Assembly: GCA_000403475.2 (NCBI GenBank) | Contig: KE159795.1 | Span: 736,807 to 800,806, forward strand | Direction: 5' to 3' | DNA: 64,000 bases | From: Lachnospiraceae bacterium MD308 | GTDB taxonomy: Bacteria > Bacillota > Clostridia > Lachnospirales > Lachnospiraceae | In this document: one piece after another, positions 1 through 64,000 of the stretch | Layout: every line of letters begins with the position of its first letter | How positions within the stretch are numbered: the stretch's first letter is position 1 | Notes under the pieces: model-generated | Databases searched by the model: none | The model's input: only the letters and a program-made list of their open reading frames with translations | Told to the model about the DNA's origin: nothing | Made by a program: the position numbers and the translations under genes

Positions 1-134
1 AGCAATTGAAAAAATCTCCTTCTTTTTTTGTGGATAACCATTGATGAAAACTTTTTAAAATTCTCCTTTTTGACGTTGGTAGGCTGAACTGTTACAAAAA
101 TTCAAAATTAAGCAATACTCTCCCCAATAAATAA

Positions 135-156
135 CGGGCGGTATCACTACCGCCCG
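135..156 (-). terminator. Rho-independent terminator of the NlpC/P60 gene
   Basis: A perfect 9-bp stem (CGGGCGGTA pairing with TACCGCCCG) closes a 4-nt loop about 50 bp past the stop codon of the minus-strand gene at 205-1380. Read on the minus strand it is followed by a T-rich stretch (TTATTTATT). The stretch 1-134 shows no gene that I can support. Confidence 0.8.
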
Positions 157-204
157 CATTGCTGTTGCACAGCTAAAATTCATATATTAAGTATCGTCAA
201 AAAC

Positions 205-1380
205 CTACCAGTATCTTCTGTACCATGCCGCTCCGCCACGAACACTAGAAACACTGGCAATCTTAACAACATCGCCCGTACGCGGCGCATGGATCATCTT
301 GCCGCCTCCTATGTAGATTCCAACATGTCCTGCGTAACACACAACATCTCCCGGCTGAGGACTCGAAACACTCTTTCCGCCGCTTCCCTGCGAACCTGAT
401 GAATGCCCAAGACTAATGCCAGCCGCACGATGGCAATACATTACGAGACCTGAACAGTCAAACCCTGACGGGCTAGCCCCTCCGTAAACATACGGCACAC
501 TAAGCTGTCCGTAAGCCGCACTGACAATCGCGCTTGCTGCTGCAGCTCCTCCTCCTGACGAGGTATCATTATTGCTGCTGTTATCTTCCTCCGGTTTATC
601 CGCATCATCACTTTTGCTGCCGGCCGTGTCATTATTGCCGCTTTCATCATTGCTGACCGTACCGCTGTTTCCATTATCATTTACAGTTGTACCGCCGTCT
701 TTTTGCATCTCTTTCTCTCTGGCTTTCCGCTCTTCTTCCTCACGGCGTGCTCTTTCTTCTTCCTCTGCTTTACGCGCCGCCTCTGCAACTGCTTCCTGCA
801 ACTGCACATCCAGGTCTGCAACTTCCGCACGCTTTGAGACAATCATGTCATTCAATTCATCTTCCTTTGTCTCAAATTCTGTCTGCATGCCTTCCATATC
901 TTTTTTTTCTTTTTCAAGCTTCGTCTTAAGAGTTGTAACCTTCTCCTTGGTCTCAATATACTCATTCAGCTTCTGCCTGTCATATGCATGAACTTTCTGA
1001 ACATACTCCGCCTTATTCATAAGGTCAGAAAAATCCTTCGCATTCATCATCGCCTCAAGCGCACTCGCATCTCCCTGCTCATACATATATCTGATACGGA
1101 GCTTCATGTCTTCATACTGCTGCTTTTCTTGCTCCTTCGCATCTCCGAGTTCAACAGTTACCGTATCAATCTCTTTACTTGTCTTAATCAAATCTCTCTC
1201 AAGCTTGTCTATCTTACCGATAATCTTGGTGAGCTGAGTTTTCAAGGAGTTCACTTCTCCCTGTGCAGATTCTTTACTCTTCTTTAGTTCATCCACTGTT
1301 GTAGGTGCAGCCGAAACAGGCATAACAATTAATGAACCTGCTATTACAGCGGTCAATACCCTTGTCCCAAATCTTTTCAT
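205..1380 (-). CDS. Secreted coiled-coil NlpC/P60 peptidoglycan hydrolase
   Basis: This 391-residue protein has a signal peptide (residues 1-25, ending VSAAP), a long charged coiled coil (about 28-220, rich in Lys, Glu and Arg, with an EEE/RR stretch), a Ser/Asp/Asn-rich linker (about 225-280) and a C-terminal NlpC/P60 domain. The catalytic triad is visible: Cys309 in FDCSG, His352 in GHVGIY and His364 in HAP. The layout matches PcsB/CwlO-type hydrolases, which cut peptide stems of peptidoglycan at the cell surface during growth or division and whose coiled coil is usually controlled by FtsEX; ftsEX is not in the window. The start has a GAGGATGA-type ribosome binding site. It is a single-gene unit with its own promoter and terminator. 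Confidence 0.9.
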   Translation of the reverse strand: MKRFGTRVLTAVIAGSLIVMPVSAAPTTVDELKKSKESAQGEVNSLKTQLTKIIGKIDKLERDLIKTSKEIDTVTVELGDAKEQEKQQYEDMKLRIRYMYEQGDASALEAMMNAKDFSDLMNKAEYVQKVHAYDRQKLNEYIETKEKVTTLKTKLEKEKKDMEGMQTEFETKEDELNDMIVSKRAEVADLDVQLQEAVAEAARKAEEEERARREEEERKAREKEMQKDGGTTVNDNGNSGTVSNDESGNNDTAGSKSDDADKPEEDNSSNNDTSSGGGAAAASAIVSAAYGQLSVPYVYGGASPSGFDCSGLVMYCHRAAGISLGHSSGSQGSGGKSVSSPQPGDVVCYAGHVGIYIGGGKMIHAPRTGDVVKIASVSSVRGGAAWYRRYW

Positions 1381-1438
1381 TATAAAATCATCCTCAAAAT
1401 ATGTATTCTATGGATGCAAAACACCCATATCTGGTATG

Positions 1439-1467
1439 ATTATAACTCTTCCGATGTGTTTTTGCAA
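1439..1467 (-). promoter_or_regulatory. SigA-type promoter of the NlpC/P60 gene
   Basis: Minus-strand -35 TTGCAA (1467-1462), a 17-bp spacer and a consensus -10 TATAAT (1444-1439). It lies about 60 bp upstream of the start codon at 1380. Confidence 0.75.
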
Positions 1468-1521
1468 CATCTTTATCGCATATTTTATTCTGTTTTTTTG
1501 ACGGCGCTCTCGGTACGTCAC

Positions 1522-3021
1522 CTATTGTATATTCAGATTTGTATACCCCATCAAACTGATATCCACTTCTCTCGCCACTTCACGCCCTTCCCGAATCGCC
1601 CATACTACCAACGATTGCCCCCGGTGCATGTCTCCCGCGGCAAATACATTTTCCACATTCGTACAGTATTTCCCTTCTTCCGTTGCCACATTTGTCCTTT
1701 CATCCACAGCCACGCCAAAAGCTTCTGTTATATACTTTTCGCTCCCGAGGAAACCTGCCGCAATCAACACAAGGTCAACCTCCACTATATATTCGCTTCC
1801 GGCAAGCTCCGCCATCACCATGCGGCCGCTTTTTTCATCTTTTTTCGGCTCTAATTTCACCAATGTTGCCTTGCAGACATTATTGTTCTTATCCTTATGG
1901 AATTCTTTGACGGTCGTCTGATATACCCTTGGATCGGCGCCAAACACTGCTGCCGCTTCCTCCTGGCCATAATCTGTCTTACATACCCTCGGCCACTCCG
2001 GCCATGGATTCAACTCCGTTCTCTCTTCCGGCGCTTTCGGCATCATCTCAAGTTGAAGAACCGATTTTGCCCCATGCCGCATGGAAGTACCCACACAATC
2101 ATTCCCTGTATCTCCTCCTCCGATGACCATTACCCTTTTTCCCTTCGCGGAAATATAAGTCCCCTCCTTTAGCTTCATATCATTTGCCCAAAGAGACTTT
2201 GTCGTAGATTTTAAAAAGTCCACAGCAAAATAGATTCCGCCGGCGTCTCTGCCTGCCGCTTTGATATCCCGCGGCCGAGACGCCCCACAGCAAAGAATCA
2301 CCCGGTCAAACTCCTTTATAATAGAAGAAACTTTTTTACCCTTTCCTATATTGCAGTTTGTCACAAAAGTAATTCCTTCTTCTTTCATTATCTCAACCTT
2401 GCGGTCGATAATCTGCTTTTCCAACTTCATATTCGGAATTCCATAGCGCAAAAGCCCTCCAACCTTATCCTCCCGCTCAAAGACAGTCACACTATGCCCC
2501 CTCCGGTTGAGCAAATCTGCCGCCGCTAACCCGGAAGGGCCAGAGCCAATCACAGCCACCTTTTTCCCCGTCCGCACCTTTACCGGTTTTGCAGCAGCAT
2601 AACCTTGTTCATAAGCATTTTCAATAATTCCGTATTCATTCGCTTTTGTGGATACCGCATCACCGTTAAGGCCGCAGGTGCATGCCGCTTCGCAGAGCGC
2701 CGGACATACCCTGGAAGTAAACTCCGGAAAATTATTCGTCTTTTTCAGCCTGAAATATGCCTCCTCCCAATTGCCGCGGTAGATCAGGTCATTCCACTCC
2801 GGCACAAGATTATGCAGCGGACAGCCGCTCGTCATTCCCATAATCATCTGCCCGGACTGGCAAAACGGCACACCGCAAGACATACACCTCGCACCTTGCC
2901 GCTGCTGCTCTTCCCTTGGAAGAGGTGTGTGAAATTCCTGAAAATGGCGAATCCTCGATTCAGGCATCTCTGCCTCCTTATCCCGCCTAACGTAATCTGT
3001 AAATCCTGTCGGTTTTCCCAT
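1522..3021 (-). CDS. gltD: Glutamate synthase (NADPH) small subunit
   Basis: The beta subunit passes electrons from NADPH through FAD and iron-sulfur clusters to the large subunit for glutamate synthesis. The N-terminal cysteine clusters are present (CMSCGVPFC, later CPALCEAACTC), as are two dinucleotide-binding motifs (GSGPSGLAAA near residue 160 and GGGDTGND near 300). The length (499 residues) is normal. The open frame extends upstream to a GTG at 3030, but that GTG lies inside the ribosome binding site TAGGAGGTGG. The ATG at 3021 has ideal spacing and gives the usual start MGKPTGF. The stop codon of gltB is part of this binding site, so translation of the two genes is probably coupled. 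Confidence 0.95.
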   Translation of the reverse strand: MGKPTGFTDYVRRDKEAEMPESRIRHFQEFHTPLPREEQQRQGARCMSCGVPFCQSGQMIMGMTSGCPLHNLVPEWNDLIYRGNWEEAYFRLKKTNNFPEFTSRVCPALCEAACTCGLNGDAVSTKANEYGIIENAYEQGYAAAKPVKVRTGKKVAVIGSGPSGLAAADLLNRRGHSVTVFEREDKVGGLLRYGIPNMKLEKQIIDRKVEIMKEEGITFVTNCNIGKGKKVSSIIKEFDRVILCCGASRPRDIKAAGRDAGGIYFAVDFLKSTTKSLWANDMKLKEGTYISAKGKRVMVIGGGDTGNDCVGTSMRHGAKSVLQLEMMPKAPEERTELNPWPEWPRVCKTDYGQEEAAAVFGADPRVYQTTVKEFHKDKNNNVCKATLVKLEPKKDEKSGRMVMAELAGSEYIVEVDLVLIAAGFLGSEKYITEAFGVAVDERTNVATEEGKYCTNVENVFAAGDMHRGQSLVVWAIREGREVAREVDISLMGYTNLNIQ

Positions 3022-3033
3022 CTCACCCACCTC

Positions 3034-6000
3034 CTATAATTTCTCTTCCTTTGTCTCATAAAACGCTTCTATTTTTGCCTGTTCGCTGCTCATTCCCTGT
3101 TCTTCCATCTGAAGGATTCTCGTCGTCATCTTTTCATAATCCATCGGTATAATCTTTTTAAACTTCGGCAGATATTCTGTAAAATGATCCAAAATCCGCT
3201 TTCCAATCTCCGAGTTTGTACATGCTGTATGCTCCTCAATCATACCTTTCAGTTCATTCACATCATACTTAGACGTCACCTTCTGTAAGAACACCATCTG
3301 TTTATTCACATTTTGATAAAGACTACTGTCCGCATCCAGTACATAAGCAATTCCTCCGCTCATTCCTGCCGCAAAGTTCCTTCCAGTCTTTCCTAATACC
3401 GCTACACGTCCTCCGGTCATGTACTCGCACCCGTGATCACCCACGCCTTCCACTACAGCTACTACGCCAGAATTACGGACTGCAAAACGTTCCCCCGCAA
3501 CGCCGTTGACAAATACTTTGCCGCTCGTGGCTCCATAAAGCGCTACATTTCCAATGATAATATTCTCATCATGCTTATATCTCACACTTTTGGGAGGATA
3601 GACGATCAGCTTTCCGCCGGACAGCCCTTTCCCAAAATAATCATTGCTGTCTCCTGCAAGTTCCAATGTAAGTCCTCTGGGTATAAACGCGCCAAAGGAC
3701 TGCCCTCCTGCACCTTTACACTTCACCACATAACTGTCCTCTTCAAGACCTTCCGGATACCTCCTCGTAATCTCAGAACCAAAAATCGTCCCGAAAGTCC
3801 GATTGATGTTGCTCACATCCACCTCAATATTTTTCTTTTGCTTTTTCTCCAACGCCGGAAGAAGCTCTCTCACAAGTATTTTCTCATCCAGTGTCTTTTC
3901 AAGCTGAAAATCAAATGCTTTTTTCGGATTGAAAGTCATCGGTACTTTTGTTCCCACGTATGGATTATATAGAATCTGAGACAAATCCAACGCCGCCCGG
4001 TTTGAAATCGGCTTCTCCTTCACTTTCAAAAGGTCTGTCCTTCCTACCAACTCATCAATTGTACGAACTCCAAGCCTCGCCATATACTCTCTCAAATTCT
4101 CCGCAATAAACCTCATAAAATTCACCACATACTCCGGCTTACCTGTAAATCTCTTACGAAGCTTCGGATTCTGCGTAGCTACGCCTACCGGACAGGTATC
4201 AAGATTGCACACCCGCATCATCACACACCCCATCGTAACCAAGGGTGCTGTGGCAAAACCAAATTCTTCGGCACCGAGAATCGCAGCGATGGCTACATCG
4301 CGTCCGCTCATCAGCTTACCATCCGTCTCAATCCTTACTCGCTCCCTCAGTCCATTTTTAATCAACGTCTGATGAGTCTCCGCAAGACCAAGTTCCCATG
4401 GAAGCCCGGCGTTATGTATCGAGCTTTTTGGCGCTGCGCCTGTCCCGCCATCATAGCCTGAGATTAAGATCAAGCCTGCTCCTGCCTTTGCCACGCCGGC
4501 CGCCACTGTACCTACGCCTGCCTCAGAGACAAGCTTTACAGAAATGCGGGCGTCCTTATTGGCATTTTTACAATCATAGATAAGCTGCGCCAAATCTTCA
4601 ATAGAGTAGATATCATGATGGGGCGGCGGTGATATAAGACTTACGCCGGGCGTAGAATGCCTGGTCTTTGCAATCCAGGGATACACTTTTCCTCCCGGAA
4701 GATGCCCGCCCTCACCTGGCTTCGCTCCCTGTGCCATCTTAATCTGAATCTCCCTGGCGCTCACAAGGTATCTGGATGTAACGCCAAAACGCCCGGATGC
4801 CACCTGCTTAATCGCAGAACAGCGGTTCGTACCGAGACGGTCAATCTCCTCTCCGCCTTCTCCACTGTTAGACTTTCCATGAAGCTGATTCATGGCAAGC
4901 GCCAAAGTCTCATGGGCTTCCTTTGAAATTGATCCATAAGACATCGCACCGGTCTTAAACCTTGTAACAATAGCATCCACACTCTCAACTTCATCAATAG
5001 GAACTCCCTTTTTGGGATAATTAAACGCAAGCTGACCTCTGAGATTAATATATGCGCCTTCCTCATTTACCATATTCGTGTACTGTTTAAATAATCCGTA
5101 GTCCCCCCGCCTTGTTGCCTGCTGGAGCATATGAATTGTCTGTGGATTATAAAGGTGTTTCTCACCGCCGCTCTTCGACTTATGCTGCCCTACACTGTTA
5201 AGAGATAAATCAACTTCAAGGCCCAGCGGATCAAACGCTTCAGAATGTCTGGCTACGTAGTCTTCCGCAATTTCCTCAATCCCAATGCCTCCCACGCAGC
5301 TTACTGTATCTGTAAAATATTTTTGTATAAATATCTCCTTAAGACCAATCGCCTCGAAAATCTTGGCTCCCTGATAGGACTGAATCGTAGAAATCCCCAT
5401 CTTAGACGCAATCTTTATGATGCCGCTAAGAACTGCATGGTTATAATCGTCAACAGCCGCATAGAAATCTTTCTGTAGCATATTTGTATCAATCAACTGA
5501 CGGATTGTCTCATGGGCAAGATAGGGATTGACCGCGCAGGCTCCATAACCTAAAAGTGTCGCAAAATGATGTACTTCTCTGGGCTCTCCTGTCTCCAGAA
5601 TAATTGCTACCGATGTCCTTTTCTTTGTTCGTACCAAATGTTGCTGCAATCCGGACAATGCAAGCAAAGAAGGCATTGCCACATGATATTCATCCACGCC
5701 TCTGTCAGACAGAATCAGTATATTGGCCCCGCTCCGTATTGCACGATCCACCTCAACGAACAGATAATCTATTGCCTTCTCAAGACCCGAATTTTTATAG
5801 TATACTATTGGAATTTCCGCTACTTTAAACCCCTCCGCCTTCATATTCTTAACCTTCAGCAAATCCGTATTCGTAAGAATGGGATTGTCAACCTTCAGCA
5901 TCTTGCAGTTTTCCGCCTTTTCTTCCAAAAGATTACCATCTTCCCCGATGTATACTGTCGTAGAGGTTACAATCTCCTCACGGATCGCATCAATCGGAGG

Positions 6001-7569
6001 GTTCGTCACCTGCGCAAACAATTGCTTAAAATAGCTGAATAGGTTCTGACGCTCACCGGAAAGAACTGCCAAAGGTGTATCAATCCCCATAGCCGCCGTT
6101 CCTTCGCTTCCATTTAGAGCCATGTTTAAAATTGAAGACTTCACTTCCTCATAAGAATACCCGAAAGCTTTCTGCAGTCTCCTACACTCTTCCGCCGAGC
6201 AGGACGGCACACTCTTATTGGGAATCTTTAAATGTTTAAGCTCCAACAGGTTACTGTCGAGCCATTCTCCATAAGGCTGGCGATTGGCATAGAGTTCTTT
6301 TAACTCCTCGTCATCAATCACCTTTCCCTTTTTTGTGTCCACCAGCAGCATTTTCCCCGGGTGAAGCCTCTCTTTCACTATAATCTTCTCCGGATTAATA
6401 TCCAGCACTCCCACCTCTGACGAAAGAATCAAAGTATCATCATCCGTAATATAATATCTGGATGGCCGCAATCCGTTTCTGTCAAGCACTGCCCCCATAT
6501 AGTCTCCATCGCTAAATAAAATAGATGCAGGGCCATCCCACGGCTCCATCATCGTCGCATAATACTGGTAAAAATCCTTTTTCTTCTGGGAGAGATTTTT
6601 TGTATTCGACCACGGCTCCGGAATGGCTATCATAACTGCCAACGGAAGCTCCATACCGCTCATAACCATAAATTCTATGGCGTTATCAAGCATTGCCGAA
6701 TCGGAACCCGAGATGTTGATTGCCGGAAGGACTTTGTGGAGTTCACCTTTGAGGTATTTGGATTCCATATTCTCCTCCCTCGCCTGCATCTTATCTGCAT
6801 TGCCCCGAATCGTGTTAATCTCACCATTATGTACAATAAATCGATTAGGATGTGCGCGTTCCCAGCTCGGGTTCGTGTTTGTGCTGAATCTGGAGTGAAC
6901 CAGCGCAATCGCAGAATCATAATCCGGGCTCTGCAGATCCTCAAAAAAAGAACGTAGCTGTCCCACTAAAAACATCCCTTTATATGCAATCGTACGGCTC
7001 GACAATGACGCAACATACGTGTCATCACTACTCTGCTCGAATACACGGCGCACGACATAAAGCCTCCGGTCAAAGTCAATTCCTCTTGCAGCTCTCTTTG
7101 GCCTCTCAATGAATCCCTGCATAATACAAGGCATGCACTCCACTGCACGACTTCCAAGCACCTGCGCTTTTACCGGAACCTCACGCCATCCAAGAAACTT
7201 CATTCCTTCCTTTTTCACGATGACTTCGAATATATTTTTCGCCTGGTTCCGTTTCAGCTCATCCTGGGGAAAGAAAAACATCCCCACCCCGTAATCTCTT
7301 TCTGAATTCAAAAAGATGCCGAGAGGTTTACAGACCTTTGAGAAAAACCTGTGTGAAATCTGAAGTAAGATTCCTACACCGTCTCCGGTCTCACCTTCGG
7401 CATCTTTGCCAGCTCTATGTTCTAAGTTTTCAACAATCTTCAAGGCATCTGCCACTGTATCGTGGGTCTTTTTGCCTTTTACATTCACAATCGCACCAAT
7501 CCCGCAGTTGTCATGCTCAAATTCTGAGCGGTACAGCCCCAATCGGTGCTTTCTTCCTAACTCACTCAT
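3034..7569 (-). CDS. gltB: Glutamate synthase large subunit
   Basis: At 1511 residues this is the full-length alpha subunit, which makes two glutamates from glutamine and 2-oxoglutarate. The amidotransferase nucleophile is Cys22 (HDNCGIGAI). The 21 residues before it are expected to be removed as a propeptide, as is known for this family. Further on come the FMN-binding synthase domain (about 800-1180), the 3Fe-4S cysteines in a C-x5-C-x4-C pattern (around the DTCPVG motif) and the C-terminal GXGXG beta-helix domain (about 1260-1500). It is the first gene of a gltB-gltD operon, with a ribosome binding site AAAGGA before the ATG at 7569. Confidence 0.97.
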   Translation of the reverse strand: MSELGRKHRLGLYRSEFEHDNCGIGAIVNVKGKKTHDTVADALKIVENLEHRAGKDAEGETGDGVGILLQISHRFFSKVCKPLGIFLNSERDYGVGMFFFPQDELKRNQAKNIFEVIVKKEGMKFLGWREVPVKAQVLGSRAVECMPCIMQGFIERPKRAARGIDFDRRLYVVRRVFEQSSDDTYVASLSSRTIAYKGMFLVGQLRSFFEDLQSPDYDSAIALVHSRFSTNTNPSWERAHPNRFIVHNGEINTIRGNADKMQAREENMESKYLKGELHKVLPAINISGSDSAMLDNAIEFMVMSGMELPLAVMIAIPEPWSNTKNLSQKKKDFYQYYATMMEPWDGPASILFSDGDYMGAVLDRNGLRPSRYYITDDDTLILSSEVGVLDINPEKIIVKERLHPGKMLLVDTKKGKVIDDEELKELYANRQPYGEWLDSNLLELKHLKIPNKSVPSCSAEECRRLQKAFGYSYEEVKSSILNMALNGSEGTAAMGIDTPLAVLSGERQNLFSYFKQLFAQVTNPPIDAIREEIVTSTTVYIGEDGNLLEEKAENCKMLKVDNPILTNTDLLKVKNMKAEGFKVAEIPIVYYKNSGLEKAIDYLFVEVDRAIRSGANILILSDRGVDEYHVAMPSLLALSGLQQHLVRTKKRTSVAIILETGEPREVHHFATLLGYGACAVNPYLAHETIRQLIDTNMLQKDFYAAVDDYNHAVLSGIIKIASKMGISTIQSYQGAKIFEAIGLKEIFIQKYFTDTVSCVGGIGIEEIAEDYVARHSEAFDPLGLEVDLSLNSVGQHKSKSGGEKHLYNPQTIHMLQQATRRGDYGLFKQYTNMVNEEGAYINLRGQLAFNYPKKGVPIDEVESVDAIVTRFKTGAMSYGSISKEAHETLALAMNQLHGKSNSGEGGEEIDRLGTNRCSAIKQVASGRFGVTSRYLVSAREIQIKMAQGAKPGEGGHLPGGKVYPWIAKTRHSTPGVSLISPPPHHDIYSIEDLAQLIYDCKNANKDARISVKLVSEAGVGTVAAGVAKAGAGLILISGYDGGTGAAPKSSIHNAGLPWELGLAETHQTLIKNGLRERVRIETDGKLMSGRDVAIAAILGAEEFGFATAPLVTMGCVMMRVCNLDTCPVGVATQNPKLRKRFTGKPEYVVNFMRFIAENLREYMARLGVRTIDELVGRTDLLKVKEKPISNRAALDLSQILYNPYVGTKVPMTFNPKKAFDFQLEKTLDEKILVRELLPALEKKQKKNIEVDVSNINRTFGTIFGSEITRRYPEGLEEDSYVVKCKGAGGQSFGAFIPRGLTLELAGDSNDYFGKGLSGGKLIVYPPKSVRYKHDENIIIGNVALYGATSGKVFVNGVAGERFAVRNSGVVAVVEGVGDHGCEYMTGGRVAVLGKTGRNFAAGMSGGIAYVLDADSSLYQNVNKQMVFLQKVTSKYDVNELKGMIEEHTACTNSEIGKRILDHFTEYLPKFKKIIPMDYEKMTTRILQMEEQGMSSEQAKIEAFYETKEEKL

Positions 7570-7601
7570 ATTCGATAATCCTTTCCTTCAATTTAGAGAC
7601 T

Positions 7602-7630
7602 ACTATACTACTTTTTCTCCCGTTTGTAAA
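7602..7630 (-). promoter_or_regulatory. Promoter of gltBD
   Basis: Minus-strand -35 TTTACA (7630-7625), 17-bp spacer, -10 TATAGT (7607-7602), about 33 bp before the gltB start. No clear operator was recognised. Confidence 0.6.
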
Positions 7631-7659
7631 TATTTAATTTGAATACGATTCGTTCTAAA

Positions 7660-7693
7660 TAGAAAAATCTGACAACTTTCACCGCTGCCAGAT
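7660..7693 (-). terminator. Terminator of the CPBP protease gene
   Basis: Minus-strand stem ATCTGGCA/TGTCAGAT (8 bp with one G-U pair), followed by TTTTTCTATT, just past the stop at 7700. Confidence 0.6.
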
Positions 7694-7699
7694 TCCTAT

Positions 7700-8665
7700 C
7701 TACACTCTGATGTCTATTTTGGACGGTCTTTCTTCAATCCTCTGAATCAGTATATACATCGTCGACGCAGCGCTGGCGCAAACGACCGTAATCACACCTA
7801 TACGTACAGGATCAGCCGCCATCCAGTCCATAGCATCAAGCTCCGTCAGAAAAACTGACAGGACATTGGACGCAATATGGGCAAAGATTGGCGCTTTCAC
7901 CGAGCCGTATTTCTCATAAAGGTAACAGAACGTAAAACCCAGGATAAATCCGTAGAGCATCTGTACCATATTCACATGAAGAAAGCCGAATACAAAAGAT
8001 GAGTAAAGTGCTGCTGCCAGAAAAGAGCCGCCCTGACGTAATCTGCGAAACATCAGCCCGCGGAATACCAGCTCTTCGCAAACCGGAATCAATATCCCCA
8101 AGCACAACACCTGCATAGGAAGCGACGCCGCATACAGGGCGTTCATCGTATCCTCATATCCTGCACTCACCTTCGCCACTCCGCTAATCTCGATCAGATT
8201 GTTAAGCCCAAGCGTCATGGCCGCCGTCATCACCAGAATAGCTGTGTATTTCCAAAGGGACGCTTTCTTATTGGGAATAAATCCGGAAATCTTCGCCCTG
8301 ATTGTATCCCGCCGAAACATGACCAGTAGAACCGGTATCGTCACAAAAGCGGTGATTCCCTCAATCGGTGTCGCGTATCTCATCAGCTCCTCGGCAGCTT
8401 CCTTCGCAAGTTCCGCCGACCTTGACGCATCCATCATACTCCGGCTGACGATATCCCATGCCTGAGCCATATTCTGCACCGCCTTCATATCCACGCCGCT
8501 CTTTTTCAATATCGTAAAACTTTCAAAAACCATCATCGCAAGCACAGACACGCCCATGCCGATTCCCCACTTAATAAGTACAGGCCCCCAGATACGGAGG
8601 AATCGGTTTTCCGGCTTTTTCACAGTTCCGGGGCTTTCTGTATAATGATATTGCTGCTGTTCCAT
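7700..8665 (-). CDS. CPBP family intramembrane metalloprotease
   Basis: A polytopic membrane protein (about 322 residues, several hydrophobic helices) with the motifs of the CPBP/CAAX-protease-like family: EELVFRG (EExxxR) near the middle and FGFLH (FxxxH) after it. Members cleave membrane substrates or act in bacteriocin self-protection; the substrate here cannot be told. The frame opens with GTG-AGG-ATG, but those bases form the ribosome binding site GAGG. The ATG at 8665 (MEQQQYHY) has 6-nt spacing and is preferred. No bacteriocin gene adjoins it; the next gene upstream is the YbaK-family gene. Confidence 0.88.
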   Translation of the reverse strand: MEQQQYHYTESPGTVKKPENRFLRIWGPVLIKWGIGMGVSVLAMMVFESFTILKKSGVDMKAVQNMAQAWDIVSRSMMDASRSAELAKEAAEELMRYATPIEGITAFVTIPVLLVMFRRDTIRAKISGFIPNKKASLWKYTAILVMTAAMTLGLNNLIEISGVAKVSAGYEDTMNALYAASLPMQVLCLGILIPVCEELVFRGLMFRRLRQGGSFLAAALYSSFVFGFLHVNMVQMLYGFILGFTFCYLYEKYGSVKAPIFAHIASNVLSVFLTELDAMDWMAADPVRIGVITVVCASAASTMYILIQRIEERPSKIDIRV

Positions 8666-8683
8666 AATCATCCTCACATAAAC

Positions 8684-9175
8684 TTAAAATCTCACTGGTA
8701 TCACATCCACATCCAGGCTCCATAAGAACTTATCCAGGTCCTTGTAAGAGATAAACACCGTCGCCGTGTTCTCAAGGGGATGGATGCCCAAACTTTTACA
8801 CTTGCTTAAGCTCTTATCAATAAAAAATTCCACCGCATGATCCGTATCATTCATAAGGCCAAAGGGAGTGACGCTTCCCTGCTTAAGCCCAAGATACTTT
8901 TCCAGCCTCTCCTCGGAGGCAAAGCTTAAATTCCCGGCGCCGAGCTTCTTGCTGAGTGCTTTAAGGTCAACTTTCGTATTCTCGTCCGCCGTCACGAGAA
9001 AATGCCGCTTTCCCTTAGAATCACGCAAAAACAAGTTCTTGCACAGCGTCCCTTTCTTCGTAAGTCCCAACCTGTCCATATCCTCCATAGTGTAGACCGG
9101 CTCGTGCTCTACCACTTCATATTTAATCTTCATCTTATCCAACGCTTCATATACTTTTTTTCTAACATCTTCCAT
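8684..9175 (-). CDS. Prolyl-tRNA editing protein, YbaK/ProX family
   Basis: A free-standing trans-editing hydrolase of 163 residues that clears mischarged tRNA (typically alanyl-tRNAPro in ProX members). The conserved lysine (LCKNLFLRD) and the substrate-loop motif GSVTPFG (GxxxP) are visible. The open frame runs 48 codons further upstream with no family similarity; the ATG at 9175 has AAGGAG at good spacing and gives MEDVRKKV, so it is taken as the start. The exact misacylated substrate is inferred from the family. Confidence 0.9.
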   Translation of the reverse strand: MEDVRKKVYEALDKMKIKYEVVEHEPVYTMEDMDRLGLTKKGTLCKNLFLRDSKGKRHFLVTADENTKVDLKALSKKLGAGNLSFASEERLEKYLGLKQGSVTPFGLMNDTDHAVEFFIDKSLSKCKSLGIHPLENTATVFISYKDLDKFLWSLDVDVIPVRF

Positions 9176-9242
9176 GGCACAAATCTCCTTCCAACTTGAA
9201 CTTTTTTTATTATATTTCATGGTATGGCAAATGTAAAGAAAT

Positions 9243-10181
9243 TTACAGCATTTCCTCCACCGCAGCCTCATATCTGTCCAGCCGCTCTGCCTTGCGGATT
9301 CTTTTAAGTGTCTTCTCATATCCCGGGAAGGACTGCCCCAGATAACACCAAAGCTCTTTCATCTTGAACAACACATTCTTATCCCCCATACCAAGCGCCC
9401 GGTAATCATTATAGAGTTGATCGTGAAATCCGCGAAGCTTCGCCGTCCGGATTTCCTTCTCCCCCACTTTCCCTTTTATCCGCTCTAAAAGCAACGGGTT
9501 CATAAGTATCCCCCGCCCCAGCATGAAAGCGCTGGCCCTTGGAAACTCCTTTTGAATCTCCTTGCATTTTTCCGAATCAAAGATATCTCCATTATAACAT
9601 ACCGGACTTTTGCTGCACTCTCCCGCATGGGCGAACATCCCGAGATTCGGCGTATTTTTATAAAAATCCTTCTGCACCCTCGGATGGACAATTAACTCCT
9701 CAAGAGGATACTTGTTATATATTTCAAGAATGTGGTAAAATTCCTCCGGTTCGTCCCTGCCAAGGCGAGTCTTTACAGATATCCGCACATCCATATCCCT
9801 GATTCCAGCAAATACCACGTCAAGAAAGCGGTCAAGCTCCTCCGGGAACGCCAGGAATCCGGAGCCTCTCCCCTTTGATACCACCGTCTTCGACGGGCAG
9901 CCCATATTCAGATTAATCTCCTTGTACCCATACTCCTTTATCTTTCCAATCGTCTTTAAACAATCCCCGGCATGATTGCTCATAATCTGTGGAACCAGAT
10001 ACAACCCCTCGTTATTCTCCGGCAGTATCTCCCGCTTCTCCTTCGCACTGAGCCCCTTCTTACTGTGAGGCACAAAAAAAGGTGTAAAATATTTGTCCAT
10101 CGGGGTAAAATGCCTGTGGTACGCATTGCGGAAAATATATGTCGTAATTCCCTCCAGCGGGGCAAGGTAATATCTGCTCAA
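9243..10181 (-). CDS. tRNA-dihydrouridine synthase family protein
   Basis: A FMN-dependent TIM-barrel enzyme that reduces uridine in the tRNA D-loop region. The N-terminal LAPLEGIT substrate/FMN motif and the catalytic cysteine in NMGCPSK are present, followed by the conserved KTRLG segment. The length (312) is normal. The start codon is TTG (10181-10179), preceded by AGGAGG about 10 nt away; no in-frame ATG fits better. Its paralogue class (DusB or DusC-like) cannot be fixed by eye. Confidence 0.92.
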   Translation of the reverse strand: MSRYYLAPLEGITTYIFRNAYHRHFTPMDKYFTPFFVPHSKKGLSAKEKREILPENNEGLYLVPQIMSNHAGDCLKTIGKIKEYGYKEINLNMGCPSKTVVSKGRGSGFLAFPEELDRFLDVVFAGIRDMDVRISVKTRLGRDEPEEFYHILEIYNKYPLEELIVHPRVQKDFYKNTPNLGMFAHAGECSKSPVCYNGDIFDSEKCKEIQKEFPRASAFMLGRGILMNPLLLERIKGKVGEKEIRTAKLRGFHDQLYNDYRALGMGDKNVLFKMKELWCYLGQSFPGYEKTLKRIRKAERLDRYEAAVEEML

Positions 10182-10281
10182 AGCTTATGTCCCTCCTTTT
10201 TTCGTCTCCAGACGCAAAATAGCGGCACCAGCTTTTCCTCGCCGATACCGCTGTAAATACCAATGTCAAATCCCGCCAACT

Positions 10282-11079
10282 TTACGCTACTGCAAAGAAT
10301 GGCTTATACATATCATTCGCTGTCTGTCCTGACTGTTCCGGCTGCGGATTCGCCGCTGTCACCGTCCTGGTCGTACCGCCGGACACATATACATCTCCGC
10401 ACTCCGGGCAGATATCCGTATGAATGGTTACGTTCTGGCTTACTACCCTGCGATCCTCACGCACTGCCTTCGCCTGCTCTCTGACTACATGCTCCATCTC
10501 ATGGCCCTTCACCGCTGATGCTGCCTGCTCCGGCGCGATATGGGATGCTGTCTTAAAGGATACTCCCGGGTCGTCCGAGCCATCCTGATACTTACGTTCC
10601 TTGCAGGTCTGGCACTCGCCCTCCTCAACAGCCTTCATAACACCCTCAATTCCGGCCTCTTCTCCTTCCGGCGCTGCCTGTTTAGCTACCTGGGCACTCT
10701 CCTGTGACGGATCATATTGCTGGATACGCATACGCACCGCCATCTCTACCGGATCAGCTCCCTTTCGCATAAAAGGAAGCATCCGCCCGATTCCGCTGGA
10801 AGTCTCGTTAGAGACAACCGGAACCGGATCTACCGGTTCCACCGGCACACCCGGATTCGCCGCACGACCTACTGCCACTACTTTTCCGACATTGCCTGCT
10901 TCCTGAACTTGCTCTGCCTTGCCTGCTGCCTGGGCCTGTTCCACCTTGCCCGCTTCATCTGTCTTAGCCGTTCCTTCGGTTCCCCGCATTGTATATCTGT
11001 ACGGATTATTGTTAAAATAAAGGCTCTGTGTGTAAATACCACCGATCAAATTTACCACCTCCATGATGTCTGTCTTCAT
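10282..11079 (-). CDS. SprA-related putative metalloprotease
   Basis: The C-terminal half (about 150-240) carries HEMEH (residues 193-197, HExxH type), a CQTC pair (156, 159) before it and a CPECG pair (224, 227) after it. This is the pattern of the SprA-related/CJM1_0395 putative metalloprotease family. Residues 30-145 are low-complexity, rich in Ala, Glu, Gly and Val with repeated QxAGK/EAGN units. No signal peptide is seen. The ATG at 11079 has a weak site; a TTG at 11049 (codon 11) has a much stronger GGAGGTGG 5 nt before it and may be the true start. Its role is unknown. Confidence 0.75.
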   Translation of the reverse strand: MKTDIMEVVNLIGGIYTQSLYFNNNPYRYTMRGTEGTAKTDEAGKVEQAQAAGKAEQVQEAGNVGKVVAVGRAANPGVPVEPVDPVPVVSNETSSGIGRMLPFMRKGADPVEMAVRMRIQQYDPSQESAQVAKQAAPEGEEAGIEGVMKAVEEGECQTCKERKYQDGSDDPGVSFKTASHIAPEQAASAVKGHEMEHVVREQAKAVREDRRVVSQNVTIHTDICPECGDVYVSGGTTRTVTAANPQPEQSGQTANDMYKPFFAVA

Positions 11080-11102
11080 AAGCCTCGGCTTATACTACAT
11101 TT

Positions 11103-11131
11103 ATTATAAATGCACCAGGCAGAAAAATCAA
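11103..11131 (-). promoter_or_regulatory. Promoter of the SprA-related gene
   Basis: Minus-strand TTGATT (11131-11126), 17-bp spacer, consensus TATAAT (11108-11103). Confidence 0.65.
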
Positions 11132-11167
11132 TGGAAAAATAGGAATGTTCTCTCAATAATCCAGTAC

Positions 11168-11476
11168 CTATTTCAGCATCTCAAGAATCTCTTCCTTCGG
11201 CTTCGCTCCGCTCTCCCGCTTCACCAACTCCCCATTCTTAAACACCATCAATGTAGGGATAGACAACACTTTATACTGTCTCGCCAGTTCCGGCTGAGCA
11301 TCCACATCTACCTTACAAATCTTCGCATCTGTGACCTCGCCTGCAATCTCCTCAATCACCGGCCCAATCATCTGACATGGTCCGCACCATGTCGCCCAAA
11401 AATCTACCAGTACCGGAACAGATGCCTCCAATACTTCTTCTTTAAAATTATCCTTTGTCAAATGTAATACAGCCAT
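11168..11476 (-). CDS. trxA: Thioredoxin
   Basis: A 102-residue cytosolic disulfide reductase with the WCGPC active site (in FWATWCGPCQM) and the cis-proline loop (SIPTLMVF). The frame is open 7 codons further upstream, but the ATG at 11476 (MAVLHLT) follows AAGGAAG at good spacing. It lies 65 bp downstream of the UDP-glucose dehydrogenase gene, so co-transcription is possible. No thioredoxin reductase gene is in the window. Confidence 0.93.
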   Translation of the reverse strand: MAVLHLTKDNFKEEVLEASVPVLVDFWATWCGPCQMIGPVIEEIAGEVTDAKICKVDVDAQPELARQYKVLSIPTLMVFKNGELVKRESGAKPKEEILEMLK

Positions 11477-11540
11477 ACTAAACTTCCTTTCTTTCAATTA
11501 AATTATCGGGAAATACTTTATTTAACACATTTTCCCCCAC

Positions 11541-12770
11541 TTATTCATCCTTCCCATAAATGTCTCTGGTATACACTTTTTCCCTGCAATCTAAAAGTTC
11601 CTCTGAATACCTGTTGGCGATTATGACGTCACACCGGTCTTTAAATTCTTGAAGAGACTCCGTCCTCTCACATCCCATAAACATATCTTCTTTTAAACCA
11701 GGCTCATAGATAATAATCTTTATTCCTTTTTGTTTCAGGCGCTTTATAATGCCAAGAACCGAAGAATGCCTGAAATTATCTGAGTGGATTTTCATCGTCA
11801 GCCGATAGATTCCCGCCGTAATACGCCCTGTCTCTCCTTTTTCGGCAGCCTCACCTCTTCCTTTCTTCAACGCCTGCTCAGCCACAAAATCTTTTCTTGT
11901 CCTGTTCGCCTCCACAATAGCTCCAATAATATCCTCTGGCACATCTCTGTAATTTGCCAACAACTGTTTCGTATCTTTGGGAAGACAATAGCCTCCGTAT
12001 CCAAAAGATGGATTATTATAGTAATTTCCAATCCGGGGGTCTAAGCAGACGCCTTCAATCATCCGTTTTGCATCCAGTCCCCGCATCTCCGCATAAGTAT
12101 CCAGCTCATTAAAAAAGCTGATTCTAAGAGCCAGATATGTGTTGGCGAACAACTTAACCGCCTCCGCCTCAGACGCCCTTGTAAGCATCACAGGAACATC
12201 CTCTTTCAACACTCCTTCCTGCAAAAGTTTCGCAAACGCACCGGCATTTTCTGCCGTATCCTGGTTTTCACATGGCATTCCGACAATAATCCGTGAAGGA
12301 TAAAGATTGTCCCGCAGCGCACGCCCCTCCCTCAAAAATTCCGGACTAAACAATATTCGCTCTGTACGCAATTTTCGGCAGAGACGTTCCGTATATCCTA
12401 CTGGAACTGTGGACTTTATGACGATGACACCATTTTTTGAAACCCGAAGGACTTTCTCTGCCACCTGTTCTACCAGAGACGTATCAAAATAATCCTTTTT
12501 TGTATCATAATCCGTCGGCGTCGCTATGATGATAAAACGCGCCTCCCGGTAAGCGGCCTCCCCTGCTTCCCCCTCCGGTACTGCGGTCAGGCTCAACTCT
12601 TTCTCTGCAAAATAATTCTCAATATCCGAATCCTTTATGGGTGATATCCTGCTGTTTATCTGCCTTATCTTCGAAATGTCTATATCCACTACTGTCACTT
12701 CATGATTTTGTGACAGCAGCACCGCCAGCGACAGTCCTACATACCCCGCGCCTGCAATCGCTATCTTCAT
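11541..12770 (-). CDS. ugd: UDP-glucose 6-dehydrogenase
   Basis: A nucleotide-sugar dehydrogenase (409 residues) that oxidises UDP-glucose to UDP-glucuronate with two NAD+. It shows the N-terminal Rossmann motif GAGYVG, the catalytic cysteine in GYGGYCLPKD and a C-terminal UDP-binding domain. The start ATG directly follows the TAG stop of the upstream glycosyltransferase (TAGATG), so the two are translated from one message. This suggests supply of an acidic sugar for a surface polysaccharide. Confidence 0.92.
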   Translation of the reverse strand: MKIAIAGAGYVGLSLAVLLSQNHEVTVVDIDISKIRQINSRISPIKDSDIENYFAEKELSLTAVPEGEAGEAAYREARFIIIATPTDYDTKKDYFDTSLVEQVAEKVLRVSKNGVIVIKSTVPVGYTERLCRKLRTERILFSPEFLREGRALRDNLYPSRIIVGMPCENQDTAENAGAFAKLLQEGVLKEDVPVMLTRASEAEAVKLFANTYLALRISFFNELDTYAEMRGLDAKRMIEGVCLDPRIGNYYNNPSFGYGGYCLPKDTKQLLANYRDVPEDIIGAIVEANRTRKDFVAEQALKKGRGEAAEKGETGRITAGIYRLTMKIHSDNFRHSSVLGIIKRLKQKGIKIIIYEPGLKEDMFMGCERTESLQEFKDRCDVIIANRYSEELLDCREKVYTRDIYGKDE

Positions 12771-13901
12771 CTATTTTCTCCCTGCAAGCCCCTTTATTCG
12801 TTTCAGTTTTTGGTTTACCTTCAGCAAGACAGAAAGTCTTCTGCGGACTCTCCGCAGCGTATATTTGAGCTGGTCACGGTCCATCCGCCTTTCATTTGCC
12901 TTGCATAGCAGGAATTCCTCAGCGGACATCATCCGTATCCGCTCCAAGTCCGTACACACCCATTCCTCCTCCATATCTTCTTTCCTGCATTCCGTTAGTC
13001 CAAGACGTTCAAACCCCTCCCGCTGCAGGAAATCATACAATACTTCATATGAGTTAAATGAAGACTGGATATTCAAAGCCCGAAACATGCCCATAGCTGC
13101 TTTATTACGGAACCCCTTTTTCACAAGAGCAAACTCCGGCTCTTTCTCAAGCTCCTGCAAGGTGTACAGATAAGATTCATAGGGACAGAATACCGTCTCA
13201 GATGATTTCATGGTAAGGCTGTCTGCATTGTCCACTCTGTAAAATGCAAGATATCTGTCAACATAGGTGATTCTGTCCGCCGCAAACATCGCTTTCATAA
13301 CAAATGCCGTGTCATTTGCCTGGCGGATTTCCTGAAATCGAAGTTGATGGCTTACAAGAAACTTTCTTCTGAACATTTTATTCCAAACCATATTCGACCC
13401 GAAGTTAAAAATTGTATCACGCAAGTCGAACTTATTAAACGGGTCTTTATCCGGTATAAACTCTGTCTTTAAATAGCCGTCTGCCTCATACATTTTCCCG
13501 CCCTGTACAAATTCACAGACACCGCACACACATATGTCCGCCTGTGTTCTCTGCATCTTTCGGCACATAAGTTCTAAAGCCCTCCGGTGGAACTGGTCAT
13601 CTGCATCCCAGAACACCACGTATTTTCCTCTTGCATGTAAAAGTCCCTGATTCCTTGCGGCTCCGGCATTTATGTTCGGCTGTTCCAATAACATAATTCT
13701 CGAATCCCGGTCCATAAAGCTCCGGATAATCTCACCGGAATTGTCGGTAGAGCCGTCATTTACGCAGATAATCTCTATCTCCTGCATGCTCTGTCCTAAA
13801 ACTGAATCCAGCATCTGTCCAATATATTCTCCTGCATTATAAACAGGGACAATTACAGATACTTTTGTCACTTTTCCGTTTTTCGTGTTTTTCTTTCTCA
13901 T
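12771..13901 (-). CDS. Family 2 glycosyltransferase
   Basis: A GT-A fold glycosyltransferase (376 residues): the N-terminal VSVIVPVYN and VNDGSTDNS motifs bind the nucleotide sugar and WDADD is the DxD-type metal site. The C-terminal 60 residues are very basic (many Arg and Lys) and may bind membrane or polymer. It is the first gene of a pair with ugd. The acceptor is unknown. Genes of this type are commonly part of cell-surface polysaccharide assembly, but no polymerase or flippase is nearby. Confidence 0.88.
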   Translation of the reverse strand: MRKKNTKNGKVTKVSVIVPVYNAGEYIGQMLDSVLGQSMQEIEIICVNDGSTDNSGEIIRSFMDRDSRIMLLEQPNINAGAARNQGLLHARGKYVVFWDADDQFHRRALELMCRKMQRTQADICVCGVCEFVQGGKMYEADGYLKTEFIPDKDPFNKFDLRDTIFNFGSNMVWNKMFRRKFLVSHQLRFQEIRQANDTAFVMKAMFAADRITYVDRYLAFYRVDNADSLTMKSSETVFCPYESYLYTLQELEKEPEFALVKKGFRNKAAMGMFRALNIQSSFNSYEVLYDFLQREGFERLGLTECRKEDMEEEWVCTDLERIRMMSAEEFLLCKANERRMDRDQLKYTLRRVRRRLSVLLKVNQKLKRIKGLAGRK

Positions 13902-13961
13902 CTACCGCACCTTCTTTGCCACTATGATTCTGTGAAGTACTCTGCATTTTTCACTAATCTC

Positions 13962-13989
13962 ATGATAATCGCTTTACCATAATTTTGCA
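13962..13989 (-). promoter_or_regulatory. Promoter of the glycosyltransferase-ugd unit
   Basis: Minus-strand TTGCAA (13989-13984), 16-bp spacer, TATCAT (13967-13962), about 60 bp before the start at 13901. Confidence 0.5.
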
Positions 13990-14027
13990 ATGAAATATTC
14001 ATGATTGCAGAACAAATATCGCCATCA

Positions 14028-14103
14028 GGGAAATATCCATGTTTATTTCCCTGTCCGCACAACTCAAAACCACCGCTGCCTCGTAGTAAAGCCACGGTGG
14101 TTT
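14028..14103 (-). terminator. Two stem-loops after the 213-residue gene
   Basis: The first stem met by transcripts of the minus gene is AAACCACCG/CGGTGGTTT (14067-14103, 9 bp, long loop), followed only by TTTT. A second dyad, AGGGAAATA/TATTTCCCT, is at 14028-14053. They probably end the 14125-15471 transcript but the T-tract is weak. Confidence 0.4.
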
Positions 14104-14124
14104 CATGTATTTTTCTCTGTTCTC

Positions 14125-14766
14125 TTAACCCTGCACTTCTTCTCTGTAATCAACGAGCAACTGTGCAAATTCTAAAAAACGCGCCTTACTGTTCGTAAGC
14201 TGAACCTGACGCTCAAGCTCTTCACTCGTGTAATAACCCTCAAAACGCTTGAAAGCATTCTGGCACATCTCCAGGTTATATTGCAGGCTCCGGACGCCAA
14301 ATTTAGGATAACTAAATTCCATCTCGCCGGAAGATGCATTTACCGAATACAAAAAGCCCGATGCCTCCCGCACTATGCCTGCCGGTTGCGGCATCTCCCC
14401 GCTTAAGATCGCATCATAAAGCTCCTTTGGGAACACTACGATTTGATTCAATCCATTATCTTCCGGTCTGGGCGGTATCACACCGTCTTCTGCAAGCTTT
14501 CCTGCCAACTCGAAAAGTTCTTCTTCATTCATATTCTCAATATCATAATCCCTTGCTATCTGATCCAGCTTTTCTTCTGTCAATGCCGGAAACTTATTTA
14601 ATATCTCATTCTTTTTCTCTGAAACAAGATATCTGTTCTCAGTATCCTGCACCTTGACTTTTGTATTGCATTGAAAATCACCTGCATTCACCGTTTTCTT
14701 CCAACTGTCTCCGCCGCCCGCAAGATACCGGGCATTTGCAGCATAATTATACGATTGTACCCTCAC
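14125..14766 (-). CDS. Protein of unknown function (213 residues)
   Basis: I do not recognise this protein. It has no signal peptide and no membrane helix. It is soluble and acidic, with a helical acidic middle (about 45-95, LTEEKLDQIARDYDIENM) and a mixed C-terminal half. The opening RVQSYNYAANARYLAGGG resembles the N-termini of surface-appendage or envelope-associated small proteins only in a general way. It lies 15 bp downstream of the secreted-protein gene at 14782-15471 and is probably in the same transcript, so a joint role is likely. Confidence 0.75.
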   Translation of the reverse strand: MRVQSYNYAANARYLAGGGDSWKKTVNAGDFQCNTKVKVQDTENRYLVSEKKNEILNKFPALTEEKLDQIARDYDIENMNEEELFELAGKLAEDGVIPPRPEDNGLNQIVVFPKELYDAILSGEMPQPAGIVREASGFLYSVNASSGEMEFSYPKFGVRSLQYNLEMCQNAFKRFEGYYTSEELERQVQLTNSKARFLEFAQLLVDYREEVQG

Positions 14767-14781
14767 TTAACTATGTCCTCC

Positions 14782-15471
14782 TTACTTTTCTACATTGAAT
14801 GTGATTGTCGCAAAGAAGCTATTATAGACAACATTACCATTAGATGCACGATGCCCATATCTTCCCTTCATAGAAGAAGTATACGTACCTGTCTCATCTC
14901 CCGGTTCCAAAGTCTTATAAAATTCACATTGGAAAGGATTCATATTATCTGAAACACTTAACGCTACACGCTGCTCTTCCGAGCCGTTTACAGAATAGTA
15001 ATAATCTACCGGAGTATCCATCTTAAAATAATAGGTAGCTACCGTATACCATCCCATGAGCAGATAGCCCTTAGAAGCATAATACTCTTTGATTGTCTGA
15101 ATCTCATCACTGTACACAATCCCTGATACATACGCATCCATCTCTGAATTTGTAAAAGACTGTCCATAGTTTGAAAAAACGCCAAGATGGTTTGTTGACG
15201 GGTTATACGCTAAAGGAAATGCTTCAATGCCGACCATTCTCATCTGGTTCTCTCCTAACACTGTAGCATAAGGTTCCGCTTCATTGAGCGCGTCCAGATT
15301 TTCAGACAATTTTATGGTATCTTCTGCTGACAAAGAATCCAAAGAATCCAACGTTTTAATTTCATGCAATTCTGATGTATCTTTCTGGCCCTCTGCAGCA
15401 AAGGCTGTCATTCCACAGCAAACTGTCATAGCAACAATAAGTAAACTGGTAATAATTTTTTTCATGTTCAT
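14782..15471 (-). CDS. Secreted protein of unknown function
   Basis: The first 25 residues are a clear signal peptide (basic MNMKK, hydrophobic core, cleavage after AFA). The mature part (about 200 residues) has no lipobox and no sorting signal. Its second half is rich in Tyr, Ser and Asn with alternating polar and hydrophobic residues, suggesting a beta-rich fold. The start follows AGGAGGAG with 5-nt spacing. It sits between the unknown 213-residue gene and the BlaI/BlaR1-like pair. Regulation by that pair is an inference from position. Confidence 0.78.
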   Translation of the reverse strand: MNMKKIITSLLIVAMTVCCGMTAFAAEGQKDTSELHEIKTLDSLDSLSAEDTIKLSENLDALNEAEPYATVLGENQMRMVGIEAFPLAYNPSTNHLGVFSNYGQSFTNSEMDAYVSGIVYSDEIQTIKEYYASKGYLLMGWYTVATYYFKMDTPVDYYYSVNGSEEQRVALSVSDNMNPFQCEFYKTLEPGDETGTYTSSMKGRYGHRASNGNVVYNSFFATITFNVEK

Positions 15472-15504
15472 AAATTCTCCTCCTAGTATATCACAAATTT
15501 TATG

Positions 15505-15639
15505 TTATTGGGTAAAATATATTGTTAAAATAATCTTCCCATACATAGGCGGCGAACTTCCGCTGTGAAAAATCAAAAATCTTTTCTTGTATTCAGGGAT
15601 TCTTGAATTTTCTATATTACCTATAATTAATATCTCCAT
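15505..15639 (-). CDS. Possible small gene (44 residues)
   Basis: A short open frame with an excellent ribosome binding site (AAGGAG, 5 nt before ATG at 15639). The peptide begins MEILIIGNIENSRIPEYKK and ends with a hydrophobic stretch (KIILTIYFTQ). I do not recognise it. It could be a small membrane peptide, a leader peptide for the secreted-protein gene 33 bp downstream, or chance. The rest of 15472-15754 is AT-rich and contains dyads next to the putative promoter. Confidence 0.35.
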   Translation of the reverse strand: MEILIIGNIENSRIPEYKKRFLIFHSGSSPPMYGKIILTIYFTQ

Positions 15640-15692
15640 TTCTACTCCTTCCACTTGAGTTTTAGTGAAAAAATAGTACATATCTTTTATAC

Positions 15693-15714
15693 TATATAAC
15701 TATGTTTATAGTCG
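15693..15714 (-). promoter_or_regulatory. AT-rich dyad region, possible BlaI-type operator
   Basis: The region upstream of the small ORF and the secreted-protein gene contains TATACTATATAACTATG and the imperfect dyad ACTAT-N4-ATAGT overlapping likely -10 sequences. BlaI/MecI repressors bind AT-rich dyads near promoters; assignment to the BlaI homologue at 17100-17495 is inference. Confidence 0.3.
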
Positions 15715-15754
15715 TTATATGTATTTACCAAGGGGATTTCCATCCCCCAAAAAA

Positions 15755-17116
15755 TTATCTTACGTAATAAGTACCTTCTGCTGTAATTTTCACACCACTG
15801 TTATTTTCTACATAAACTTTATATGTACCGGATTGGTCTAATGAAAAATCTCCTGATAAATATTTTTTCCCTGTTATATATCTTCGAGTACCATCTGGTT
15901 CTATTATTCCGACACGAACCGTTTTATCTATGGGTGAAATATAAGCTGTCACTGATATATTGCCGCCTGACTTTGCACTGAATTCAGTCGACGTTTTCCT
16001 CACTCCGTTGGATACAGACCAATTAAAACTACCGGAACTGCGTGACATTATATCAACTTCCCCGGTTTCTTCCACTACCCCTTCTGTTTTTCCTGATTCC
16101 TCATATTCCGGCATTTCTGGAGGCACCATTTCTTCCTCTTCCACATCTGTCGCATCGTATGCTGCATGATACGCCTCCGCCATCCCTTTAGATGCCGCAC
16201 ATACTGTTACTGAACTGGAAGCCAGCATAACTGCACAAATTATTGCTGCTTTCCACGCATCACGTTTCTTAATCTCCTTTTGTATTCTCATCCTTCTCAC
16301 CCTTTCTACCAATTCGTTTTCATTTTCACTCAAATGCACCGCAAAATACGAATGCAATTCTTGAGAATTTATCTGAATCCTCACAATCGTATTAAAATAA
16401 TAACTAATCCCTCCCGCTGTCTCATACGCCTCAAAATCACAGGCATGCTCGCCCCACTTTCTCAAAAGTCTGTAGAACTTCCAAATTAGAGGATTAAAAA
16501 AATGTACCCCAATTAAAACCGAAGCAATTCTTCTCCACAATATATCTTTATGTTTATAATGCGTAAGCTCATGGATAAAAATCACCTTTAATTCCTCATC
16601 AGAGTAATCTTCCACCGGCAAAATAACTACCGGTCTTATTATCCCCCAGAGTACAGCCGTAGGTGCTTGATAGCACTGTGCCAGTTCCACTTTCCCGTCT
16701 GATATACCCATCTTTTGTCCAACCTGCATAAAAATCTCTCTTTTGTGTTTTTCACACTCAAAACGCTCTTTAAACAATTGATCTGCCCGATATACCAGAT
16801 ACATCTGTTTTAACAATATGAAGCAGGAAATACCCGCCCACACAACAAATAATATACCGCATACTGTCATGATTACCTTTGTATGCAAGAATAAATCTCC
16901 CCGGTAAACCCCATATGTACAGTCCAATATGGTCATTCCCACATACAAGACGGGAAACGCAAAAAAAATCAAAATCAACTTCATAAACGAATACAAAATA
17001 TTGGGAAATCCCGCCTTTTCCAACCATTGCCCGATAAAATACCAAAATCCGAACACTATACTCCCTGTTACAGATGTCAAAACCAGACAGGAAACTGCAT
17101 TAATTGTCCAGATCAT
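15755..17116 (-). CDS. BlaR1/MecR1-type M56 membrane metallopeptidase with an unusual sensor domain
   Basis: The N-terminal half has three to four hydrophobic helices and a cytosolic zinc-peptidase site HELTH (residues 182-186, followed by YKHKD), as in M56 sensor proteases that inactivate their BlaI repressor. A last helix lies near 288-308. The extracellular part (about 310-453) is not a penicillin-binding domain: it is an acidic linker followed by a roughly 90-residue, probably beta-sandwich domain (ISVTAYISPIDKTVRVG, GTYKVYVENN). The inducing signal is therefore unlikely to be a beta-lactam bound covalently. The start overlaps the end of the BlaI gene by 17 bp. Confidence 0.85.
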   Translation of the reverse strand: MIWTINAVSCLVLTSVTGSIVFGFWYFIGQWLEKAGFPNILYSFMKLILIFFAFPVLYVGMTILDCTYGVYRGDLFLHTKVIMTVCGILFVVWAGISCFILLKQMYLVYRADQLFKERFECEKHKREIFMQVGQKMGISDGKVELAQCYQAPTAVLWGIIRPVVILPVEDYSDEELKVIFIHELTHYKHKDILWRRIASVLIGVHFFNPLIWKFYRLLRKWGEHACDFEAYETAGGISYYFNTIVRIQINSQELHSYFAVHLSENENELVERVRRMRIQKEIKKRDAWKAAIICAVMLASSSVTVCAASKGMAEAYHAAYDATDVEEEEMVPPEMPEYEESGKTEGVVEETGEVDIMSRSSGSFNWSVSNGVRKTSTEFSAKSGGNISVTAYISPIDKTVRVGIIEPDGTRRYITGKKYLSGDFSLDQSGTYKVYVENNSGVKITAEGTYYVR

Positions 17117-17495
17117 CTAATATCCCCCGTATCGTCTCTATCTCCTTCTGTGTGATGTTTGCTGTACTGCAAAGTGCCGCTACCACCTTCGCCGCATCAC
17201 CATGATACCAGAAATCCGTTTGATCTTTTAATAATTTTCGCTTATATTCTTCCTCACTTTTCAGAGCATGAACATAAGCATACCTCCCTACCCTGTACTG
17301 TCTGGCAAAGCCCTTCGCAGAAAGATTCAGAATAAATGTTACAATCGTTGTTCGCTTATAATCTTTATTATACTTTGTCCGAAGCGTCTCAGCCAGTTCA
17401 GTAATCGAGATATCCTCTCCTTTATCCCATATTGCTTTCATAATAATCGTTTCACATGTACTCAGTGAACAATCTTCTTTATATACTGGTTCCAT
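17100..17495 (-). CDS. BlaI/MecI family transcriptional repressor
   Basis: A 131-residue winged-helix repressor: the N-terminal part (about 5-75) matches the BlaI DNA-binding fold (CETIIMKAIWDKGEDISITEL, then a second helix pair and KDYKRTTIVTFILNL), and the C-terminal part is the dimer helix region. The ATG at 17495 is chosen because AGGAGG lies 7 nt before it; the frame extends six codons more. It is co-transcribed with the M56 protease gene and probably represses its own promoter. It is released when the protease is activated, by analogy with the family. Confidence 0.9.
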   Translation of the reverse strand: MEPVYKEDCSLSTCETIIMKAIWDKGEDISITELAETLRTKYNKDYKRTTIVTFILNLSAKGFARQYRVGRYAYVHALKSEEEYKRKLLKDQTDFWYHGDAAKVVAALCSTANITQKEIETIRGILDDLDN

Positions 17496-17520
17496 CTTAA
17501 TACCTCCTCTCAAATCGTCT

Positions 17521-17545
17521 GTATAATTATATTACTAGTTTTTTA
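17521..17545 (-). promoter_or_regulatory. Promoter/operator candidate of the blaI-blaR1-like operon
   Basis: The minus strand carries a TATAAT about 30 bp before the blaI-like start. The perfect palindrome TATAATTATA overlaps it. No good -35 is present at standard spacing. Confidence 0.4.
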
Positions 17546-17570
17546 GATGTTTCGCAAGCAAAAATTACAT

Positions 17571-18692
17571 TTATCTAAACCGACAGATTGCCGTAGTTCC
17601 TTCTTCTTCGGCAGACAGATATCGCAGCTTCCATCCATGAGCCAGAGCGATTTCCCGGCACACTTGTATGCCGTACCCGTGTCTTCCCGCCTGGCTCTCA
17701 GCCAATCCCGACAGTTCCTGCCCCTTATTGACGGCCCGCAAAAGCTTTTCATCCAGTAACTCTCCGTCGTTCCAGACACAGATACACGATTCATCCACCG
17801 TTACCTTAATATGTATCCCGGCACTTAAGGCATTGGCGGTCAAATTCTCAAGCAGACACCTTACCAGCGTCTCGTCGCCATTCAAATACTCAATCCGACT
17901 ATCTGTCTTGATATCCGGGTATTGCTCCTTAAGCTCATCAAGCAGCCTTCTAATATCCATCCGCCGAATCTGAAGAGAACCTTCTTTTACGTTTCCCATG
18001 ATCAACAGCTTTTCCGTGATACTCTCCAGATTCTTAGCGCTGTCTACAATCTGCCTGGCAGCAAAAAATCTATCCTCTTCCGTCAGCTTTCCCATCATCA
18101 GGTACTCTGCATATCCGCGGATACCGGTAAGGGGCGTGCGAAGCTCGTGGGCTATCTGATTCACCGGACGGTTGACTCTCCTCATACTCATGTACAGCAA
18201 GATCCCAATTCCCGCACTAAAAGCAAGGCCCACCGCGCAAAACATGAAAAGCCTGCGTTCCTGAACTTCGAAAAGCGCTTCGAGATTCTTCGCATAACTG
18301 ACTTCGAGCCCGTCCCCGTCCATCTCCTTTACCCCCCGGATTACGAGAAAACGCTCTCCTTTATACTTTTTAATCTCTATTGTCCGGCTCCCGGAAAGCT
18401 CCTCCGGAAAATAATCCGCCACGGTATAAGTGTTCATCTGTACCCGAGTTAAAATCCCGGATTCCCGGTAATTCTGCACCGCGGCATTAATATTCATACT
18501 CATCCGGCTCAGTTCCTCTTCCTTAAGTCCTTCCGCCAGATAAAAAAGACTTTTCTCATCATTATATGCATGCTCCACCCACTGGATAAACTCATTTCTG
18601 GAAATGTAATTATCCAACAGCAAAAATCCGCCGTAGATGACGATCAGAAACATTCCATAGGTAATCAAAAAATTTTTCTTCCATACTTGCAT
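17571..18692 (-). CDS. Sensor histidine kinase
   Basis: A membrane kinase of about 373 residues: a first helix (residues 8-27), an extracellular segment of about 120 residues, a second helix (about 150-170), then the H-box HELRTPLTG and a C-terminal ATPase domain (N-box around LLENLTANAL, a short G-box HGYGIQV). It pairs with the response regulator just upstream. The ATG at 18692 follows GGAG at 7 nt and overlaps nothing; the longer frame from 18716 would run into the regulator gene. The extracellular signal is unknown. Confidence 0.9.
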   Translation of the reverse strand: MQVWKKNFLITYGMFLIVIYGGFLLLDNYISRNEFIQWVEHAYNDEKSLFYLAEGLKEEELSRMSMNINAAVQNYRESGILTRVQMNTYTVADYFPEELSGSRTIEIKKYKGERFLVIRGVKEMDGDGLEVSYAKNLEALFEVQERRLFMFCAVGLAFSAGIGILLYMSMRRVNRPVNQIAHELRTPLTGIRGYAEYLMMGKLTEEDRFFAARQIVDSAKNLESITEKLLIMGNVKEGSLQIRRMDIRRLLDELKEQYPDIKTDSRIEYLNGDETLVRCLLENLTANALSAGIHIKVTVDESCICVWNDGELLDEKLLRAVNKGQELSGLAESQAGRHGYGIQVCREIALAHGWKLRYLSAEEEGTTAICRFR

Positions 18693-18693
18693 C

Positions 18694-19353
18694 TTACATC
18701 TCCAATCGGTATCCATACTTGAAGATTGTCTTAATATCTTCTTCCAACCCTAATTTCTTCCGAATCCTGCGAATATGCACATCTACTGTCCGAGCGTCCC
18801 CGTAAAAATCCATACCCCAGGCGAGGTCAAGAAGCCGCTCTCTTGAAAGGGCAATATTTTTATTGATCAGAAGAATTTTTAAAAGTTCAAATTCCCGATT
18901 CGTAAGCTCTGTGACTCTGCCGCCTTTCGTCACTATCCCCGACGCCAGATTAACCTTTACATCCCGGATAATGTATATATTCTGCTCCTTTTGGAAACGC
19001 CGGAGCACCACCTGAACCCGGGCCAGAAGTTCCTCCACAGCAAAAGGCTTTACGATATAATCCTCCGCTCCCCCCATAAGTCCCTTCACTCTGTCCGGCA
19101 CTTCGTCCCTCGCAGTTACACAGATTACCGGAATATCCCCATAATCTTCGGCCAACCTGCGCATCAACAAAAATCCGTCCATATCCGGCAGACCGATATC
19201 TAAAAGAATCAGAGCAACTCTTTTCTGCTCAAGTACCAAAAGGGCTTCCCGGCCGGAAAAAGCCGTAAGCCCCTGATGTCCTGTCATAGACAGAGTTCTG
19301 CGGATCAATTCATTTATCTTTTTATCGTCCTCAATAATTAATATATCTGCCAC
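18694..19353 (-). CDS. OmpR-family response regulator
   Basis: A 219-residue regulator with an N-terminal receiver (acidic pair EDD, phospho-acceptor Asp in LLDIGLPDMDG, switch Thr in VTARD, Lys in VKPF) and a C-terminal winged helix (ELTNREFELLKILL, VDVHIRRIRKKLG). It is followed directly by its kinase gene; the kinase ribosome binding site overlaps the regulator stop. Six bp upstream ends the unknown anchored protein, so the three form one operon. Confidence 0.94.
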   Translation of the reverse strand: MADILIIEDDKKINELIRRTLSMTGHQGLTAFSGREALLVLEQKRVALILLDIGLPDMDGFLLMRRLAEDYGDIPVICVTARDEVPDRVKGLMGGAEDYIVKPFAVEELLARVQVVLRRFQKEQNIYIIRDVKVNLASGIVTKGGRVTELTNREFELLKILLINKNIALSRERLLDLAWGMDFYGDARTVDVHIRRIRKKLGLEEDIKTIFKYGYRLEM

Positions 19354-19359
19354 AAGCGA

Positions 19360-19971
19360 TTACTCCTTTGGATGGTCAGAAGTCTCATATGCTTTTTCGC
19401 CGATTTTTACTAACTGCTCTGCCGTCAAATCAGCGATAACCGCTTCCTTAGGGTTGATCCCAAATTCCCTGCACATGTCCTCAATCACAACTTTTCCTTC
19501 CCTGAACGCGTAGATCTCACAGATATAGATTTCCAGAGAGGATATCTCATACACTGCGTCCTTCTCATACGCCTCTTCGTCAAGCAGCGCACACTTTCCC
19601 ATATTTTTCCGAAGCCACAATGCCTCTTCGTAATTGCGCATTTCCCGTGTGACATCCTTCATCTGGGTAGTATCAACGTCAAGGTTATATTTGCTGCATA
19701 CTTCTTTTACAATCTCCTCGTCGGCAACGGCATCTTTATAAAGCATCTTCTGGTATGCATCGTCTGAAAAATACATCGGGGCCGGCTCCCTTTCTGTGTC
19801 TTCCCCCTTCTCCATAGAAAGCGTAAGCTCTTTATCCGCAGCTTTCGTAATCGTCTTTTCCACATGGCTCCTTGACCAGCCAACTCCCATCGCCATTCCC
19901 GCCATCATGCATACTGCCATTCCGGCAGCTATCAATACTACTCCGTACTTTTTCCATTTTCCATTCATCAT
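19360..19971 (-). CDS. Membrane-anchored protein of unknown function in a two-component operon
   Basis: I do not recognise this 203-residue protein. It has one N-terminal hydrophobic helix (about 9-30, rich in Met, Ala and Gly) with no clear cleavage site, then a highly charged, mainly acidic, predicted helical domain that should lie outside the membrane. The start follows GGAG at 7 nt. It is the first gene of the operon with the response regulator and histidine kinase, so it may act as an accessory sensor or as a target of that system. Confidence 0.72.
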   Translation of the reverse strand: MMNGKWKKYGVVLIAAGMAVCMMAGMAMGVGWSRSHVEKTITKAADKELTLSMEKGEDTEREPAPMYFSDDAYQKMLYKDAVADEEIVKEVCSKYNLDVDTTQMKDVTREMRNYEEALWLRKNMGKCALLDEEAYEKDAVYEISSLEIYICEIYAFREGKVVIEDMCREFGINPKEAVIADLTAEQLVKIGEKAYETSDHPKE

Positions 19972-20088
19972 CCTTATGCTCCTTTCTCCCGTTCACGGCA
20001 GCGTGACATATATGACCCGCGCCTTATTTTTTGTTACAAATAAAGCATAAGATATAGTTGTTGCAGAGTTATTACAAGCCAGTTTCGA

Positions 20089-21117
20089 TTATTGGCAAAT
20101 CAACATCGCATCCCCAAAGGAAAAGAAGCGATACCTTTCTTTCACTGCCTCCTCATACGCCGCCAGCACATTCTCTCTCCCCGCCAACGCACTTACCAGC
20201 ATAATAAGTGTTGATTCCGGCAGATGAAAATTCGTAATCAAACCGTCAAGCACTTTAAACTCATATCCTGGATAGATAAAGATATCTGTCCATCCGCTCT
20301 TTGCCTCCAGGTGCCCGCATTCATCCGCCGCAGACTCAACCGTACGGCAGCTCGTCGTCCCTACGCATATCACCCTGTTTCCGGTTTCCTTCGCCCGGTT
20401 AATCTTCTTTGCAGCTTCCTCATCAATTTGATAAAACTCCGAATGCATATGATGATCCGTGATCTCGTCCACCTTCACCGGCCGGAATGTGCCAAGTCCT
20501 ACGTGAAGAGTTACCCGAGCAATCTCGATCCCTCGTTTCTGAATATCTTCCAGAAGCTCCGGTGTAAAATGAAGGCCTGCCGTGGGAGCCGCCGCCGAAC
20601 CCGTATGCTTCGCGTACACAGTCTGATAACGGTTCTTATCCTGCAGTTGGTGGGTAATATAAGGCGGAAGCGGCATCTGTCCAAGTCTGTCCAGGATTTC
20701 CTCAAAAATACCTTCAAAGGCAAATTGTATCAAGCGGTTTCCTTCCTCCACGATATCCACAACTTCCCCTACAAGCAGTCCATCGCCAAAGCTTATCTTC
20801 GTGCCAATCTTTGCTTTCTTTCCTGGCTTGACCAGAGTTTCCCATACATTATTCTCTTTTCTCTTTAACAGCAGCACTTCAATCTTTGCATCGGTTCCAA
20901 TCTTCGAACCAATGAGTCTAGCCGGAATCACCTTCGTATCATTGATTACAAGGCAGTCTCCTTCCCGGAGATAGTCTGTAACTTCTCTGAATATATGGTG
21001 AGAAACAGCCCCGGACTTCCTGTCTAGGACAAGAAGTCTGGAGCTGGAACGATCCGCTAATGGGTCCTGTGCAATCAATTCTTCCGGCAATTCATAATAA
21101 AAATCTGTTCGTTTCAT
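20089..21117 (-). CDS. queA: S-adenosylmethionine:tRNA ribosyltransferase-isomerase
   Basis: Full-length QueA (342 residues), which transfers the ribosyl part of S-adenosylmethionine to preQ1 in tRNA to make epoxyqueuosine. It begins with the family sequence [12 protein letters not shown] and contains [17 protein letters not shown] and the late [13 protein letters not shown] motif. It lies 3 bp after the RDD-family gene in the same direction. No tgt or other queuosine gene is in the window. Confidence 0.96.
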
Positions 21118-21120
21118 CGA

Positions 21121-21939
21121 TTATGAATCCCTTTCTGTTGTTGTATCCGTATCACTTTCCTGAGATGTCTGCTCATCAGGCTCATGAACATCTTCTGATA
21201 CCCCTGCTGCCTCTGATATTGCCTGCTCATCAGGCTCATAGACATCTTTCTGCCCCATATACGGCGCATCCCAGGGCATTCTCGAAGTTTCTCCTGATAC
21301 TTTTTCCGTGTTCACTTCCAGAATCTGCTCTTTTAATATCTCTTTTTCCGGCTCTGCTTTCTTTGGCACTGTCTGCATCGAATAAGTCTTCGGCATTGCT
21401 TCTTGCTCCGGAACTCTTCCCATAGGCTCCGCAAGTGGAGTAAACGCTGTCTCCATCTTAAAGACTTTAATCCTCTTTGCATAGATTACCCGCGTGTCAC
21501 AGAGAATATCATGTATTCCCCGTTTTTCTTTATCGATACCAATCATAAGATACCCGACCCCTACAATCACGCCGCTTAAAAACCTGCCCACCGTCTCACG
21601 GTACACAATTGTAAGAAATCCCGGCTTTTCCTCTCCGCCGGCACTGATGACACGAAGGTTCATCGCCTTTTTTCCAAGCGTAGTCCCTGCGTAATACGTG
21701 CAGAGGATAAAATACAGCGCCTCCGACAGATACAGTACGATATCTTTCAAATTATACTGAAACAAGAGATTTCCTCCAAGTACCGTGCCCTCCACTGCTG
21801 CCATAATCCCCGAAACTGCAAGCCGAACGGAAAAAAGTGCAAAAAACACGATTATATTGTCGAGAAGATAGGCTGCAAAGCGTATCCAGAATCCTGCATA
21901 TTCATATCCTGCCGTATCATTACTGTAACTGTTCTGCAT
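21121..21939 (-). CDS. RDD family membrane protein with an acidic C-terminal tail
   Basis: The N-terminal 150 residues form an RDD domain: GFWIRFAAYLLDNII at the start (the Arg and Asp of the name), two or three membrane helices and GTTLGKKAMNLRV. Residues 175-272 are a low-complexity cytosolic tail, rich in Glu, Pro and Ser, with an internal repeat (VYEPDEQ and VHEPDEQ). RDD proteins are of uncertain, sometimes transport-related, function. The start overlaps the end of sppA by 20 bp, so expression is coupled. Confidence 0.85.
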   Translation of the reverse strand: MQNSYSNDTAGYEYAGFWIRFAAYLLDNIIVFFALFSVRLAVSGIMAAVEGTVLGGNLLFQYNLKDIVLYLSEALYFILCTYYAGTTLGKKAMNLRVISAGGEEKPGFLTIVYRETVGRFLSGVIVGVGYLMIGIDKEKRGIHDILCDTRVIYAKRIKVFKMETAFTPLAEPMGRVPEQEAMPKTYSMQTVPKKAEPEKEILKEQILEVNTEKVSGETSRMPWDAPYMGQKDVYEPDEQAISEAAGVSEDVHEPDEQTSQESDTDTTTERDS

Positions 21940-22903
21940 AGTACATCAGCACCCCGCTTTCCTTCTCTTCTGCGGTTTCTTTCAGTATTTGCGCTTCCGA
22001 CTTCGGCACAAGACCTGACACCTTCGTAAACAACTGGGACAGAATCTTATCCTTTGTCTTTGGCTGATAAAACTCGTAAACTCCCATCTCCTGGCTCATG
22101 TCTGCCTTCATATCTGCAAATAAGCTGATTTCATCAATCAATCCATTTTCCTTCGCCTGTTTTGCCGTATAAGTCCGCCCGTCTGCCAGAACCTTTACTT
22201 CTTCCACTGACATATTCCGTCCTTCGGATACTTTTCCTACAAAGTCTTCATAGCATTCATTGATCTGCGACTGATAAATCTCAATCTGTTCCTCAGTCAT
22301 CTTACTGCTGTCTTTATTTTTTCCGCTTGTGATGCTTATATAACGCATTCCCAATTTTTCATAAAGCCCTGTCAAATCAAATCCAGACATGATCACGCCG
22401 ATAGAGCCTGTTGTTGTATTCGGATTTGCATAAATCTTATCCGCCGGCATAGACACCATATACCCGCCGGATGCTGCATAATGAGCCATATAATCCCATA
22501 TAGGACGCCCCGTTTTTTGTTTATATTCCTGTAGTTTCTGATAAAGCTCTTCTGATTCGTAAACGGTTCCGCCAGGGGAATCCACATAAAGCAGCATCCC
22601 TTTATTATTCTTATCATTTATCAGCCGGTCAATATAATCCAGTGTTGTAACATGCTGATAGCTCTGCTCTTTATCAAAAATCCCAAGCTCTGCCTGCTGT
22701 TCTATCGTTCCTACGACATTGACTATTGCAATATAATCCTTCTTTGGCGCATCAAACTCCATCCCTCCGGTCAGAGACAATGCATCTTTCATGCTCTTAT
22801 CCAACGCCTTCTGAGAAAATGTATTTGTAAGCACGCTGCTTATACCGATAATAATAAATAATCCCGCCGCTACTACCAGACCTATCGTTTGTTTTTTATT
22901 CAT
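21920..22903 (-). CDS. sppA: Signal peptide peptidase
   Basis: A single-domain SppA (327 residues) of the Bacillus type: an N-terminal anchor helix (about 6-25) and an S49 serine protease domain. The catalytic serine is in YAASGGYMVS and the candidate lysine in ITSGKNKD; GSIGVI is conserved. It degrades leftover signal peptides or processes envelope proteins. The ATG at 22903 (MNKKQTIG) with GAGG upstream is preferred over the longer frame from 22951, which would start inside pheT. Confidence 0.92.
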   Translation of the reverse strand: MNKKQTIGLVVAAGLFIIIGISSVLTNTFSQKALDKSMKDALSLTGGMEFDAPKKDYIAIVNVVGTIEQQAELGIFDKEQSYQHVTTLDYIDRLINDKNNKGMLLYVDSPGGTVYESEELYQKLQEYKQKTGRPIWDYMAHYAASGGYMVSMPADKIYANPNTTTGSIGVIMSGFDLTGLYEKLGMRYISITSGKNKDSSKMTEEQIEIYQSQINECYEDFVGKVSEGRNMSVEEVKVLADGRTYTAKQAKENGLIDEISLFADMKADMSQEMGVYEFYQPKTKDKILSQLFTKVSGLVPKSEAQILKETAEEKESGVLMYYAEQLQ

Positions 22904-22919
22904 CCGTAAAACCTCTTTT

Positions 22920-25340
22920 CTATTTCCGCAGCTCAATTCCCATGCCGTCAAGTGCTTTCAGGATTCTGTCCATTGCCTCCGTCACCTCTGCATCTGACAG
23001 TGTCTTATCCTTTGCCCTGAACACGATGGAATAAGCGATAGACTTAAAACCTTCCTTAATCTGGGAGCCCTCGTAGAGATCAAACAGCCCATAGCTCTCT
23101 AAATACGCTCCCCCTTTCTTTTCAATGACTTCCTCAATCTGCCCTGCCAGGATGTGCTTTGGCACTACCATGCTGATGTCGCGGTTTACAGCCGGGAATC
23201 TGGCAATTCCGGCATACTTCCTGTCAAAAGTAGCCATCTTGACAATATACGGCATGTCAATGACTGCCACGTAAGCCCTCGTTCCGATACCATAGCTGTC
23301 TGCCACTTCCGGGTGTACCTCTCCCAAGTACCCAACCGTCTCTCCATTGTAAATAATATTCGCCTGACGCCCCGGATGAAGATACGGCTTTCCGGCATTG
23401 GGGTCATAGCTTTCTTTTCCACGCAATCCCACTTTGTCAAAGAACTCCTCTACCACGCCTTTCATGCTGAAGAAATCTCCCTCTCCGTACATTCCGAGGG
23501 TAAACTGCATCCTTTCCTCCGGCAGCTCTGAAAGAGGCAGCGTCTTTGGAAGATAGATATTTCCAAGCTCATAAAGCCTTACATTTTTATTCCTGCGGTT
23601 GTAGTTAGTTGCCAGCGACGTAAGCATCCCGTTTAAAGACGTCGTACGCATAATGCTGTAATCCTCCCCGAGAGGGTTCATAATCTCCACCGTATTTCTC
23701 AGAGGAGAATCCGCCGGGATCAAAAGCTTGTCAAATACCTTCGGGCTCTCAAAGGAATAGCTCATCCCCTGGCTGAATCCGCAGAACTCCGCAATATCCC
23801 TGGCAATCTCCTCAATCCTCAGCTTAAAGGAAAGCTTGCCTGCTGTGGCCTCCCCGGCCGGCAGCGTCGTAGGGATATTGTCATAGCCGTAAAATCTCGC
23901 AACTTCCTCTGCCAGATCCGCAAGGCGGAACAAGTCATGGCGGAACGTAGGCGCAATCACCTCGTTCGTCTCCGCGTCATATTCAAGGTCAAGCATTTTA
24001 AAGTAAGAAAGCATCTCTTCCCTGGAAATGTCCGTACCGAGAATCGCATTAATCTTCTCCGCGTCAAAAGGAACCCTCACCGGTTCTTTCTTCTTCCCGT
24101 ACACATCCACGATGCCTCCGACTACCTCTCCGGCCCCAAGCTCTTCAACGAGCTGGCAGGCGCGGTCAATAGCTGCCTTTGCATTGTTGGGATCAAGCCC
24201 TTTTTCAAACTTGCCCGACGCATCCGTCCGAAGGCCCACTTTCTTGCTGGATTTGCGGATATTCGTGCCGTCAAAGCATGCCGCCTCAAAAAGCATAGTA
24301 TGCACGTCATCGGTGATCATGGAATTCTCGCCTCCCATGATGCCCGCAATGCCCACAGACTTCTCTCCGTCACAGATCATCAGCACGGAATCATCCATCT
24401 GCCTCTCCTGCCCGTCCAGTGTCACAAACTTTTCATCTTTTGCGGCTCTGCGAACGATAATCTCACGGCCCGCGATCGTGTCAAGGTCATAGGCATGCAT
24501 GGGCTGTCCGTACTCTTCCATCACATAGTTAGTAATGTCAACCAGATTGTTGATGGGACGGATTCCCACAGACGCAAGCCTCCTCTGCATCCACTTAGGA
24601 GACGGCCCGATCTTGATATTTTTTACCACTCTGGCACAATATCTGGGGCACAGCTCTGCATCTTTCACAGAAACCTTGATATAGTCATTCACATCCTCGC
24701 TGTTTCCCGTCTCCGTCACAACCGGCGGCACAAAGCTTTTCCGGAAAGTCGCCGCGGCCTCCCTGGCGATTCCGATTACGCTGAAACAGTCCACCCTGTT
24801 TGACGTCACCTCATACTCAAACACCACGTCGTCAAGGCCTAAGGCTTTCACAGCGCTTTCTCCCACTTGGGCGTCCTCCGGGAAAATGTAGATGCCATAC
24901 TCCGGCGACTCCGGGTACATATCTTTGTTTGAGCCAAGCTCCTCGATGGAGCACATCATGCCGAAACTCTCCACGCCGCGAAGTTTCCCCTTCTTAATCT
25001 TCACGCCGCCTTCCACACGGCTGCCCGGCTCATGGCCTCCCGCCACGCGCCCGCCGTCTAACACTACCGGAACTTTGTCTCCTTCCTTCACGTTAGGCGC
25101 ACCTGTAACGATCTGCACCGTCTCTGTGCCTACATTTACCTGGCAGACAATCAGCTTATCTGCGTCCGGATGTTTTTCAATTTTGTCAATCTGGCCGATG
25201 ACAATCTTGTCAAGGTCAGCGTCTAATTCTTCATATCCTTCTACCTTTGTGCCGGATAACGTCATGGCGTCAGTGTATTCCTGCGCCGTGACATTTAAGT
25301 CCGGGACATATGCTTTTATCCATGATAATGATGTATTCAT
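22920..25340 (-). CDS. pheT: Phenylalanyl-tRNA synthetase beta subunit
   Basis: Full-length PheT (806 residues). Domains in order are the N-terminal EMAP-like tRNA-binding domain (about 40-150), the B3/B4 editing domain (about 215-390), the B5 domain (about 405-475), a core related to the catalytic fold and the C-terminal anticodon-binding domain (about 710-806). It forms an alpha2-beta2 enzyme with PheS. It is unusual that 322 bp containing a repeat element separate it from pheS. The two genes normally lie close together. Confidence 0.97.
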   Translation of the reverse strand: MNTSLSWIKAYVPDLNVTAQEYTDAMTLSGTKVEGYEELDADLDKIVIGQIDKIEKHPDADKLIVCQVNVGTETVQIVTGAPNVKEGDKVPVVLDGGRVAGGHEPGSRVEGGVKIKKGKLRGVESFGMMCSIEELGSNKDMYPESPEYGIYIFPEDAQVGESAVKALGLDDVVFEYEVTSNRVDCFSVIGIAREAAATFRKSFVPPVVTETGNSEDVNDYIKVSVKDAELCPRYCARVVKNIKIGPSPKWMQRRLASVGIRPINNLVDITNYVMEEYGQPMHAYDLDTIAGREIIVRRAAKDEKFVTLDGQERQMDDSVLMICDGEKSVGIAGIMGGENSMITDDVHTMLFEAACFDGTNIRKSSKKVGLRTDASGKFEKGLDPNNAKAAIDRACQLVEELGAGEVVGGIVDVYGKKKEPVRVPFDAEKINAILGTDISREEMLSYFKMLDLEYDAETNEVIAPTFRHDLFRLADLAEEVARFYGYDNIPTTLPAGEATAGKLSFKLRIEEIARDIAEFCGFSQGMSYSFESPKVFDKLLIPADSPLRNTVEIMNPLGEDYSIMRTTSLNGMLTSLATNYNRRNKNVRLYELGNIYLPKTLPLSELPEERMQFTLGMYGEGDFFSMKGVVEEFFDKVGLRGKESYDPNAGKPYLHPGRQANIIYNGETVGYLGEVHPEVADSYGIGTRAYVAVIDMPYIVKMATFDRKYAGIARFPAVNRDISMVVPKHILAGQIEEVIEKKGGAYLESYGLFDLYEGSQIKEGFKSIAYSIVFRAKDKTLSDAEVTEAMDRILKALDGMGIELRK

Positions 25341-25406
25341 CTGTTTAACTCCTTTTACATTGATTTAATTTGTTTGGCTTTTGTACGGGCACTGCTCCTC
25401 TCTCTG

Positions 25407-25499
25407 CTCCGCAGTGCTAAGCTCGTTTCCGCTCCGCTCCTTCTCGCTTTACGGGCTCTCGCCCTATGACGGGGAGCAATTCACCGATTGCTTTTGTGC
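25407..25499. repeat. Direct repeat copy 1 in the pheS-pheT gap
   Basis: A 93-bp unit that is repeated exactly at 25518-25610 (period 111 bp). It contains GC-rich short palindromic words and ends with the half-site GGGGAGCAATTCACCGAT (25471-25488) shared with the inverted repeat described below. Confidence 0.9.
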
Positions 25500-25517
25500 C
25501 GGCTCCTCTCACCTTTA

Positions 25518-25610
25518 CTCCGCAGTGCTAAGCTCGTTTCCGCTCCGCTCCTTCTCGCTTTACGGGCTCTCGCCCTATGACGGGGAGCAATTCACCGATT
25601 GCTTTTGTGC
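25518..25610. repeat. Direct repeat copy 2 in the pheS-pheT gap
   Basis: Exact 93-bp copy of 25407-25499. Between the copies lie 18 unrelated bases. The exact identity of two non-coding copies suggests a recent or conserved duplication. Confidence 0.9.
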
Positions 25611-25640
25611 AAGCACAACGCGATCGGTGAATTGCTCCCC
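25582..25640. repeat. 18-bp inverted repeat ending the pheS-pheT repeat element
   Basis: GGGGAGCAATTCACCGAT (25582-25599) pairs perfectly with 25623-25640. The first copy of the left arm (25471-25488) could pair with the same right arm, giving two exclusive hairpins in the RNA. Open frames across it are not credible genes. Confidence 0.85.
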
Positions 25641-25662
25641 GGCGCACTGCTCATTGCCAACG

Positions 25663-26682
25663 CTAAAACTGTTGCAAGAATCGGATGTCGTTTTCGTAGA
25701 GAAGGCGCATGTCGTCGATTTCGTATTTGAGCAGGGCGATTCGCTCTAAGCCTACACCGAAAGCGAATCCAGTGTATTCTTCCGGGTCGATGCCGCACAT
25801 CTCCAGGACGTGAGGGTGTACCATTCCGCAGCCGAGGATCTCTATCCAGCCGGAGCCTTTGCAGAAACGGCAGCCTTTCCCTCCGCACTTAAAGCAGGAT
25901 ACGTCCACCTCTGCGCTTGGCTCTGTGAACGGGAAGTGGTGCGGGCGGAACTTTGTCTTTGTGTCCGGACCGAATAATTCTTTTGCAAATACCTCAAGGG
26001 TTCCCTTAAGATCTGCAAAGGAAATATTTTTATCAATAACCAGTCCTTCAATCTGATGAAAGGACGGGGAATGGGTAGCGTCTACCTCGTCTGAACGGAA
26101 CACTCTTCCAGGCGCTATCATGCGGATGGGGAGTTTCCCTTCCTCCATCACCCGAGCCTGCACCGGGGATGTCTGGGTACGCAGCACAATCTCTTTATTG
26201 ATATAGAAAGTATCCTGTTCATCCTTTGCCGGATGGTCGGCCGGGATATTTAACTTCTCAAAGTTGTAAAGATCGTATTCTACCTCCGGGCCTTCCACCA
26301 CTTCATAGCCCAGGCCTATGAAGATCCTCTCCACTTCCTCAAGAGCGATCGTGTTCGGATGGCGGTGCCCCACCATGTTTTTCTTTGAAGGGAGCGTGAC
26401 GTCAATCACTTCCTGCTTTAACTTCTCTGCCCGGATTGCGCGCTCCATCTTCTTTTTGCTCTCCTCAAGAAGGGATTCGATTGCCGCCCTAGTCTCATTC
26501 ACCATCTGGCCGACCTTCGGCCTGTCCTCTGCCGCTACGTCCTTCATCCCTTTTAATACTGCGGTAAGCTCCCCTTTCTTCCCCAGGAACTTCACCCGCA
26601 CATCATTAAGTTTCTCCGGCATATCGGCGCTTTCAATGGCTTTTAACGCCTCGTCTCTGATGCTCTGTAATCTCTCTTTCAT
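25663..26682 (-). CDS. pheS: Phenylalanyl-tRNA synthetase alpha subunit
   Basis: Class II synthetase catalytic subunit (339 residues). An N-terminal coiled coil (about 1-90) is followed by the catalytic domain with motif 2 ([19 protein letters not shown]) and motif 3 ([14 protein letters not shown]). An extra [16 protein letters not shown] zinc-ribbon-like segment, common in Firmicutes PheS, lies near residue 260. The ATG at 26682 (MKERLQ) gives the family start; the frame upstream runs into the T-box terminator. Expression is controlled by the T-box leader. Confidence 0.97.
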
Positions 26683-26713
26683 CACTATCGTTTCCTTTCC
26701 TATCATTTTGCAT

Positions 26714-26985
26714 AAAAAAATCCCCATCCCTATCTGTATAGGGACGAGGAATTACCCGCGATACCACCCTGATTCCCATATGTTCTGAAAACATACAGGC
26801 GCTCATTGCTGCGTAACGTGCAGACACGGCATTTCCTACTTTCATTATATCTGTTTCAAAAATGCAGCTTGCGTGGGAAATTCGATTGCCACCTGAACCT
26901 GAGGGAACTTTCAGCCGGGGATTCCCCCTCTCTGACGGAAAATGGCTCTCTACTTTACACGGTCATCGCTTTTTTCTATTCGTAC
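26714..26985 (-). promoter_or_regulatory. T-box leader of pheS
   Basis: The minus strand has the T-box core AGGGTGGTATCGCGG (26771-26757) and, right after it, a strong terminator: a 12-bp stem (CCTCGTCCCTAT with ATAGGGATGGGG) followed by seven T (down to 26714). Competition of the T-box with this stem is the known antitermination switch driven by uncharged tRNA. The upstream part folds into a long Stem I region; a phenylalanine codon (UUU or UUC) occurs near 26881-26877, but which triplet is the specifier is not certain. The gene downstream makes tRNA-Phe the expected ligand. Confidence 0.93.
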
Positions 26986-26991
26986 TTCAAT

Positions 26992-27019
26992 ATTGTAACA
27001 TACCGCTAAACAATGTCAA
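26992..27019 (-). promoter_or_regulatory. Promoter of the pheS T-box transcript
   Basis: Minus-strand consensus TTGACA (27019-27014), 16-bp spacer, TACAAT (26997-26992). The predicted start near 26985 fits the length of a T-box leader of about 300 nt. Confidence 0.75.
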
Positions 27020-27036
27020 GAGTAAAACTTGATTTC

Positions 27037-27507
27037 TTAACCTCTAAGCGTCGCAATCAATCTCTTCGGACGAAGCAAAAGATCCAGTGCATCTTCTATG
27101 TTCCTCGTACACACATCTGCCTCTCCAAGAAGTCTACCGCACATGCCTTCCTGCTCCATCACTGCAATCGCCAGTGCGCTTGCCCTGCACATCAGCTTGT
27201 CGTTGCGCCCGTTTCCGATTGCGATACATCTATCCTCTCCAAGTCCTTCAACAACTGCCAGCTTTTCATCTAAAGCACCGTCCGTCGGGAATGTCTGTAT
27301 CTTAAGAGGCAATCCTTCGCACATCTTTTTTGCTGTTCCGTGAGTATCCGCGGTCAATACATATATCTCAAGCTCTTTCGACAGCGTTATCAATCGTTCT
27401 CTCACAGAATCCCGTATCTCGCCATCCAAAGCAATCGTTCCATTATAATCCAGAACAAGATACTCAAGTTCTAATGTTTTGTAATTTGGTATTTCTATCT
27501 TTAACAC
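27037..27507 (-). CDS. HAD-like protein related to soluble P-type ATPase phosphatase domains
   Basis: A 156-residue haloacid-dehalogenase-fold protein. Motif I reads DYNGT (Asp20): the second aspartate of true phosphatases (DxDGT) is Asn, as in the DKTGT motif of P-type ATPases and in small stand-alone proteins of COG4087 type. Later motifs (VLTADTHGT and the GNGRNDKLM loop) are intact. The substrate is unknown. It is 24 bp downstream of the YihY/BrkB gene and likely in the same transcript. Confidence 0.85.
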   Translation of the reverse strand: MLKIEIPNYKTLELEYLVLDYNGTIALDGEIRDSVRERLITLSKELEIYVLTADTHGTAKKMCEGLPLKIQTFPTDGALDEKLAVVEGLGEDRCIAIGNGRNDKLMCRASALAIAVMEQEGMCGRLLGEADVCTRNIEDALDLLLRPKRLIATLRG

Positions 27508-27531
27508 TTTTCTTCCCTCATTTTCTTAATT

Positions 27532-28368
27532 TCACTTACTTTTTGTTTCAAACAGCTCATCATACAGCATTACGTTAATCTCCCCGCCCAGAAGGATACT
27601 GTACATGCAAAAATACATCCAGAGCATAATAAGCACAATTGTCGTCAAACTTCCATACATACTTGAAAACCCTTCAAAAATATCAAGATATACAGAAAAG
27701 ATCCAGGAGATAACCAACCCTCCAAGGGCTGCAAATGCTGCCCCCGGAAGCTGCCTTATCAGCCGGTCTCTGCGGTTTGGCAGAAACTTGTAGATCAAGA
27801 GGCAAAACACCACCAGAACTGCCGGTGATATAACAGTTCTCGCCTCAATCAGCCAATCTGCGGTTCCGGACAAAAACGGAAGATGCTCGAGAATAAGCAG
27901 ATTCAATGAATTACCAAACACCGACAGCACTAAAAGCACCAAAATAACAACAATGAACATAATCGTATATAAAGTCGCCCTTATTCTTAGAAAGAAGTAA
28001 TTCCGTGTCTCCGGGCATCCGTAAATGCAGTTCAGCCCTGTCGTTATAGACAGCACCCCTTTCCCTGCCGACCACATAGCAATAATAACCGTGACAGGAA
28101 TAATCCCCGTAGACTGGTTGTATACCTGGTTGACAATCGATGTAATCATCGAATCTACTGACGCCGGAAATACCTGTATGACCGCTGTCATAACATCCGC
28201 CTTAGTAACCGGTGTATACTGTACCAGCGTAAGGAGAAGCAATATAATCGGTATCATACAGAGCATCAAAAAATAAGCGGCCTGCGCAGCATAAGCACCC
28301 ATATGCACCTTTGAAGCCTGTTTTGGTATTTGAGAAACCCGCGTAAAAATCTGCTTTAACCTTTCCAT
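27532..28368 (-). CDS. YihY/virulence factor BrkB family membrane protein
   Basis: A 278-residue polytopic protein with about six hydrophobic helices and the family pattern near the N-terminus (AAQAAYFLMLCMIP) and in the middle (GLNCIYGCPETRNYF). Members were once taken for RNase BN; that assignment is wrong and the true role is uncertain. It is the first gene of a pair with the HAD-like gene. Confidence 0.88.
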   Translation of the reverse strand: MERLKQIFTRVSQIPKQASKVHMGAYAAQAAYFLMLCMIPIILLLLTLVQYTPVTKADVMTAVIQVFPASVDSMITSIVNQVYNQSTGIIPVTVIIAMWSAGKGVLSITTGLNCIYGCPETRNYFFLRIRATLYTIMFIVVILVLLVLSVFGNSLNLLILEHLPFLSGTADWLIEARTVISPAVLVVFCLLIYKFLPNRRDRLIRQLPGAAFAALGGLVISWIFSVYLDIFEGFSSMYGSLTTIVLIMLWMYFCMYSILLGGEINVMLYDELFETKSK

Positions 28369-28458
28369 AATCCACCCCTATATGACCTATATTCTACCCG
28401 ATTTCCCGCATTTTGTCCATCAAAAAACAGTCTTCCATACATTTCCACATGCCATAAA

Positions 28459-28489
28459 ACCGGAATACATCAGTCCTCTGTATTCCGGT
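28459..28489 (-). terminator. Terminator after htpG
   Basis: A 10-bp perfect stem (ACCGGAATAC with GTATTCCGGT), 20 bp past the htpG stop. The minus-strand T-tract is short (TTTATGG); the plus side has a T-run. Confidence 0.6.
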
Positions 28490-28509
28490 CTATATGTTTT
28501 TTGTTTTTA

Positions 28510-30597
28510 TTATTTCGTAAGCATCATCATGATTTCATTGCTTCTCTGCACAAACGCTGTCATCTCTTCCGAATTCAGCGGCTTATGGGCAATCATGGCA
28601 AGGTCATAAAGCTGTTTGCAGATTACGGATATATTTTCATTCTCCTTATGGTCTGATACATACTGTACAAGTGGATGGTTGACATTGAGAACCAGCGTCC
28701 CTTCACTTCCCATATCCATTCCCATACCCATTGCACCCATACCGTACATTTTCATCATTTCCTGCATACGGCGGCTCTGCTCAGACAATGTAATCATTGA
28801 CGCAACCTTATCATCCTTAAGTTTCTCGACCTTAACTTCAAGTTTTTCCTTTCCAAGCTCTTTGCGGAAAAGTTCTGTCAGACTGTCTGCCGTCTGCTGG
28901 AATGCTTCCTTATCCTCTTCCGTGATCTCCTCCTTGATCGTATCTGTCACATCCGCATCAATTCTCTGGAATTTGATATTCTCATTGCGCTGTTCAAGTT
29001 GAGTAATGAACGGAGAATCAATATTATGGCTTAAGATTACTGCATCCTGTCCCTGCTTCTTAAACATGTTGATATACTGACTCTGCTGAATTTCATCCGT
29101 TACATAGTAGATGGTTGTTTTATCTTCTTCCTTGGTATCAGAACTGTCGTCAACAGCATCGTCCTTTGCAACCTCATCTGTATTTTCAGCCGTTTTCTCC
29201 GTTTTATCTGACTCTCCTCCATTTTCCTCAATGCAGTCTTTCAGTGTCAGATACTTGCCGTCAATATTCTTGAACAATACAGCGTCCTTCATCTTATCAC
29301 AGAACTTCTCATCCTTCAGACAGCCGAACTTGACAAACGGACTGATATCATCCCAATATTTTTCATAGTCCTCTCTCTTTGTCTTACACATTCCCGAAAG
29401 TTTATCTGCAACCTTCTTGGAAATATATTCGGCTATCTTGTTGACGAATCCATCGTTCTGCAGCGCACTCCTTGATACATTAAGAGGCAGATCCGGACAG
29501 TCGATCACTCCTTTAAGCACCATCAAAAATTCCGGAATCACTTCTTTAATATTATCTGCAATAAATACCTGGTTATTATACAGCTTAATCGTTCCCTCAA
29601 TGGAATCGTACTCTGTATTAATTCTCGGGAAATAAAGAATTCCCTTCAAGTTGAACGGATAATCCATATTCAGATGAATCCAGAACAAAGGCTCCTTATA
29701 GTCAAGAAATACCTTGCGGTAGAACTCCTTATAATCTTCATCGGAGCAATCATTTGGATGCTTAGTCCAAAGCGGATGAATATCACTTAAGGAAACCGGA
29801 CGTTTCTCAATCTTAACCTTCTCTTTCGCCGGAGATACCTCTACCATCTCCTTCGTTCCGTCTTCGTTCTCCTTCTCCTCCATCTTAGCTTCTTCATGAA
29901 TATGTTCAACGACAACATCTGTCTCTTTCAGATCCGCCTCATCGATGGTCTCATACTCCTTCTCCGCGTTTTCTTTGGAGAGGAATATCTCTACCGGCAT
30001 AAAGGAGCAGTACTTTTCAATGACTTCTCTCATACGGTACTCATTGGCAAACTCAAGGCTTTCCTCATTCAGATACAGGGTAATCTCAGTGCCGACGGTA
30101 TCTTTCGTTCCGTCCTCCATCTCATACTCCGTACCCCCGTCACTTACCCAATGTACCGGAGCCGCACCTTCTTTATAGGAAAGAGTGTCAATATGAACTT
30201 CATCTGCCACCATAAATGCAGAATAAAATCCAAGTCCAAAGTGGCCGATCATATCATCTTCCGTTGTCTTGTCTTTATATTTCTCCAAAAATTCTGTAGC
30301 GCCGGAAAATGCAATCTGTGTTATATATTCTTCTACTTCCTCCGCCGTCATACCAAGCCCGGTATCAATGAACTTCAAAGTCTTTTCTTCCGGGTTGACA
30401 ATAATCTGAATCTTCGCTTTGTAATCATCCGGAAGCTGATACTCACCCATCACGTCCAGTTTTTTCAACTTTGTAATAGCATCACAGCCATTAGATACCA
30501 TCTCTCTTACAAAGATATCATGGTCTGAATACACCCATTTTTTAATGATTGGAAATATGTTTTCACTGCTGATCGATAAATTACCTTTCTTAGCCAT
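28510..30597 (-). CDS. htpG: Hsp90 family chaperone
   Basis: ATP-dependent chaperone of 695 residues. The GHKL ATPase motifs are present near the N-terminus (NGCDAI, DTGLGMT, GHFGLGFYSAF). It is longer than usual bacterial HtpG (about 620-630). The extra length includes an acidic linker at about 215-265 and an Asp/Glu/Lys/Thr-rich insert near residues 460-495 (KTAENTDEVAKDDAVDD). Close to the C-terminus there is a Met/Gly-rich stretch (GMGAMGMGMDMG). The ATG at 30597 follows GGAG at 8 nt; a GTG at 30606 is less likely. Confidence 0.95.
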   Translation of the reverse strand: MAKKGNLSISSENIFPIIKKWVYSDHDIFVREMVSNGCDAITKLKKLDVMGEYQLPDDYKAKIQIIVNPEEKTLKFIDTGLGMTAEEVEEYITQIAFSGATEFLEKYKDKTTEDDMIGHFGLGFYSAFMVADEVHIDTLSYKEGAAPVHWVSDGGTEYEMEDGTKDTVGTEITLYLNEESLEFANEYRMREVIEKYCSFMPVEIFLSKENAEKEYETIDEADLKETDVVVEHIHEEAKMEEKENEDGTKEMVEVSPAKEKVKIEKRPVSLSDIHPLWTKHPNDCSDEDYKEFYRKVFLDYKEPLFWIHLNMDYPFNLKGILYFPRINTEYDSIEGTIKLYNNQVFIADNIKEVIPEFLMVLKGVIDCPDLPLNVSRSALQNDGFVNKIAEYISKKVADKLSGMCKTKREDYEKYWDDISPFVKFGCLKDEKFCDKMKDAVLFKNIDGKYLTLKDCIEENGGESDKTEKTAENTDEVAKDDAVDDSSDTKEEDKTTIYYVTDEIQQSQYINMFKKQGQDAVILSHNIDSPFITQLEQRNENIKFQRIDADVTDTIKEEITEEDKEAFQQTADSLTELFRKELGKEKLEVKVEKLKDDKVASMITLSEQSRRMQEMMKMYGMGAMGMGMDMGSEGTLVLNVNHPLVQYVSDHKENENISVICKQLYDLAMIAHKPLNSEEMTAFVQRSNEIMMMLTK

Positions 30598-30650
30598 AAT
30601 TATCACTCCTACTTTATTCCATTTATTTTTGTCACTTTTGTCTATGTGAT

Positions 30651-30679
30651 ATAATAATACCGCCGCAACTAAAAGTCAA
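30651..30679 (-). promoter_or_regulatory. Promoter of htpG
   Basis: Minus-strand TTGACT (30679-30674), 17-bp spacer, TATTAT (30656-30651). The CIRCE operator lies 7 bp upstream of this -35. Confidence 0.7.
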
Positions 30680-30686
30680 GAGAAAA

Positions 30687-30713
30687 TTAGCACTCTTTTT
30701 GATAGAGTGCTAA
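30687..30713 (-). promoter_or_regulatory. CIRCE operator (HrcA binding site)
   Basis: A perfect CIRCE element: TTAGCACTC, 9-nt spacer, GAGTGCTAA. HrcA binds this operator and represses heat-shock genes; here the element can only serve htpG, the next gene on the minus strand. Its position upstream of the -35, instead of between promoter and start codon, is unusual. A second promoter further upstream (AT-rich 30714-30745) cannot be excluded. Confidence 0.95.
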
Positions 30714-30747
30714 CAATTCCATGAAAAATATAAAAAATATATAAAGT

Positions 30748-32151
30748 CTATTCGACAGTGATATCCTTATAGAAAAGCGTAAGAATATCCTTATAGTCCT
30801 TTCCCTGTTTTGCCATCTCATTAGCTCCAGTCTGACTCATTCCGATGCCATGTCCAAACCCGCCGCCTTTTATCACGAATTTCCCGCCTTTCTTCTCTAT
30901 CGTGAAAAATGCACTGGGGAGCAAATCTCTCCCGTCCGTCTCGCTGCCGTCCTGCCTTTTAATCTTGTACTCGCTTCCGCCAAGTGCCTTTCGTATCTTG
31001 TTCTCCGTCTTTACCGTAACACTGCCCTGATCGCCGACAGCTTTCATCTCGAGCGCCACGTCTCCAGGCCCGCGTTTCGTAATCTCAACACTCTCAAGCG
31101 TTCCCACATCCTTCCCCGTATTCAGCCCGATCAGATCCGACAGCACATCCACCGTCACAGATACTGTCCACCGATACCACGGAAGGTCCTTCTCATAGTC
31201 TCCGTCCTCGCCCTTCACCTTTGCTGCGTGGAGGTAGCCGTTTGTTTCACTTGGCTTCGTTCCCCATGCCTCCATCGTTGTCGTTTTCCCGGAAGATGTG
31301 GAATAATAATATGTAGTCGCGATCTTCCCTTTATACATTACTGTCTGTCCTGCCGTCTCGCCTACTGCCTTTGAGGATGACTCAGCCTGTCCTGAATTAT
31401 TGTACACCTGATAGTCAGTGCTGTCGTTTACGTGAGCCTCATATTCTGGATATCCGTACTCCTCCATCTGCCTGTATGCATAGCTCCTGGCACAGACCGC
31501 CTGAGCCTTAAGCGCTTCCAGCTCATAGGACGCCGGCATCTCACTGGGGACAACTGCGCACAGATAATCTTCCACAGAAAGCTCATTAATCATCGCGATT
31601 CCCTCTGCCGTACTTCTAAGTTCGATTACCCCGTCATAGGAAGGCACCCCATAACCGCGCTCTAAGCTTTTCACTTTAATTCTTCCTTTTTTCGCCTGAA
31701 TTCTCACTGTCCCGTTTTTGAACCATTTATGATCCGGTTCGAGCTTCAATGTCTTTTTCTTACCATATTCCTTTTTCTTGTCCCCATATGTAACCACCAT
31801 ACCTGACTCGGCTGAGAGTCTGACCTGTGAATGTGTGACATCCCGAAATCCATTCGTCATAAGCAGCACTCGAATATCTGGATTGTCTGTCTTACTCCCC
31901 TGTTCTTTCTGTTCTTTCTTTCCCTTCTTTTTCTCCCCTGAATCAGCCGCATCTGCCTTTTTCTCATCAGAAGGCTTTACCTCCTGCACTTTACATACTT
32001 CGATATTTTTTTTTGCCCCGCCTTTTACAGCGGTTGTAAGACCGACCACAATAAAAACCGCAACCAAAAGAGCCATTCCATAGTAAATCTGTTTCTCCCT
32101 GCTTTTCTTCCGTCGTTTTCTCATCTTAATGCTTTTATTATTTCTCCCCAA
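30748..32151 (-). CDS. SpoIID/LytB domain protein
   Basis: A 467-residue protein with a very basic N-terminus (about 1-21), one membrane helix (about 24-42), a Lys/Asp/Glu-rich linker (about 50-90) and a SpoIID/LytB domain containing YLCAVVPSEMPASYELEALK, AYRQMEEYGYP, YYYSTSSGKTT and GFGHGIGMSQTGANEMA. Such proteins are lytic transglycosylases or amidase enhancers that act on peptidoglycan. It is longer than the classical sporulation SpoIID, so a vegetative homologue is equally possible. It has no neighbour of known sporulation function. Confidence 0.9.
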   Translation of the reverse strand: MGRNNKSIKMRKRRKKSREKQIYYGMALLVAVFIVVGLTTAVKGGAKKNIEVCKVQEVKPSDEKKADAADSGEKKKGKKEQKEQGSKTDNPDIRVLLMTNGFRDVTHSQVRLSAESGMVVTYGDKKKEYGKKKTLKLEPDHKWFKNGTVRIQAKKGRIKVKSLERGYGVPSYDGVIELRSTAEGIAMINELSVEDYLCAVVPSEMPASYELEALKAQAVCARSYAYRQMEEYGYPEYEAHVNDSTDYQVYNNSGQAESSSKAVGETAGQTVMYKGKIATTYYYSTSSGKTTTMEAWGTKPSETNGYLHAAKVKGEDGDYEKDLPWYRWTVSVTVDVLSDLIGLNTGKDVGTLESVEITKRGPGDVALEMKAVGDQGSVTVKTENKIRKALGGSEYKIKRQDGSETDGRDLLPSAFFTIEKKGGKFVIKGGGFGHGIGMSQTGANEMAKQGKDYKDILTLFYKDITVE

Positions 32152-32210
32152 CGATTTGCACCCCTTTTTATATAAATCCCTGCACCAAATTCACGTCTAT
32201 TTGCTATTTA

Positions 32211-32238
32211 AAAAGACAGCCGTATATGGCTGTCTTTT
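32211..32238 (-). terminator. Terminator of the 6S RNA gene
   Basis: AAAAGACAGCC paired with GGCTGTCTTTT around a 6-nt loop. It is symmetric and can work on both strands. Confidence 0.8.
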
Positions 32239-32433
32239 CTCTTTTGTACATTCCCCAAAATGCCGGTTTCTGTATTTTGACTCCTAGCCATAGCTAGGTG
32301 GGTGTCCGCATCCGCTTTTTTGTCTTCCCCTGCGAAAATGGAGGCCTGACATATTACGGAGATATAAGAGTCCCGTTTAAAGTTTTGTAGGTTCAAAATA
32401 ACAGAAGTTATCGTACATCTCAGGTAATTAACT
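32239..32433 (-). ncRNA. ssrS: Probable 6S RNA
   Basis: A minus-strand transcript of about 195 nt with its own promoter and terminator and no credible ORF. The ends pair: a TCTGTTATTTTGA segment (about 32405-32390) with TCAAAATACAGA (about 32281-32270). The 3' side holds GCGGACACCCACCTAGC followed by a small hairpin (CCTAGC/GGCTAGG), the same layout as the 3' central-bubble side of known 6S RNAs. 6S RNA traps sigma-A polymerase by mimicking an open promoter. I did not run a covariance search; exact ends are estimates. Confidence 0.7.
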
Positions 32434-32439
32434 GAGATT

Positions 32440-32468
32440 ATTATAACCCATTTCTGCTATTTTTACAA
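32440..32468 (-). promoter_or_regulatory. Promoter of the 6S RNA gene
   Basis: Minus-strand TTGTAA (32468-32463), 17-bp spacer, consensus TATAAT (32445-32440). It predicts a start near 32433. Confidence 0.75.
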
Positions 32469-32543
32469 CTACAAAAATATGAATCTTAAAATATCTACTT
32501 TGTGAAGTTTCTAACAGTATTTCAAAATTTTAAAGAAATTTTA

Positions 32544-32571
32544 TTGATTTTATCGTATGATTATGTATAAT
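32544..32571 (+). promoter_or_regulatory. Promoter of pckA
   Basis: Plus-strand TTGATT (32544-32549), 16-bp spacer, TATAAT (32566-32571). The untranslated leader would be about 88 nt. No catabolite-response site was recognised. Confidence 0.65.
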
Positions 32572-32665
32572 ATGAAATTGGAACATATTATGTCTGTTTT
32601 GCATGGAGCTACCGTAAACTCCTGCATTCAAAGGCAAATATTGAGGGAAGAAAGGATATAAGAAA

Positions 32666-34270
32666 ATGGCAGAAATCAATTTAAGCAAGTATGGCATTAC
32701 CGGAACTACAGAGATCGTTCACAATCCTTCTTATGAGATGTTATTTGAAGAGGAAACAAAACCCAGCCTGGAAGGTTTCGAAAAAGGGCAGGTAAGTGAG
32801 CTTGGCGCAGTCAATGTAATGACTGGTATCTACACAGGCCGCTCACCAAAAGATAAGTTTATCGTAATGGACGAGAATTCAAAGGATACCGTATGGTGGA
32901 CTTCTGATGAATACAAGAATGACAACCATCCGCTCTCCGAGGAGTCCTGGGCTGTTGTAAAAGATCTTGCACTGAAAGAGCTTTCCGGCAAAAGACTTTT
33001 TGTAGTAGATGCGTTCTGCGGCACTAACGCAGACACTCGCATGGCAATCCGCTTTATTATGGAAGTTGCATGGCAGGCTCACTTTGTTAAAAATATGTTT
33101 ATCCAGCCAACAGATGAAGAGCTTGCAAATTTTGAGCCGGATTTTGTTGTATACAACGCTTCTAAGGCTAAAGTAGAGAATTATAAAGAACTGGGGCTGA
33201 ATTCCGAGACTGCAGCAGTATTCAATATCTCAAGCCGTGAGCAGGTTATTCTGAATACATGGTACGGCGGAGAGATGAAAAAAGGTATGTTCTCCATGAT
33301 GAACTACTATCTGCCGCTTAAGGGCATCGCTTCTATGCACTGCTCTGCCAACACAGATATGAACGGAGAGAATACTGCAATCTTCTTCGGACTTTCCGGA
33401 ACAGGAAAGACAACTCTTTCCACAGATCCAAAGCGTCTCCTTATTGGTGATGATGAGCATGGTTGGGACGACAACGGAGTCTTCAACTTTGAGGGTGGAT
33501 GCTATGCAAAGGTTATCAACCTTGACAAAGAATCCGAGCCGGATATCTACAATGCTATCAAACGCAACGCTCTTCTTGAGAACGTAACGTTAGACGCTGA
33601 CGGCAAGATTGATTTCAACGATAAGAGCGTGACTGAGAACACACGTGTATCCTATCCGATTGACCATATTGAAAAGATTGTACGTCCAGTGTCAGCAGCA
33701 CCGGCAGCTAAGGAAGTTATCTTCTTATCCGCAGATGCATTCGGAGTGCTTCCTCCGGTATCTATCCTGACTCCGGAGCAGACACAGTACTACTTCTTGT
33801 CAGGCTTTACCGCTAAACTTGCAGGTACAGAGCGCGGCATCACAGAGCCGACACCTACCTTCTCCGCTTGCTTCGGACAGGCATTCTTAGAGCTGCACCC
33901 GACAAAATACGGCGAAGAGCTTGTTAAGAGAATGGAAGCAAATGGTGCGAAAGCTTACCTTGTAAACACCGGATGGAACGGCACAGGCAAGCGTATCACT
34001 ATCAAAGATACCCGCGGCATTATTGACGCGATCTTAAACGGCGATATTCTGAACGCTCCTACAAAGAAGATTCCATACTTCAACTTTGAGGTTCCGACAG
34101 AGCTTCCAGGCGTTGATTCAGGCATTCTTGACCCACGCGATACCTACGCAGACGCTTCTGAATGGGAGACAAAAGCAAAAGATCTTGCTCAGAGATTCGT
34201 TAAGAACTTTGCGAAATATGAAGGCAACGATGCAGGCAAAGCTTTAGTTTCTGCTGGTCCACAGTTATAA
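32666..34270 (+). CDS. pckA: Phosphoenolpyruvate carboxykinase (ATP)
   Basis: Full-length enzyme (534 residues) that interconverts oxaloacetate and phosphoenolpyruvate with ATP/ADP. It shows the phosphate loop [11 protein letters not shown], the metal site LIGDDEHGW and the family-specific [18 protein letters not shown] segment. In gut anaerobes it often runs towards oxaloacetate, conserving energy in CO2 fixation; direction here is inference. It is a single-gene unit with a strong terminator and converges on the thrC-side gene. Confidence 0.97.
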
Positions 34271-34297
34271 AAGTGAACATTATAAAAATGTAAATGC

Positions 34298-34330
34298 TTA
34301 GGCGGTGCCGAATATATCTGCACCGCCTAA
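34298..34330 (+). terminator. Terminator of pckA, shared with the opposing operon
   Basis: An 11-bp perfect stem (TTAGGCGGTGC with GCACCGCCTAA), loop of 11 nt, then ATTTTTAC. On the minus strand it also lies just past the last gene of the thrC operon. Confidence 0.88.
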
Positions 34331-34362
34331 ATTTTTACTGCCATTCATACATAACCAAATAT

Positions 34363-34716
34363 TTATATATCGAAATATTTTTTGTTAATTTTTTTAATCC
34401 GTACAGAGAAGAAAATCAATGACACAAACACAAGAACTATCATCACAACCAATAGTCCTGCCGCTACTCCCTGAACATAGGTATTATACAAATCAACCGC
34501 TCCATATACCAAAACGATAATCCCCAAAACAAGGGCCGGTAATTGTGCCTCACTGCTATATCCTTTAAAATCACTGCACTTTTTCATATTCGTATTCTTA
34601 GGGAGAAACAATGACTGTATAATCTCCCCTTTGAACTTCAGCATGTAATATCCATACAGGCAATAGATCCCGCATCCAACGCCAATCAGTCCAAATATCC
34701 CGTCCAGACCCGACAT
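34363..34716 (-). CDS. Small membrane protein of unknown function
   Basis: A 117-residue protein with about three hydrophobic helices (about 5-25, 58-78 and 84-107) and a short basic C-terminus (RIKKINKKY). I do not recognise a family. It ends the leuC-leuD-thrC gene string with 15 bp to thrC, so it is probably co-transcribed, but nothing in it points to amino acid metabolism. Confidence 0.7.
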   Translation of the reverse strand: MSGLDGIFGLIGVGCGIYCLYGYYMLKFKGEIIQSLFLPKNTNMKKCSDFKGYSSEAQLPALVLGIIVLVYGAVDLYNTYVQGVAAGLLVVMIVLVFVSLIFFSVRIKKINKKYFDI

Positions 34717-34731
34717 ATCTTATCACCTCAC

Positions 34732-36213
34732 CTACAATCCAAGTATATTCTTTACTGTTTCTTTCATCTTGTCTGTATCACATTCTTTTCTGTGGATTAT
34801 ATCCGCCTCCAGAATATCTTTGATTGCCTGCGGCATCTGTGTCTTTGACACATCACACAATGTCTCAAAAAGCAAAAACTCATCCTTGTTTTCATAAGAC
34901 TTATCAATCGATGTCATGACACTCTTCACAAATTTATACGGGCTTGCAGTAGATGCAATCACACATTTTCTGTCATCACTACATATTTCCCGGCATACAT
35001 GAGAAGCTACTGCCGTATGAGTATCTAACACATACCCTGTCTTTCTATACACATTGTTGATTTCTCCTTCCGTCTCTTCCTCCGATGCATATCCGCTGGA
35101 AAAATCCTTAAGTCTTGCCTTCATATCTTCGGATATCTCATATCTTCCGCCGCTTTTCAGCTCTTCCATGAGATGCCTGGTCTTATCAGAATCTTCCCCG
35201 GCAATCAGATAAATCAACCGCTCCAGATTACTTGATATAAGAATATCCATAGAAGGAGATGTGGTAAGTACAAACTCTCTGTTTTTATCATAGACACCTG
35301 TCTTGAAGAAATCAAACAACACTTTATTCTCATTAGAAGCACAAATTAATTTTCCAATTGGAATTCCCATGAGTTTTGCATAATATGCTGCAAGAATGTT
35401 TCCAAAATTACCCGTAGGAACAACAATATCTATCGCCTCATTTGCTTCAATCTCGCCATGCTCTAAAAGCTTTGCATATGCATACACGTAATAAACCACC
35501 TGCGGTACGAGACGCCCGATATTAATAGAATTAGCGGAGGAAAATTGGTAGCCTTTACCAGCAAGTTCTTTTACCAGCTCACGGTCCTCGAACATCGCTT
35601 TCACGCCGCTCTGTGCATTATCAAAATTCCCGTGAATGGCAACTACATCTACATTATTACCTTTCTGCGTAGTCATCTGGAGCTCTTGAACTCTGCTGAC
35701 CCCGTCCTTGGGATAGAACACAATAATTTTTGTACCCGCTACGTCTGCAAAGCCAGCCAATGCTGCTTTTCCTGTGTCTCCGGAAGTTGCCGTAAGTATT
35801 ATAATTTCGTTCGCAACTTTATTCTTTCTAGCTGACGTCGTGAGAAGGTGCGGCAATATAGAGAGAGCCATATCCTTAAATGCAATCGTAGCACCATGAA
35901 ACAACTCCAGGTAATAAGTATTATCCACTTTTACAAGGGTGACAATCTCTTCCGTATCAAACTTACTGTCATATGCCTTCTCAATACACTCCTTAAGCTC
36001 CTCCTCTGTAAAATCTGTCAAGAACTGCTTCATCACACAGTAAGCTGTCTCCTGATAGCTCATGCCCTTTAGCTCATCAAGCGTTACATCAAGCTTCGGA
36101 ATCATCTCTGGCACGAATAAGCCTCCATCTGGTGCAAGTCCGGTAAGTATCGCCTCAGACGACGTTACTTTCAAATCCGAATTTCGCGTACTTTTATAGT
36201 ATAGATTCATCAT
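34732..36213 (-). CDS. thrC: Threonine synthase
   Basis: A PLP-dependent enzyme (493 residues, the long form) that converts O-phosphohomoserine to threonine. The N-terminal STRNS...DGGLFVPE pattern and the PLP lysine in FHGATIAFKDMA are seen, as is the phosphate-binding TATSGDTGKAAL. There are two adjacent ATG codons (36213 and 36210), both with AAGGGTGAG upstream. It lies 11 bp after leuD in the same direction; homoserine genes are absent from the window. Confidence 0.96.
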   Translation of the reverse strand: MMNLYYKSTRNSDLKVTSSEAILTGLAPDGGLFVPEMIPKLDVTLDELKGMSYQETAYCVMKQFLTDFTEEELKECIEKAYDSKFDTEEIVTLVKVDNTYYLELFHGATIAFKDMALSILPHLLTTSARKNKVANEIIILTATSGDTGKAALAGFADVAGTKIIVFYPKDGVSRVQELQMTTQKGNNVDVVAIHGNFDNAQSGVKAMFEDRELVKELAGKGYQFSSANSINIGRLVPQVVYYVYAYAKLLEHGEIEANEAIDIVVPTGNFGNILAAYYAKLMGIPIGKLICASNENKVLFDFFKTGVYDKNREFVLTTSPSMDILISSNLERLIYLIAGEDSDKTRHLMEELKSGGRYEISEDMKARLKDFSSGYASEEETEGEINNVYRKTGYVLDTHTAVASHVCREICSDDRKCVIASTASPYKFVKSVMTSIDKSYENKDEFLLFETLCDVSKTQMPQAIKDILEADIIHRKECDTDKMKETVKNILGL

Positions 36214-36224
36214 CTCACCCTTCT

Positions 36225-36713
36225 TTACTTTTTACTGTTTGTGTATTTCACAAGCCCGCCTGCTGCAATCAATTTCTGCATAAACTCTGGGAACGGCTGC
36301 CCCTGAAATTCAGTCCCTTTTGTCCTGTTGTAAATCTTTCCGCTGTCAAAATCTACCTCTACCTCATCTCCGGCCTCAATACCTTTAGCCGCCTCCGGAC
36401 ATTCAATAATAGGCAGTCCAATATTAATTGCATTTCTATAAAATATTCTTGCAAATGTCTCGGCAATCACACAGCTTACCCCTGCCGTCTTAAGACACAG
36501 AGGCGCATGCTCCCTTGATGAACCACAGCCAAAATTCTTATTTGCCACAATCAGATCTCCTGGCTGTACCTTTTTCACAAAGTCCGGGTCAATATCCACC
36601 ATCGCGTGGCTGGCAAGCTCCTGCGCATCAAAAGAGTTCAAGTATCTGGCAGGAATAATTACATCCGTATCTACATTATCTCCATATTTGAATACATGTC
36701 CCAATGCTTTCAT
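36225..36713 (-). CDS. leuD: 3-isopropylmalate dehydratase small subunit
   Basis: A 162-residue swivel domain subunit of the archaeal/short type. It shows [15 protein letters not shown] at the start and the substrate-recognition loop CGSSREHAP. With LeuC it isomerises 2-isopropylmalate to 3-isopropylmalate in leucine synthesis. The start overlaps the leuC stop by one base (TAATG), a sign of coupled translation. Confidence 0.95.
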
Positions 36714-37987
36714 TATCTGTCACCTACTTTCTCAGGATTTGCAATACATCCGGCAATTGCACTTGCCGCAGCCACTTCCGGCGAAGCAAGATAAATCAAT
36801 GATTCTACATGTCCCATCCTTCCCACAAAGTTGCGGTTCGTTGTAGACACACACTTCTCGCCTGCTGCCATAACGCCCATATGTCCTCCCATACACGGCC
36901 CGCAGCTAGGCGTATTCACCGCACAGCCTGCATCAATAAAGATATCTACAAGTCCTTCGGCAATACACTGTTTATAAATCTTCTGTGTCGCAGGAACGAC
37001 CATGACGCGCACATCCGGATGTACCGTATGTCCCTTAAGAATTGCGGCAGCTTTCCTCATATCGGTGAGTCTTCCGTTCGTACAAGAACCGATCACCACC
37101 TGATCAATCTTTATAGGCTCCATCGCCTCAATCTCATCAATCGTCTTAGCATTGCCCGGAAGATGCGGGAAAGCAACGGTCGGACGCACTTCACTGAGAT
37201 TAATCTCAACGACTTCGTCATACTGTGCATCTTCATCCGCACTGTATACTTTATATTCTTTCTTCGTATGCTCTTTCAGATATTCCTCTGTCAACTCATC
37301 TACCGGGAAAATTCCATTCTTAGCACCGGCCTCAATCGCCATATTCGCCATCGTGAAGCGGTCGTCCATCGTAAGGTTCGCAATTCCGTCCCCCACGAAC
37401 TCCATAGACTTATAGAGCGCCCCATCCACACCAATCTTTCCAATAATATGGATGATAATGTCTTTACCGGTTACATACGGCCCCGGCTTCCCGGTAAGCA
37501 CAAATTTGGTTGCACTTGGAACTTTAAACCAAAGCTCCCCTGTCGCCATTCCTGTAGCAATATCTGTAGTTCCTACACCCGTCGAAAATGCGCCCAGCGC
37601 TCCATATGTACAAGTGTGTGAATCTGCGCCAATTATGCACTCTCCTGCTGCCACAACTCCGGCCTCAGGTAAAATCGCATGCTCCACTCCGGATTTCCCC
37701 TGTTCAAAATACCAGGATAACCCCTGTTCCTTCGCATATTCACGAATTGCCTTGGAATTCTCTGCAGATTTAATATCTTTATTCGGAGTAAAATGATCCG
37801 GCACGAAGACAACCTTATCCTTATCAAATACTTTATCTGACATCTGCTTTACAATCGGCAGCGCCATAGGCCCGGTAATATCATTCGCCATAACTACATC
37901 TAATTTTGCCTCTATCAACTGACCTGCCACTACGCTTTCAAGTCCTGCATGCGCCGCCAGAATTTTCTGCGTCATTGTCATTCCCAT
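36713..37987 (-). CDS. leuC: 3-isopropylmalate dehydratase large subunit
   Basis: A 424-residue aconitase-family subunit, of the short LeuC2/HacA-like type. The cluster ligands are in the motifs SCTNGR and CGPCMGG, with an earlier GADSHTC. It begins with AAGGAGG at 8 nt. Only 22 bp separate it from the stop of the large surface-protein gene, with no terminator between, so the leucine genes may be read from that gene's promoter as well. No leuA or leuB is present in the window. Confidence 0.95.
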
Positions 37988-38009
37988 TACGACAACCTCC
38001 TTATTGTTC

Positions 38010-40397
38010 TTAGTCTTTACGTGCTATTCTAACACAAGTAAATATCGAGACGCAAGAAAGAATCAACAATAACATAAGAAGCATCAAGGAATTATTATCT
38101 CCTGTTTTTACAGAAACTGGTTTTCTCTTAATTTCAGGTATCGGATTTTTCGGTTCTTTTTTTACACCTTTTACCATTTCCGGTTTTTCCGGCTCTTCAG
38201 GTTCTTCCGGAGTCTCTGGTTCTTTTGGCTTTTCCGGTTCCTTGAAAGAGATCGTCTGGTCTGCGGACTCAAGGTCTTTGTGCTCTGCCACTAATATGCC
38301 CGGTTCCTCCTCATTCTCTATCTCATAAAGCTCTTCAAATATAACGACATCTTTGTCTTTTAAAGCAGAAGAATCAAAGGTAAATTCCATCTCTGTACTT
38401 CCATCCTTCACACCCGCTGTAAAAGTTTTCTGCGAAACAATCGGAACACCGTCGGAATCCGTCAGAGGCTCTCCTGTACTTTTATCTACAATACTTCCCA
38501 CCAGCATATATTTCTGGTTTTTCTTCAAATTATTATAGGATACCCTGTCAATAATTGTTGACGAAGCTCCCGGCACGCAGTCGTGCGTTCCTGAATCTTT
38601 ATCTCTGGCTGTTGTATGGATTCCTATGCCGTCATTCTCTATATTATTCAGGTTTATAACTGTCTTGTTTCTATTGATAACCACCGTATCCCTGTACATG
38701 GTCATACCGGAGTTATTTTTACCTTTTATTTCCTCTAACTCATAGGTATCAAAAGGAAGCGCTCCGTCAGCATCATTCACCGGAGCCGATGTGCCGTCCT
38801 TCAATTTGCCGAACCAGATCCCGCTTCCTCCTTTTCCGGCATTTGTATCATGGGAATGTTTGATAAATGAAGATGAGGTGTCGTACTCTCCATTTTCATC
38901 CGTAACAAATACATGGGATTCTCCCGTTGTTTTTGAAGTAAGCTTAAACTCTACTCCCGCCATCGCTTCTTTACTGTCTTCACGGATTTTTCTCAGTGAC
39001 AGATCACCCCGGATAACCTCATCGGACACTTCATATTTATTTCCTCCTGCAAGTTCCCCCGCTCCTTCCCCATTCTGAGTAATCTGGGTCACATATGCTC
39101 CTTTATCTATCCGCTCGCCCGTCTTGACGTTTTTAAGAACTGCTCCCTCTATCAGATATCCTTTTGGCGCCTTTGTCTCCTCTATAGAAACCGTTCCTAA
39201 TGGAAGAACGGCTTTACCACCGCTCCTGTAATAATCGTCTCCTCCTACTTTGCAATTGTCGTTCCCCAGCTCGGCACAGTATACGGTAACACCATTTTCT
39301 TTCATCTCTACTGTCTTTACAATCCATTTTCTCTTTGCCTGAGATTGATAAGAATCATAAGCCGGCAGATTCTCCTTCGTGTACAATCCGTCATAATAGC
39401 AGATCGTAAATTCTGCATCTTTTAATGATGCCCCGCCTTGTGCTAAAGATTTTCCGGTCTCTGTATCAAGCTTTTTTATATTAAGTGTCAAAGGTGCATA
39501 TCCCGGCACTTCCTTCACAGTAAGAGTCTCTTTCTCTCCAAATCCTACCGTTACCGGATATACTTCTTCATCCAGCTTATATCCTTTCGAAGCCTTTATC
39601 TCTTTGACATAATATTTGCCGGATTCTAATGTGACAAATTCTGTATTCCCATTCTCGTCTGTAGTCATCGTATGCACAAGCTTCGTACACGCAGCATCCG
39701 AATATATCCCGTACTGCGCGCCGGCAAGGCTGTAACATTTATTGTTCTTTATTACTTCCGCATCAGACGGGAGCTTTTTCAGCTTGAATTCACCGGTTTT
39801 CAAAGTTGGCGCTAAAAGAACCGCCACCTCCTGCATATCCGGAACTTCTATATTCTCCCATGCTGTGCCATGTCCTGTATAATTAGGCGCCTCTTTCTTC
39901 ACTGTTTTTTCCAACTCCGAATAAAAAGCCTTTTGTTCTTCCACGGACATGTCAATATCACTGACATACTGACGCCAGCCGCCGTCCCCGATATGGTCTC
40001 TTTGTATGTACCATATCATACACTGTGTCAACATATATTTTTCTGCTTTGGAATATTTCTCTATATCAAAAATATGTTCCTGTGCCAGACATGCCATTAC
40101 CAGCTCTTCCCCTGGAAGGAATTTTTTGATGCTGACTTCTTTGGCTTCCCCTGCATCCGACGACTTTTCCATATGCACACAATACGCGATCTGCCCGTCT
40201 ACCTTATGCATCTTTGCCTGATATTTCATCTGATGCACTCCATTATGGTACTGATCATAATGACCAACATAGCTCTCTGTAATATTATGAGATGCCGCCT
40301 TGGTCTCATACATCACAAAAAAGGGTACAAAATTAAAAGCCATAGCAAACAAAACAACTACCGCAGTTACTTTCCTTATTAAATTTCTTCTGTTCAT
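38010..40397 (-). CDS. Large surface protein with a thioester domain, SpaA/CnaB and VaFE repeats
   Basis: A 795-residue wall protein. It has a signal peptide (about 1-35), a TQxA-type thioester domain with Cys73 (AYCVHM) and Gln125 (LTQCMIW) as the likely pair, then several CnaB-like isopeptide domains with E-box motifs ([31 protein letters not shown]) and a late VaFE-like domain (VIFEELYEI). A Pro/Glu repeat stalk (about 720-745) and a variant sorting signal (SVKTGDNN, a hydrophobic helix and a basic tail) follow. The family uses the thioester to bond covalently to host or other surfaces. No sortase is near. The ATG at 40397 follows AAGGAG. Confidence 0.88.
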
Positions 40398-40416
40398 ATA
40401 CAATCTCCTTTTCTTT

Positions 40417-40488
40417 CTACCAAGTATTTTTAACGATTCCCTGCAAAATAGCAGCAAAAAACAACAGTCTGGACTGTAACGTAATCAT
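40417..40488 (-). CDS. Possible 23-residue leader peptide or micro-protein before the surface-protein gene
   Basis: A short frame with a strong ribosome binding site (GGGAGG, 4 nt before ATG at 40488), coding a hydrophobic peptide (MITLQSRLLFFAAILQG, then IVKNTW). It ends 19 bp before the surface-protein ATG and lies inside its long untranslated leader (about 210 nt from the mapped-looking promoter). It may be a translation-control peptide, a tiny membrane protein or chance. The dyad ACAGTC-N2-GACTGT (40464-40477) overlaps it. Confidence 0.35.
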   Translation of the reverse strand: MITLQSRLLFFAAILQGIVKNTW

Positions 40489-40616
40489 ATACCTCCCTTC
40501 CATGTAAATTTCTCGTTTTGGAAATTTGGGATGATACTCCCACATGAGAACTATCTCACTTTGAATTGATTCAAATAATCTTTTAGAAAATAGAATTTCT
40601 TTAGACGAGTGCTTTT

Positions 40617-40645
40617 ATCATAAATACATTTCTTGTATTTGTCAA
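40617..40645 (-). promoter_or_regulatory. Promoter of the surface-protein gene
   Basis: Minus-strand consensus TTGACA (40645-40640), 17-bp spacer, TATGAT (40622-40617). The leader of about 210 nt holds several dyads: TTTGAAT-N2-ATTCAAA (40560-40575), TGAGA-N4-TCTCA (40544-40557) and ACAGTC-N2-GACTGT. Confidence 0.7.
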
Positions 40646-40653
40646 TAGCATTT

Positions 40654-40683
40654 TTGTAAAATTAATGTTATTATAAATATAAT
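40654..40683 (+). promoter_or_regulatory. Promoter of feoAB
   Basis: Plus-strand TTGTAA (40654-40659), 18-bp spacer, TATAAT (40678-40683), divergent from the surface-protein promoter a few bases away. Confidence 0.65.
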
Positions 40684-40684
40684 A

Positions 40685-40697
40685 GATAATGATTATC
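40685..40697 (+). promoter_or_regulatory. Fur box at the feoAB start site
   Basis: GATAATGATTATC, a perfect 6-1-6 Fur-type palindrome. It begins one base after the -10 of feoAB and covers the expected transcription start, so iron-loaded Fur would block transcription. Confidence 0.85.
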
Positions 40698-40724
40698 AAA
40701 ACCAGAACAAAAGAGGGATTATAG

Positions 40725-40955
40725 ATGACACTAAAGCAAGGAAAGAATAACCAGACCTACCAGGTACTTTCCATCAAAACGGAGCAGAAGCTTGAACGCA
40801 GATTGGAAGCACTTGGTCTGACACAAGGAACCCACATCACGATTCTAAATAATGACAAAAAGGGGTCGCTCACTGCAAAATTCCGCGGGACCAGATTTGC
40901 TCTCGGCAAAAGGATTGCGGACCACATTGAGGTAAAGGAGGTTCCATGTTCATGA
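40725..40955 (+). CDS. feoA: FeoA family protein
   Basis: A 76-residue SH3-like protein of the ferrous iron uptake system. It has the family pattern ERRLEALGLTQGTHITIL, then a basic strand and ALGKRIADHIEV near the end. It is the first gene of the Fur-controlled operon; the stop lies 10 bp inside feoB, so the two are translationally coupled. It is thought to help the FeoB transporter. Confidence 0.88.
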   Translation: MTLKQGKNNQTYQVLSIKTEQKLERRLEALGLTQGTHITILNNDKKGSLTAKFRGTRFALGKRIADHIEVKEVPCS

Positions 40956-42994
40956 AGAATACAATTAATGTAGGATTTATCGGCAATCCCAACTGCGGAA
41001 AAACTACTCTTTTTAACGCTTATACCGGCGCTAACTTAAAAGTCGCAAACTGGCCCGGCGTTACTGTTGAAAAAAAAGAAGGGCAGACCGAGTATGAAGG
41101 AGAGACTTTCAAGCTCATTGATCTCCCCGGCATCTACAGCTTAAGTTCATATACCATGGAAGAGACCGTATCCCGACAATGCATAATGAGCAATGAAGTA
41201 GATGTCCTGGTAAATGTAGTAGATGCCTCCTGCCTCGAACGCAATCTCTATCTCACTCTACAGCTCATCGAGCTTGGAAAACCGGTAGTGCTCGCTCTTA
41301 ACATGATGGATATTGTAGAAGAACGAGGCATGGAAATAGACCTTCACCGTCTTCCCGAAATGCTTGGCATCCCTGCGATTCCTGTCTCAGCGCGCAAAAA
41401 GTCAGGATTGTCTATCTTGATGCACGCTGTGGCACACCATAAGGATAATCTGCATCAAAGCCCATTTATCCACCATCACCCGGGTCTTAATTCCACCCAT
41501 GTCCATGATCATCACAAGGAATATGCAATGGTGTATGAAGATGATATTGAAGACAAGATAGATTATATCATCAACCAGCTTTGTATAAAATACAGCGAAC
41601 TCCCAAACAAACGCTGGCACGCTATTAAACTTCTTGAAAAGGATGCAGACATTACAAAACAGTATCCATTAGATATGAATGAGGTAATTGACAGAAGCTA
41701 TGAAAAGGACATAATCAATCAGAAATACAATTTCATCGAAGAAATTATTTCCGAAATTCTTGTAAATAAATCAGAAAAGGAAGCTGCAACTGACAAAATT
41801 GACCTTTATCTTACAAGCCCTTTACTTGGACTGCCCATTTTTCTTGTGATTATGGCACTTGTGTTCTTTCTGACCTTCACAATAGGGGATTGGCTGAAAG
41901 GATATTTCGAAATCGGATTAGAGAATTTTTCTCTTTTTGCGTCCAATGGCCTTGCCGCAATACATACAAATCCAATGCTTTCTTCCTTGATTCTTGATGG
42001 AATTATAGCCGGCGTAGGAGGAATCCTTACATTTCTGCCCAATATTTTTATCCTCTTTTTTGCTCTGGCAATTCTAGAGGACAGTGGTTATATGTCAAGA
42101 GTCGCATTTGTTATGGATGATATTATGAGCTGTCTGGGATTATCCGGACGCGCATTCCTTCCTCTCCTTTTAGGCTTCGGATGCACTGTGCCTGCCCTGA
42201 TGGCCTCCCGCGCATTGGAGAACCCAAAAGACCGCTTCAAAACCATCCTTGTTACACCTTTTATGTCCTGCAGTGCAAGACTTCCCATTTACGTCTTGTT
42301 CTCCTCGATGTTTTTTGGGAAAAACGCCATGTTTGTGTGCTATTTCCTCTATATTCTCGGAATTGTTGTAGCTATTACAACCGCATACATACTGTCAAAA
42401 ATTGACGGAAGTAAGTCGGAGCACGCGCTATTGATTGAATTGCCGGAATACAAATCACCAAATGCACACACGATCGCAATTTACGTCTGGGAAAAAGTAA
42501 AAGATTATTTAAGCAAAGCCGGAACCGTTATTTTTATTGCTTCTGTTATCATGTGGGTAATCCTGAATTTTGGCCCTACGGGTTATGTGAGAGATATCAG
42601 CCAAAGCTTCGGTTCTTTAATCGGAAAAATAATTGCTCCTCTCTTCAAACCAATAGGTCTTGGTTACTGGCAAATTGTTGTTGCACTGATTGCCGGTATC
42701 GCGGCAAAAGAGGTAGTCGTATCAAGCTGCAGTGTCTTGTTCGGTATTCAGAATATCACCTCTGCTTCTGGAATGAATTCCATGGTATCTGCTTTAAGCT
42801 CCCTGGGGTTTGGTTCCGCCAACGGACTTTCATTGATGGTATTCTGCCTTCTGTACATCCCTTGTACCGCCTCTATCGCAACTATGCACCGGGAATTGGG
42901 GAGTGTAAAGAATACCCTCCTGATTATCTTATACCAACTTGCTACAGCATGGATTATGAGCTTCCTCATATACCATCTAGCTCTGCTTCTATAA
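40946..42994 (+). CDS. feoB: Ferrous iron transport protein B
   Basis: A 682-residue membrane GTPase that imports Fe2+. The G domain has GNPNCGKTT (G1), LIDLPGIYSL (G3) and NMMD (G4); the membrane part carries two related gate regions (SCSARLPIYV and the matching C-terminal repeat) and about eight helices. A His-rich stretch at residues 160-190 (11 His in 31 residues, including HHH and HVHDHH) lies at the edge of the cytosolic domain and may bind metal. The start can be either of two ATGs (40946 or 40952); AAAGGAGG precedes both. Confidence 0.96.
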   Translation: MFMKNTINVGFIGNPNCGKTTLFNAYTGANLKVANWPGVTVEKKEGQTEYEGETFKLIDLPGIYSLSSYTMEETVSRQCIMSNEVDVLVNVVDASCLERNLYLTLQLIELGKPVVLALNMMDIVEERGMEIDLHRLPEMLGIPAIPVSARKKSGLSILMHAVAHHKDNLHQSPFIHHHPGLNSTHVHDHHKEYAMVYEDDIEDKIDYIINQLCIKYSELPNKRWHAIKLLEKDADITKQYPLDMNEVIDRSYEKDIINQKYNFIEEIISEILVNKSEKEAATDKIDLYLTSPLLGLPIFLVIMALVFFLTFTIGDWLKGYFEIGLENFSLFASNGLAAIHTNPMLSSLILDGIIAGVGGILTFLPNIFILFFALAILEDSGYMSRVAFVMDDIMSCLGLSGRAFLPLLLGFGCTVPALMASRALENPKDRFKTILVTPFMSCSARLPIYVLFSSMFFGKNAMFVCYFLYILGIVVAITTAYILSKIDGSKSEHALLIELPEYKSPNAHTIAIYVWEKVKDYLSKAGTVIFIASVIMWVILNFGPTGYVRDISQSFGSLIGKIIAPLFKPIGLGYWQIVVALIAGIAAKEVVVSSCSVLFGIQNITSASGMNSMVSALSSLGFGSANGLSLMVFCLLYIPCTASIATMHRELGSVKNTLLIILYQLATAWIMSFLIYHLALLL

Positions 42995-42996
42995 CA

Positions 42997-43035
42997 AAAA
43001 GATGTGCAGGTCTCTTTAATTCCTGCACATCTTTT
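42997..43035 (+). terminator. Terminator between feoB and the PHP gene
   Basis: A 14-bp perfect stem (AAAAGATGTGCAGG with CCTGCACATCTTTT). It is followed by CTTTTATC on the plus strand and, being symmetric, also ends the opposing PHP gene. Confidence 0.88.
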
Positions 43036-43044
43036 CTTTTATCT

Positions 43045-43872
43045 TTACTGCATCTTTCCATGCAAATATTCAAACTCAATGGGGTCTATCGGATCAATCG
43101 GATTCTCTATCTCACTTTTCAGCTTCCGTTTTCTTCTCTTTAAAAGCTCCCCACTCTTATTATAAAACCAAAAAGAATACGGCAATATCTTACTCGCCTT
43201 TCCAATCCGTTCCTTCGTCGTTCTTGTATAAAGTGTGCCGCCTGTCTCAATCGGCACTTTTCTGCGGATAAGCGAAATCAGCTCTGTCTCACATGTTACT
43301 GTCTCCGGCAAAATCGTATATGCCTTCCCTACACAATCTAATTTGTGAGAATCACTTCCTGCTATACCAGGCTTTTTATATTTCTCCGCCAGTTTCACAG
43401 CCCCCTCATTAGAATGATTCGGCTCACAGGCATTGAATGTCTCAATAAAATCAAATCTCTTAGTAACCTCCGGCGCGCGGTAATACTTCTTTGTGTGAGC
43501 GAAGCTCATATATTTTTCTCCACACGGATGCGCCGGTCCCAAAATCCCGCCATGACGGTGTACAAAATCAATCAGAACTGCAACTGACATCCCCCGAAGC
43601 TCCAGAAGACGCATCTTCACCCCCTCAGGCATGATACAAAGAATATGTCCCGCATCACATGTATCATACTCCATGCCTTTAAGCACAACAAAATCTTCAT
43701 GTGCTTTGCCTTTCATATTATTTTTCCAATATCTATATCCCTTATACGTATCATGATCTGTAATCAGCATCCCGTCAAAGCCATCTTCTTTTAGTTTTAT
43801 GATATAATCATCAAGGCTAACCTTGCTGTCAATCGAGCCTTCTTTTACATGACAGTGCATATCAAGCTTCAT
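43045..43872 (-). CDS. PHP domain metal-dependent phosphoesterase
   Basis: A 275-residue cytosolic protein with the PHP signatures: DMHCHVKEGS at the N-terminus (HxH), LITDHDTYKG, HPCGEKYM and GSDSHKLD near the C-terminus. Members cleave phosphoesters (for example nucleotides or 3',5'-bisphosphates); the substrate is unknown. The ATG at 43872 follows GGAGGAG at 6 nt; the longer frame adds six codons that include this site. It is a single-gene unit. Confidence 0.88.
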   Translation of the reverse strand: MKLDMHCHVKEGSIDSKVSLDDYIIKLKEDGFDGMLITDHDTYKGYRYWKNNMKGKAHEDFVVLKGMEYDTCDAGHILCIMPEGVKMRLLELRGMSVAVLIDFVHRHGGILGPAHPCGEKYMSFAHTKKYYRAPEVTKRFDFIETFNACEPNHSNEGAVKLAEKYKKPGIAGSDSHKLDCVGKAYTILPETVTCETELISLIRRKVPIETGGTLYTRTTKERIGKASKILPYSFWFYNKSGELLKRRKRKLKSEIENPIDPIDPIEFEYLHGKMQ

Positions 43873-43949
43873 AAGCAGCTCCTCCTTCACAATTTATCAT
43901 CTGATTTTAATATTATACCACTTTCTAATAAAAATACAATCCACGCTGT

Positions 43950-44672
43950 CTATTCCTCTTCTTCATCATCTAAAAGCATTCTTGCCTTTTCAACTTCAGA
44001 TTCCATAGAATCTTTTTTCTTTGTTTTTCCTTTAAGCTCTTTTTCTTTTTTTCCCGCTTTTTTAGAATGCAATAAAAACTGCACTACGATACCAAAAACC
44101 GCCAATCCTCCTGCTATTCCAAGACCAATAAACTTGTTGTCCGTAAGCCCGGCCAATGATGCAATCCCTGTCCCTGCCGAAACTCCCCCTGTTAAAGCGG
44201 TAATAATAATTGCTCCCGGCTCCGAAAATATCATTGCTATAATTCCTAAAACAACCGCCGCTCCAAGTGCTGCTATAACATATGTCTTCTCCCCGGTTCC
44301 TACAAACACGAACATACCCGAAACCACAGTGATAAATACCATGAGGAAAATCCCAACCCTGTGCAGGAAAAAAAGTAGTGCTGCCAGGAATACTGCACTG
44401 GCAAAGATAATGATGATTCTTGTAATTCCATCAATTCCGGCAATGCTGCTGATAACAGCGCCCGCTGCTACTCCTATGCCAAGACCCATCAGTGCAGAAA
44501 TAACTTTAATCAACTTAAATCCCAAAAAACAAAACAGCACACCCATAATGACAGAAGCTATTGTTACGCCCATCCCAAGTTTTCCTAACTTCCCTGCAAC
44601 GAATACTGCAGTCGGGCCGTCAGAACCTCCGATCGTTCCGATAAGCTCTTTCACATTCTGTAAATTATCCAT
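43950..44672 (-). CDS. Membrane protein with an IGGSDGPTA motif and an acidic tail
   Basis: A 240-residue protein with about seven hydrophobic helices (about 33-195) of Gly/Ala-rich type and a cytosolic tail that is first basic (KKAGKKEKELKGK) and then acidic (DDEEEE). Residues 13-25 (TIGGSDGPTAVFV) resemble a loop in the beta subunits of sodium-pumping decarboxylases, though the rest does not look like one. The membrane part recalls DUF4203/TMEM198-like proteins. Function unknown. It lies downstream of a small-RNA-like unit ended by its own terminator. Confidence 0.7.
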   Translation of the reverse strand: MDNLQNVKELIGTIGGSDGPTAVFVAGKLGKLGMGVTIASVIMGVLFCFLGFKLIKVISALMGLGIGVAAGAVISSIAGIDGITRIIIIFASAVFLAALLFFLHRVGIFLMVFITVVSGMFVFVGTGEKTYVIAALGAAVVLGIIAMIFSEPGAIIITALTGGVSAGTGIASLAGLTDNKFIGLGIAGGLAVFGIVVQFLLHSKKAGKKEKELKGKTKKKDSMESEVEKARMLLDDEEEE

Positions 44673-44745
44673 ACTTCCTTCTCCTTTGTTCCTTAATATC
44701 TTTTCCCCTTGATACTATCTTATCTCACAATTTATATAAAGGCAA

Positions 44746-44790
44746 GCAAAAAGATGGGTATCAAATATATTCCATAAATGACACCCACCT
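44746..44790 (-). terminator. Terminator of a candidate small RNA
   Basis: Minus-strand stem AGGTGGGTGTC with GATACCCATCT (11 bp including two G-U pairs), then TTTTGC. It lies between the candidate transcript and the start of the membrane-protein gene at 44672. Confidence 0.6.
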
Positions 44791-44951
44791 TTAATGAACT
44801 TCAATATCCATTGGACTGTACCTCTTTCTTAATTTTTTTACAACTAACTAACTTAAGTTTTTGGTGGTCCGTACCTCCTTTTCTTAAATTATCAAACATC
44901 AGATAGGATAAACCTTTTGTTTTTTCTATCCGTTGGTTTGATTTTGTTTAT
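44791..44951 (-). ncRNA. Candidate small RNA or attenuated leader
   Basis: This stretch has no credible gene. A good minus-strand promoter (TTGACA at 44986-44981, 17-bp spacer, TAATAT at 44963-44958) would start RNA near 44951, and a terminator ends it at about 44746, giving an RNA of about 200 nt. It contains a near-repeated element: GGAGGTACGGACCA and AGAGGTACAGTCCA, about 53 nt apart. It could be an independent small RNA or a conditional terminator in the leader of the membrane-protein gene. Confidence 0.4.
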
Positions 44952-45039
44952 GTTGTTATATTATCACTTTATTTTTTATTTGTCAATATTTATTTTAAAA
45001 ATTTTATATTTCTCTGATTTTTCTGATTTCTCCAAAAAA

Positions 45040-45069
45040 ATAACGGCACAGCATACACCACACCGTTAT
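45040..45069 (-). terminator. Terminator of the DUF6465-like gene
   Basis: Minus-strand stem ATAACGG with CCGTTAT, followed by TTTTTTT, 25 bp past the stop at 45095. Confidence 0.75.
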
Positions 45070-45094
45070 CTCTATACATATTTCTTTCGTATAT

Positions 45095-45550
45095 CTAGAA
45101 TGCTACTGCACCAGTCTCCGTCTTGTTAATAACATAATATACTGCTGCTTCTTCTGGCTTTATGTAAAGCTCAACACTCTTGATATCCCCAACCTTCTTA
45201 CCTGACTTTGTCCACGCCTTCTTGACATTGGCAAGGATATCCTTCTCATCTACCTGCTTTCCGTAATACTCAACAACCGTCTTAACCTTGATCTCTTTCT
45301 TAACTGCCGGTTTCTTTGTAGCTGCAGGCTTAGCTGCTTTTTTGGCCGCTGCTTTCACCTCTGTAGTTATGCTTTCTACCTTCTTATCTTCCGTAACACT
45401 GCTTTCTGCGGGCACCTTCTTCTCTGCTGCTTTATGATCTGCAGAACTCTTATCGGGCGCTGCCTTAACTGTCGATGCATTCTCTGGTACTGTCTTTACT
45501 GATGCCTTAACTGTCGATGCAGATGTTTTGGTTGCTCTCTTTGTGGCCAT
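45095..45550 (-). CDS. DUF6465-like protein with a histone-like Lys/Ala-rich N-terminus
   Basis: A 151-residue cytosolic protein. Residues 1-95 are low complexity, rich in Lys, Ala, Thr and Val with repeated ASTVKA and AAKKAAKPA units, like H1-type DNA-binding tails. The compact C-terminal domain (about 95-151) ends KSVELYIKPEEAAVYYVIN. I associate this pattern with DUF6465 of Lachnospiraceae; its function is unknown. The ATG at 45550 follows AGGAGGAG at 5 nt. Confidence 0.78.
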   Translation of the reverse strand: MATKRATKTSASTVKASVKTVPENASTVKAAPDKSSADHKAAEKKVPAESSVTEDKKVESITTEVKAAAKKAAKPAATKKPAVKKEIKVKTVVEYYGKQVDEKDILANVKKAWTKSGKKVGDIKSVELYIKPEEAAVYYVINKTETGAVAF

Positions 45551-45671
45551 AATAACTCCTCCTAGTCCCATAAAACCTTATTGCCTTCGTGGACATTATA
45601 TCATATCTTAAGAAAAAAGCAATTCTCTGGCAAAATCCCATTGTTTTGCCCTAAAAACCGTATAATTCCGC

Positions 45672-46535
45672 TTAAAATCCTATGAATATTTCCATAGACT
45701 CAAGTACAATTCCTACGGATATTGCAAAAATAAACAATAATCCGGCTATTTTAGCATTTTCTTTTTTGTGCGAATTTACCTTGCAAAGCACTGCAAATCC
45801 CACTCCTGTCCCTGCACAAAGTCCGGAAATCACAGCTCCGAAAGATATTGCTCCGTTCAAATAAAGCTGTATAAGAATCACCGATGCTGCACAGTTGGGA
45901 ATGAAACCGATGAGTGCCGCAATAACCGGCTGCAGCAATGTATCTCCAAGAAGCAATGTCGATAAACGTTCCATCCCCAGCATATGGATACACAAATTCA
46001 AAACTCCGGTAAACACAAGCAAATACAGGAATATCTTCACAGTATGTCTCCATGCCGGAAGAACAATACCCGCTTTTTCCCCGTGACAGCCGCAATGTAC
46101 ACATATCTTCCCACATTCCTTTACAGCTTCAATTCTATTTGCAAAAAACATATCGGCACAGTAACCTGCAGTCACAGCAGCCAAAACCTTTACCGCAAGA
46201 AGCATTCCCACCTCCTTAAGCTTTCCCGGATTGCCCATAATAATTAATATTGCCTCGTCCGATGTTGCCATAAATACTGCCATCAAAGTCCCAAGCGAGA
46301 TAACCCCTCCTGCATATAAATTGGCTGCCATCACGGAAAAGCCGCATTGCGGCACACATCCTGCCAATGCACCCACTACCGGTCCTGCCTTTCCGAGCTT
46401 TCGAAGCGCTCTGCCCGTCAGATTGCCGGAGCAATGCTCTAAAGTCTCGATAAGCAGGAACGCAATAAACAAAAAGGGCAACATTTTTAAACAATCCAGT
46501 ACAGTATCCAGAATAATATCCGATAAAAGCTCCAT
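45672..46535 (-). CDS. Putative 10TM heavy-metal exporter, ArsP_2-like
   Basis: A 287-residue polytopic protein made of two related halves. The half-repeats each have a cysteine motif: GALAGCVPQCGFSV in the first and GFIPNCAASV in the second. A hydrophilic middle loop holds a metal-binding-like CGKICVHCGCH. These features fit the ArsP_2-like putative exporter family often labelled arsenic efflux or manganese transporter. The metal cannot be told from sequence. It lies 23 bp from the cytidylate-kinase-like gene, in the same direction. Confidence 0.8.
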   Translation of the reverse strand: MELLSDIILDTVLDCLKMLPFLFIAFLLIETLEHCSGNLTGRALRKLGKAGPVVGALAGCVPQCGFSVMAANLYAGGVISLGTLMAVFMATSDEAILIIMGNPGKLKEVGMLLAVKVLAAVTAGYCADMFFANRIEAVKECGKICVHCGCHGEKAGIVLPAWRHTVKIFLYLLVFTGVLNLCIHMLGMERLSTLLLGDTLLQPVIAALIGFIPNCAASVILIQLYLNGAISFGAVISGLCAGTGVGFAVLCKVNSHKKENAKIAGLLFIFAISVGIVLESMEIFIGF

Positions 46536-46558
46536 ATATTAAAAACCTTCCAAATTTT

Positions 46559-47176
46559 TTATGCTTTATATATCATCTCAAGCACATCTACCATTCTCTC
46601 TAGACCAAGCCTGCTGGCATTCAATACAATCTGATGCGCATCTGCACTCCCCCACTCTTGATTGGTGTGGGACTCATAATAGTATTTCCGCTCTCTGTCA
46701 ACTTTCGCAATTTTATCAGCCGCTTTCTTCTCCGACATATCATAGCGCTTGGCAATACGTCTGATACGGTCTTCTTTATCGGCACAGATAAATACATCAA
46801 TACAGTTCTCATGGTCTTTCAGAACAAAGTCCGCACATCTTCCTACAATTACACAAGGGCCACGATAAGCAAGCTTGCGGATAATCTCTGTCTGAATCTC
46901 ATAAACCTGTTCATTGAGCGGCTGGATTGTCTTTATATCTCCTGCATTTTCAGCGTACTCCATCGAGGTAAGCGCATATCCTGAAAGAAAGCTGTTCAAC
47001 GTCGTTTCATCCACTGCACGCGCCGTTTCTTCACGGATATCCAGCTTTTTTGCTACCATCCGCACCAAATTGTTATCATAGAGCGGAATGTCAAGCCTAG
47101 TGGCCAAAAGATTTCCAATCTCATGTCCCCCGCTTCCGAACTGCCTTCCTATTGTTATGATTTTGTGAGCTGTCAT
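46559..47176 (-). CDS. Cytidylate kinase-like family protein
   Basis: A 205-residue P-loop kinase-like protein with IGRQFGSGGHEIG as its phosphate loop (GxxGSGG) and a late R-x-x-R-R-I-x-K-R lid-like segment. It belongs to the Cmk-like family (Cytidylate_kin2 type) found beside or apart from true cmk; its substrate is not proven. The frame is open for 41 more codons upstream, but the ATG at 47176 follows AGAGGAGG at 7 nt and gives MTAHKIITIG. Confidence 0.87.
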   Translation of the reverse strand: MTAHKIITIGRQFGSGGHEIGNLLATRLDIPLYDNNLVRMVAKKLDIREETARAVDETTLNSFLSGYALTSMEYAENAGDIKTIQPLNEQVYEIQTEIIRKLAYRGPCVIVGRCADFVLKDHENCIDVFICADKEDRIRRIAKRYDMSEKKAADKIAKVDRERKYYYESHTNQEWGSADAHQIVLNASRLGLERMVDVLEMIYKA

Positions 47177-47464
47177 ACAAATCCCTCCTCTGCCCGTCCC
47201 CAACATACGAACTGCTGGATGCCGGTTAAAATGTATCTCTCCGCGTGTTGTTAATATTATACTACAAAAAATCATGGAAAAGTAAATTAATTCTTTCACT
47301 TTTAGATGTCATTTTTTCCTCGTCCTGGGAATACAAATATGGTACAAGTACTTAGACTTCATTAAAATATATCAATGTTGATTATTTTTAATCAATTTGT
47401 TTATTAGTTTTGTATTCTTTCTATGATATTTTTACATAAAATATGGTTTTTTTGTCTAAAAACG

Positions 47465-47493
47465 TGGAAAATATTGAAAAAAAATTGTATAAT
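47465..47493 (+). promoter_or_regulatory. Promoter of glgCD
   Basis: Plus-strand TGGAAA (47465-47470), 17-bp spacer, consensus TATAAT (47488-47493), 32 bp before glgC. The rest of the 349-bp gap 47177-47525 is AT-rich; it also holds a TATAAT facing the kinase-like gene, but no other feature. Confidence 0.55.
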
Positions 47494-47525
47494 ATAAATC
47501 AACACTATGAAAGAGAGGACTCATT

Positions 47526-48665
47526 ATGAAACAAAACAATATGTTAGCCATGATTTTGGCCGGTGGCCGCGGCAGCCGCCTTCATGATTTGACTAATAAA
47601 GTTGCAAAACCAGCTGTTTCATATGGCGGGAAATACCGCATCGTGGATTTTCCGCTCAGTAATTGCGCTAACAGCGGCATTGATGTTGTAGGCGTTCTTA
47701 CCCAATATGAATCTGTTTTACTTAACAGTTATGTCGCAGCCGGCGGGCGCTGGGGGCTTGACGCCAGAGACAGTGGTGTATTTGTACTTCCTCCACGCGA
47801 AAAAGCAGATGCCAACCTGGATGTTTACCGTGGTACAGCAGATGCTATTTCCCAGAACATTGACTTCATTGATTCTTACTCACCAGAATACCTTCTTGTT
47901 CTTTCGGGAGACCACATTTACAAGATGAACTATGCAAAAATGCTTGCTCATCACAACGAGTGCGGGGCAGACGCTACCATCGCCGTAATCGAAGTACCCA
48001 AAAAGGAGGCAAGCCGTTTCGGCATTATGAATACAGATGAGAATGGCAATATCGTAGAATTTGAGGAGAAGCCAGAACATCCGAAGAGCAATCTTGCCTC
48101 TATGGGCATTTACATATTCAGTTGGAAGACTCTCCGCAAAATGCTGATTGCGGATATGAAAAACGCTGAATCAAGTCATGATTTCGGTAAGGACATTATA
48201 CCTTCCCTTCTCGCTGACGGCCGTAAGCTTGTAGCTTACAAGTTTAAAGGCTACTGGAAAGATGTGGGAACGATTGATTCTCTTTGGGAAGCCAACATGG
48301 ATCTTTTAGATTCCAACAACGACCTTGACTTAAGCGACCCTACCTGGAAAATCTATACAGAAGATTCTACCACGCTGCCGCAGTATCTCGGACCAAACGC
48401 TGACATCAGGCGAGCATTCATCACACAAGGCTGTGTCGTGGACGGCGAAGTTAAAAACTCTGTTCTGTTTACCGGTGCTAAAGTCGGAAAAGGTGCGAAA
48501 ATTATTGACAGCGTACTGATGCCAGGCGTTGAAGTAGAGGAAGGCGCTGTTATAACACGCGCTCTTGTAGCGAATGACGTCAAGATTGGCAAGGGTGCAA
48601 AAGTCGGAAACGCAAACAGCGAACACATTGAGCTTGTGGCAAAACGTGTAAAGGGGGTAGAGTAA
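47526..48665 (+). CDS. glgC: Glucose-1-phosphate adenylyltransferase
   Basis: Catalytic ADP-glucose synthase (379 residues) for glycogen synthesis. It has the nucleotide-binding [28 protein letters not shown] and the sugar-site [10 protein letters not shown] segment, and a C-terminal left-handed beta-helix. It is followed one base later by glgD, so the two make a co-translated pair (hetero-oligomer in Firmicutes). Confidence 0.96.
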
Positions 48666-48666
48666 T

Positions 48667-49791
48667 ATGTGTAATGCGTTAGGAATTGTAAATTTTGCCG
48701 GAAATCATATCTGGGTAGAGGGGTTACACGACTACCGCCCGGTCGCAGCATTTTCATTCCTTGGAAGATACCGCGTCGTAGACTTTCCGATTTCCAATAT
48801 GAGCAACAGCGGCATGGATCATATTCAAGTATACTTAAATGCAAAACCCCGCTCTCTGATTGAGCATCTCGGCTCCGGCCGCCATTACAACATCAACTCC
48901 AAGCGTGGCAAGCTCCATATGTTGTTTGCCGACAGCATGATCGACCATGACATGTACAATAACGACATTGCCGCATACATGGAGAATTTAGAGAGCATAG
49001 CACATGCAAAAGAACCGTACGTTCTTGTCGCTCCAAGCTACATGGTGTATACCCAGGATTTCAATACTCTGCTTAACTCCCATATTGAGTCCGGGGCAGA
49101 CGTTACTCTGTTATACCATTCTGTTGACAATGCAAAGGATGCATATGTGAACTGCGACATTTTGAATCTCAATAAACAAAAGGGCGTCCTCTCTATTGAG
49201 AAAAATCGCGGGAATGCAAAGAACCGCAACATTTTTATGGATACATATGTAATGAGAAAAGAGCTTTTCATCGACCTCATCAAGAAGGCAAAAAAGACCT
49301 CTTCTCTCTATACCCTTTCTGATATTATCAGCAGCGAATGCGGTGAAAATGGCTCTTTAGATATACGCGGTGTTTCCCATCGGGGTTATTTCGCAGCCAT
49401 TACAGATTTTAAAGGGTATTACAACGCTAATATCGAGCTGACGGACTACAATGTCGCCAACTCACTGTTTGACTCAAGCTGGCCCATTTATACCAGAACT
49501 AACGATTCAAGCCCTACCCACTATTCCGAGGACGGCAGCGCGAAGAATTCTGTTATATCTAATGGCTGCTTGATTGAAGGCACGGTTGATAACTGCGTCA
49601 TCGGGCGCGGCTGCACAATCAAAGAGGGTGCTGTAGTCAAAAATTGTGTAATTCTCTCCGATGTAACTATCGGCGCAGGAATTCATGCAGAAAATCTTGT
49701 CATCGACCGCAACGCAAAACTTACCAAAGTAAAAGAAGTCGTTGCCAAAGACGGAGATCCGCACTATGTAAAGCGGTATGATGTAATTTAG
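48667..49791 (+). CDS. glgD: GlgD, non-catalytic partner of ADP-glucose synthase
   Basis: A 374-residue paralogue of GlgC. It keeps RYRVVDFPISN and the C-terminal beta-helix, but the N-terminal GGRGxRL loop of GlgC is missing (the N-terminus reads ALGIVNFAGNH). This fits the known regulatory, inactive GlgD subunit. The stop of glgC and the start of glgD are separated by a single base. Confidence 0.94.
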   Translation: MCNALGIVNFAGNHIWVEGLHDYRPVAAFSFLGRYRVVDFPISNMSNSGMDHIQVYLNAKPRSLIEHLGSGRHYNINSKRGKLHMLFADSMIDHDMYNNDIAAYMENLESIAHAKEPYVLVAPSYMVYTQDFNTLLNSHIESGADVTLLYHSVDNAKDAYVNCDILNLNKQKGVLSIEKNRGNAKNRNIFMDTYVMRKELFIDLIKKAKKTSSLYTLSDIISSECGENGSLDIRGVSHRGYFAAITDFKGYYNANIELTDYNVANSLFDSSWPIYTRTNDSSPTHYSEDGSAKNSVISNGCLIEGTVDNCVIGRGCTIKEGAVVKNCVILSDVTIGAGIHAENLVIDRNAKLTKVKEVVAKDGDPHYVKRYDVI

Positions 49792-49830
49792 ACATATCTC
49801 AATATATATAGGATGCTATAAGTAAAAACA

Positions 49831-49862
49831 GGTGAGAATCCAGCGTACAATGGATTCTCACC
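49831..49862 (+). terminator. Terminator of glgCD
   Basis: A 12-bp perfect stem (GGTGAGAATCCA with TGGATTCTCACC), then TTATTTAATCC. It may serve both this operon and the opposing iron-sulfur genes. Confidence 0.75.
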
Positions 49863-49921
49863 TTATTTAATCCTTTAATAACGAAAGCTATCTTGACGTT
49901 CCATGGATGATAACAGGATTT

Positions 49922-51190
49922 TCACTTTTCTTTCTGATACTTTGACAGGAGCCTGTCCAGATATACCGACTTGAACTGCTTGCTTGCCAGCGCCTGCTTA
50001 AGCGGCGGCAGCTTTAGTATCGTTCCGAACACCGCTGCCATTGCGCGGTGGTTCGCAAATGCCTGATTGTCAAATATCAGATTTTGCAGCGTTCCTTTTT
50101 CGATTGCCTGCAATACAAACCGGTGGGTGCTGTTCACCGGCGTAATGACCTGTATCGGCCTTCGCTCCAGGGAAATTGCTTTTGTCGGGCAGTTTCTTGC
50201 ACATACGCCGCATCCAAGGCAGATTTCCCCATCAATCACGGGGCGGCCTTCTTTCATGGAAATTGCCAGTATGGGGCAGACTTTCGCGCATTTTCCACAT
50301 CCGATGCATGTTTTGACGGATACCTTCGGCATATAGTTAGTGGTGGCAACGGGCTGCATGGGGCTGAATCTCCTCGCAGCCTGCAAAGCTTCGCAGCAGC
50401 ATCCGCAGCAATTACAAATAAACGCCGGGTGTTCCCTGACATTTTCACCGATCTGCACCAGATTACTCTCATAGGAACGCTCTAAGACTTCTTTCGCCTC
50501 CTCCTTGGAAATGAGCCTTGCATAATCCCCATGCTCTGCCAGGGAGCGAGCTACATTATCAAATGTCAGGCACACATCCCACGGCGCGTTTATCTCACAC
50601 GGATGCCCCGCATGATACATCTTATGCCTGCAATAGCAGGTTCCAAGGCCAATGTACTTCGCTTCCTCCACAATATGGGTCGCCCGTTCATAGTCAAGGA
50701 TGTGGTTCGTTTTGTCGTTGGTAAGGACAGGCTCCTGGACATATACCCGTCCAAGGCGTGTCTCTGTGGCAAAGAATAAATCTTTTACAAAATCCTCCTC
50801 CACGTTCATATATTGATAATAAAGCTCACTCAGATATTTCTGGTCTATGTCTCCCCTTGTTCGCATCAAGGCAAATTCGATAAATCCTGCCATCGGGGGC
50901 GGCATCACAAACTGCCTCTCCCCACGGTAATCAGAATCCACCAAAAGAGCTTTCTCGCAGAGGCGGTCTAATAGTTTCTCCGCTTTTGCCTCTGTTGTTC
51001 CCCAGATCCTTGCAGCCTTTTTCAGCGTAAAAGGGCGAACCGGCAGAAGCGCAACCCATTTTGCCTCTTTTTCTGTGTATAGAACCTGAAGAATCTTATA
51101 TAATGTATCGGACGCAGGCGCGCCCTGCGTAAACCAGTTGATCCTGTCCTCCAGATTTTTATATGCGTCCTTTGTCGTCAGATGTCCCAT
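49922..51190 (-). CDS. Iron-sulfur protein with an N-terminal winged-helix-like region and two 4Fe-4S clusters
   Basis: A 422-residue protein. Residues 35-110 (KEAKWVALLPVRPFTLKKAA) look like a winged helix. Cysteine-rich segments follow: GTCYCRHK, ICNCCGCCCE and a typical ferredoxin pair (CIGCGKCAKVCP and CLGCGVCARNCP, about 300-350). I recognise the pattern as a 4Fe-4S dicluster protein, role unknown. It lies 20 bp after the aldo/keto reductase gene, which also ends in a ferredoxin domain, so the two probably exchange electrons. Confidence 0.82.
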   Translation of the reverse strand: MGHLTTKDAYKNLEDRINWFTQGAPASDTLYKILQVLYTEKEAKWVALLPVRPFTLKKAARIWGTTEAKAEKLLDRLCEKALLVDSDYRGERQFVMPPPMAGFIEFALMRTRGDIDQKYLSELYYQYMNVEEDFVKDLFFATETRLGRVYVQEPVLTNDKTNHILDYERATHIVEEAKYIGLGTCYCRHKMYHAGHPCEINAPWDVCLTFDNVARSLAEHGDYARLISKEEAKEVLERSYESNLVQIGENVREHPAFICNCCGCCCEALQAARRFSPMQPVATTNYMPKVSVKTCIGCGKCAKVCPILAISMKEGRPVIDGEICLGCGVCARNCPTKAISLERRPIQVITPVNSTHRFVLQAIEKGTLQNLIFDNQAFANHRAMAAVFGTILKLPPLKQALASKQFKSVYLDRLLSKYQKEK

Positions 51191-51210
51191 GCTTTTCCCT
51201 CCTCAGCGCA

Positions 51211-52233
51211 TCACAGGCTTTTCCCAGCCAGAATCTCCTTGTAGTCTTTATAGTTCTTTTTCAAAAGCTCCGGCGTGTCAAGGCCATATGGACATTTTGA
51301 CCTGCATTTCCCACATTCCAGGCAGCCTTCTATTTTTTTCATCTTCTCCTGAGTCTCCTTATTCAAGAAATTGGCTGTTACCGCCCTGCGGATAAGAAGA
51401 GACATCCTGGCACAATTATTGATCTCTATTCCCGCCGGACATGGCATGCAGTATCCGCATCCCCTGCAGAAGTCACCCTTAAACTCTTTGATATCCTCCG
51501 CTATCCTTTCTGCTATGCCGCCTTCCATCTTCGGCGGGTTCTCCTGATAGGAAAGGAATTCGTCAAGCTCGCTCTCCCGCTGGATTCCCCAGATAGGCAG
51601 CACGTTGTCATATTCATTCATAAATGCGTAAGCCATCTCCGAATGGTTGATAAGCCCTCCTGCCAGCGCCTTCATCGCCAGGAACCCCATATCCTTTTCC
51701 CTGCACTGCTCCGCCAGCTCTTTCTCACTCTCCGAGCTCAGATAGCTGAAAGGAAACTGTAACGTATCATATAACCCGCTTTCAACCGCCTCACGAGCCA
51801 CTGCCAGACGGTGGTTGGTAATTCCGATATGGCGAATCTTCCCCTGTCTTTTCGCCTCAAGCGCAGCATCATATAATCCGTCTTCGCCGCCTGGTTTCGG
51901 GCAGAACGGCGGATTGTGAAACTGGTATACGTCTATGTAATCCGTTCCCAGTTTCTCCAGCGAGACTTCCAGATCCTTCCAGAAACCCTCCGCAGTTTCC
52001 GCCATTGTCTTTGTTGTTATGAAAATGTCCTCCCTCACGTCTGAAAGAGCGTAATGAATCTTTTCCTCGCTGTCAGAATATGCCCTCGCCGTGTCAAACA
52101 GGCGGATTCCGTTATCATACGCTTTTCTGAGTATCCTGGCCGCCTCCTCTTTTCCGGCTCTCTGAATCGGCAATGCCCCGAATCCGTTCTTATTGACTGT
52201 AATCCCTGTTCTTCCCAATCTTACTTTGTCCAT
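51211..52233 (-). CDS. Aldo/keto reductase with a C-terminal 4Fe-4S domain
   Basis: A 340-residue fusion. The N-terminal AKR barrel shows the tetrad region FDTARAYSDSEEKI (Asp and Tyr), ITTKT (Lys) and VYQFHN (His). The C-terminal part (about 255-325) has two cluster motifs (CRGCGYCMPCP and CLECGKCRSKCP). Such Fe-S reductases are common in Clostridia and may use ferredoxin electrons in place of, or with, NADPH. The start has GGAG at 8 nt. It is the first gene of the two-gene unit. Confidence 0.9.
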   Translation of the reverse strand: MDKVRLGRTGITVNKNGFGALPIQRAGKEEAARILRKAYDNGIRLFDTARAYSDSEEKIHYALSDVREDIFITTKTMAETAEGFWKDLEVSLEKLGTDYIDVYQFHNPPFCPKPGGEDGLYDAALEAKRQGKIRHIGITNHRLAVAREAVESGLYDTLQFPFSYLSSESEKELAEQCREKDMGFLAMKALAGGLINHSEMAYAFMNEYDNVLPIWGIQRESELDEFLSYQENPPKMEGGIAERIAEDIKEFKGDFCRGCGYCMPCPAGIEINNCARMSLLIRRAVTANFLNKETQEKMKKIEGCLECGKCRSKCPYGLDTPELLKKNYKDYKEILAGKSL

Positions 52234-52310
52234 AATCTCATCTCCACCCTTTCTTCGATGACTTTGACGCTAATATCTATTTCCTCTTGCATCATAAAAT
52301 CAGTATAACA

Positions 52311-52370
52311 TATATTATACTGGAATCCATCACTATTTTCTCTGTGCATCTATTGCTTTTTTTCTTTTTT
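52311..52370. repeat. Left 60-bp direct repeat bounding the accessory island
   Basis: It matches 61411-61470 in the same orientation at about 52 of 60 positions, including an exact core GGAATCCATCACTATTTTCTC. It lies upstream of the aldo/keto reductase gene, just past the terminator at 52385-52418. Confidence 0.85.
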
Positions 52371-52384
52371 GTGAAAAATATTCA

Positions 52385-52418
52385 GGAGCGATGTAACTCG
52401 TATGAATCACATCGCTCC
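52385..52418 (-). terminator. Terminator of the island membrane-protein gene
   Basis: A 10-bp perfect stem (GGAGCGATGT with ACATCGCTCC), followed on the minus strand by TGAATATTTTT, 40 bp past the stop at 52459. Confidence 0.75.
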
Positions 52419-52458
52419 CTGCTATGGACTATCTATTTCCCGACAGCCCCATTTCATT

Positions 52459-53130
52459 TTACTCCTTATTTTTATTCTGTATCTTGTAATCAAACAGATA
52501 AAATACCAGTGCACCGAGCGCAACCGTGACCAACATATAATAAGCCGCCTCCACTTTTGTAAGATAGCAGAATGCCAGACAGACAGCCAAAGGTATCAGA
52601 TACAGGCCTATCTGTTTTTTGCTTTTTATAATACTCTGTGCAACAAGCCCTCCAAAAAGTGCCGGTATAGCAAAATTAAATGCGGGCTGCAGGGATTCAT
52701 TCTGTAGAATGGGCTTTAATGGAACGGAAAACAACATTCCCAGACACAAAAGTACGATCGTCGTTATATTCGACGCGCCGCAGGCTATGATCGCCATCGT
52801 ATGGCACTCGTCTGTATTTGGCTCAAGTTCCAGGGCATTCATTGTTCCTACTGTGGCGGGCATATGAAGATTCGTTACATTTCCGGTTGTATATGACATA
52901 TACAGCGCTCCCGGTCCCATTGTTGTCATATATCCAAAATATTCTGCAGGCCACCATGGCGCAAGTATAAGCGTCAATGTGATAATACCCGGAATAATCA
53001 TCTTGAAGTCAGGCCATACACCGTAAACCATACTTATTACAATCGGGAAAGAGCTCATTAGTATCAGTAAGATTGCGCTGGAACCCATCCCAAAATTGTG
53101 TACCCACTTTGTAAAGCTTTCTTTTGTCAT
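52459..53130 (-). CDS. Multi-pass membrane protein of unknown function
   Basis: A 223-residue protein with about six hydrophobic helices. Its middle loop (MPATVGTMNALELEPNTDECHTM) is more hydrophilic and holds Cys and His. I do not recognise a family. The ATG at 53130 follows AAGGGGG. It overlaps the stop of the TnpW-like gene by 4 bp (ATGA), and it lies inside the repeat-bounded island, so it may be element cargo. Confidence 0.65.
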   Translation of the reverse strand: MTKESFTKWVHNFGMGSSAILLILMSSFPIVISMVYGVWPDFKMIIPGIITLTLILAPWWPAEYFGYMTTMGPGALYMSYTTGNVTNLHMPATVGTMNALELEPNTDECHTMAIIACGASNITTIVLLCLGMLFSVPLKPILQNESLQPAFNFAIPALFGGLVAQSIIKSKKQIGLYLIPLAVCLAFCYLTKVEAAYYMLVTVALGALVFYLFDYKIQNKNKE

Positions 53131-53369
53131 AATATCTGCCCCCTTCCTCTCACAATGCCACACACGCGATATCCCTGTTTGTCATTAGGCGGTTTGACGG
53201 TTTCCGATTTTATGAGCCGTATCATCTTGTCGCAGAGCCGTTCTGAGCCGCCGCAGGAGGCAGACACTTCATAGTATGTGCCGCCGATTTTGTTGCAGAC
53301 GGTTTCCTCTGTCGGCTTCCCTTTTTCGGGCAGATAGCCGCTGTCCTTGATTTCCAGTTCCCAATCCAT
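53127..53369 (-). CDS. TnpW-like transposon-encoded small protein
   Basis: An 80-residue protein. The segment IGGTYYEVSASCGGSERLCDKMIRLI has the TnpW-type pattern (TYxVS, then a helix with KIxRLI) found in Clostridial conjugative transposons. The frame is open 16 codons upstream of the ATG at 53369, which has GGAAGGG at 6 nt. The last residues (RGRGQIL) read through the ribosome binding site of the next gene and may be non-native, marking a recombination junction. Confidence 0.6.
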   Translation of the reverse strand: MDWELEIKDSGYLPEKGKPTEETVCNKIGGTYYEVSASCGGSERLCDKMIRLIKSETVKPPNDKQGYRVCGIVRGRGQIL

Positions 53370-53513
53370 TCTTTTCCCTTCCTTTCCGTATTTGCTAAAT
53401 GATAAGTTTCGGAGCAAGCATATGAATGAGTTTTAATAGGAACACTGTAATATCAAGGCTTTTCGGAGCCAGCAACCACAAAAAAATATTATTTGAGCTA
53501 TCACATTACGCAG

Positions 53514-53546
53514 AAAGCCGTCCGACATGAAAAAACGGGCGGCTTT
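53514..53546 (+). terminator. Terminator-like hairpin inside the element remnant
   Basis: Stem AAAGCCGTCC with GGGCGGCTTT, followed by TTTGCG, in the non-coding stretch between the TnpW-like gene and the GC-rich element gene. Confidence 0.5.
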
Positions 53547-53642
53547 TTTGCGTGGATAGCCGGGAGGGAGGCGAAAAAATAGTAACAAACTTTTAGCGCA
53601 AGATTTGTGCAACATTCACGAAATTAAAAAAGGAGGTAACGA

Positions 53643-54107
53643 ATGGCAGACGAAAAATTAAACGTGAGCCCGGAGGAAAATCCCCAGCCCAGCTTGTTCG
53701 ATACCGGCTCGGAGGGTGCTCCTGCCCAGGACGCTCCCGCCCCGGAGCCCCCGGCCCCGGAGAATGTCTCCGCTGACCAGATTGAAAAGCTGATGGCGGA
53801 GCGGCGGGCGGCGGAACGTGCGGAGGTGGAAAAGAACGAGCCGCCCGAACCGGAACAGCCGCCCACCCCGGCCCCGGAGGAAAAGGCCGTCGAGGAAAAG
53901 GGGCCCGCCAAAAAGGACAAGGCCCTCAAAGAAAAAGCTCCCGAGCCGGATAAGTCCAAGGGCAGGCGGGGCCGCAAGCCCAAGGAAGAAAAAGCGGGGC
54001 CCGGTGAACCGGGAGGGACGGGGGCCGCCGTGGCCGCCCGGCCAAGGCTGATAAGGCGGCCCCGGACAGGCCCCCGTCCCAACCTCGAGACAAAATCGAG
54101 CTGTTGA
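53643..54107 (+). pseudogene. Broken GC-rich element gene (Pro/Glu/Lys/Ala-rich protein)
   Basis: The frame starts with AGGAGG before ATG and is far richer in GC than its neighbours. It codes an unfolded, charged protein (PEPPAPENVS, GRRGRKPKEEK) like the N-terminal parts of Clostridial element proteins. Near 54030-54045 the sense changes frame: after AAVAA the +1-shifted frame reads RPAKADKAAPDRPPSQPRDK, which is clearly the true continuation. It is then cut off by the IS1182-family element at 54098. The gene is thus frameshifted and truncated. The parent protein was not identified. Confidence 0.75.
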
Positions 54108-55663
54108 CAAACCTCTTGCCAAAAAGATTTGCATATAAGAAAATATATGTGTATATATGTGTAGATGAATTCTTGAGGTGATACATTATGATGACGAAAA
54201 GAGAAAACCAACAGATAGAAATGCATTTGATAACAATTGAAGATTTAGTTCCTATGGATCATTTGCTTCGGAAAGTAAATGATATCATTGATTTTTCATT
54301 CATATATAACGAAGTAGAAAATATGTACTGTCATAACAATGGGCGTCCATCTATTGATCCAGTGGCCTTAATCAAGTTTCTTCTCATCGGTTTTCTTTAT
54401 GGCATCAATTCCGAAAGAAGAATATCAGAAGAGATTCAGGTGAACATGGCATACCGTTGGTTTCTTGGTCTTGATATCATGGATAAAGTTCCAGACCATT
54501 CTACGATTTCCCAGAACAGACGACGCCGTTTCAACGGCAGTGATCTTTTTCGGAATATCTTTCAGAAAATTGTTTCCATATGCATAGAAAAGGGTCTGGC
54601 AGACGGCAAGCTGGTTTTTACGGATTCGACACATATGAAGGCAAACGCATCCCGCAACACAGAATACATCAAACAAACAGAAGAAGTAACAAATGAATAC
54701 ATCAAAGAACTAGACCAGTATGAAGAAACGGTACGGGACCAGTTGGAATCGGAAGGGAAAATCAAGCCCGTCAGATGCAGGAAACGGAAGGAAAAAATAG
54801 AAATCATTAGCCGCCGTGAAAGCAGAACAGATCCTGAATCGGGATTTTACAAGAGGAAAGGGAAAGCGGAGGGAATGCACTACTTGTCGCATGAAACCGT
54901 AGACTCTAAAAACGGAATCATAATTGATGTGGCAGCTACAGCCGGTAATGTGCCTGACAGCCAGCCGTATATCAAAAGGATTGATTATATTGAGAAAAAT
55001 CTGGGTTTAAAAATACAGGAAGCATGTGCCGACAGTGGCTATGACACAAACCTTATCAACCAACAGTTATCAGAAAGAGGCATAAATTTTTATACACCTA
55101 AAAGAACAGAGCAAAAAAGAGGAACTACAGAATTTCAAAGGAAAGATTTTCAGTATGATGAAAAGGATGACAGATTCATCTGTCCTGGAGGAAAAGCACT
55201 TCCGCTGCACCGGCTCAATAGAACAATCAATACTGTAACAAAAGAGTACCGCTGTCCAAAGGCTGAATGTAAAGACTGTCCATTCCGTAACAGGTGCATA
55301 GGAGAAAAAGGTTCTGATAAAAGAATTCAAGTAAATATTTTTGAAGACGTTGTAAAAAAGAATCATGAAAAGGATGGTACGGAAACACACACCAAGGTTT
55401 TGCTTCTGCGACAGATATGGAGCGAAGGCAGCTTTGCGGCGCAAAAGTCAAGACATAACTTGAAATTCTTATACAGAAGAGGATTAGAGGCGGCTGAACA
55501 GCAGTGCCTCTTATCGTCAACGGCATTAAATCTTAAAAGGATGATAAAGGCCATGGCATAGGGAACCATGACCTTTTTCTTTGGAATATTTTTGCTATCT
55601 TTGCTAGATTTTTATCATGATATCTTGTGACATTTACGAAATTAGAGGGTTTGTCAACAGCTC
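54098..55663 (+). mobile_element. IS1182-family insertion sequence
   Basis: A complete element of about 1566 bp. Its ends are inverted repeats: GAGCTGTTGACAAACC at 54098-54113 and its complement at 55648-55663; the similarity reaches a few bases further on both sides (AAAAT next to each end). It holds one intact transposase. No clear target-site duplication was seen. It sits between a broken element gene and the lantibiotic-immunity operon. Confidence 0.88.
54188..55561 (+). CDS. IS1182 family transposase
   Basis: A 457-residue DDE transposase with an intact frame. It has an N-terminal DNA-binding region (GRPSIDPVALIKFLLIGFLY), the first catalytic Asp in VFTDSTHMKANA, an ADSGYD site and a C-terminal CxxCPFRNRC zinc-like motif. 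The start can be either of two ATGs at 54188 and 54191, with GAGGTG upstream. The intact frame suggests the insertion is recent or still active. Confidence 0.93.
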   Translation: MMTKRENQQIEMHLITIEDLVPMDHLLRKVNDIIDFSFIYNEVENMYCHNNGRPSIDPVALIKFLLIGFLYGINSERRISEEIQVNMAYRWFLGLDIMDKVPDHSTISQNRRRRFNGSDLFRNIFQKIVSICIEKGLADGKLVFTDSTHMKANASRNTEYIKQTEEVTNEYIKELDQYEETVRDQLESEGKIKPVRCRKRKEKIEIISRRESRTDPESGFYKRKGKAEGMHYLSHETVDSKNGIIIDVAATAGNVPDSQPYIKRIDYIEKNLGLKIQEACADSGYDTNLINQQLSERGINFYTPKRTEQKRGTTEFQRKDFQYDEKDDRFICPGGKALPLHRLNRTINTVTKEYRCPKAECKDCPFRNRCIGEKGSDKRIQVNIFEDVVKKNHEKDGTETHTKVLLLRQIWSEGSFAAQKSRHNLKFLYRRGLEAAEQQCLLSSTALNLKRMIKAMA

Positions 55664-55689
55664 ATTTTTAGGGTGCCGAAGTTTTTGTC

Positions 55690-55726
55690 AAATCTTCAAG
55701 AAATCTTCAAAATCATTTGGTATCGT
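55690..55726 (+). promoter_or_regulatory. Response-regulator box 1 and promoter of the immunity ABC operon
   Basis: An 11-bp direct repeat, AAATCTTCAAG then AAATCTTCAAA (55690-55711), followed after 9 nt by a -10-like TATCGT (55721-55726). The same layout recurs at 60444-60480. It fits the OmpR-family mode of binding to 11-bp direct repeats in place of a -35 box, as known for lantibiotic regulators; which regulator binds is inference from position. Confidence 0.65.
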
Positions 55727-55759
55727 TAGACCACAATCTCAAGAGAGGATGTGTCTAAT

Positions 55760-56467
55760 ATGAGTTATATTTTGCAAACAACAAATCTCTGCAAAAATTT
55801 CAAAGGACAAATGGCGGTAGACAATGTATCGTTGAATATTCAGCGCAACTCAATTTATGGGCTGCTTGGGCCAAATGGTGCGGGGAAATCTACCATCTTG
55901 AAAATGATTACAGGTATTCTCCGTTCCACCTCTGGCGCGATTGAATTTGACGGACATCCGTGGAACCGGGCGGATTTGGAAAACATTGGTGCTTTGATTG
56001 AGATGCCTCCGCTCTATGAAAATCTCTCGGCCTATGAAAACCTGAAAGCCCGAACACTGGCCCTGGGGCTTCCAGAAAGCCGCATCAAGCAAGTGCTTGG
56101 TATTGTGCAACTTGAGAATACTGGAAAAAAACGGGCAGGCCATTTTTCGCTGGGAATGAAACAGCGGCTTGGAATTGCCTTGGCTCTGTTGTCACAGCCC
56201 AAATTGCTTATCTTGGACGAACCGACAAATGGGTTAGACCCGATTGGTATTCAAGATTTGCGTGAGCTTATCAGAAGTTTTCCGCAAAAAGGGATCACCG
56301 TCATATTGTCCAGTCATATACTCTCCGAAGTTGAGCAAATCGCTGACCACATTGGCATTATATCTGCCGGACATTTAGGCTATGAAAACGAAATCCATAA
56401 GAACCACGATCTGGAACGTATTTTTATGGATGTTGTTGGCGCACATAGGGAAAGGAGTGAGAAATAA
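55760..56467 (+). CDS. Lantibiotic-immunity-type ABC transporter, ATP-binding subunit
   Basis: A 235-residue LanF/MutF-like ATPase: Walker A LLGPNGAGKST, the signature LGMKQRLGIALAL, Walker B LLILDEPTNGLDP and the H-loop SSHIL. With the two permeases it should export or remove membrane-targeting peptides. The frame opens at a GTG (55751) 2 nt after GAGAGG; the ATG at 55760, 11 nt after, is more likely. The stop shares one base with the next start (TAATG). Confidence 0.92.
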   Translation: MSYILQTTNLCKNFKGQMAVDNVSLNIQRNSIYGLLGPNGAGKSTILKMITGILRSTSGAIEFDGHPWNRADLENIGALIEMPPLYENLSAYENLKARTLALGLPESRIKQVLGIVQLENTGKKRAGHFSLGMKQRLGIALALLSQPKLLILDEPTNGLDPIGIQDLRELIRSFPQKGITVILSSHILSEVEQIADHIGIISAGHLGYENEIHKNHDLERIFMDVVGAHRERSEK

Positions 56468-57198
56468 TGTTCGGGATTGTACGTTCGGAACTTCTTAAAA
56501 TGCGGCACAGCTTCTCAATGAAATTGATTTTTGGTGCGCCATTGGCAACTGTACTTGTCGGCTTTTTATTGAGCAGTCATGCAGTACAATATTCGGCTTA
56601 CAACTGGTGGTACACTATGCTTCTTCCTGTTGTGACCGCACTGTGGGCCGCAGGTACAGTTATCCGTGAGAAAAATACAGGGCTGCAAAACATTGTTTGT
56701 TTGCCGTTCCCTTCTGCGAAAATATGGATTGGCAAAGGACTTACCCTGACTGCTGTGCTTTTTATCAGCAATCTGCTCATGTGGTTATTTACTACGGGAA
56801 TTGCCAGTTTTACGACTATGAATATTTCGCCGCTGGACAGCATAATCGGCTGTATGCTGCTGTTCCTTACTTGCTTGTGGCAACTCCCTTTTGTTATGCT
56901 GATAGCAAGCAAAACAGGGTATCTTCCCTCTGTGCTAATAACTTTTGTGGCGAATATTGTTTCATCTACTATTGGCGCAGAAAAAGCATGGTTCTTTCTT
57001 AATCCATACGCTATTCCGGCCCGTGTAGTTTGCCCATTTTTCAAGATACGTCCTAACGGACTTCCCATTGAGGACGGTTCTCCGTTATTGGCTATTGAGC
57101 ACATTTTTCCCGCTCTTGCCATTAGCTTGGCATTGGCTGCTGCCTCCTTTTGGATTTGCTCTAAATTGCTTGGAAGTGGGGGAAAGTCCAATGGCTAA
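56467..57198 (+). CDS. Lantibiotic-immunity ABC transporter permease, MutE/EpiE-like
   Basis: A 243-residue protein with six hydrophobic helices. It begins FGIVRSELLKMRHSFSMKLI and has the family pattern TVIREKNTGLQNIVCLPFP. It is the LanE-type half of the permease. It overlaps the ATPase gene by one base and the next permease by 8 bp, so all three are tightly coupled. Confidence 0.88.
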   Translation: MFGIVRSELLKMRHSFSMKLIFGAPLATVLVGFLLSSHAVQYSAYNWWYTMLLPVVTALWAAGTVIREKNTGLQNIVCLPFPSAKIWIGKGLTLTAVLFISNLLMWLFTTGIASFTTMNISPLDSIIGCMLLFLTCLWQLPFVMLIASKTGYLPSVLITFVANIVSSTIGAEKAWFFLNPYAIPARVVCPFFKIRPNGLPIEDGSPLLAIEHIFPALAISLALAAASFWICSKLLGSGGKSNG

Positions 57199-57943
57199 CT
57201 ATATCTGCTATTTGAAAAGTGATTTATACAAATTGTGTCATTCCTGTTTTTTCCTTCTGCACGCTATTTTTGCCGTATGTGGGGCGGCTATGATGTCACT
57301 GTATGCAGGCGTTTCCCAAAGCGATGACATCAATAAACTGGCTGCTTATTTTCAGATCATGGCCGTTGCTTTTCCCTTTGCAATCGGGATTGTCTGCTAT
57401 GTTGCAGCAGAACAGGAAGCAAAAGCAGGACATTTTCAAAATATATTGACACTTCCATACAGACAGAAAGCCGCTCTTTCCAAATTGACTATTTTGCTTG
57501 TGACTGGACTTTTGGCAACCGTATTGAGTAGTGTACTATTTGGTGCGCTATTTCCACTGGTTGGCGGCACAACTGAAATTCCTTCCGGATTTTATACAGT
57601 AATTCCACTTGTCCTTTGGGGCAGTAACATTTTGCTGTATGGTATTCATTTCGTATTAGCAATTCGATTTGGTAAAAATTTGGGAATAGGGATTGGCGTG
57701 TTCGGGAGCCTTTTGGTTGCGCTTCTCCAAACAGGATTAGGCACGGGCATCTGGTTTGTCATCCCTTATGGTTGGGGTATTCGTTTTTCTTCTTACGTTC
57801 AGGAAACGACCTTTGGCCTAATGCCGCCAGACAGAATAGGTATGGATTTTGGCATCATCTTTTGCATATTGTCAACTTGTGCTATAATAGGAATTGCAGT
57901 CCTCTGGTTTTCCAGATATAACGGAAATCGGTCAGCCGATTGA
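57191..57943 (+). CDS. Lantibiotic-immunity ABC transporter permease, MutG-like
   Basis: A 250-residue six-helix permease starting ANYICYLKSDLYKL and carrying EQEAKAGHFQNILTLPYR, the same pattern as in the MutE-like partner. The ATG at 57191 lies within the end of the upstream gene; the frame extends 41 codons upstream but only over that gene. It is the LanG-type half of the permease. Confidence 0.88.
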   Translation: MANYICYLKSDLYKLCHSCFFLLHAIFAVCGAAMMSLYAGVSQSDDINKLAAYFQIMAVAFPFAIGIVCYVAAEQEAKAGHFQNILTLPYRQKAALSKLTILLVTGLLATVLSSVLFGALFPLVGGTTEIPSGFYTVIPLVLWGSNILLYGIHFVLAIRFGKNLGIGIGVFGSLLVALLQTGLGTGIWFVIPYGWGIRFSSYVQETTFGLMPPDRIGMDFGIIFCILSTCAIIGIAVLWFSRYNGNRSAD

Positions 57944-57960
57944 GAATGGAGGTAGAACTG

Positions 57961-58320
57961 ATGAATTGGTTGGGCAATATTATTTGGTTCTTGTGCTGCG
58001 GACTGTGGCAGGGAATTTCTTGGCTGATTGCCGGTGTTTTATGGAGCATTACCATTGTCGGTATTCCGATTGGCCGTCAATGCTTTAAGTTTGCGTCACT
58101 TGCTTTCTTCCCTTTTGGAAAAGATGTGAATTATGGCGGCGGTGCTATGTCTGCGATTGCCAATATCTTGTGGCTGCTTATCAGCGGTATCCCTTTGGCG
58201 TTGGTGGCGCTGCTAAATGGGTTGCTTTTGTGTTGTACGATTATCGGTATTCCTTTCGGGGTACAGTGCTTCAAAATGGCAAAGCTGGCGTTGATGCCTT
58301 TTGGCGCAACAGTAATGTAG
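57961..58320 (+). CDS. YccF domain-containing membrane protein
   Basis: A 119-residue protein made of two similar YccF units: WSITIVGIPIGRQCFKFASLAFFPFG and a second copy (CTIIGIPFGVQCFKMAKLALMPFG) with two hydrophobic stretches each. Its biochemical role is unknown. The ATG at 57961 has GGAGG at 8 nt. It lies between the ABC genes and the regulator genes in the same direction and is probably part of the immunity operon. Confidence 0.88.
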   Translation: MNWLGNIIWFLCCGLWQGISWLIAGVLWSITIVGIPIGRQCFKFASLAFFPFGKDVNYGGGAMSAIANILWLLISGIPLALVALLNGLLLCCTIIGIPFGVQCFKMAKLALMPFGATVM

Positions 58321-58401
58321 ATGTCCTTGGAGTGCGAGTAGGGCCATGAAAAAGAGGTTATCTCAAGCGGGATATATAAACTTGGACAGAGAGGTGAGAT
58401 A

Positions 58402-59061
58402 ATGGCGCATATATTGGTAGTGGATGATGATATAGCTATGCTCCAGCTTGTCAGGCGTGTTTTAGAAAAAGATCAGCATTTAGTTACACTTCAATCAAAC
58501 GCCAAAGCAGTCACAGAAATGGATTTTTCAAAGTTTGGTTTGATTTTACTGGATGTTATGATGCCGGAAATTGATGGTTTTGACCTCTGCAATCAAATCC
58601 GTGACCGTGTAGATTGCCCGATCATTTTCCTTACTGCAAAAACGCAGGAAAGTGAAATTGTTCAGGGATTAGGACTTGGAGCAGATGACTATATCACGAA
58701 ACCGTTCGGGACAAACGAACTTAGAGCGCGGGTAAATGCTCACCTGCGGCGTGATATAAGAGAAAAGAAAAACAGCTTTTCAATATCCGGCGTCATTTTC
58801 CGCCTCAATGCGAAAGAAGTTGAAATCAACTCAAAAAAGATTCCGTTGACAAAAAGTGAGTACGAAATATGCGAATATCTGGCGCGACATCATGGACAAA
58901 CATTTACGCGGGAGCAAATCTATGAGGCGGTCTTTGGATTTGAAGGAGAAAGTGATAGCTCTGTTATCTCTACTCACATCAAGAATATACGCGGGAAGTT
59001 AGCTGAATTTCACTTGTCAACGCTTGAAACAATTTGGGGGGTTGGCTACAAATGGGTGTAA
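58402..59061 (+). CDS. OmpR-family response regulator of the immunity module
   Basis: A 219-residue regulator with a receiver (DDD acidic pair, LLDVMMPEIDG, LTAKTQ, TKPF) and a C-terminal winged helix (IPLTKSEYEICEYL, VISTHIKNIRGKL). It resembles the NisR/SpaR group by gene context and by its kinase partner. It starts after GAGAGG and overlaps the kinase gene by 10 bp. It is the likely reader of the AAATCTTCAAR direct repeats at 55690 and 60444. Confidence 0.93.
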   Translation: MAHILVVDDDIAMLQLVRRVLEKDQHLVTLQSNAKAVTEMDFSKFGLILLDVMMPEIDGFDLCNQIRDRVDCPIIFLTAKTQESEIVQGLGLGADDYITKPFGTNELRARVNAHLRRDIREKKNSFSISGVIFRLNAKEVEINSKKIPLTKSEYEICEYLARHHGQTFTREQIYEAVFGFEGESDSSVISTHIKNIRGKLAEFHLSTLETIWGVGYKWV

Positions 59062-60407
59062 GAAAACTGCGTACCGTTTTTATGAAGTATGCGATATTTC
59101 TTGCGCTTGGTGTCTTTCTGGTTGCTTTTGTCAACATAGCCATCTATCTATTTGGAGTTGAAATTGGATTTATATACCCAATAAATAGAATGAGCGCAGA
59201 AATAGAAAATGCGAGGGGAAGTTTACAATCCACAGATCGGATTACAGAAAATGAAATACCACCTCTTTGTGAATATGCCCTTTTCACAAAAGACGGAAAA
59301 TATATTGGCGGTTCGCTCGATCAGGAAGAACCAGCTTCCGTTTGGAAAATGTGCATTGTGAACAATCAGACGAGCAGCAAGCCTTATCTGTATGCTGTGA
59401 TAGACAGGACTGACGAAATACTGATTTTAAGGTATAGAATGACCGCCCAATTCAGCAATCCACTGCTGCATAGAATATTTTCTTCGGCAGATTGGGTTTT
59501 AATTGCTGTCATTATATTGGAAATCCTGCTTCTCTTGATTGTTTTGTCATATCTATTCGGGAAATACCTTGGGAACAAAATGGATAAATTGCTGACTGCT
59601 GTAAAGAAAATTGAGCAGCAGGATTTGAATTTTGAGGTTGAAAAAAGCCATTTATATGAAATCGACTTAACTCTTGACGCACTCAATCACATGAAATTGG
59701 CACTAAAAAAATCGCTTACAGAACAATGGCAGGCCGACAAACTGCGGCAAGAACAGATTTCTGCATTAGCCCATGATCTCAAGACACCGCTAACCATCAT
59801 CCGAGGCAATACGGAATTGTTGTACGATACTGACTTAACAATAGAACAACAGGAATGTGCTGACTACATCACAGACAGCTATACGCAGATGCAAGTTTAT
59901 GTTAAAACCCTGATAGACCTGTCTACGGCTTCAACAGGGTATCAGCTTAATAAAGAAATCTTTAATTTTCCTGATTATCTAAAGCAAGTGAAAGTATCAA
60001 TAGATGCTTTGTGCAGGACAAAAGAAATTCATTTGCGAATGAGTATGTCCGACATCCCGATGCAACTAACCGCAGATAAGGTTTTGTTAGGACGTGCTAT
60101 TCAAAATGTGGTAAATAATGCGTTGGACTATTCCCCTCAAGATGGAACACTTCATATAGATGTCTGCGGAAAAGACGATTTCGTTGAAATTTCAGTCACG
60201 GACGAGGGGGAAGGATTTTCTATCGAAGCGTTGCGGCACGCGCAAGAACAATTCTTTATGGACGACCAAAGCCGTAATTCAAAGATGCACTTTGGTATGG
60301 GCCTATATATTGCAAAATCCATTATGGAACAACATAGTGGTGAGCTTGTCTTAGAAAACTCCAAAAGTACAGGCGGTGCAAAAGTAATTTTGAAAATTCC
60401 ATTTTGA
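59052..60407 (+). CDS. Sensor histidine kinase of the immunity module
   Basis: A 451-residue kinase with two helices (about 11-33 and 148-171) around an extracellular part of about 110 residues. Then come a HAMP-like linker, the H-box ALAHDLKTPLTIIRG, which is typical for kinases of lantibiotic systems (HDLxTPLT), and a complete ATPase domain (NVVNNALDYS, DEGEGF, FGMGLYIAKSIM). The ATG at 59052 overlaps the regulator. The inducing peptide is unknown. Confidence 0.92.
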   Translation: MGVRKLRTVFMKYAIFLALGVFLVAFVNIAIYLFGVEIGFIYPINRMSAEIENARGSLQSTDRITENEIPPLCEYALFTKDGKYIGGSLDQEEPASVWKMCIVNNQTSSKPYLYAVIDRTDEILILRYRMTAQFSNPLLHRIFSSADWVLIAVIILEILLLLIVLSYLFGKYLGNKMDKLLTAVKKIEQQDLNFEVEKSHLYEIDLTLDALNHMKLALKKSLTEQWQADKLRQEQISALAHDLKTPLTIIRGNTELLYDTDLTIEQQECADYITDSYTQMQVYVKTLIDLSTASTGYQLNKEIFNFPDYLKQVKVSIDALCRTKEIHLRMSMSDIPMQLTADKVLLGRAIQNVVNNALDYSPQDGTLHIDVCGKDDFVEISVTDEGEGFSIEALRHAQEQFFMDDQSRNSKMHFGMGLYIAKSIMEQHSGELVLENSKSTGGAKVILKIPF

Positions 60408-60411
60408 TAGG

Positions 60412-60436
60412 ATGGGTGGCTTTTATAGCCACCCAT
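60412..60436 (+). terminator. Terminator of the immunity module
   Basis: A 10-bp perfect stem (ATGGGTGGCT with AGCCACCCAT), loop TTTAT, then TTTTGC, right after the kinase stop. Confidence 0.88.
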
Positions 60437-60443
60437 TTTTTGC

Positions 60444-60480
60444 AAATCTTTATGAAATCTTCAAAAACTTCTCTTATTAT
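60444..60480 (+). promoter_or_regulatory. Response-regulator box 2 and promoter
   Basis: AAATCTTTATG then AAATCTTCAAA (60444-60465), 9 nt, then TATTAT (60475-60480). It is the same arrangement as box 1, with identical spacing. It reads rightwards into a stretch that has only a 13-residue frame and element remnants. Confidence 0.65.
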
Positions 60481-60871
60481 ATCTCTAAAGTAAATGATCT
60501 GCCCAGCGGCAGAAAAGAAAAAACCGTTGCTGGGCAGGCCGATTCCTCATGTCCAAACGCTCTTTCCAGTGGCGGTTTTGATTATTCAAAGCCGCCATTT
60601 TTATATCCACCGGCGGCACATAGGAGGACGCCGCCATGCGACAAAAGGTAGATAGGCATTTATCAAAAAAAGCCTGACCCCCACAGCGGCGAACTCCACC
60701 CAGACTTGCGAAAACAGTCGTTTCCTGACGGCTCATACTGTTATGCCCTGCACCCGAATGGTCTTGCACCATACGGGCGTTTTTCTATTTCCGGGCCAGC
60801 GACACCGGCCTCGCTGCCGTTCCCCGCCCTTCCTCGTTCAGACCCCAAAAATCTGAACGGAGGAAAGAACG
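60481..60871 (+). other. Non-coding element remnant with hairpins
   Basis: No large gene. It holds a GC-rich hairpin GGCGG-N-CCGCC with a following T-run (about 60573-60602), a further GGCGGC/GCCGCC pair near 60611 and 60630 that can form alternate stems with it, and a hairpin around CCCGAATGG-N-CATACGGG before GTTTTT (about 60754-60788). The layout is like control regions of Clostridial conjugative transposons. Confidence 0.5.
60636..60677 (+). CDS. Possible 13-residue leader peptide
   Basis: MRQKVDRHLSKKA, preceded by AGGAGG at 8 nt. Its start region contains GCCGCC, which can pair with CGGCGGC just upstream and hide the ribosome binding site. A leader peptide of a regulated element transcript is the best guess. 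Confidence 0.35.
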   Translation: MRQKVDRHLSKKA

Positions 60872-61191
60872 ATGGAAATTACCATCAAAATCAACGGGCG
60901 GTTTGTGTCTGTCGAGGTCAGCGCCGAGGTTGCCGACTATCTGGAACAGGCCAAGCGGAACAACAGGAAACTCTACCGTGAGCGTCAGCGGTATTGGGAT
61001 GGGCGCGAGTGTAACGAGTACATAATCGCTACGGAAGGCCGCTTACCCTACTGCGCCACGCCGGAAGAATTGGTCTGCCAGCGGGAAACGCTGGATGAAA
61101 TTCTGGCGGTGCTGGCGCTCTGCACCGACACCCAGCGGGAGCGGTTTTTGCTCCATGCTCTGTATGATTTTAGCTATGCGGAGATTGCCTC
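60872..61191 (+). pseudogene. Truncated sigma-like element protein
   Basis: The N-terminal about 106 residues (EITIKINGRFVSVEVSAEVADYL and later CTDTQRERFLLHALYDFSYAEIA) match the sigma-70-like/ORF7-type regulators of Clostridial conjugative transposons. The helix-turn-helix that should follow SYAEIG is missing: the frame runs on into foreign sequence (SRSIRLSRKR) to a stop at 61252. The gene is cut at about 61188-61191 by the join to the IS3 remnant. Confidence 0.75.
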
Positions 61192-61287
61192 AAGGAGTAT
61201 AAGGCTCTCCAGAAAGAGAACCAGCGCCTTAAGATTGAGAATGAAATACTAAAAAAAGCGACCGCCATATTCGCGAAAGAACAATAG
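61192..61287 (+). pseudogene. 3' remnant of an IS3-type orfA
   Basis: In another frame than the sigma-like gene, this reads KEYKALQKENQRLKIENEIL and ends KKATAIFAKEQ then stop, the leucine-zipper C-terminus of OrfA of IS3-type elements. No orfB follows; 61288-61410 has no gene I can support. Confidence 0.75.
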
Positions 61288-61410
61288 CCCAGATTGTGAC
61301 TTTTATCCAATAAGGGGCTTTCCGGTTTATCTGCAGGATGAAAACCATTCAAAAACAAAGTAAAGGCAGAGAATAAATTACTATACTCCGCAACAACGTC
61401 AAAGACAGGA

Positions 61411-61470
61411 TATATTATGCCGGAATCCATCACTATTTTCTCTACGCATATATTGCTTTTTTTCTATATC
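61411..61470. repeat. Right 60-bp direct repeat bounding the accessory island
   Basis: Counterpart of 52311-52370 (about 87% identical, same orientation). It is followed by the YczE-type gene with a 54-bp gap. Confidence 0.85.
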
Positions 61471-61524
61471 CGTGATACGATTTTTACCACTGTTTAATAT
61501 TTTCAGAAAATGAGGTTTATGCAA

Positions 61525-62187
61525 ATGAAGCGAAGTTTAAAAGAAATAACGCTGCGGCTAGTATTACTGTTTACCGGGCTTGTCATCGCCCACCTGGGAG
61601 TTACGCTGTTCTTACTGACGGAACTTGGAGCCGACCCTTTCAACGTCTTTGTGCAGGGCATCTTCCGGACGCTCCGAAACTTTCTGGGCATGCTGACCCA
61701 TGGCTACACTCACGTGTCCATCTGCATTATCATCATACTTTTGCTGCTCATAATCGACAAAAGCTACATAAAGATCGGAACTGTCGTGTGCATGGTATTC
61801 GGCGGCCCCATCATCGACTTTTTCACACGCATTTTAAATACTTTCATCCACGCCGGCAATCCTTTTGCTTTGAGGATCGCAACACTCGCCGCAGGATGCG
61901 TGATCTTGGCTTTCGGCATGACCATCGTCATAAAGTCTGATGCCGGCACCGGGCCAAATGACCTGGTAGCAATCGTCATCAGCGACAAGCAGTCAAAGCC
62001 TTTCGGACAGGTGCGTATTATCGTGGACTTCTGTTTTGTCGCTATCGGATTCCTCCTTGGAGGAGCCGTGGGTATCGGAACTATTATCAGCGCATTCCTC
62101 GTAGGCCCCATTGCCGGAGTCTTTTTGCCCTACAGCGAAAAAATAGTGAATCGTGTAATTTCAGCCGTTATCCGCATCTTACCATAA
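61525..62187 (+). CDS. YczE/YyaS/YitT-type membrane protein
   Basis: A 220-residue protein with five to six hydrophobic helices and the family patterns LGADPFNVFVQG near the N-terminus and SDAGTGPNDLVAIV in the second half. YczE-like proteins are integral membrane proteins of unclear function. Three ATGs are in frame (61510, 61519 and 61525); the last has GAGG 9 nt before and gives MKRSLKE. It flanks the right repeat of the accessory island. Confidence 0.86.
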   Translation: MKRSLKEITLRLVLLFTGLVIAHLGVTLFLLTELGADPFNVFVQGIFRTLRNFLGMLTHGYTHVSICIIIILLLLIIDKSYIKIGTVVCMVFGGPIIDFFTRILNTFIHAGNPFALRIATLAAGCVILAFGMTIVIKSDAGTGPNDLVAIVISDKQSKPFGQVRIIVDFCFVAIGFLLGGAVGIGTIISAFLVGPIAGVFLPYSEKIVNRVISAVIRILP

Positions 62188-62427
62188 ATCACAAGAAAAT
62201 TTCTATAATAAAAATTTATGGAAGAGCTTAGCAGAATTTTTATCACAGAAAACTTTTTGCCTGGTTAAGTAAAAAAGGCAATAAAAATCCCGCCTTACAA
62301 AAGACTGGATTTTATTAAAATATAGTTTACTCGTCCTATTTAATAGCGATGCCGCCCTCACCCGGAAGCTGGACAACCAGAATCAATATCTTGACCGAAC
62401 TCCGGCGCAGCAGGAAACCGCCGACAA
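62188..62427. other. AT-rich gap with a possible coding fragment
   Basis: 62188-62320 holds nothing I can support. From about 62342 the plus strand is open to a stop near 62473 and reads NSDAALTRKLDNQNQYLDRT, then PAQQETADNHSNFDV. This looks like the C-terminal end of some protein, but there is no start and I do not recognise it. Confidence 0.3.
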
Positions 62428-62622
62428 TCACTCTAATTTCGACGTCAAAAAAGAGGGTGTACCGCAACATACATAATTTTCATCCAGCAGAATTATATTC
62501 CCGTTTCCGAGATCCGGGAATTTCTGTGCGATTTCTTTCAGAACCTTCCACTCGTCTTTGGAGTTTTCCCGGTTATCTTCCTCCACCTGTCTTAATGCCT
62601 CTCCAATCTCCTGCTGATCCAT
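62428..62622 (-). CDS. Doubtful small ORF (64 residues)
   Basis: An acidic peptide (MDQQEIGEALRQVEEDNREN, then a helix and NIILLDENYVCCG). AGGAG-like sequences before the ATG are poor. It overlaps the opposite coding fragment and the broken ORF upstream. It could be a remnant of the same region. No family is recognised. Confidence 0.25.
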   Translation of the reverse strand: MDQQEIGEALRQVEEDNRENSKDEWKVLKEIAQKFPDLGNGNIILLDENYVCCGTPSFLTSKLE

Positions 62623-62967
62623 TGTACCCCAGTAAAGAGGGTGGGGCTGAAAGGACGAATTGGTACTTGCCCCCTTCGTAGCAAAAAAGCAGGAACAGGG
62701 GATTTTTCAAACAATTCTTTCTTTGCCCCGTCAAGCTCCTTGACTTCCAGACAATAACAACCGTTTACGGCTGCCGCCCCTTCCTGCGCAACCATATTTG
62801 CAATAGCCATGATTGTCAGCGGCTCTGTTTTCACGATCATTCCGGGAACCAAAAGCCCCTCTTCGTACAGTTCCCTTAAATATTCGCCTGGAAATTCCCC
62901 CACCGCCCGCCATAGGAAAAACAACGCAATAAGAATACATATGAGGGCAGGAAGCCAACTTTTTTTT
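62592..62967 (-). pseudogene. Membrane-anchored protein fragment joined to the amidase frame at an A8 tract
   Basis: From the A8 tract (62967-62960 on the minus strand) on, this frame gives SWLPALICILIALFFLWRAV (a membrane helix), then a soluble part (EPLTIMAIANMVAQEGAAAV, GCYCLEVKELDG). It reads like real protein, unlike the amidase frame over the same bases. It has no start codon of its own with a ribosome binding site in a sensible place. It may be a gene whose 5' end was lost, or the shifted end of the amidase. Family unknown. Confidence 0.5.
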
Positions 62968-63750
62968 ATTGGAAATTCCTTCTGCAATTCTCTGTGCCAA
63001 ACTTTCCTGATAATCGTCATCCAACAGCTTTTGACTTTCAGAATAGTTTGAGAGAAATCCCATTTCTACCAAAACAGCGGGCAATTGTGTGTTTCGCAAA
63101 ACATAATAGCCCTCTGTTTTTGCATACCTCGTTTCAATATCCTCACTTAGCGAAACTGCGTTGATGATACTTTCTGCATATCCTTTGCTTTCTGTCGCAT
63201 TTGAATTATTGTAATAACATTCCAATCCTGCTATCTGGGCATCTTTCTCATAGTAATTGCAATGAAGACTGATAAAAAAATCTGCATTGGAGTCATTTGC
63301 AACAGAAGTACGATCTGCAAGGCTTATATTTTCATCGGAGCTTCTGGTCAGAATAACTTCTATATTGTCATTTTCCAGAATAGCTTTCAGCTTCAATGCA
63401 ACTGAAATGTTAATATCCTTTTCTACTGCCTTGCCGCTGACAGTACCTCCGTCACTTCCTCCATGCCCTGCATCCACGACAACACAAAACTCTGGGGCAT
63501 TATTCTCTGTTGAAGCAACAGGAGCAACATCGTTGCCTGCGTTAATATCTGTGTATATATCCGTGTATTTATTTACCTTTTCATCTTCCTTTGTAAATCT
63601 CTCGTATATGTAAAGACATCCGCAAACCATAAGTATCATCATTATAATTGATATCAGTATGAGGATTGCCCTCAGCAGATACGCAATCATAAGCCGCTTA
63701 ATCTTTCTCTTCCTGAGTTTTTTCCTCTTTCGGTATTGTTTCCTGTTCAT
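62731..63750 (-). CDS. N-acetylmuramoyl-L-alanine amidase (Amidase_3), C-terminus of doubtful frame
   Basis: A basic N-terminus (about 1-20), a membrane helix (about 21-48) and a zinc amidase domain (about 88-258) that cuts the amide bond between muramic acid and the peptide. Zinc ligands are His96 (DAGHGG), Glu110 and His163 (SLHC), and Glu229 (VEMGF) is the catalytic base. The domain ends near AEGIS (260). The remaining about 80 residues are Arg/Gly/Cys-rich and unlike any amidase; they follow an A8 run and are probably out of frame. The start overlaps the upstream gene by 53 bp; a later ATG at 63690 is possible. Confidence 0.8.
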   Translation of the reverse strand: MNRKQYRKRKKLRKRKIKRLMIAYLLRAILILISIIMMILMVCGCLYIYERFTKEDEKVNKYTDIYTDINAGNDVAPVASTENNAPEFCVVVDAGHGGSDGGTVSGKAVEKDINISVALKLKAILENDNIEVILTRSSDENISLADRTSVANDSNADFFISLHCNYYEKDAQIAGLECYYNNSNATESKGYAESIINAVSLSEDIETRYAKTEGYYVLRNTQLPAVLVEMGFLSNYSESQKLLDDDYQESLAQRIAEGISNKKKLASCPHMYSYCVVFPMAGGGGISRRIFKGTVRRGAFGSRNDRENRAADNHGYCKYGCAGRGGSRKRLLLSGSQGA

Positions 63751-64000
63751 TGCCGCATTTGTTCCTCATTCTGGAATAATGGCTTTTGGGTAAAGCAATT
63801 TCCTCACCACTTTCTTTTGATAACACATAAATATTTCCTGTATCACAGGTAACAGACATTGCAGGTATATGACTGATCAATTTTTTGTTATTCCCGTCCT
63901 TGCCGCAGGAATACAAGTCTCCGCCGTCCGTCCTGGAAATATAATAGATTGACTGCTCATCCATGCAGAAATCATATGCAACTATATTTTCATAAGTGTA
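63698..64000 (-). CDS. DUF5050-like protein, 3' part only
   Basis: The frame is open to the window edge, so the start is outside. The visible 100 residues hold a repeat of beta-propeller type (YYISRTDGGDLYSCGKDGNN, then IYVLSKESGEE), which recalls DUF5050-like repeats, and end in a Lys/Glu-rich tail. It overlaps the amidase start and is probably in the same operon. Confidence 0.6.
   Translation of the reverse strand, partial: YTYENIVAYDFCMDEQSIYYISRTDGGDLYSCGKDGNNKKLISHIPAMSVTCDTGNIYVLSKESGEEIALPKSHYSRMRNKCGNEQETIPKEEKTQEEKD

Follow-up and report, generated by a model that had tools for sequence, protein, structure and literature searches.

Two insertion sequences, IS1634 of Mycoplasma mycoides and IS1549 of Mycobacterium smegmatis, were reported in the late 1990s to generate target duplications that are long and variable, 8-514 bp (PMC2266710). 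The IS1634 family has a length of 1500-2000 bp in a table of the 2008 review that describes them, and some members make duplications of 5-6 bp (PMC2266710), ISGka5 of Geobacillus kaustophilus being credited with 6 bp (PMC8024623). Where it deals with the IS1634 and IS1549 duplications, the review notes that no mechanistic model for them had been put forward, and it names no promoter preference (PMC2266710). The intact elements considered below are like IS1634 and IS1549, of the same family by transposase model, and differ from ISGka5-type members, which share the family name but have the short duplications just given as against 53-214 bp here. They differ from the review's account of IS1634 and IS1549 in having the right end tied to a -10 box.

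The window, the whole 64,000-nucleotide stretch of Lachnospiraceae bacterium MD308 DNA analysed here, contains a pair of direct repeats on either side of a 9-kb interval. A first-pass annotation had described them as 60-bp sequences agreeing at about 52 positions in the same orientation, which is what is found (52/60); the best ungapped frame, 52310-52365 with 61410-61465, is 56 bp with 51/56 positions identical in the same orientation, and the runner-up pair of 56-mers between the two flanking 2-kb stretches agrees at 32/56 only. A search of the 4.46-Mb host genome with the left copy returns the second copy (E 5e-16); 12 further matches are listed, of 16-35 bp and with E at least 0.03. The sequence has no match in any of the five genus mates searched, and among 397 family genomes, its own included, six others have partial matches of 23-36 bp, which are read as chance. 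With two copies only in the host genome and no more than short partial matches elsewhere, it is not a dispersed repeat, the finding that the annotation had named as fatal to its own account. The features of the region, with AKR standing for aldo/keto reductase, are as follows.

49922-51190, minus strand: 4Fe-4S protein gene downstream of AKR; ferredoxin-type matches, the best below cut-off; conserved beside AKR at L141-L143
51211-52233, minus strand: AKR with a 4Fe-4S domain, left neighbour (PF00248, PF13534)
52302-52321, no strand: palindrome AGTATAACATATATTATACT, spanning the left copy's outer edge; read from the sequence
52310-52365, no strand: left repeat copy, beginning at the base that also begins the right copy; read as the left copy of a target duplication, trimmed on its inner side
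52314-52319, minus strand: TATAAT, -10-like, directed toward AKR and 4 bp away from the insertion point; read from the sequence
52366-52382, plus strand: possible trace of left-hand IS sequence, 15/17 match to the L145 copy
52384-52419, minus strand: intrinsic terminator of the membrane-protein gene, 16 pairs
52459-53130, minus strand: intact small membrane-protein gene next to the left copy; 90% identical DNA in G001:C13
53170-53426, minus strand: the 'TnpW-like' stretch, part of a large-serine-recombinase element; copies at 91-96% lie next to recombinase genes at L184, L185 and L145
53419-54096, plus strand: GC-rich mobile-element gene fragment, 90-97% identical at two places in G002
54092-55669, plus strand: IS1182-family element bearing inverted ends of 22 bp; its transposase scores 394 bits with NF033551 (cut-off 270)
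55751-60407, plus strand: cargo of ABC transporter, YccF protein, response regulator and histidine kinase genes
60872-61187, plus strand: sigma-like gene stub; PF08281, 21.6 bits, below the cut-off of 25.7
61189-61309, plus strand: transposase gene fragment; 90% copy at G000:C3:430283-430403
61333-61402, plus strand: 3' end remnant of an IS1634-family element, 86% identity to IS positions 1822-1891 (G000:C1:798139-798208)
61398-61409, plus strand: terminal 12 bp of the same IS, GTCAAAGACAGG; about 55 bp inside the IS deleted
61410-61465, no strand: right repeat copy, starting directly at the IS right end, after GTCAAAGACAGG
61453-61481, plus strand: likely promoter of yczE, TTGCTT-17-TACGAT, spanning the right copy's outer edge
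61510-62187, plus strand: YczE-like membrane protein, right neighbour; best match NF052291, 97 of 205 bits, below the curated cut-off

That the interval is accessory DNA and that the repeat pair marks a single insertion, as had been proposed, is supported, and the IS1182-family element and the module of ABC transporter and two-component genes are there as described. Some of the names given at first pass need qualification. AKR stands, while YczE, though the best match of its gene, and the sigma-like stub score below the cut-offs; the 'TnpW-like' gene has no Pfam or NCBIfam match, but copies of its DNA adjoin a large serine recombinase gene elsewhere in the host genome. The transposase fragment next to the stub is, from the look of its protein, presumably of IS3 type. 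The intact membrane-protein gene and its terminator by the left copy do not figure in the earlier description; the gene has no Pfam or NCBIfam match. Rfam returned no match for 49000-64000, and a tRNA gene search of the window found none.

Just inside the right repeat copy lie 70 bp of the 3' part of an insertion sequence, a remnant that the first-pass annotation does not mention. It is too short for a transposase test, and its assignment to the IS1634 family rests on 86% identity to the type of element represented intact in the same genome at L180, which encodes an IS1634-type DDE transposase (NF033559, 358.8 bits against a cut-off of 100; PF01609). On the left, the weak 17-bp match is suggestive only: its score is reached by 8/2000 random 40-mers of the window and by 2/500 shuffles, and the other three IS copies tested there give no signal. 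Because L181 and L185, 72 kb apart, share an 88-bp repeat, GTCAAAGACAGGAT was initially taken to terminate an integrative conjugative element, a reading rejected when intact copies with the IS1634 transposase inside showed it to be the IS end; L181 and L185 are the halves of one split copy in which a second element is nested.

Full-length relatives of the element are about 1960-2023 bp long, at or just above the range for the family, and their inverted ends are short and poorly conserved (CGGGAGTTTGACAGTT / CCTGTCTTTGACAGTT), the window keeping the right one only. Perfect target duplications of 53-214 bp are present in 16 of the 21 relatives that have both flanks in view, and all 16 (10/10 fetched copies in genome G513 and six others) start at the same IS end; none was found in L264, L271, L272, L293 and L345. 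The count leaves out L350, where the seeming repeat would imply an IS 1246 long and an offset of 15 and is read as spurious, L294, with a 127-bp duplication of which 70 bp is on the contig, L273, whose left flank is off the contig, copies with truncated or no transposase, and the split copy, for which the 88-bp duplication is perfect. Further afield, direct repeats of 175 and 144 bp are present in a Carnobacterium plasmid copy whose transposase is 48% identical, and a plasmid copy at L353 (38% identical) shows no duplication. The lengths in the relatives, and the at least 56 bp of the window, are within the IS1634 and IS1549 range and, as there, vary between copies.

The right end of the element abuts a -10 box (TATAAT) on its downstream side, and 17 bp upstream of that box is a -35-like one; in the Carnobacterium copy the arrangement is TTGACA-17-TATATT. 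Since the search patterns for 28 earlier sites and for a set of 34 ended in AT and their filters required it, the first two positions are forced in those sets. For 36 fresh sites no flanking base was forced, and 22/36 begin with AT; these match TATAAT at a mean of 4.67/6 as against 2.18 when shuffled (0/2000), and TTGACA at spacer 17 at 2.67/6 as against 1.70 (0/2000). The pattern could be nothing other than a preference for AT-rich, TATAAT-like DNA unrelated to promoters, seeing that every target is AT-rich, that some lack the -35-like box and that the split copy in the host genome has its target within a gene. Such a preference is an improbable explanation, for when the 36 fresh and 28 earlier sites are pooled and set against background sites with equivalent -10 hexamers, they still score 2.94 vs 1.73 for the -35 match at spacer 17 (0/1000), and the match peaks at that spacer alone. 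On balance, we favour with some reserve the view that IS1634-family elements with long duplications are promoter-guided transposons, the right end being joined to the downstream side of the -10 box and the left 50-200 bp upstream, so that gap repair duplicates the entire promoter, one copy is left on the target gene and insertion is nearly harmless. Recognition of the promoter would then guide insertion, perhaps with the promoter opened or held by RNA polymerase. In 13 of the 16 duplications genes read away from the duplicated promoter, an uncontrolled count that is not taken as evidence.

For the window, the reading we prefer, at a probability of roughly 85%, is that the 56-bp repeat is an old, partly trimmed target-site duplication left by an IS1634-family insertion between the AKR operon and yczE, by what we infer to be the route taken in the relatives. 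An element would have landed in the gap from which the AKR operon and yczE diverge, joining by its right end at an AT-rich, -10-like sequence pointing at AKR and by its left end further toward yczE. Repair of the long stagger would have duplicated the stretch between the two joins, AKR retaining the left copy and yczE the right. The IS would afterwards have lost most of its length, namely the left end, the body and about 55 bp close to the right end, and other mobile DNA would have built up between the copies, the island being later debris. Counting against this are the difference between the copies at 5/56 positions and the fact that the left copy is adjoined by the membrane-protein gene and not by the IS left end, for which there is only the weak match. 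The site is also atypical, its insertion point being ATATAT, 2/6 to TATAAT and 4 bp past a TATAAT. Weighing against the reading too are the five relatives and the L353 copy that show no duplication, the strict promoter scan that reported nothing at either copy, the failure to find an empty site, and a present position of AKR that is not ancestral.

Flanking repeats in the same orientation are a usual feature of integrative elements, and with fragments of a serine-recombinase element inside the interval the copies could be taken for attachment sites of an element that brought in all 9 kb by site-specific recombination. Yet the right copy touches an IS end and not the end of an integrase-bearing element, the list of open reading frames has no complete recombinase gene between the copies, the window is without a tRNA gene, and the intact IS copies had already weakened any attachment-site reading. 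Unrelated flanks follow the same IS end at 34 distinct sites, which makes the repeat host DNA rather than a site carried by the element or part of its end; integration of this type is very unlikely here. Strand exchange by large serine recombinases is not known to yield a long target duplication. Nor do two like IS copies bound the cargo as in a composite transposon: there is one IS1634 remnant, at the right, and the weak left match is in the order expected of a single IS. The idea that the repeats are the ends of a 9-kb element moving as a unit is not supported; they look instead like the target duplication of a single IS of about 2 kb, of which little is left, with later, layered debris.

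A slightly fainter chance still attaches to the 56 bp being a regulatory or promoter cassette present independently upstream of AKR and of yczE, the island adjoining it by accident. Both copies are upstream of genes and the right one overlaps the likely yczE promoter, but the sequence occurs nowhere else in the genome and in the other family genomes searched as short partial matches only, the copies point opposite ways relative to their genes, and one begins at the exact base where the IS ends. The opposite senses had been used to argue against a shared promoter, an argument that fails in part, as promoters are the targets of this IS group and the TATAAT of the left copy faces AKR; by the target-duplication reading that copy would drive AKR. 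A strict promoter scan reported none at either copy, and boxes similar to those of yczE (TTGCC-N17-TATGAT/TACGAT) can be seen by eye upstream of yczE at L063-L067.

The original arrangement, as had been suggested, was probably AKR and yczE diverging from a gap that held one copy, the palindrome and the yczE promoter crossing the outer edges of the copies; apparently native context is kept only on the outer side of each. The predicted empty site, with AKR, one copy and yczE, was not found in relatives, neither through yczE (61 genomes, and 80 genome-contig loci) nor through AKR (61 genomes). The five genus mates have no yczE above 33% identity, and an AKR of this kind is near yczE at one of 80 yczE loci (L109), where the pair is not divergent. 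AKR itself is 85-87% identical in four of the five genus mates, and its present position is not ancestral, since a macrodomain gene is just upstream of it in all four and that block is elsewhere in the host genome.

An unexplained direct repeat of 50-500 bp beside a mobile remnant merits checking for an IS1634-type scar before a genomic island is claimed. Promoter guidance, if true, accounts for both the great length and the variability of the duplications, and a fixed -10 contact on one side with a variable upstream cut on the other provides a testable mechanism for them. Insertion sequences of this class would then duplicate promoters while sparing the genes they serve, which would be a simple way for spare promoters to arise, and likewise antisense transcription running into the element.

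The island of about 9 kb between the aldo/keto reductase (AKR) gene and the gene for a YczE-like membrane protein (yczE) is flanked, much where the first-pass annotation had placed them, by two direct copies of one sequence, the best frame of which (52310-52365 versus 61410-61465) has 51 of 56 positions identical; the runner-up pair of 56-mers between the two flanks has 32 matches. Identity ends at each copy's outer edge. The first-pass annotation had asked whether this might be a dispersed repeat, and the searches answer against that: the host genome search found these two copies only, with none in the five genus mates searched and, among 397 genomes of the family, six short partial matches besides the host's. 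The features relevant to the edges are as follows.

51211-52233, minus strand: AKR gene
52302-52321: 20-bp palindrome crossing the left copy's edge towards AKR
53170-53426: serine-recombinase fragment, beyond the membrane-protein gene from the left copy
61333-61402: IS remnant, 86% identity, IS positions 1822-1891
61398-61409: last 12 IS bases, from the whole-element search of the host genome
61453-61481: likely yczE promoter, TTGCTT-17-TACGAT, crossing the right copy's edge
61510-62187, plus strand: yczE

From the IS remnant and the terminal bases it follows that the right copy begins exactly at the end of an IS1634-family element. The 14 bases GTCAAAGACAGGAT that run into it are present exactly at two more sites in the host genome, each then continuing into unrelated DNA, and in other genomes this end terminates an element of about 2 kb whose full transposase gene stops about 100 bp inside. 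The transposase of the intact host copy (L180) belongs to the IS1634 family (358.8 bits, cut-off 100) and carries a DDE domain. The whole element matches the host genome in seven pieces, including the remnant in the window, where about 55 bp of the IS right end is deleted. At L181:5229, L145:17236 and L185:13497 (host contig positions 1416228, 817235 and 1486496) a large-serine-recombinase element lies in the IS right end; two genome copies carry it at one identical IS position, and in one of these another nested segment, about 63 kb long, splits the recombinase gene.

Intact relatives carry, immediately beyond their left end, a repeat of the sequence that adjoins their right end. The first set of relatives has target duplications of 135, 76, 73, 85 and 94 bp; those of all ten copies fetched from genome G513 measure 78, 214, 175, 60, 53, 88, 177, 165, 202 and 144 bp, and the copy from G116 has one of 91 bp. 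All 16 were remeasured, and the range is 53-214 bp. An additional copy has a 127-bp duplication, part of it beyond the contig end, and in the host genome the copy near 1.41 Mb, which another element has split, shows one of 88 bp with 100% identity. Five full-length copies with both flanks visible (L264, L271, L272, L293 and L345) lack a repeat, which makes the tally 16 of 21. The window repeat has the geometry of the intact relatives, beginning at the base that directly follows the IS end. A Carnobacterium plasmid copy (L352), with a transposase 48% identical, has long repeats and TTGACA-17-TATATT at its right end; a Lactobacillus plasmid copy (38% identical) has neither such right-end promoter boxes nor long repeats. 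The Carnobacterium element, whose neighbors are a PTS gene and a DeoR-type regulator, is bracketed by repeat pieces (L352:932-1365 and 3329-3637) of 175 and 144 bp; in the left copy these are separated by approximately 115 bp that the right copy lacks.

Read towards the IS, the right-end flanks form a -10 box, with T29, A33, T22, A30, A34 and T34 among 34 distinct flanks, the last two positions being forced by the search. Because of this the search was rerun without those positions in 392 genomes of the order, and 36 flanks new to the analysis were kept. On average they match TATAAT at 4.67 of 6 positions versus 2.18 in shuffles (0 of 2000), and TTGACA, at a spacer of 17, at 2.67 versus 1.70 (0 of 2000), with all other spacers from 13 to 21 at 1.83 or below. 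Mere likeness to TATAAT was controlled for by setting all 64 sites against the identical hexamers found elsewhere in the fetched DNA: the -35 match at spacer 17 is 2.94 versus 1.73 in this background (0 of 1000), and at least 4 of 6 -35 positions match at spacers 16-18 in 31 of the 64 sites versus 20% of background TATAAT sites. At two loci, L260 and L261, the promoter stays ahead of the gene, left there by the left duplicate. The window target fits the pattern less well than do the targets of relatives; its junction hexamer is ATATAT, with TATAAT 4 bp off, and there is no good -35 box.

Strict promoter scans found no promoter at either copy; by eye, boxes similar to those of the likely yczE promoter, TTGCC-17-TATGAT, are present upstream of yczE in five other loci (L063 to L067). 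In L063, as in the window, yczE is about 1.3 kb from what we take, by ORF reading, to be a glgD/glgC pair, an arrangement suggesting that yczE is native to this location. Ancestrally the order would have been AKR, one repeat copy and yczE, as predicted by the first-pass annotation and adopted here; the search for such an empty site found none. The genus mates are without a close yczE. A macrodomain gene is directly upstream of AKR in all four genus mates having AKR, and since the host's macrodomain block is elsewhere (G000:C1:1578214-1589784, L179), AKR itself had relocated before or around the insertion event. AKR and its Fe-S partner (49922-52233) are separated from the macrodomain gene. On the other side, an amidase-type gene and its neighbors (62959-64000 and beyond, L145 and L177) are 97.6-97.8% identical to a stretch of genus mate G002, whereas AKR, the Fe-S gene and the DNA at 49000-49800 reach 79-82%; the amidase-type stretch is, on this comparison, a recent transfer.

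Inside the island, a gene that encodes a membrane protein and has a strong terminator adjoins the left copy; it is 90% identical to one in G001, where the neighbors are presumably RNA polymerase genes, as named by gene reading. For this small gene (52459-53130), which has no Pfam or NCBIfam match, 25 of the 195 genomes searched besides the host contain relatives, at 27-94% identity. Between it and the left copy, 15 of the 17 bases at 52366-52382 agree with sequence in the left part of a single IS copy, a level equalled by 8 of 2000 random window 40-mers, and three other IS copies have no comparable match there. A deletion that reached into the IS may thus have shortened the left copy, in which case the original duplication would have exceeded 56 bp. 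The GC-rich fragment, IS1182, ABC and two-component cargo, sigma-like stub and transposase fragment are layered mobile DNA. A 42-nt direct repeat (79%; 55682-55723 and 60436-60477) brackets the ABC and two-component cargo, and may be a response-regulator binding site or part of a second promoter copy.

A review gives duplications of 5-6 bp as the norm for the IS1634 family, with long repeats, 8-514 bp, for IS1634 and IS1549, for which it reports no proposed model at that date (PMC2266710); for one Geobacillus member 6 bp is given (PMC8024623). Titles and abstract beginnings in the literature searched, whose coverage largely leaves aside subscription journals, contain no report of promoter targeting by the family. 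The likeliest route, in which polymerase, open DNA or the transposase itself may do the reading of the site, is joining beside a -10 box and upstream of it, followed by repair copying: the IS right end would be attached beside the -10 box, with the left end attached at a point 50-200 bp upstream, and repair would copy the stretch between the joins, so doubling the promoter, with one copy of it retained by the target gene.
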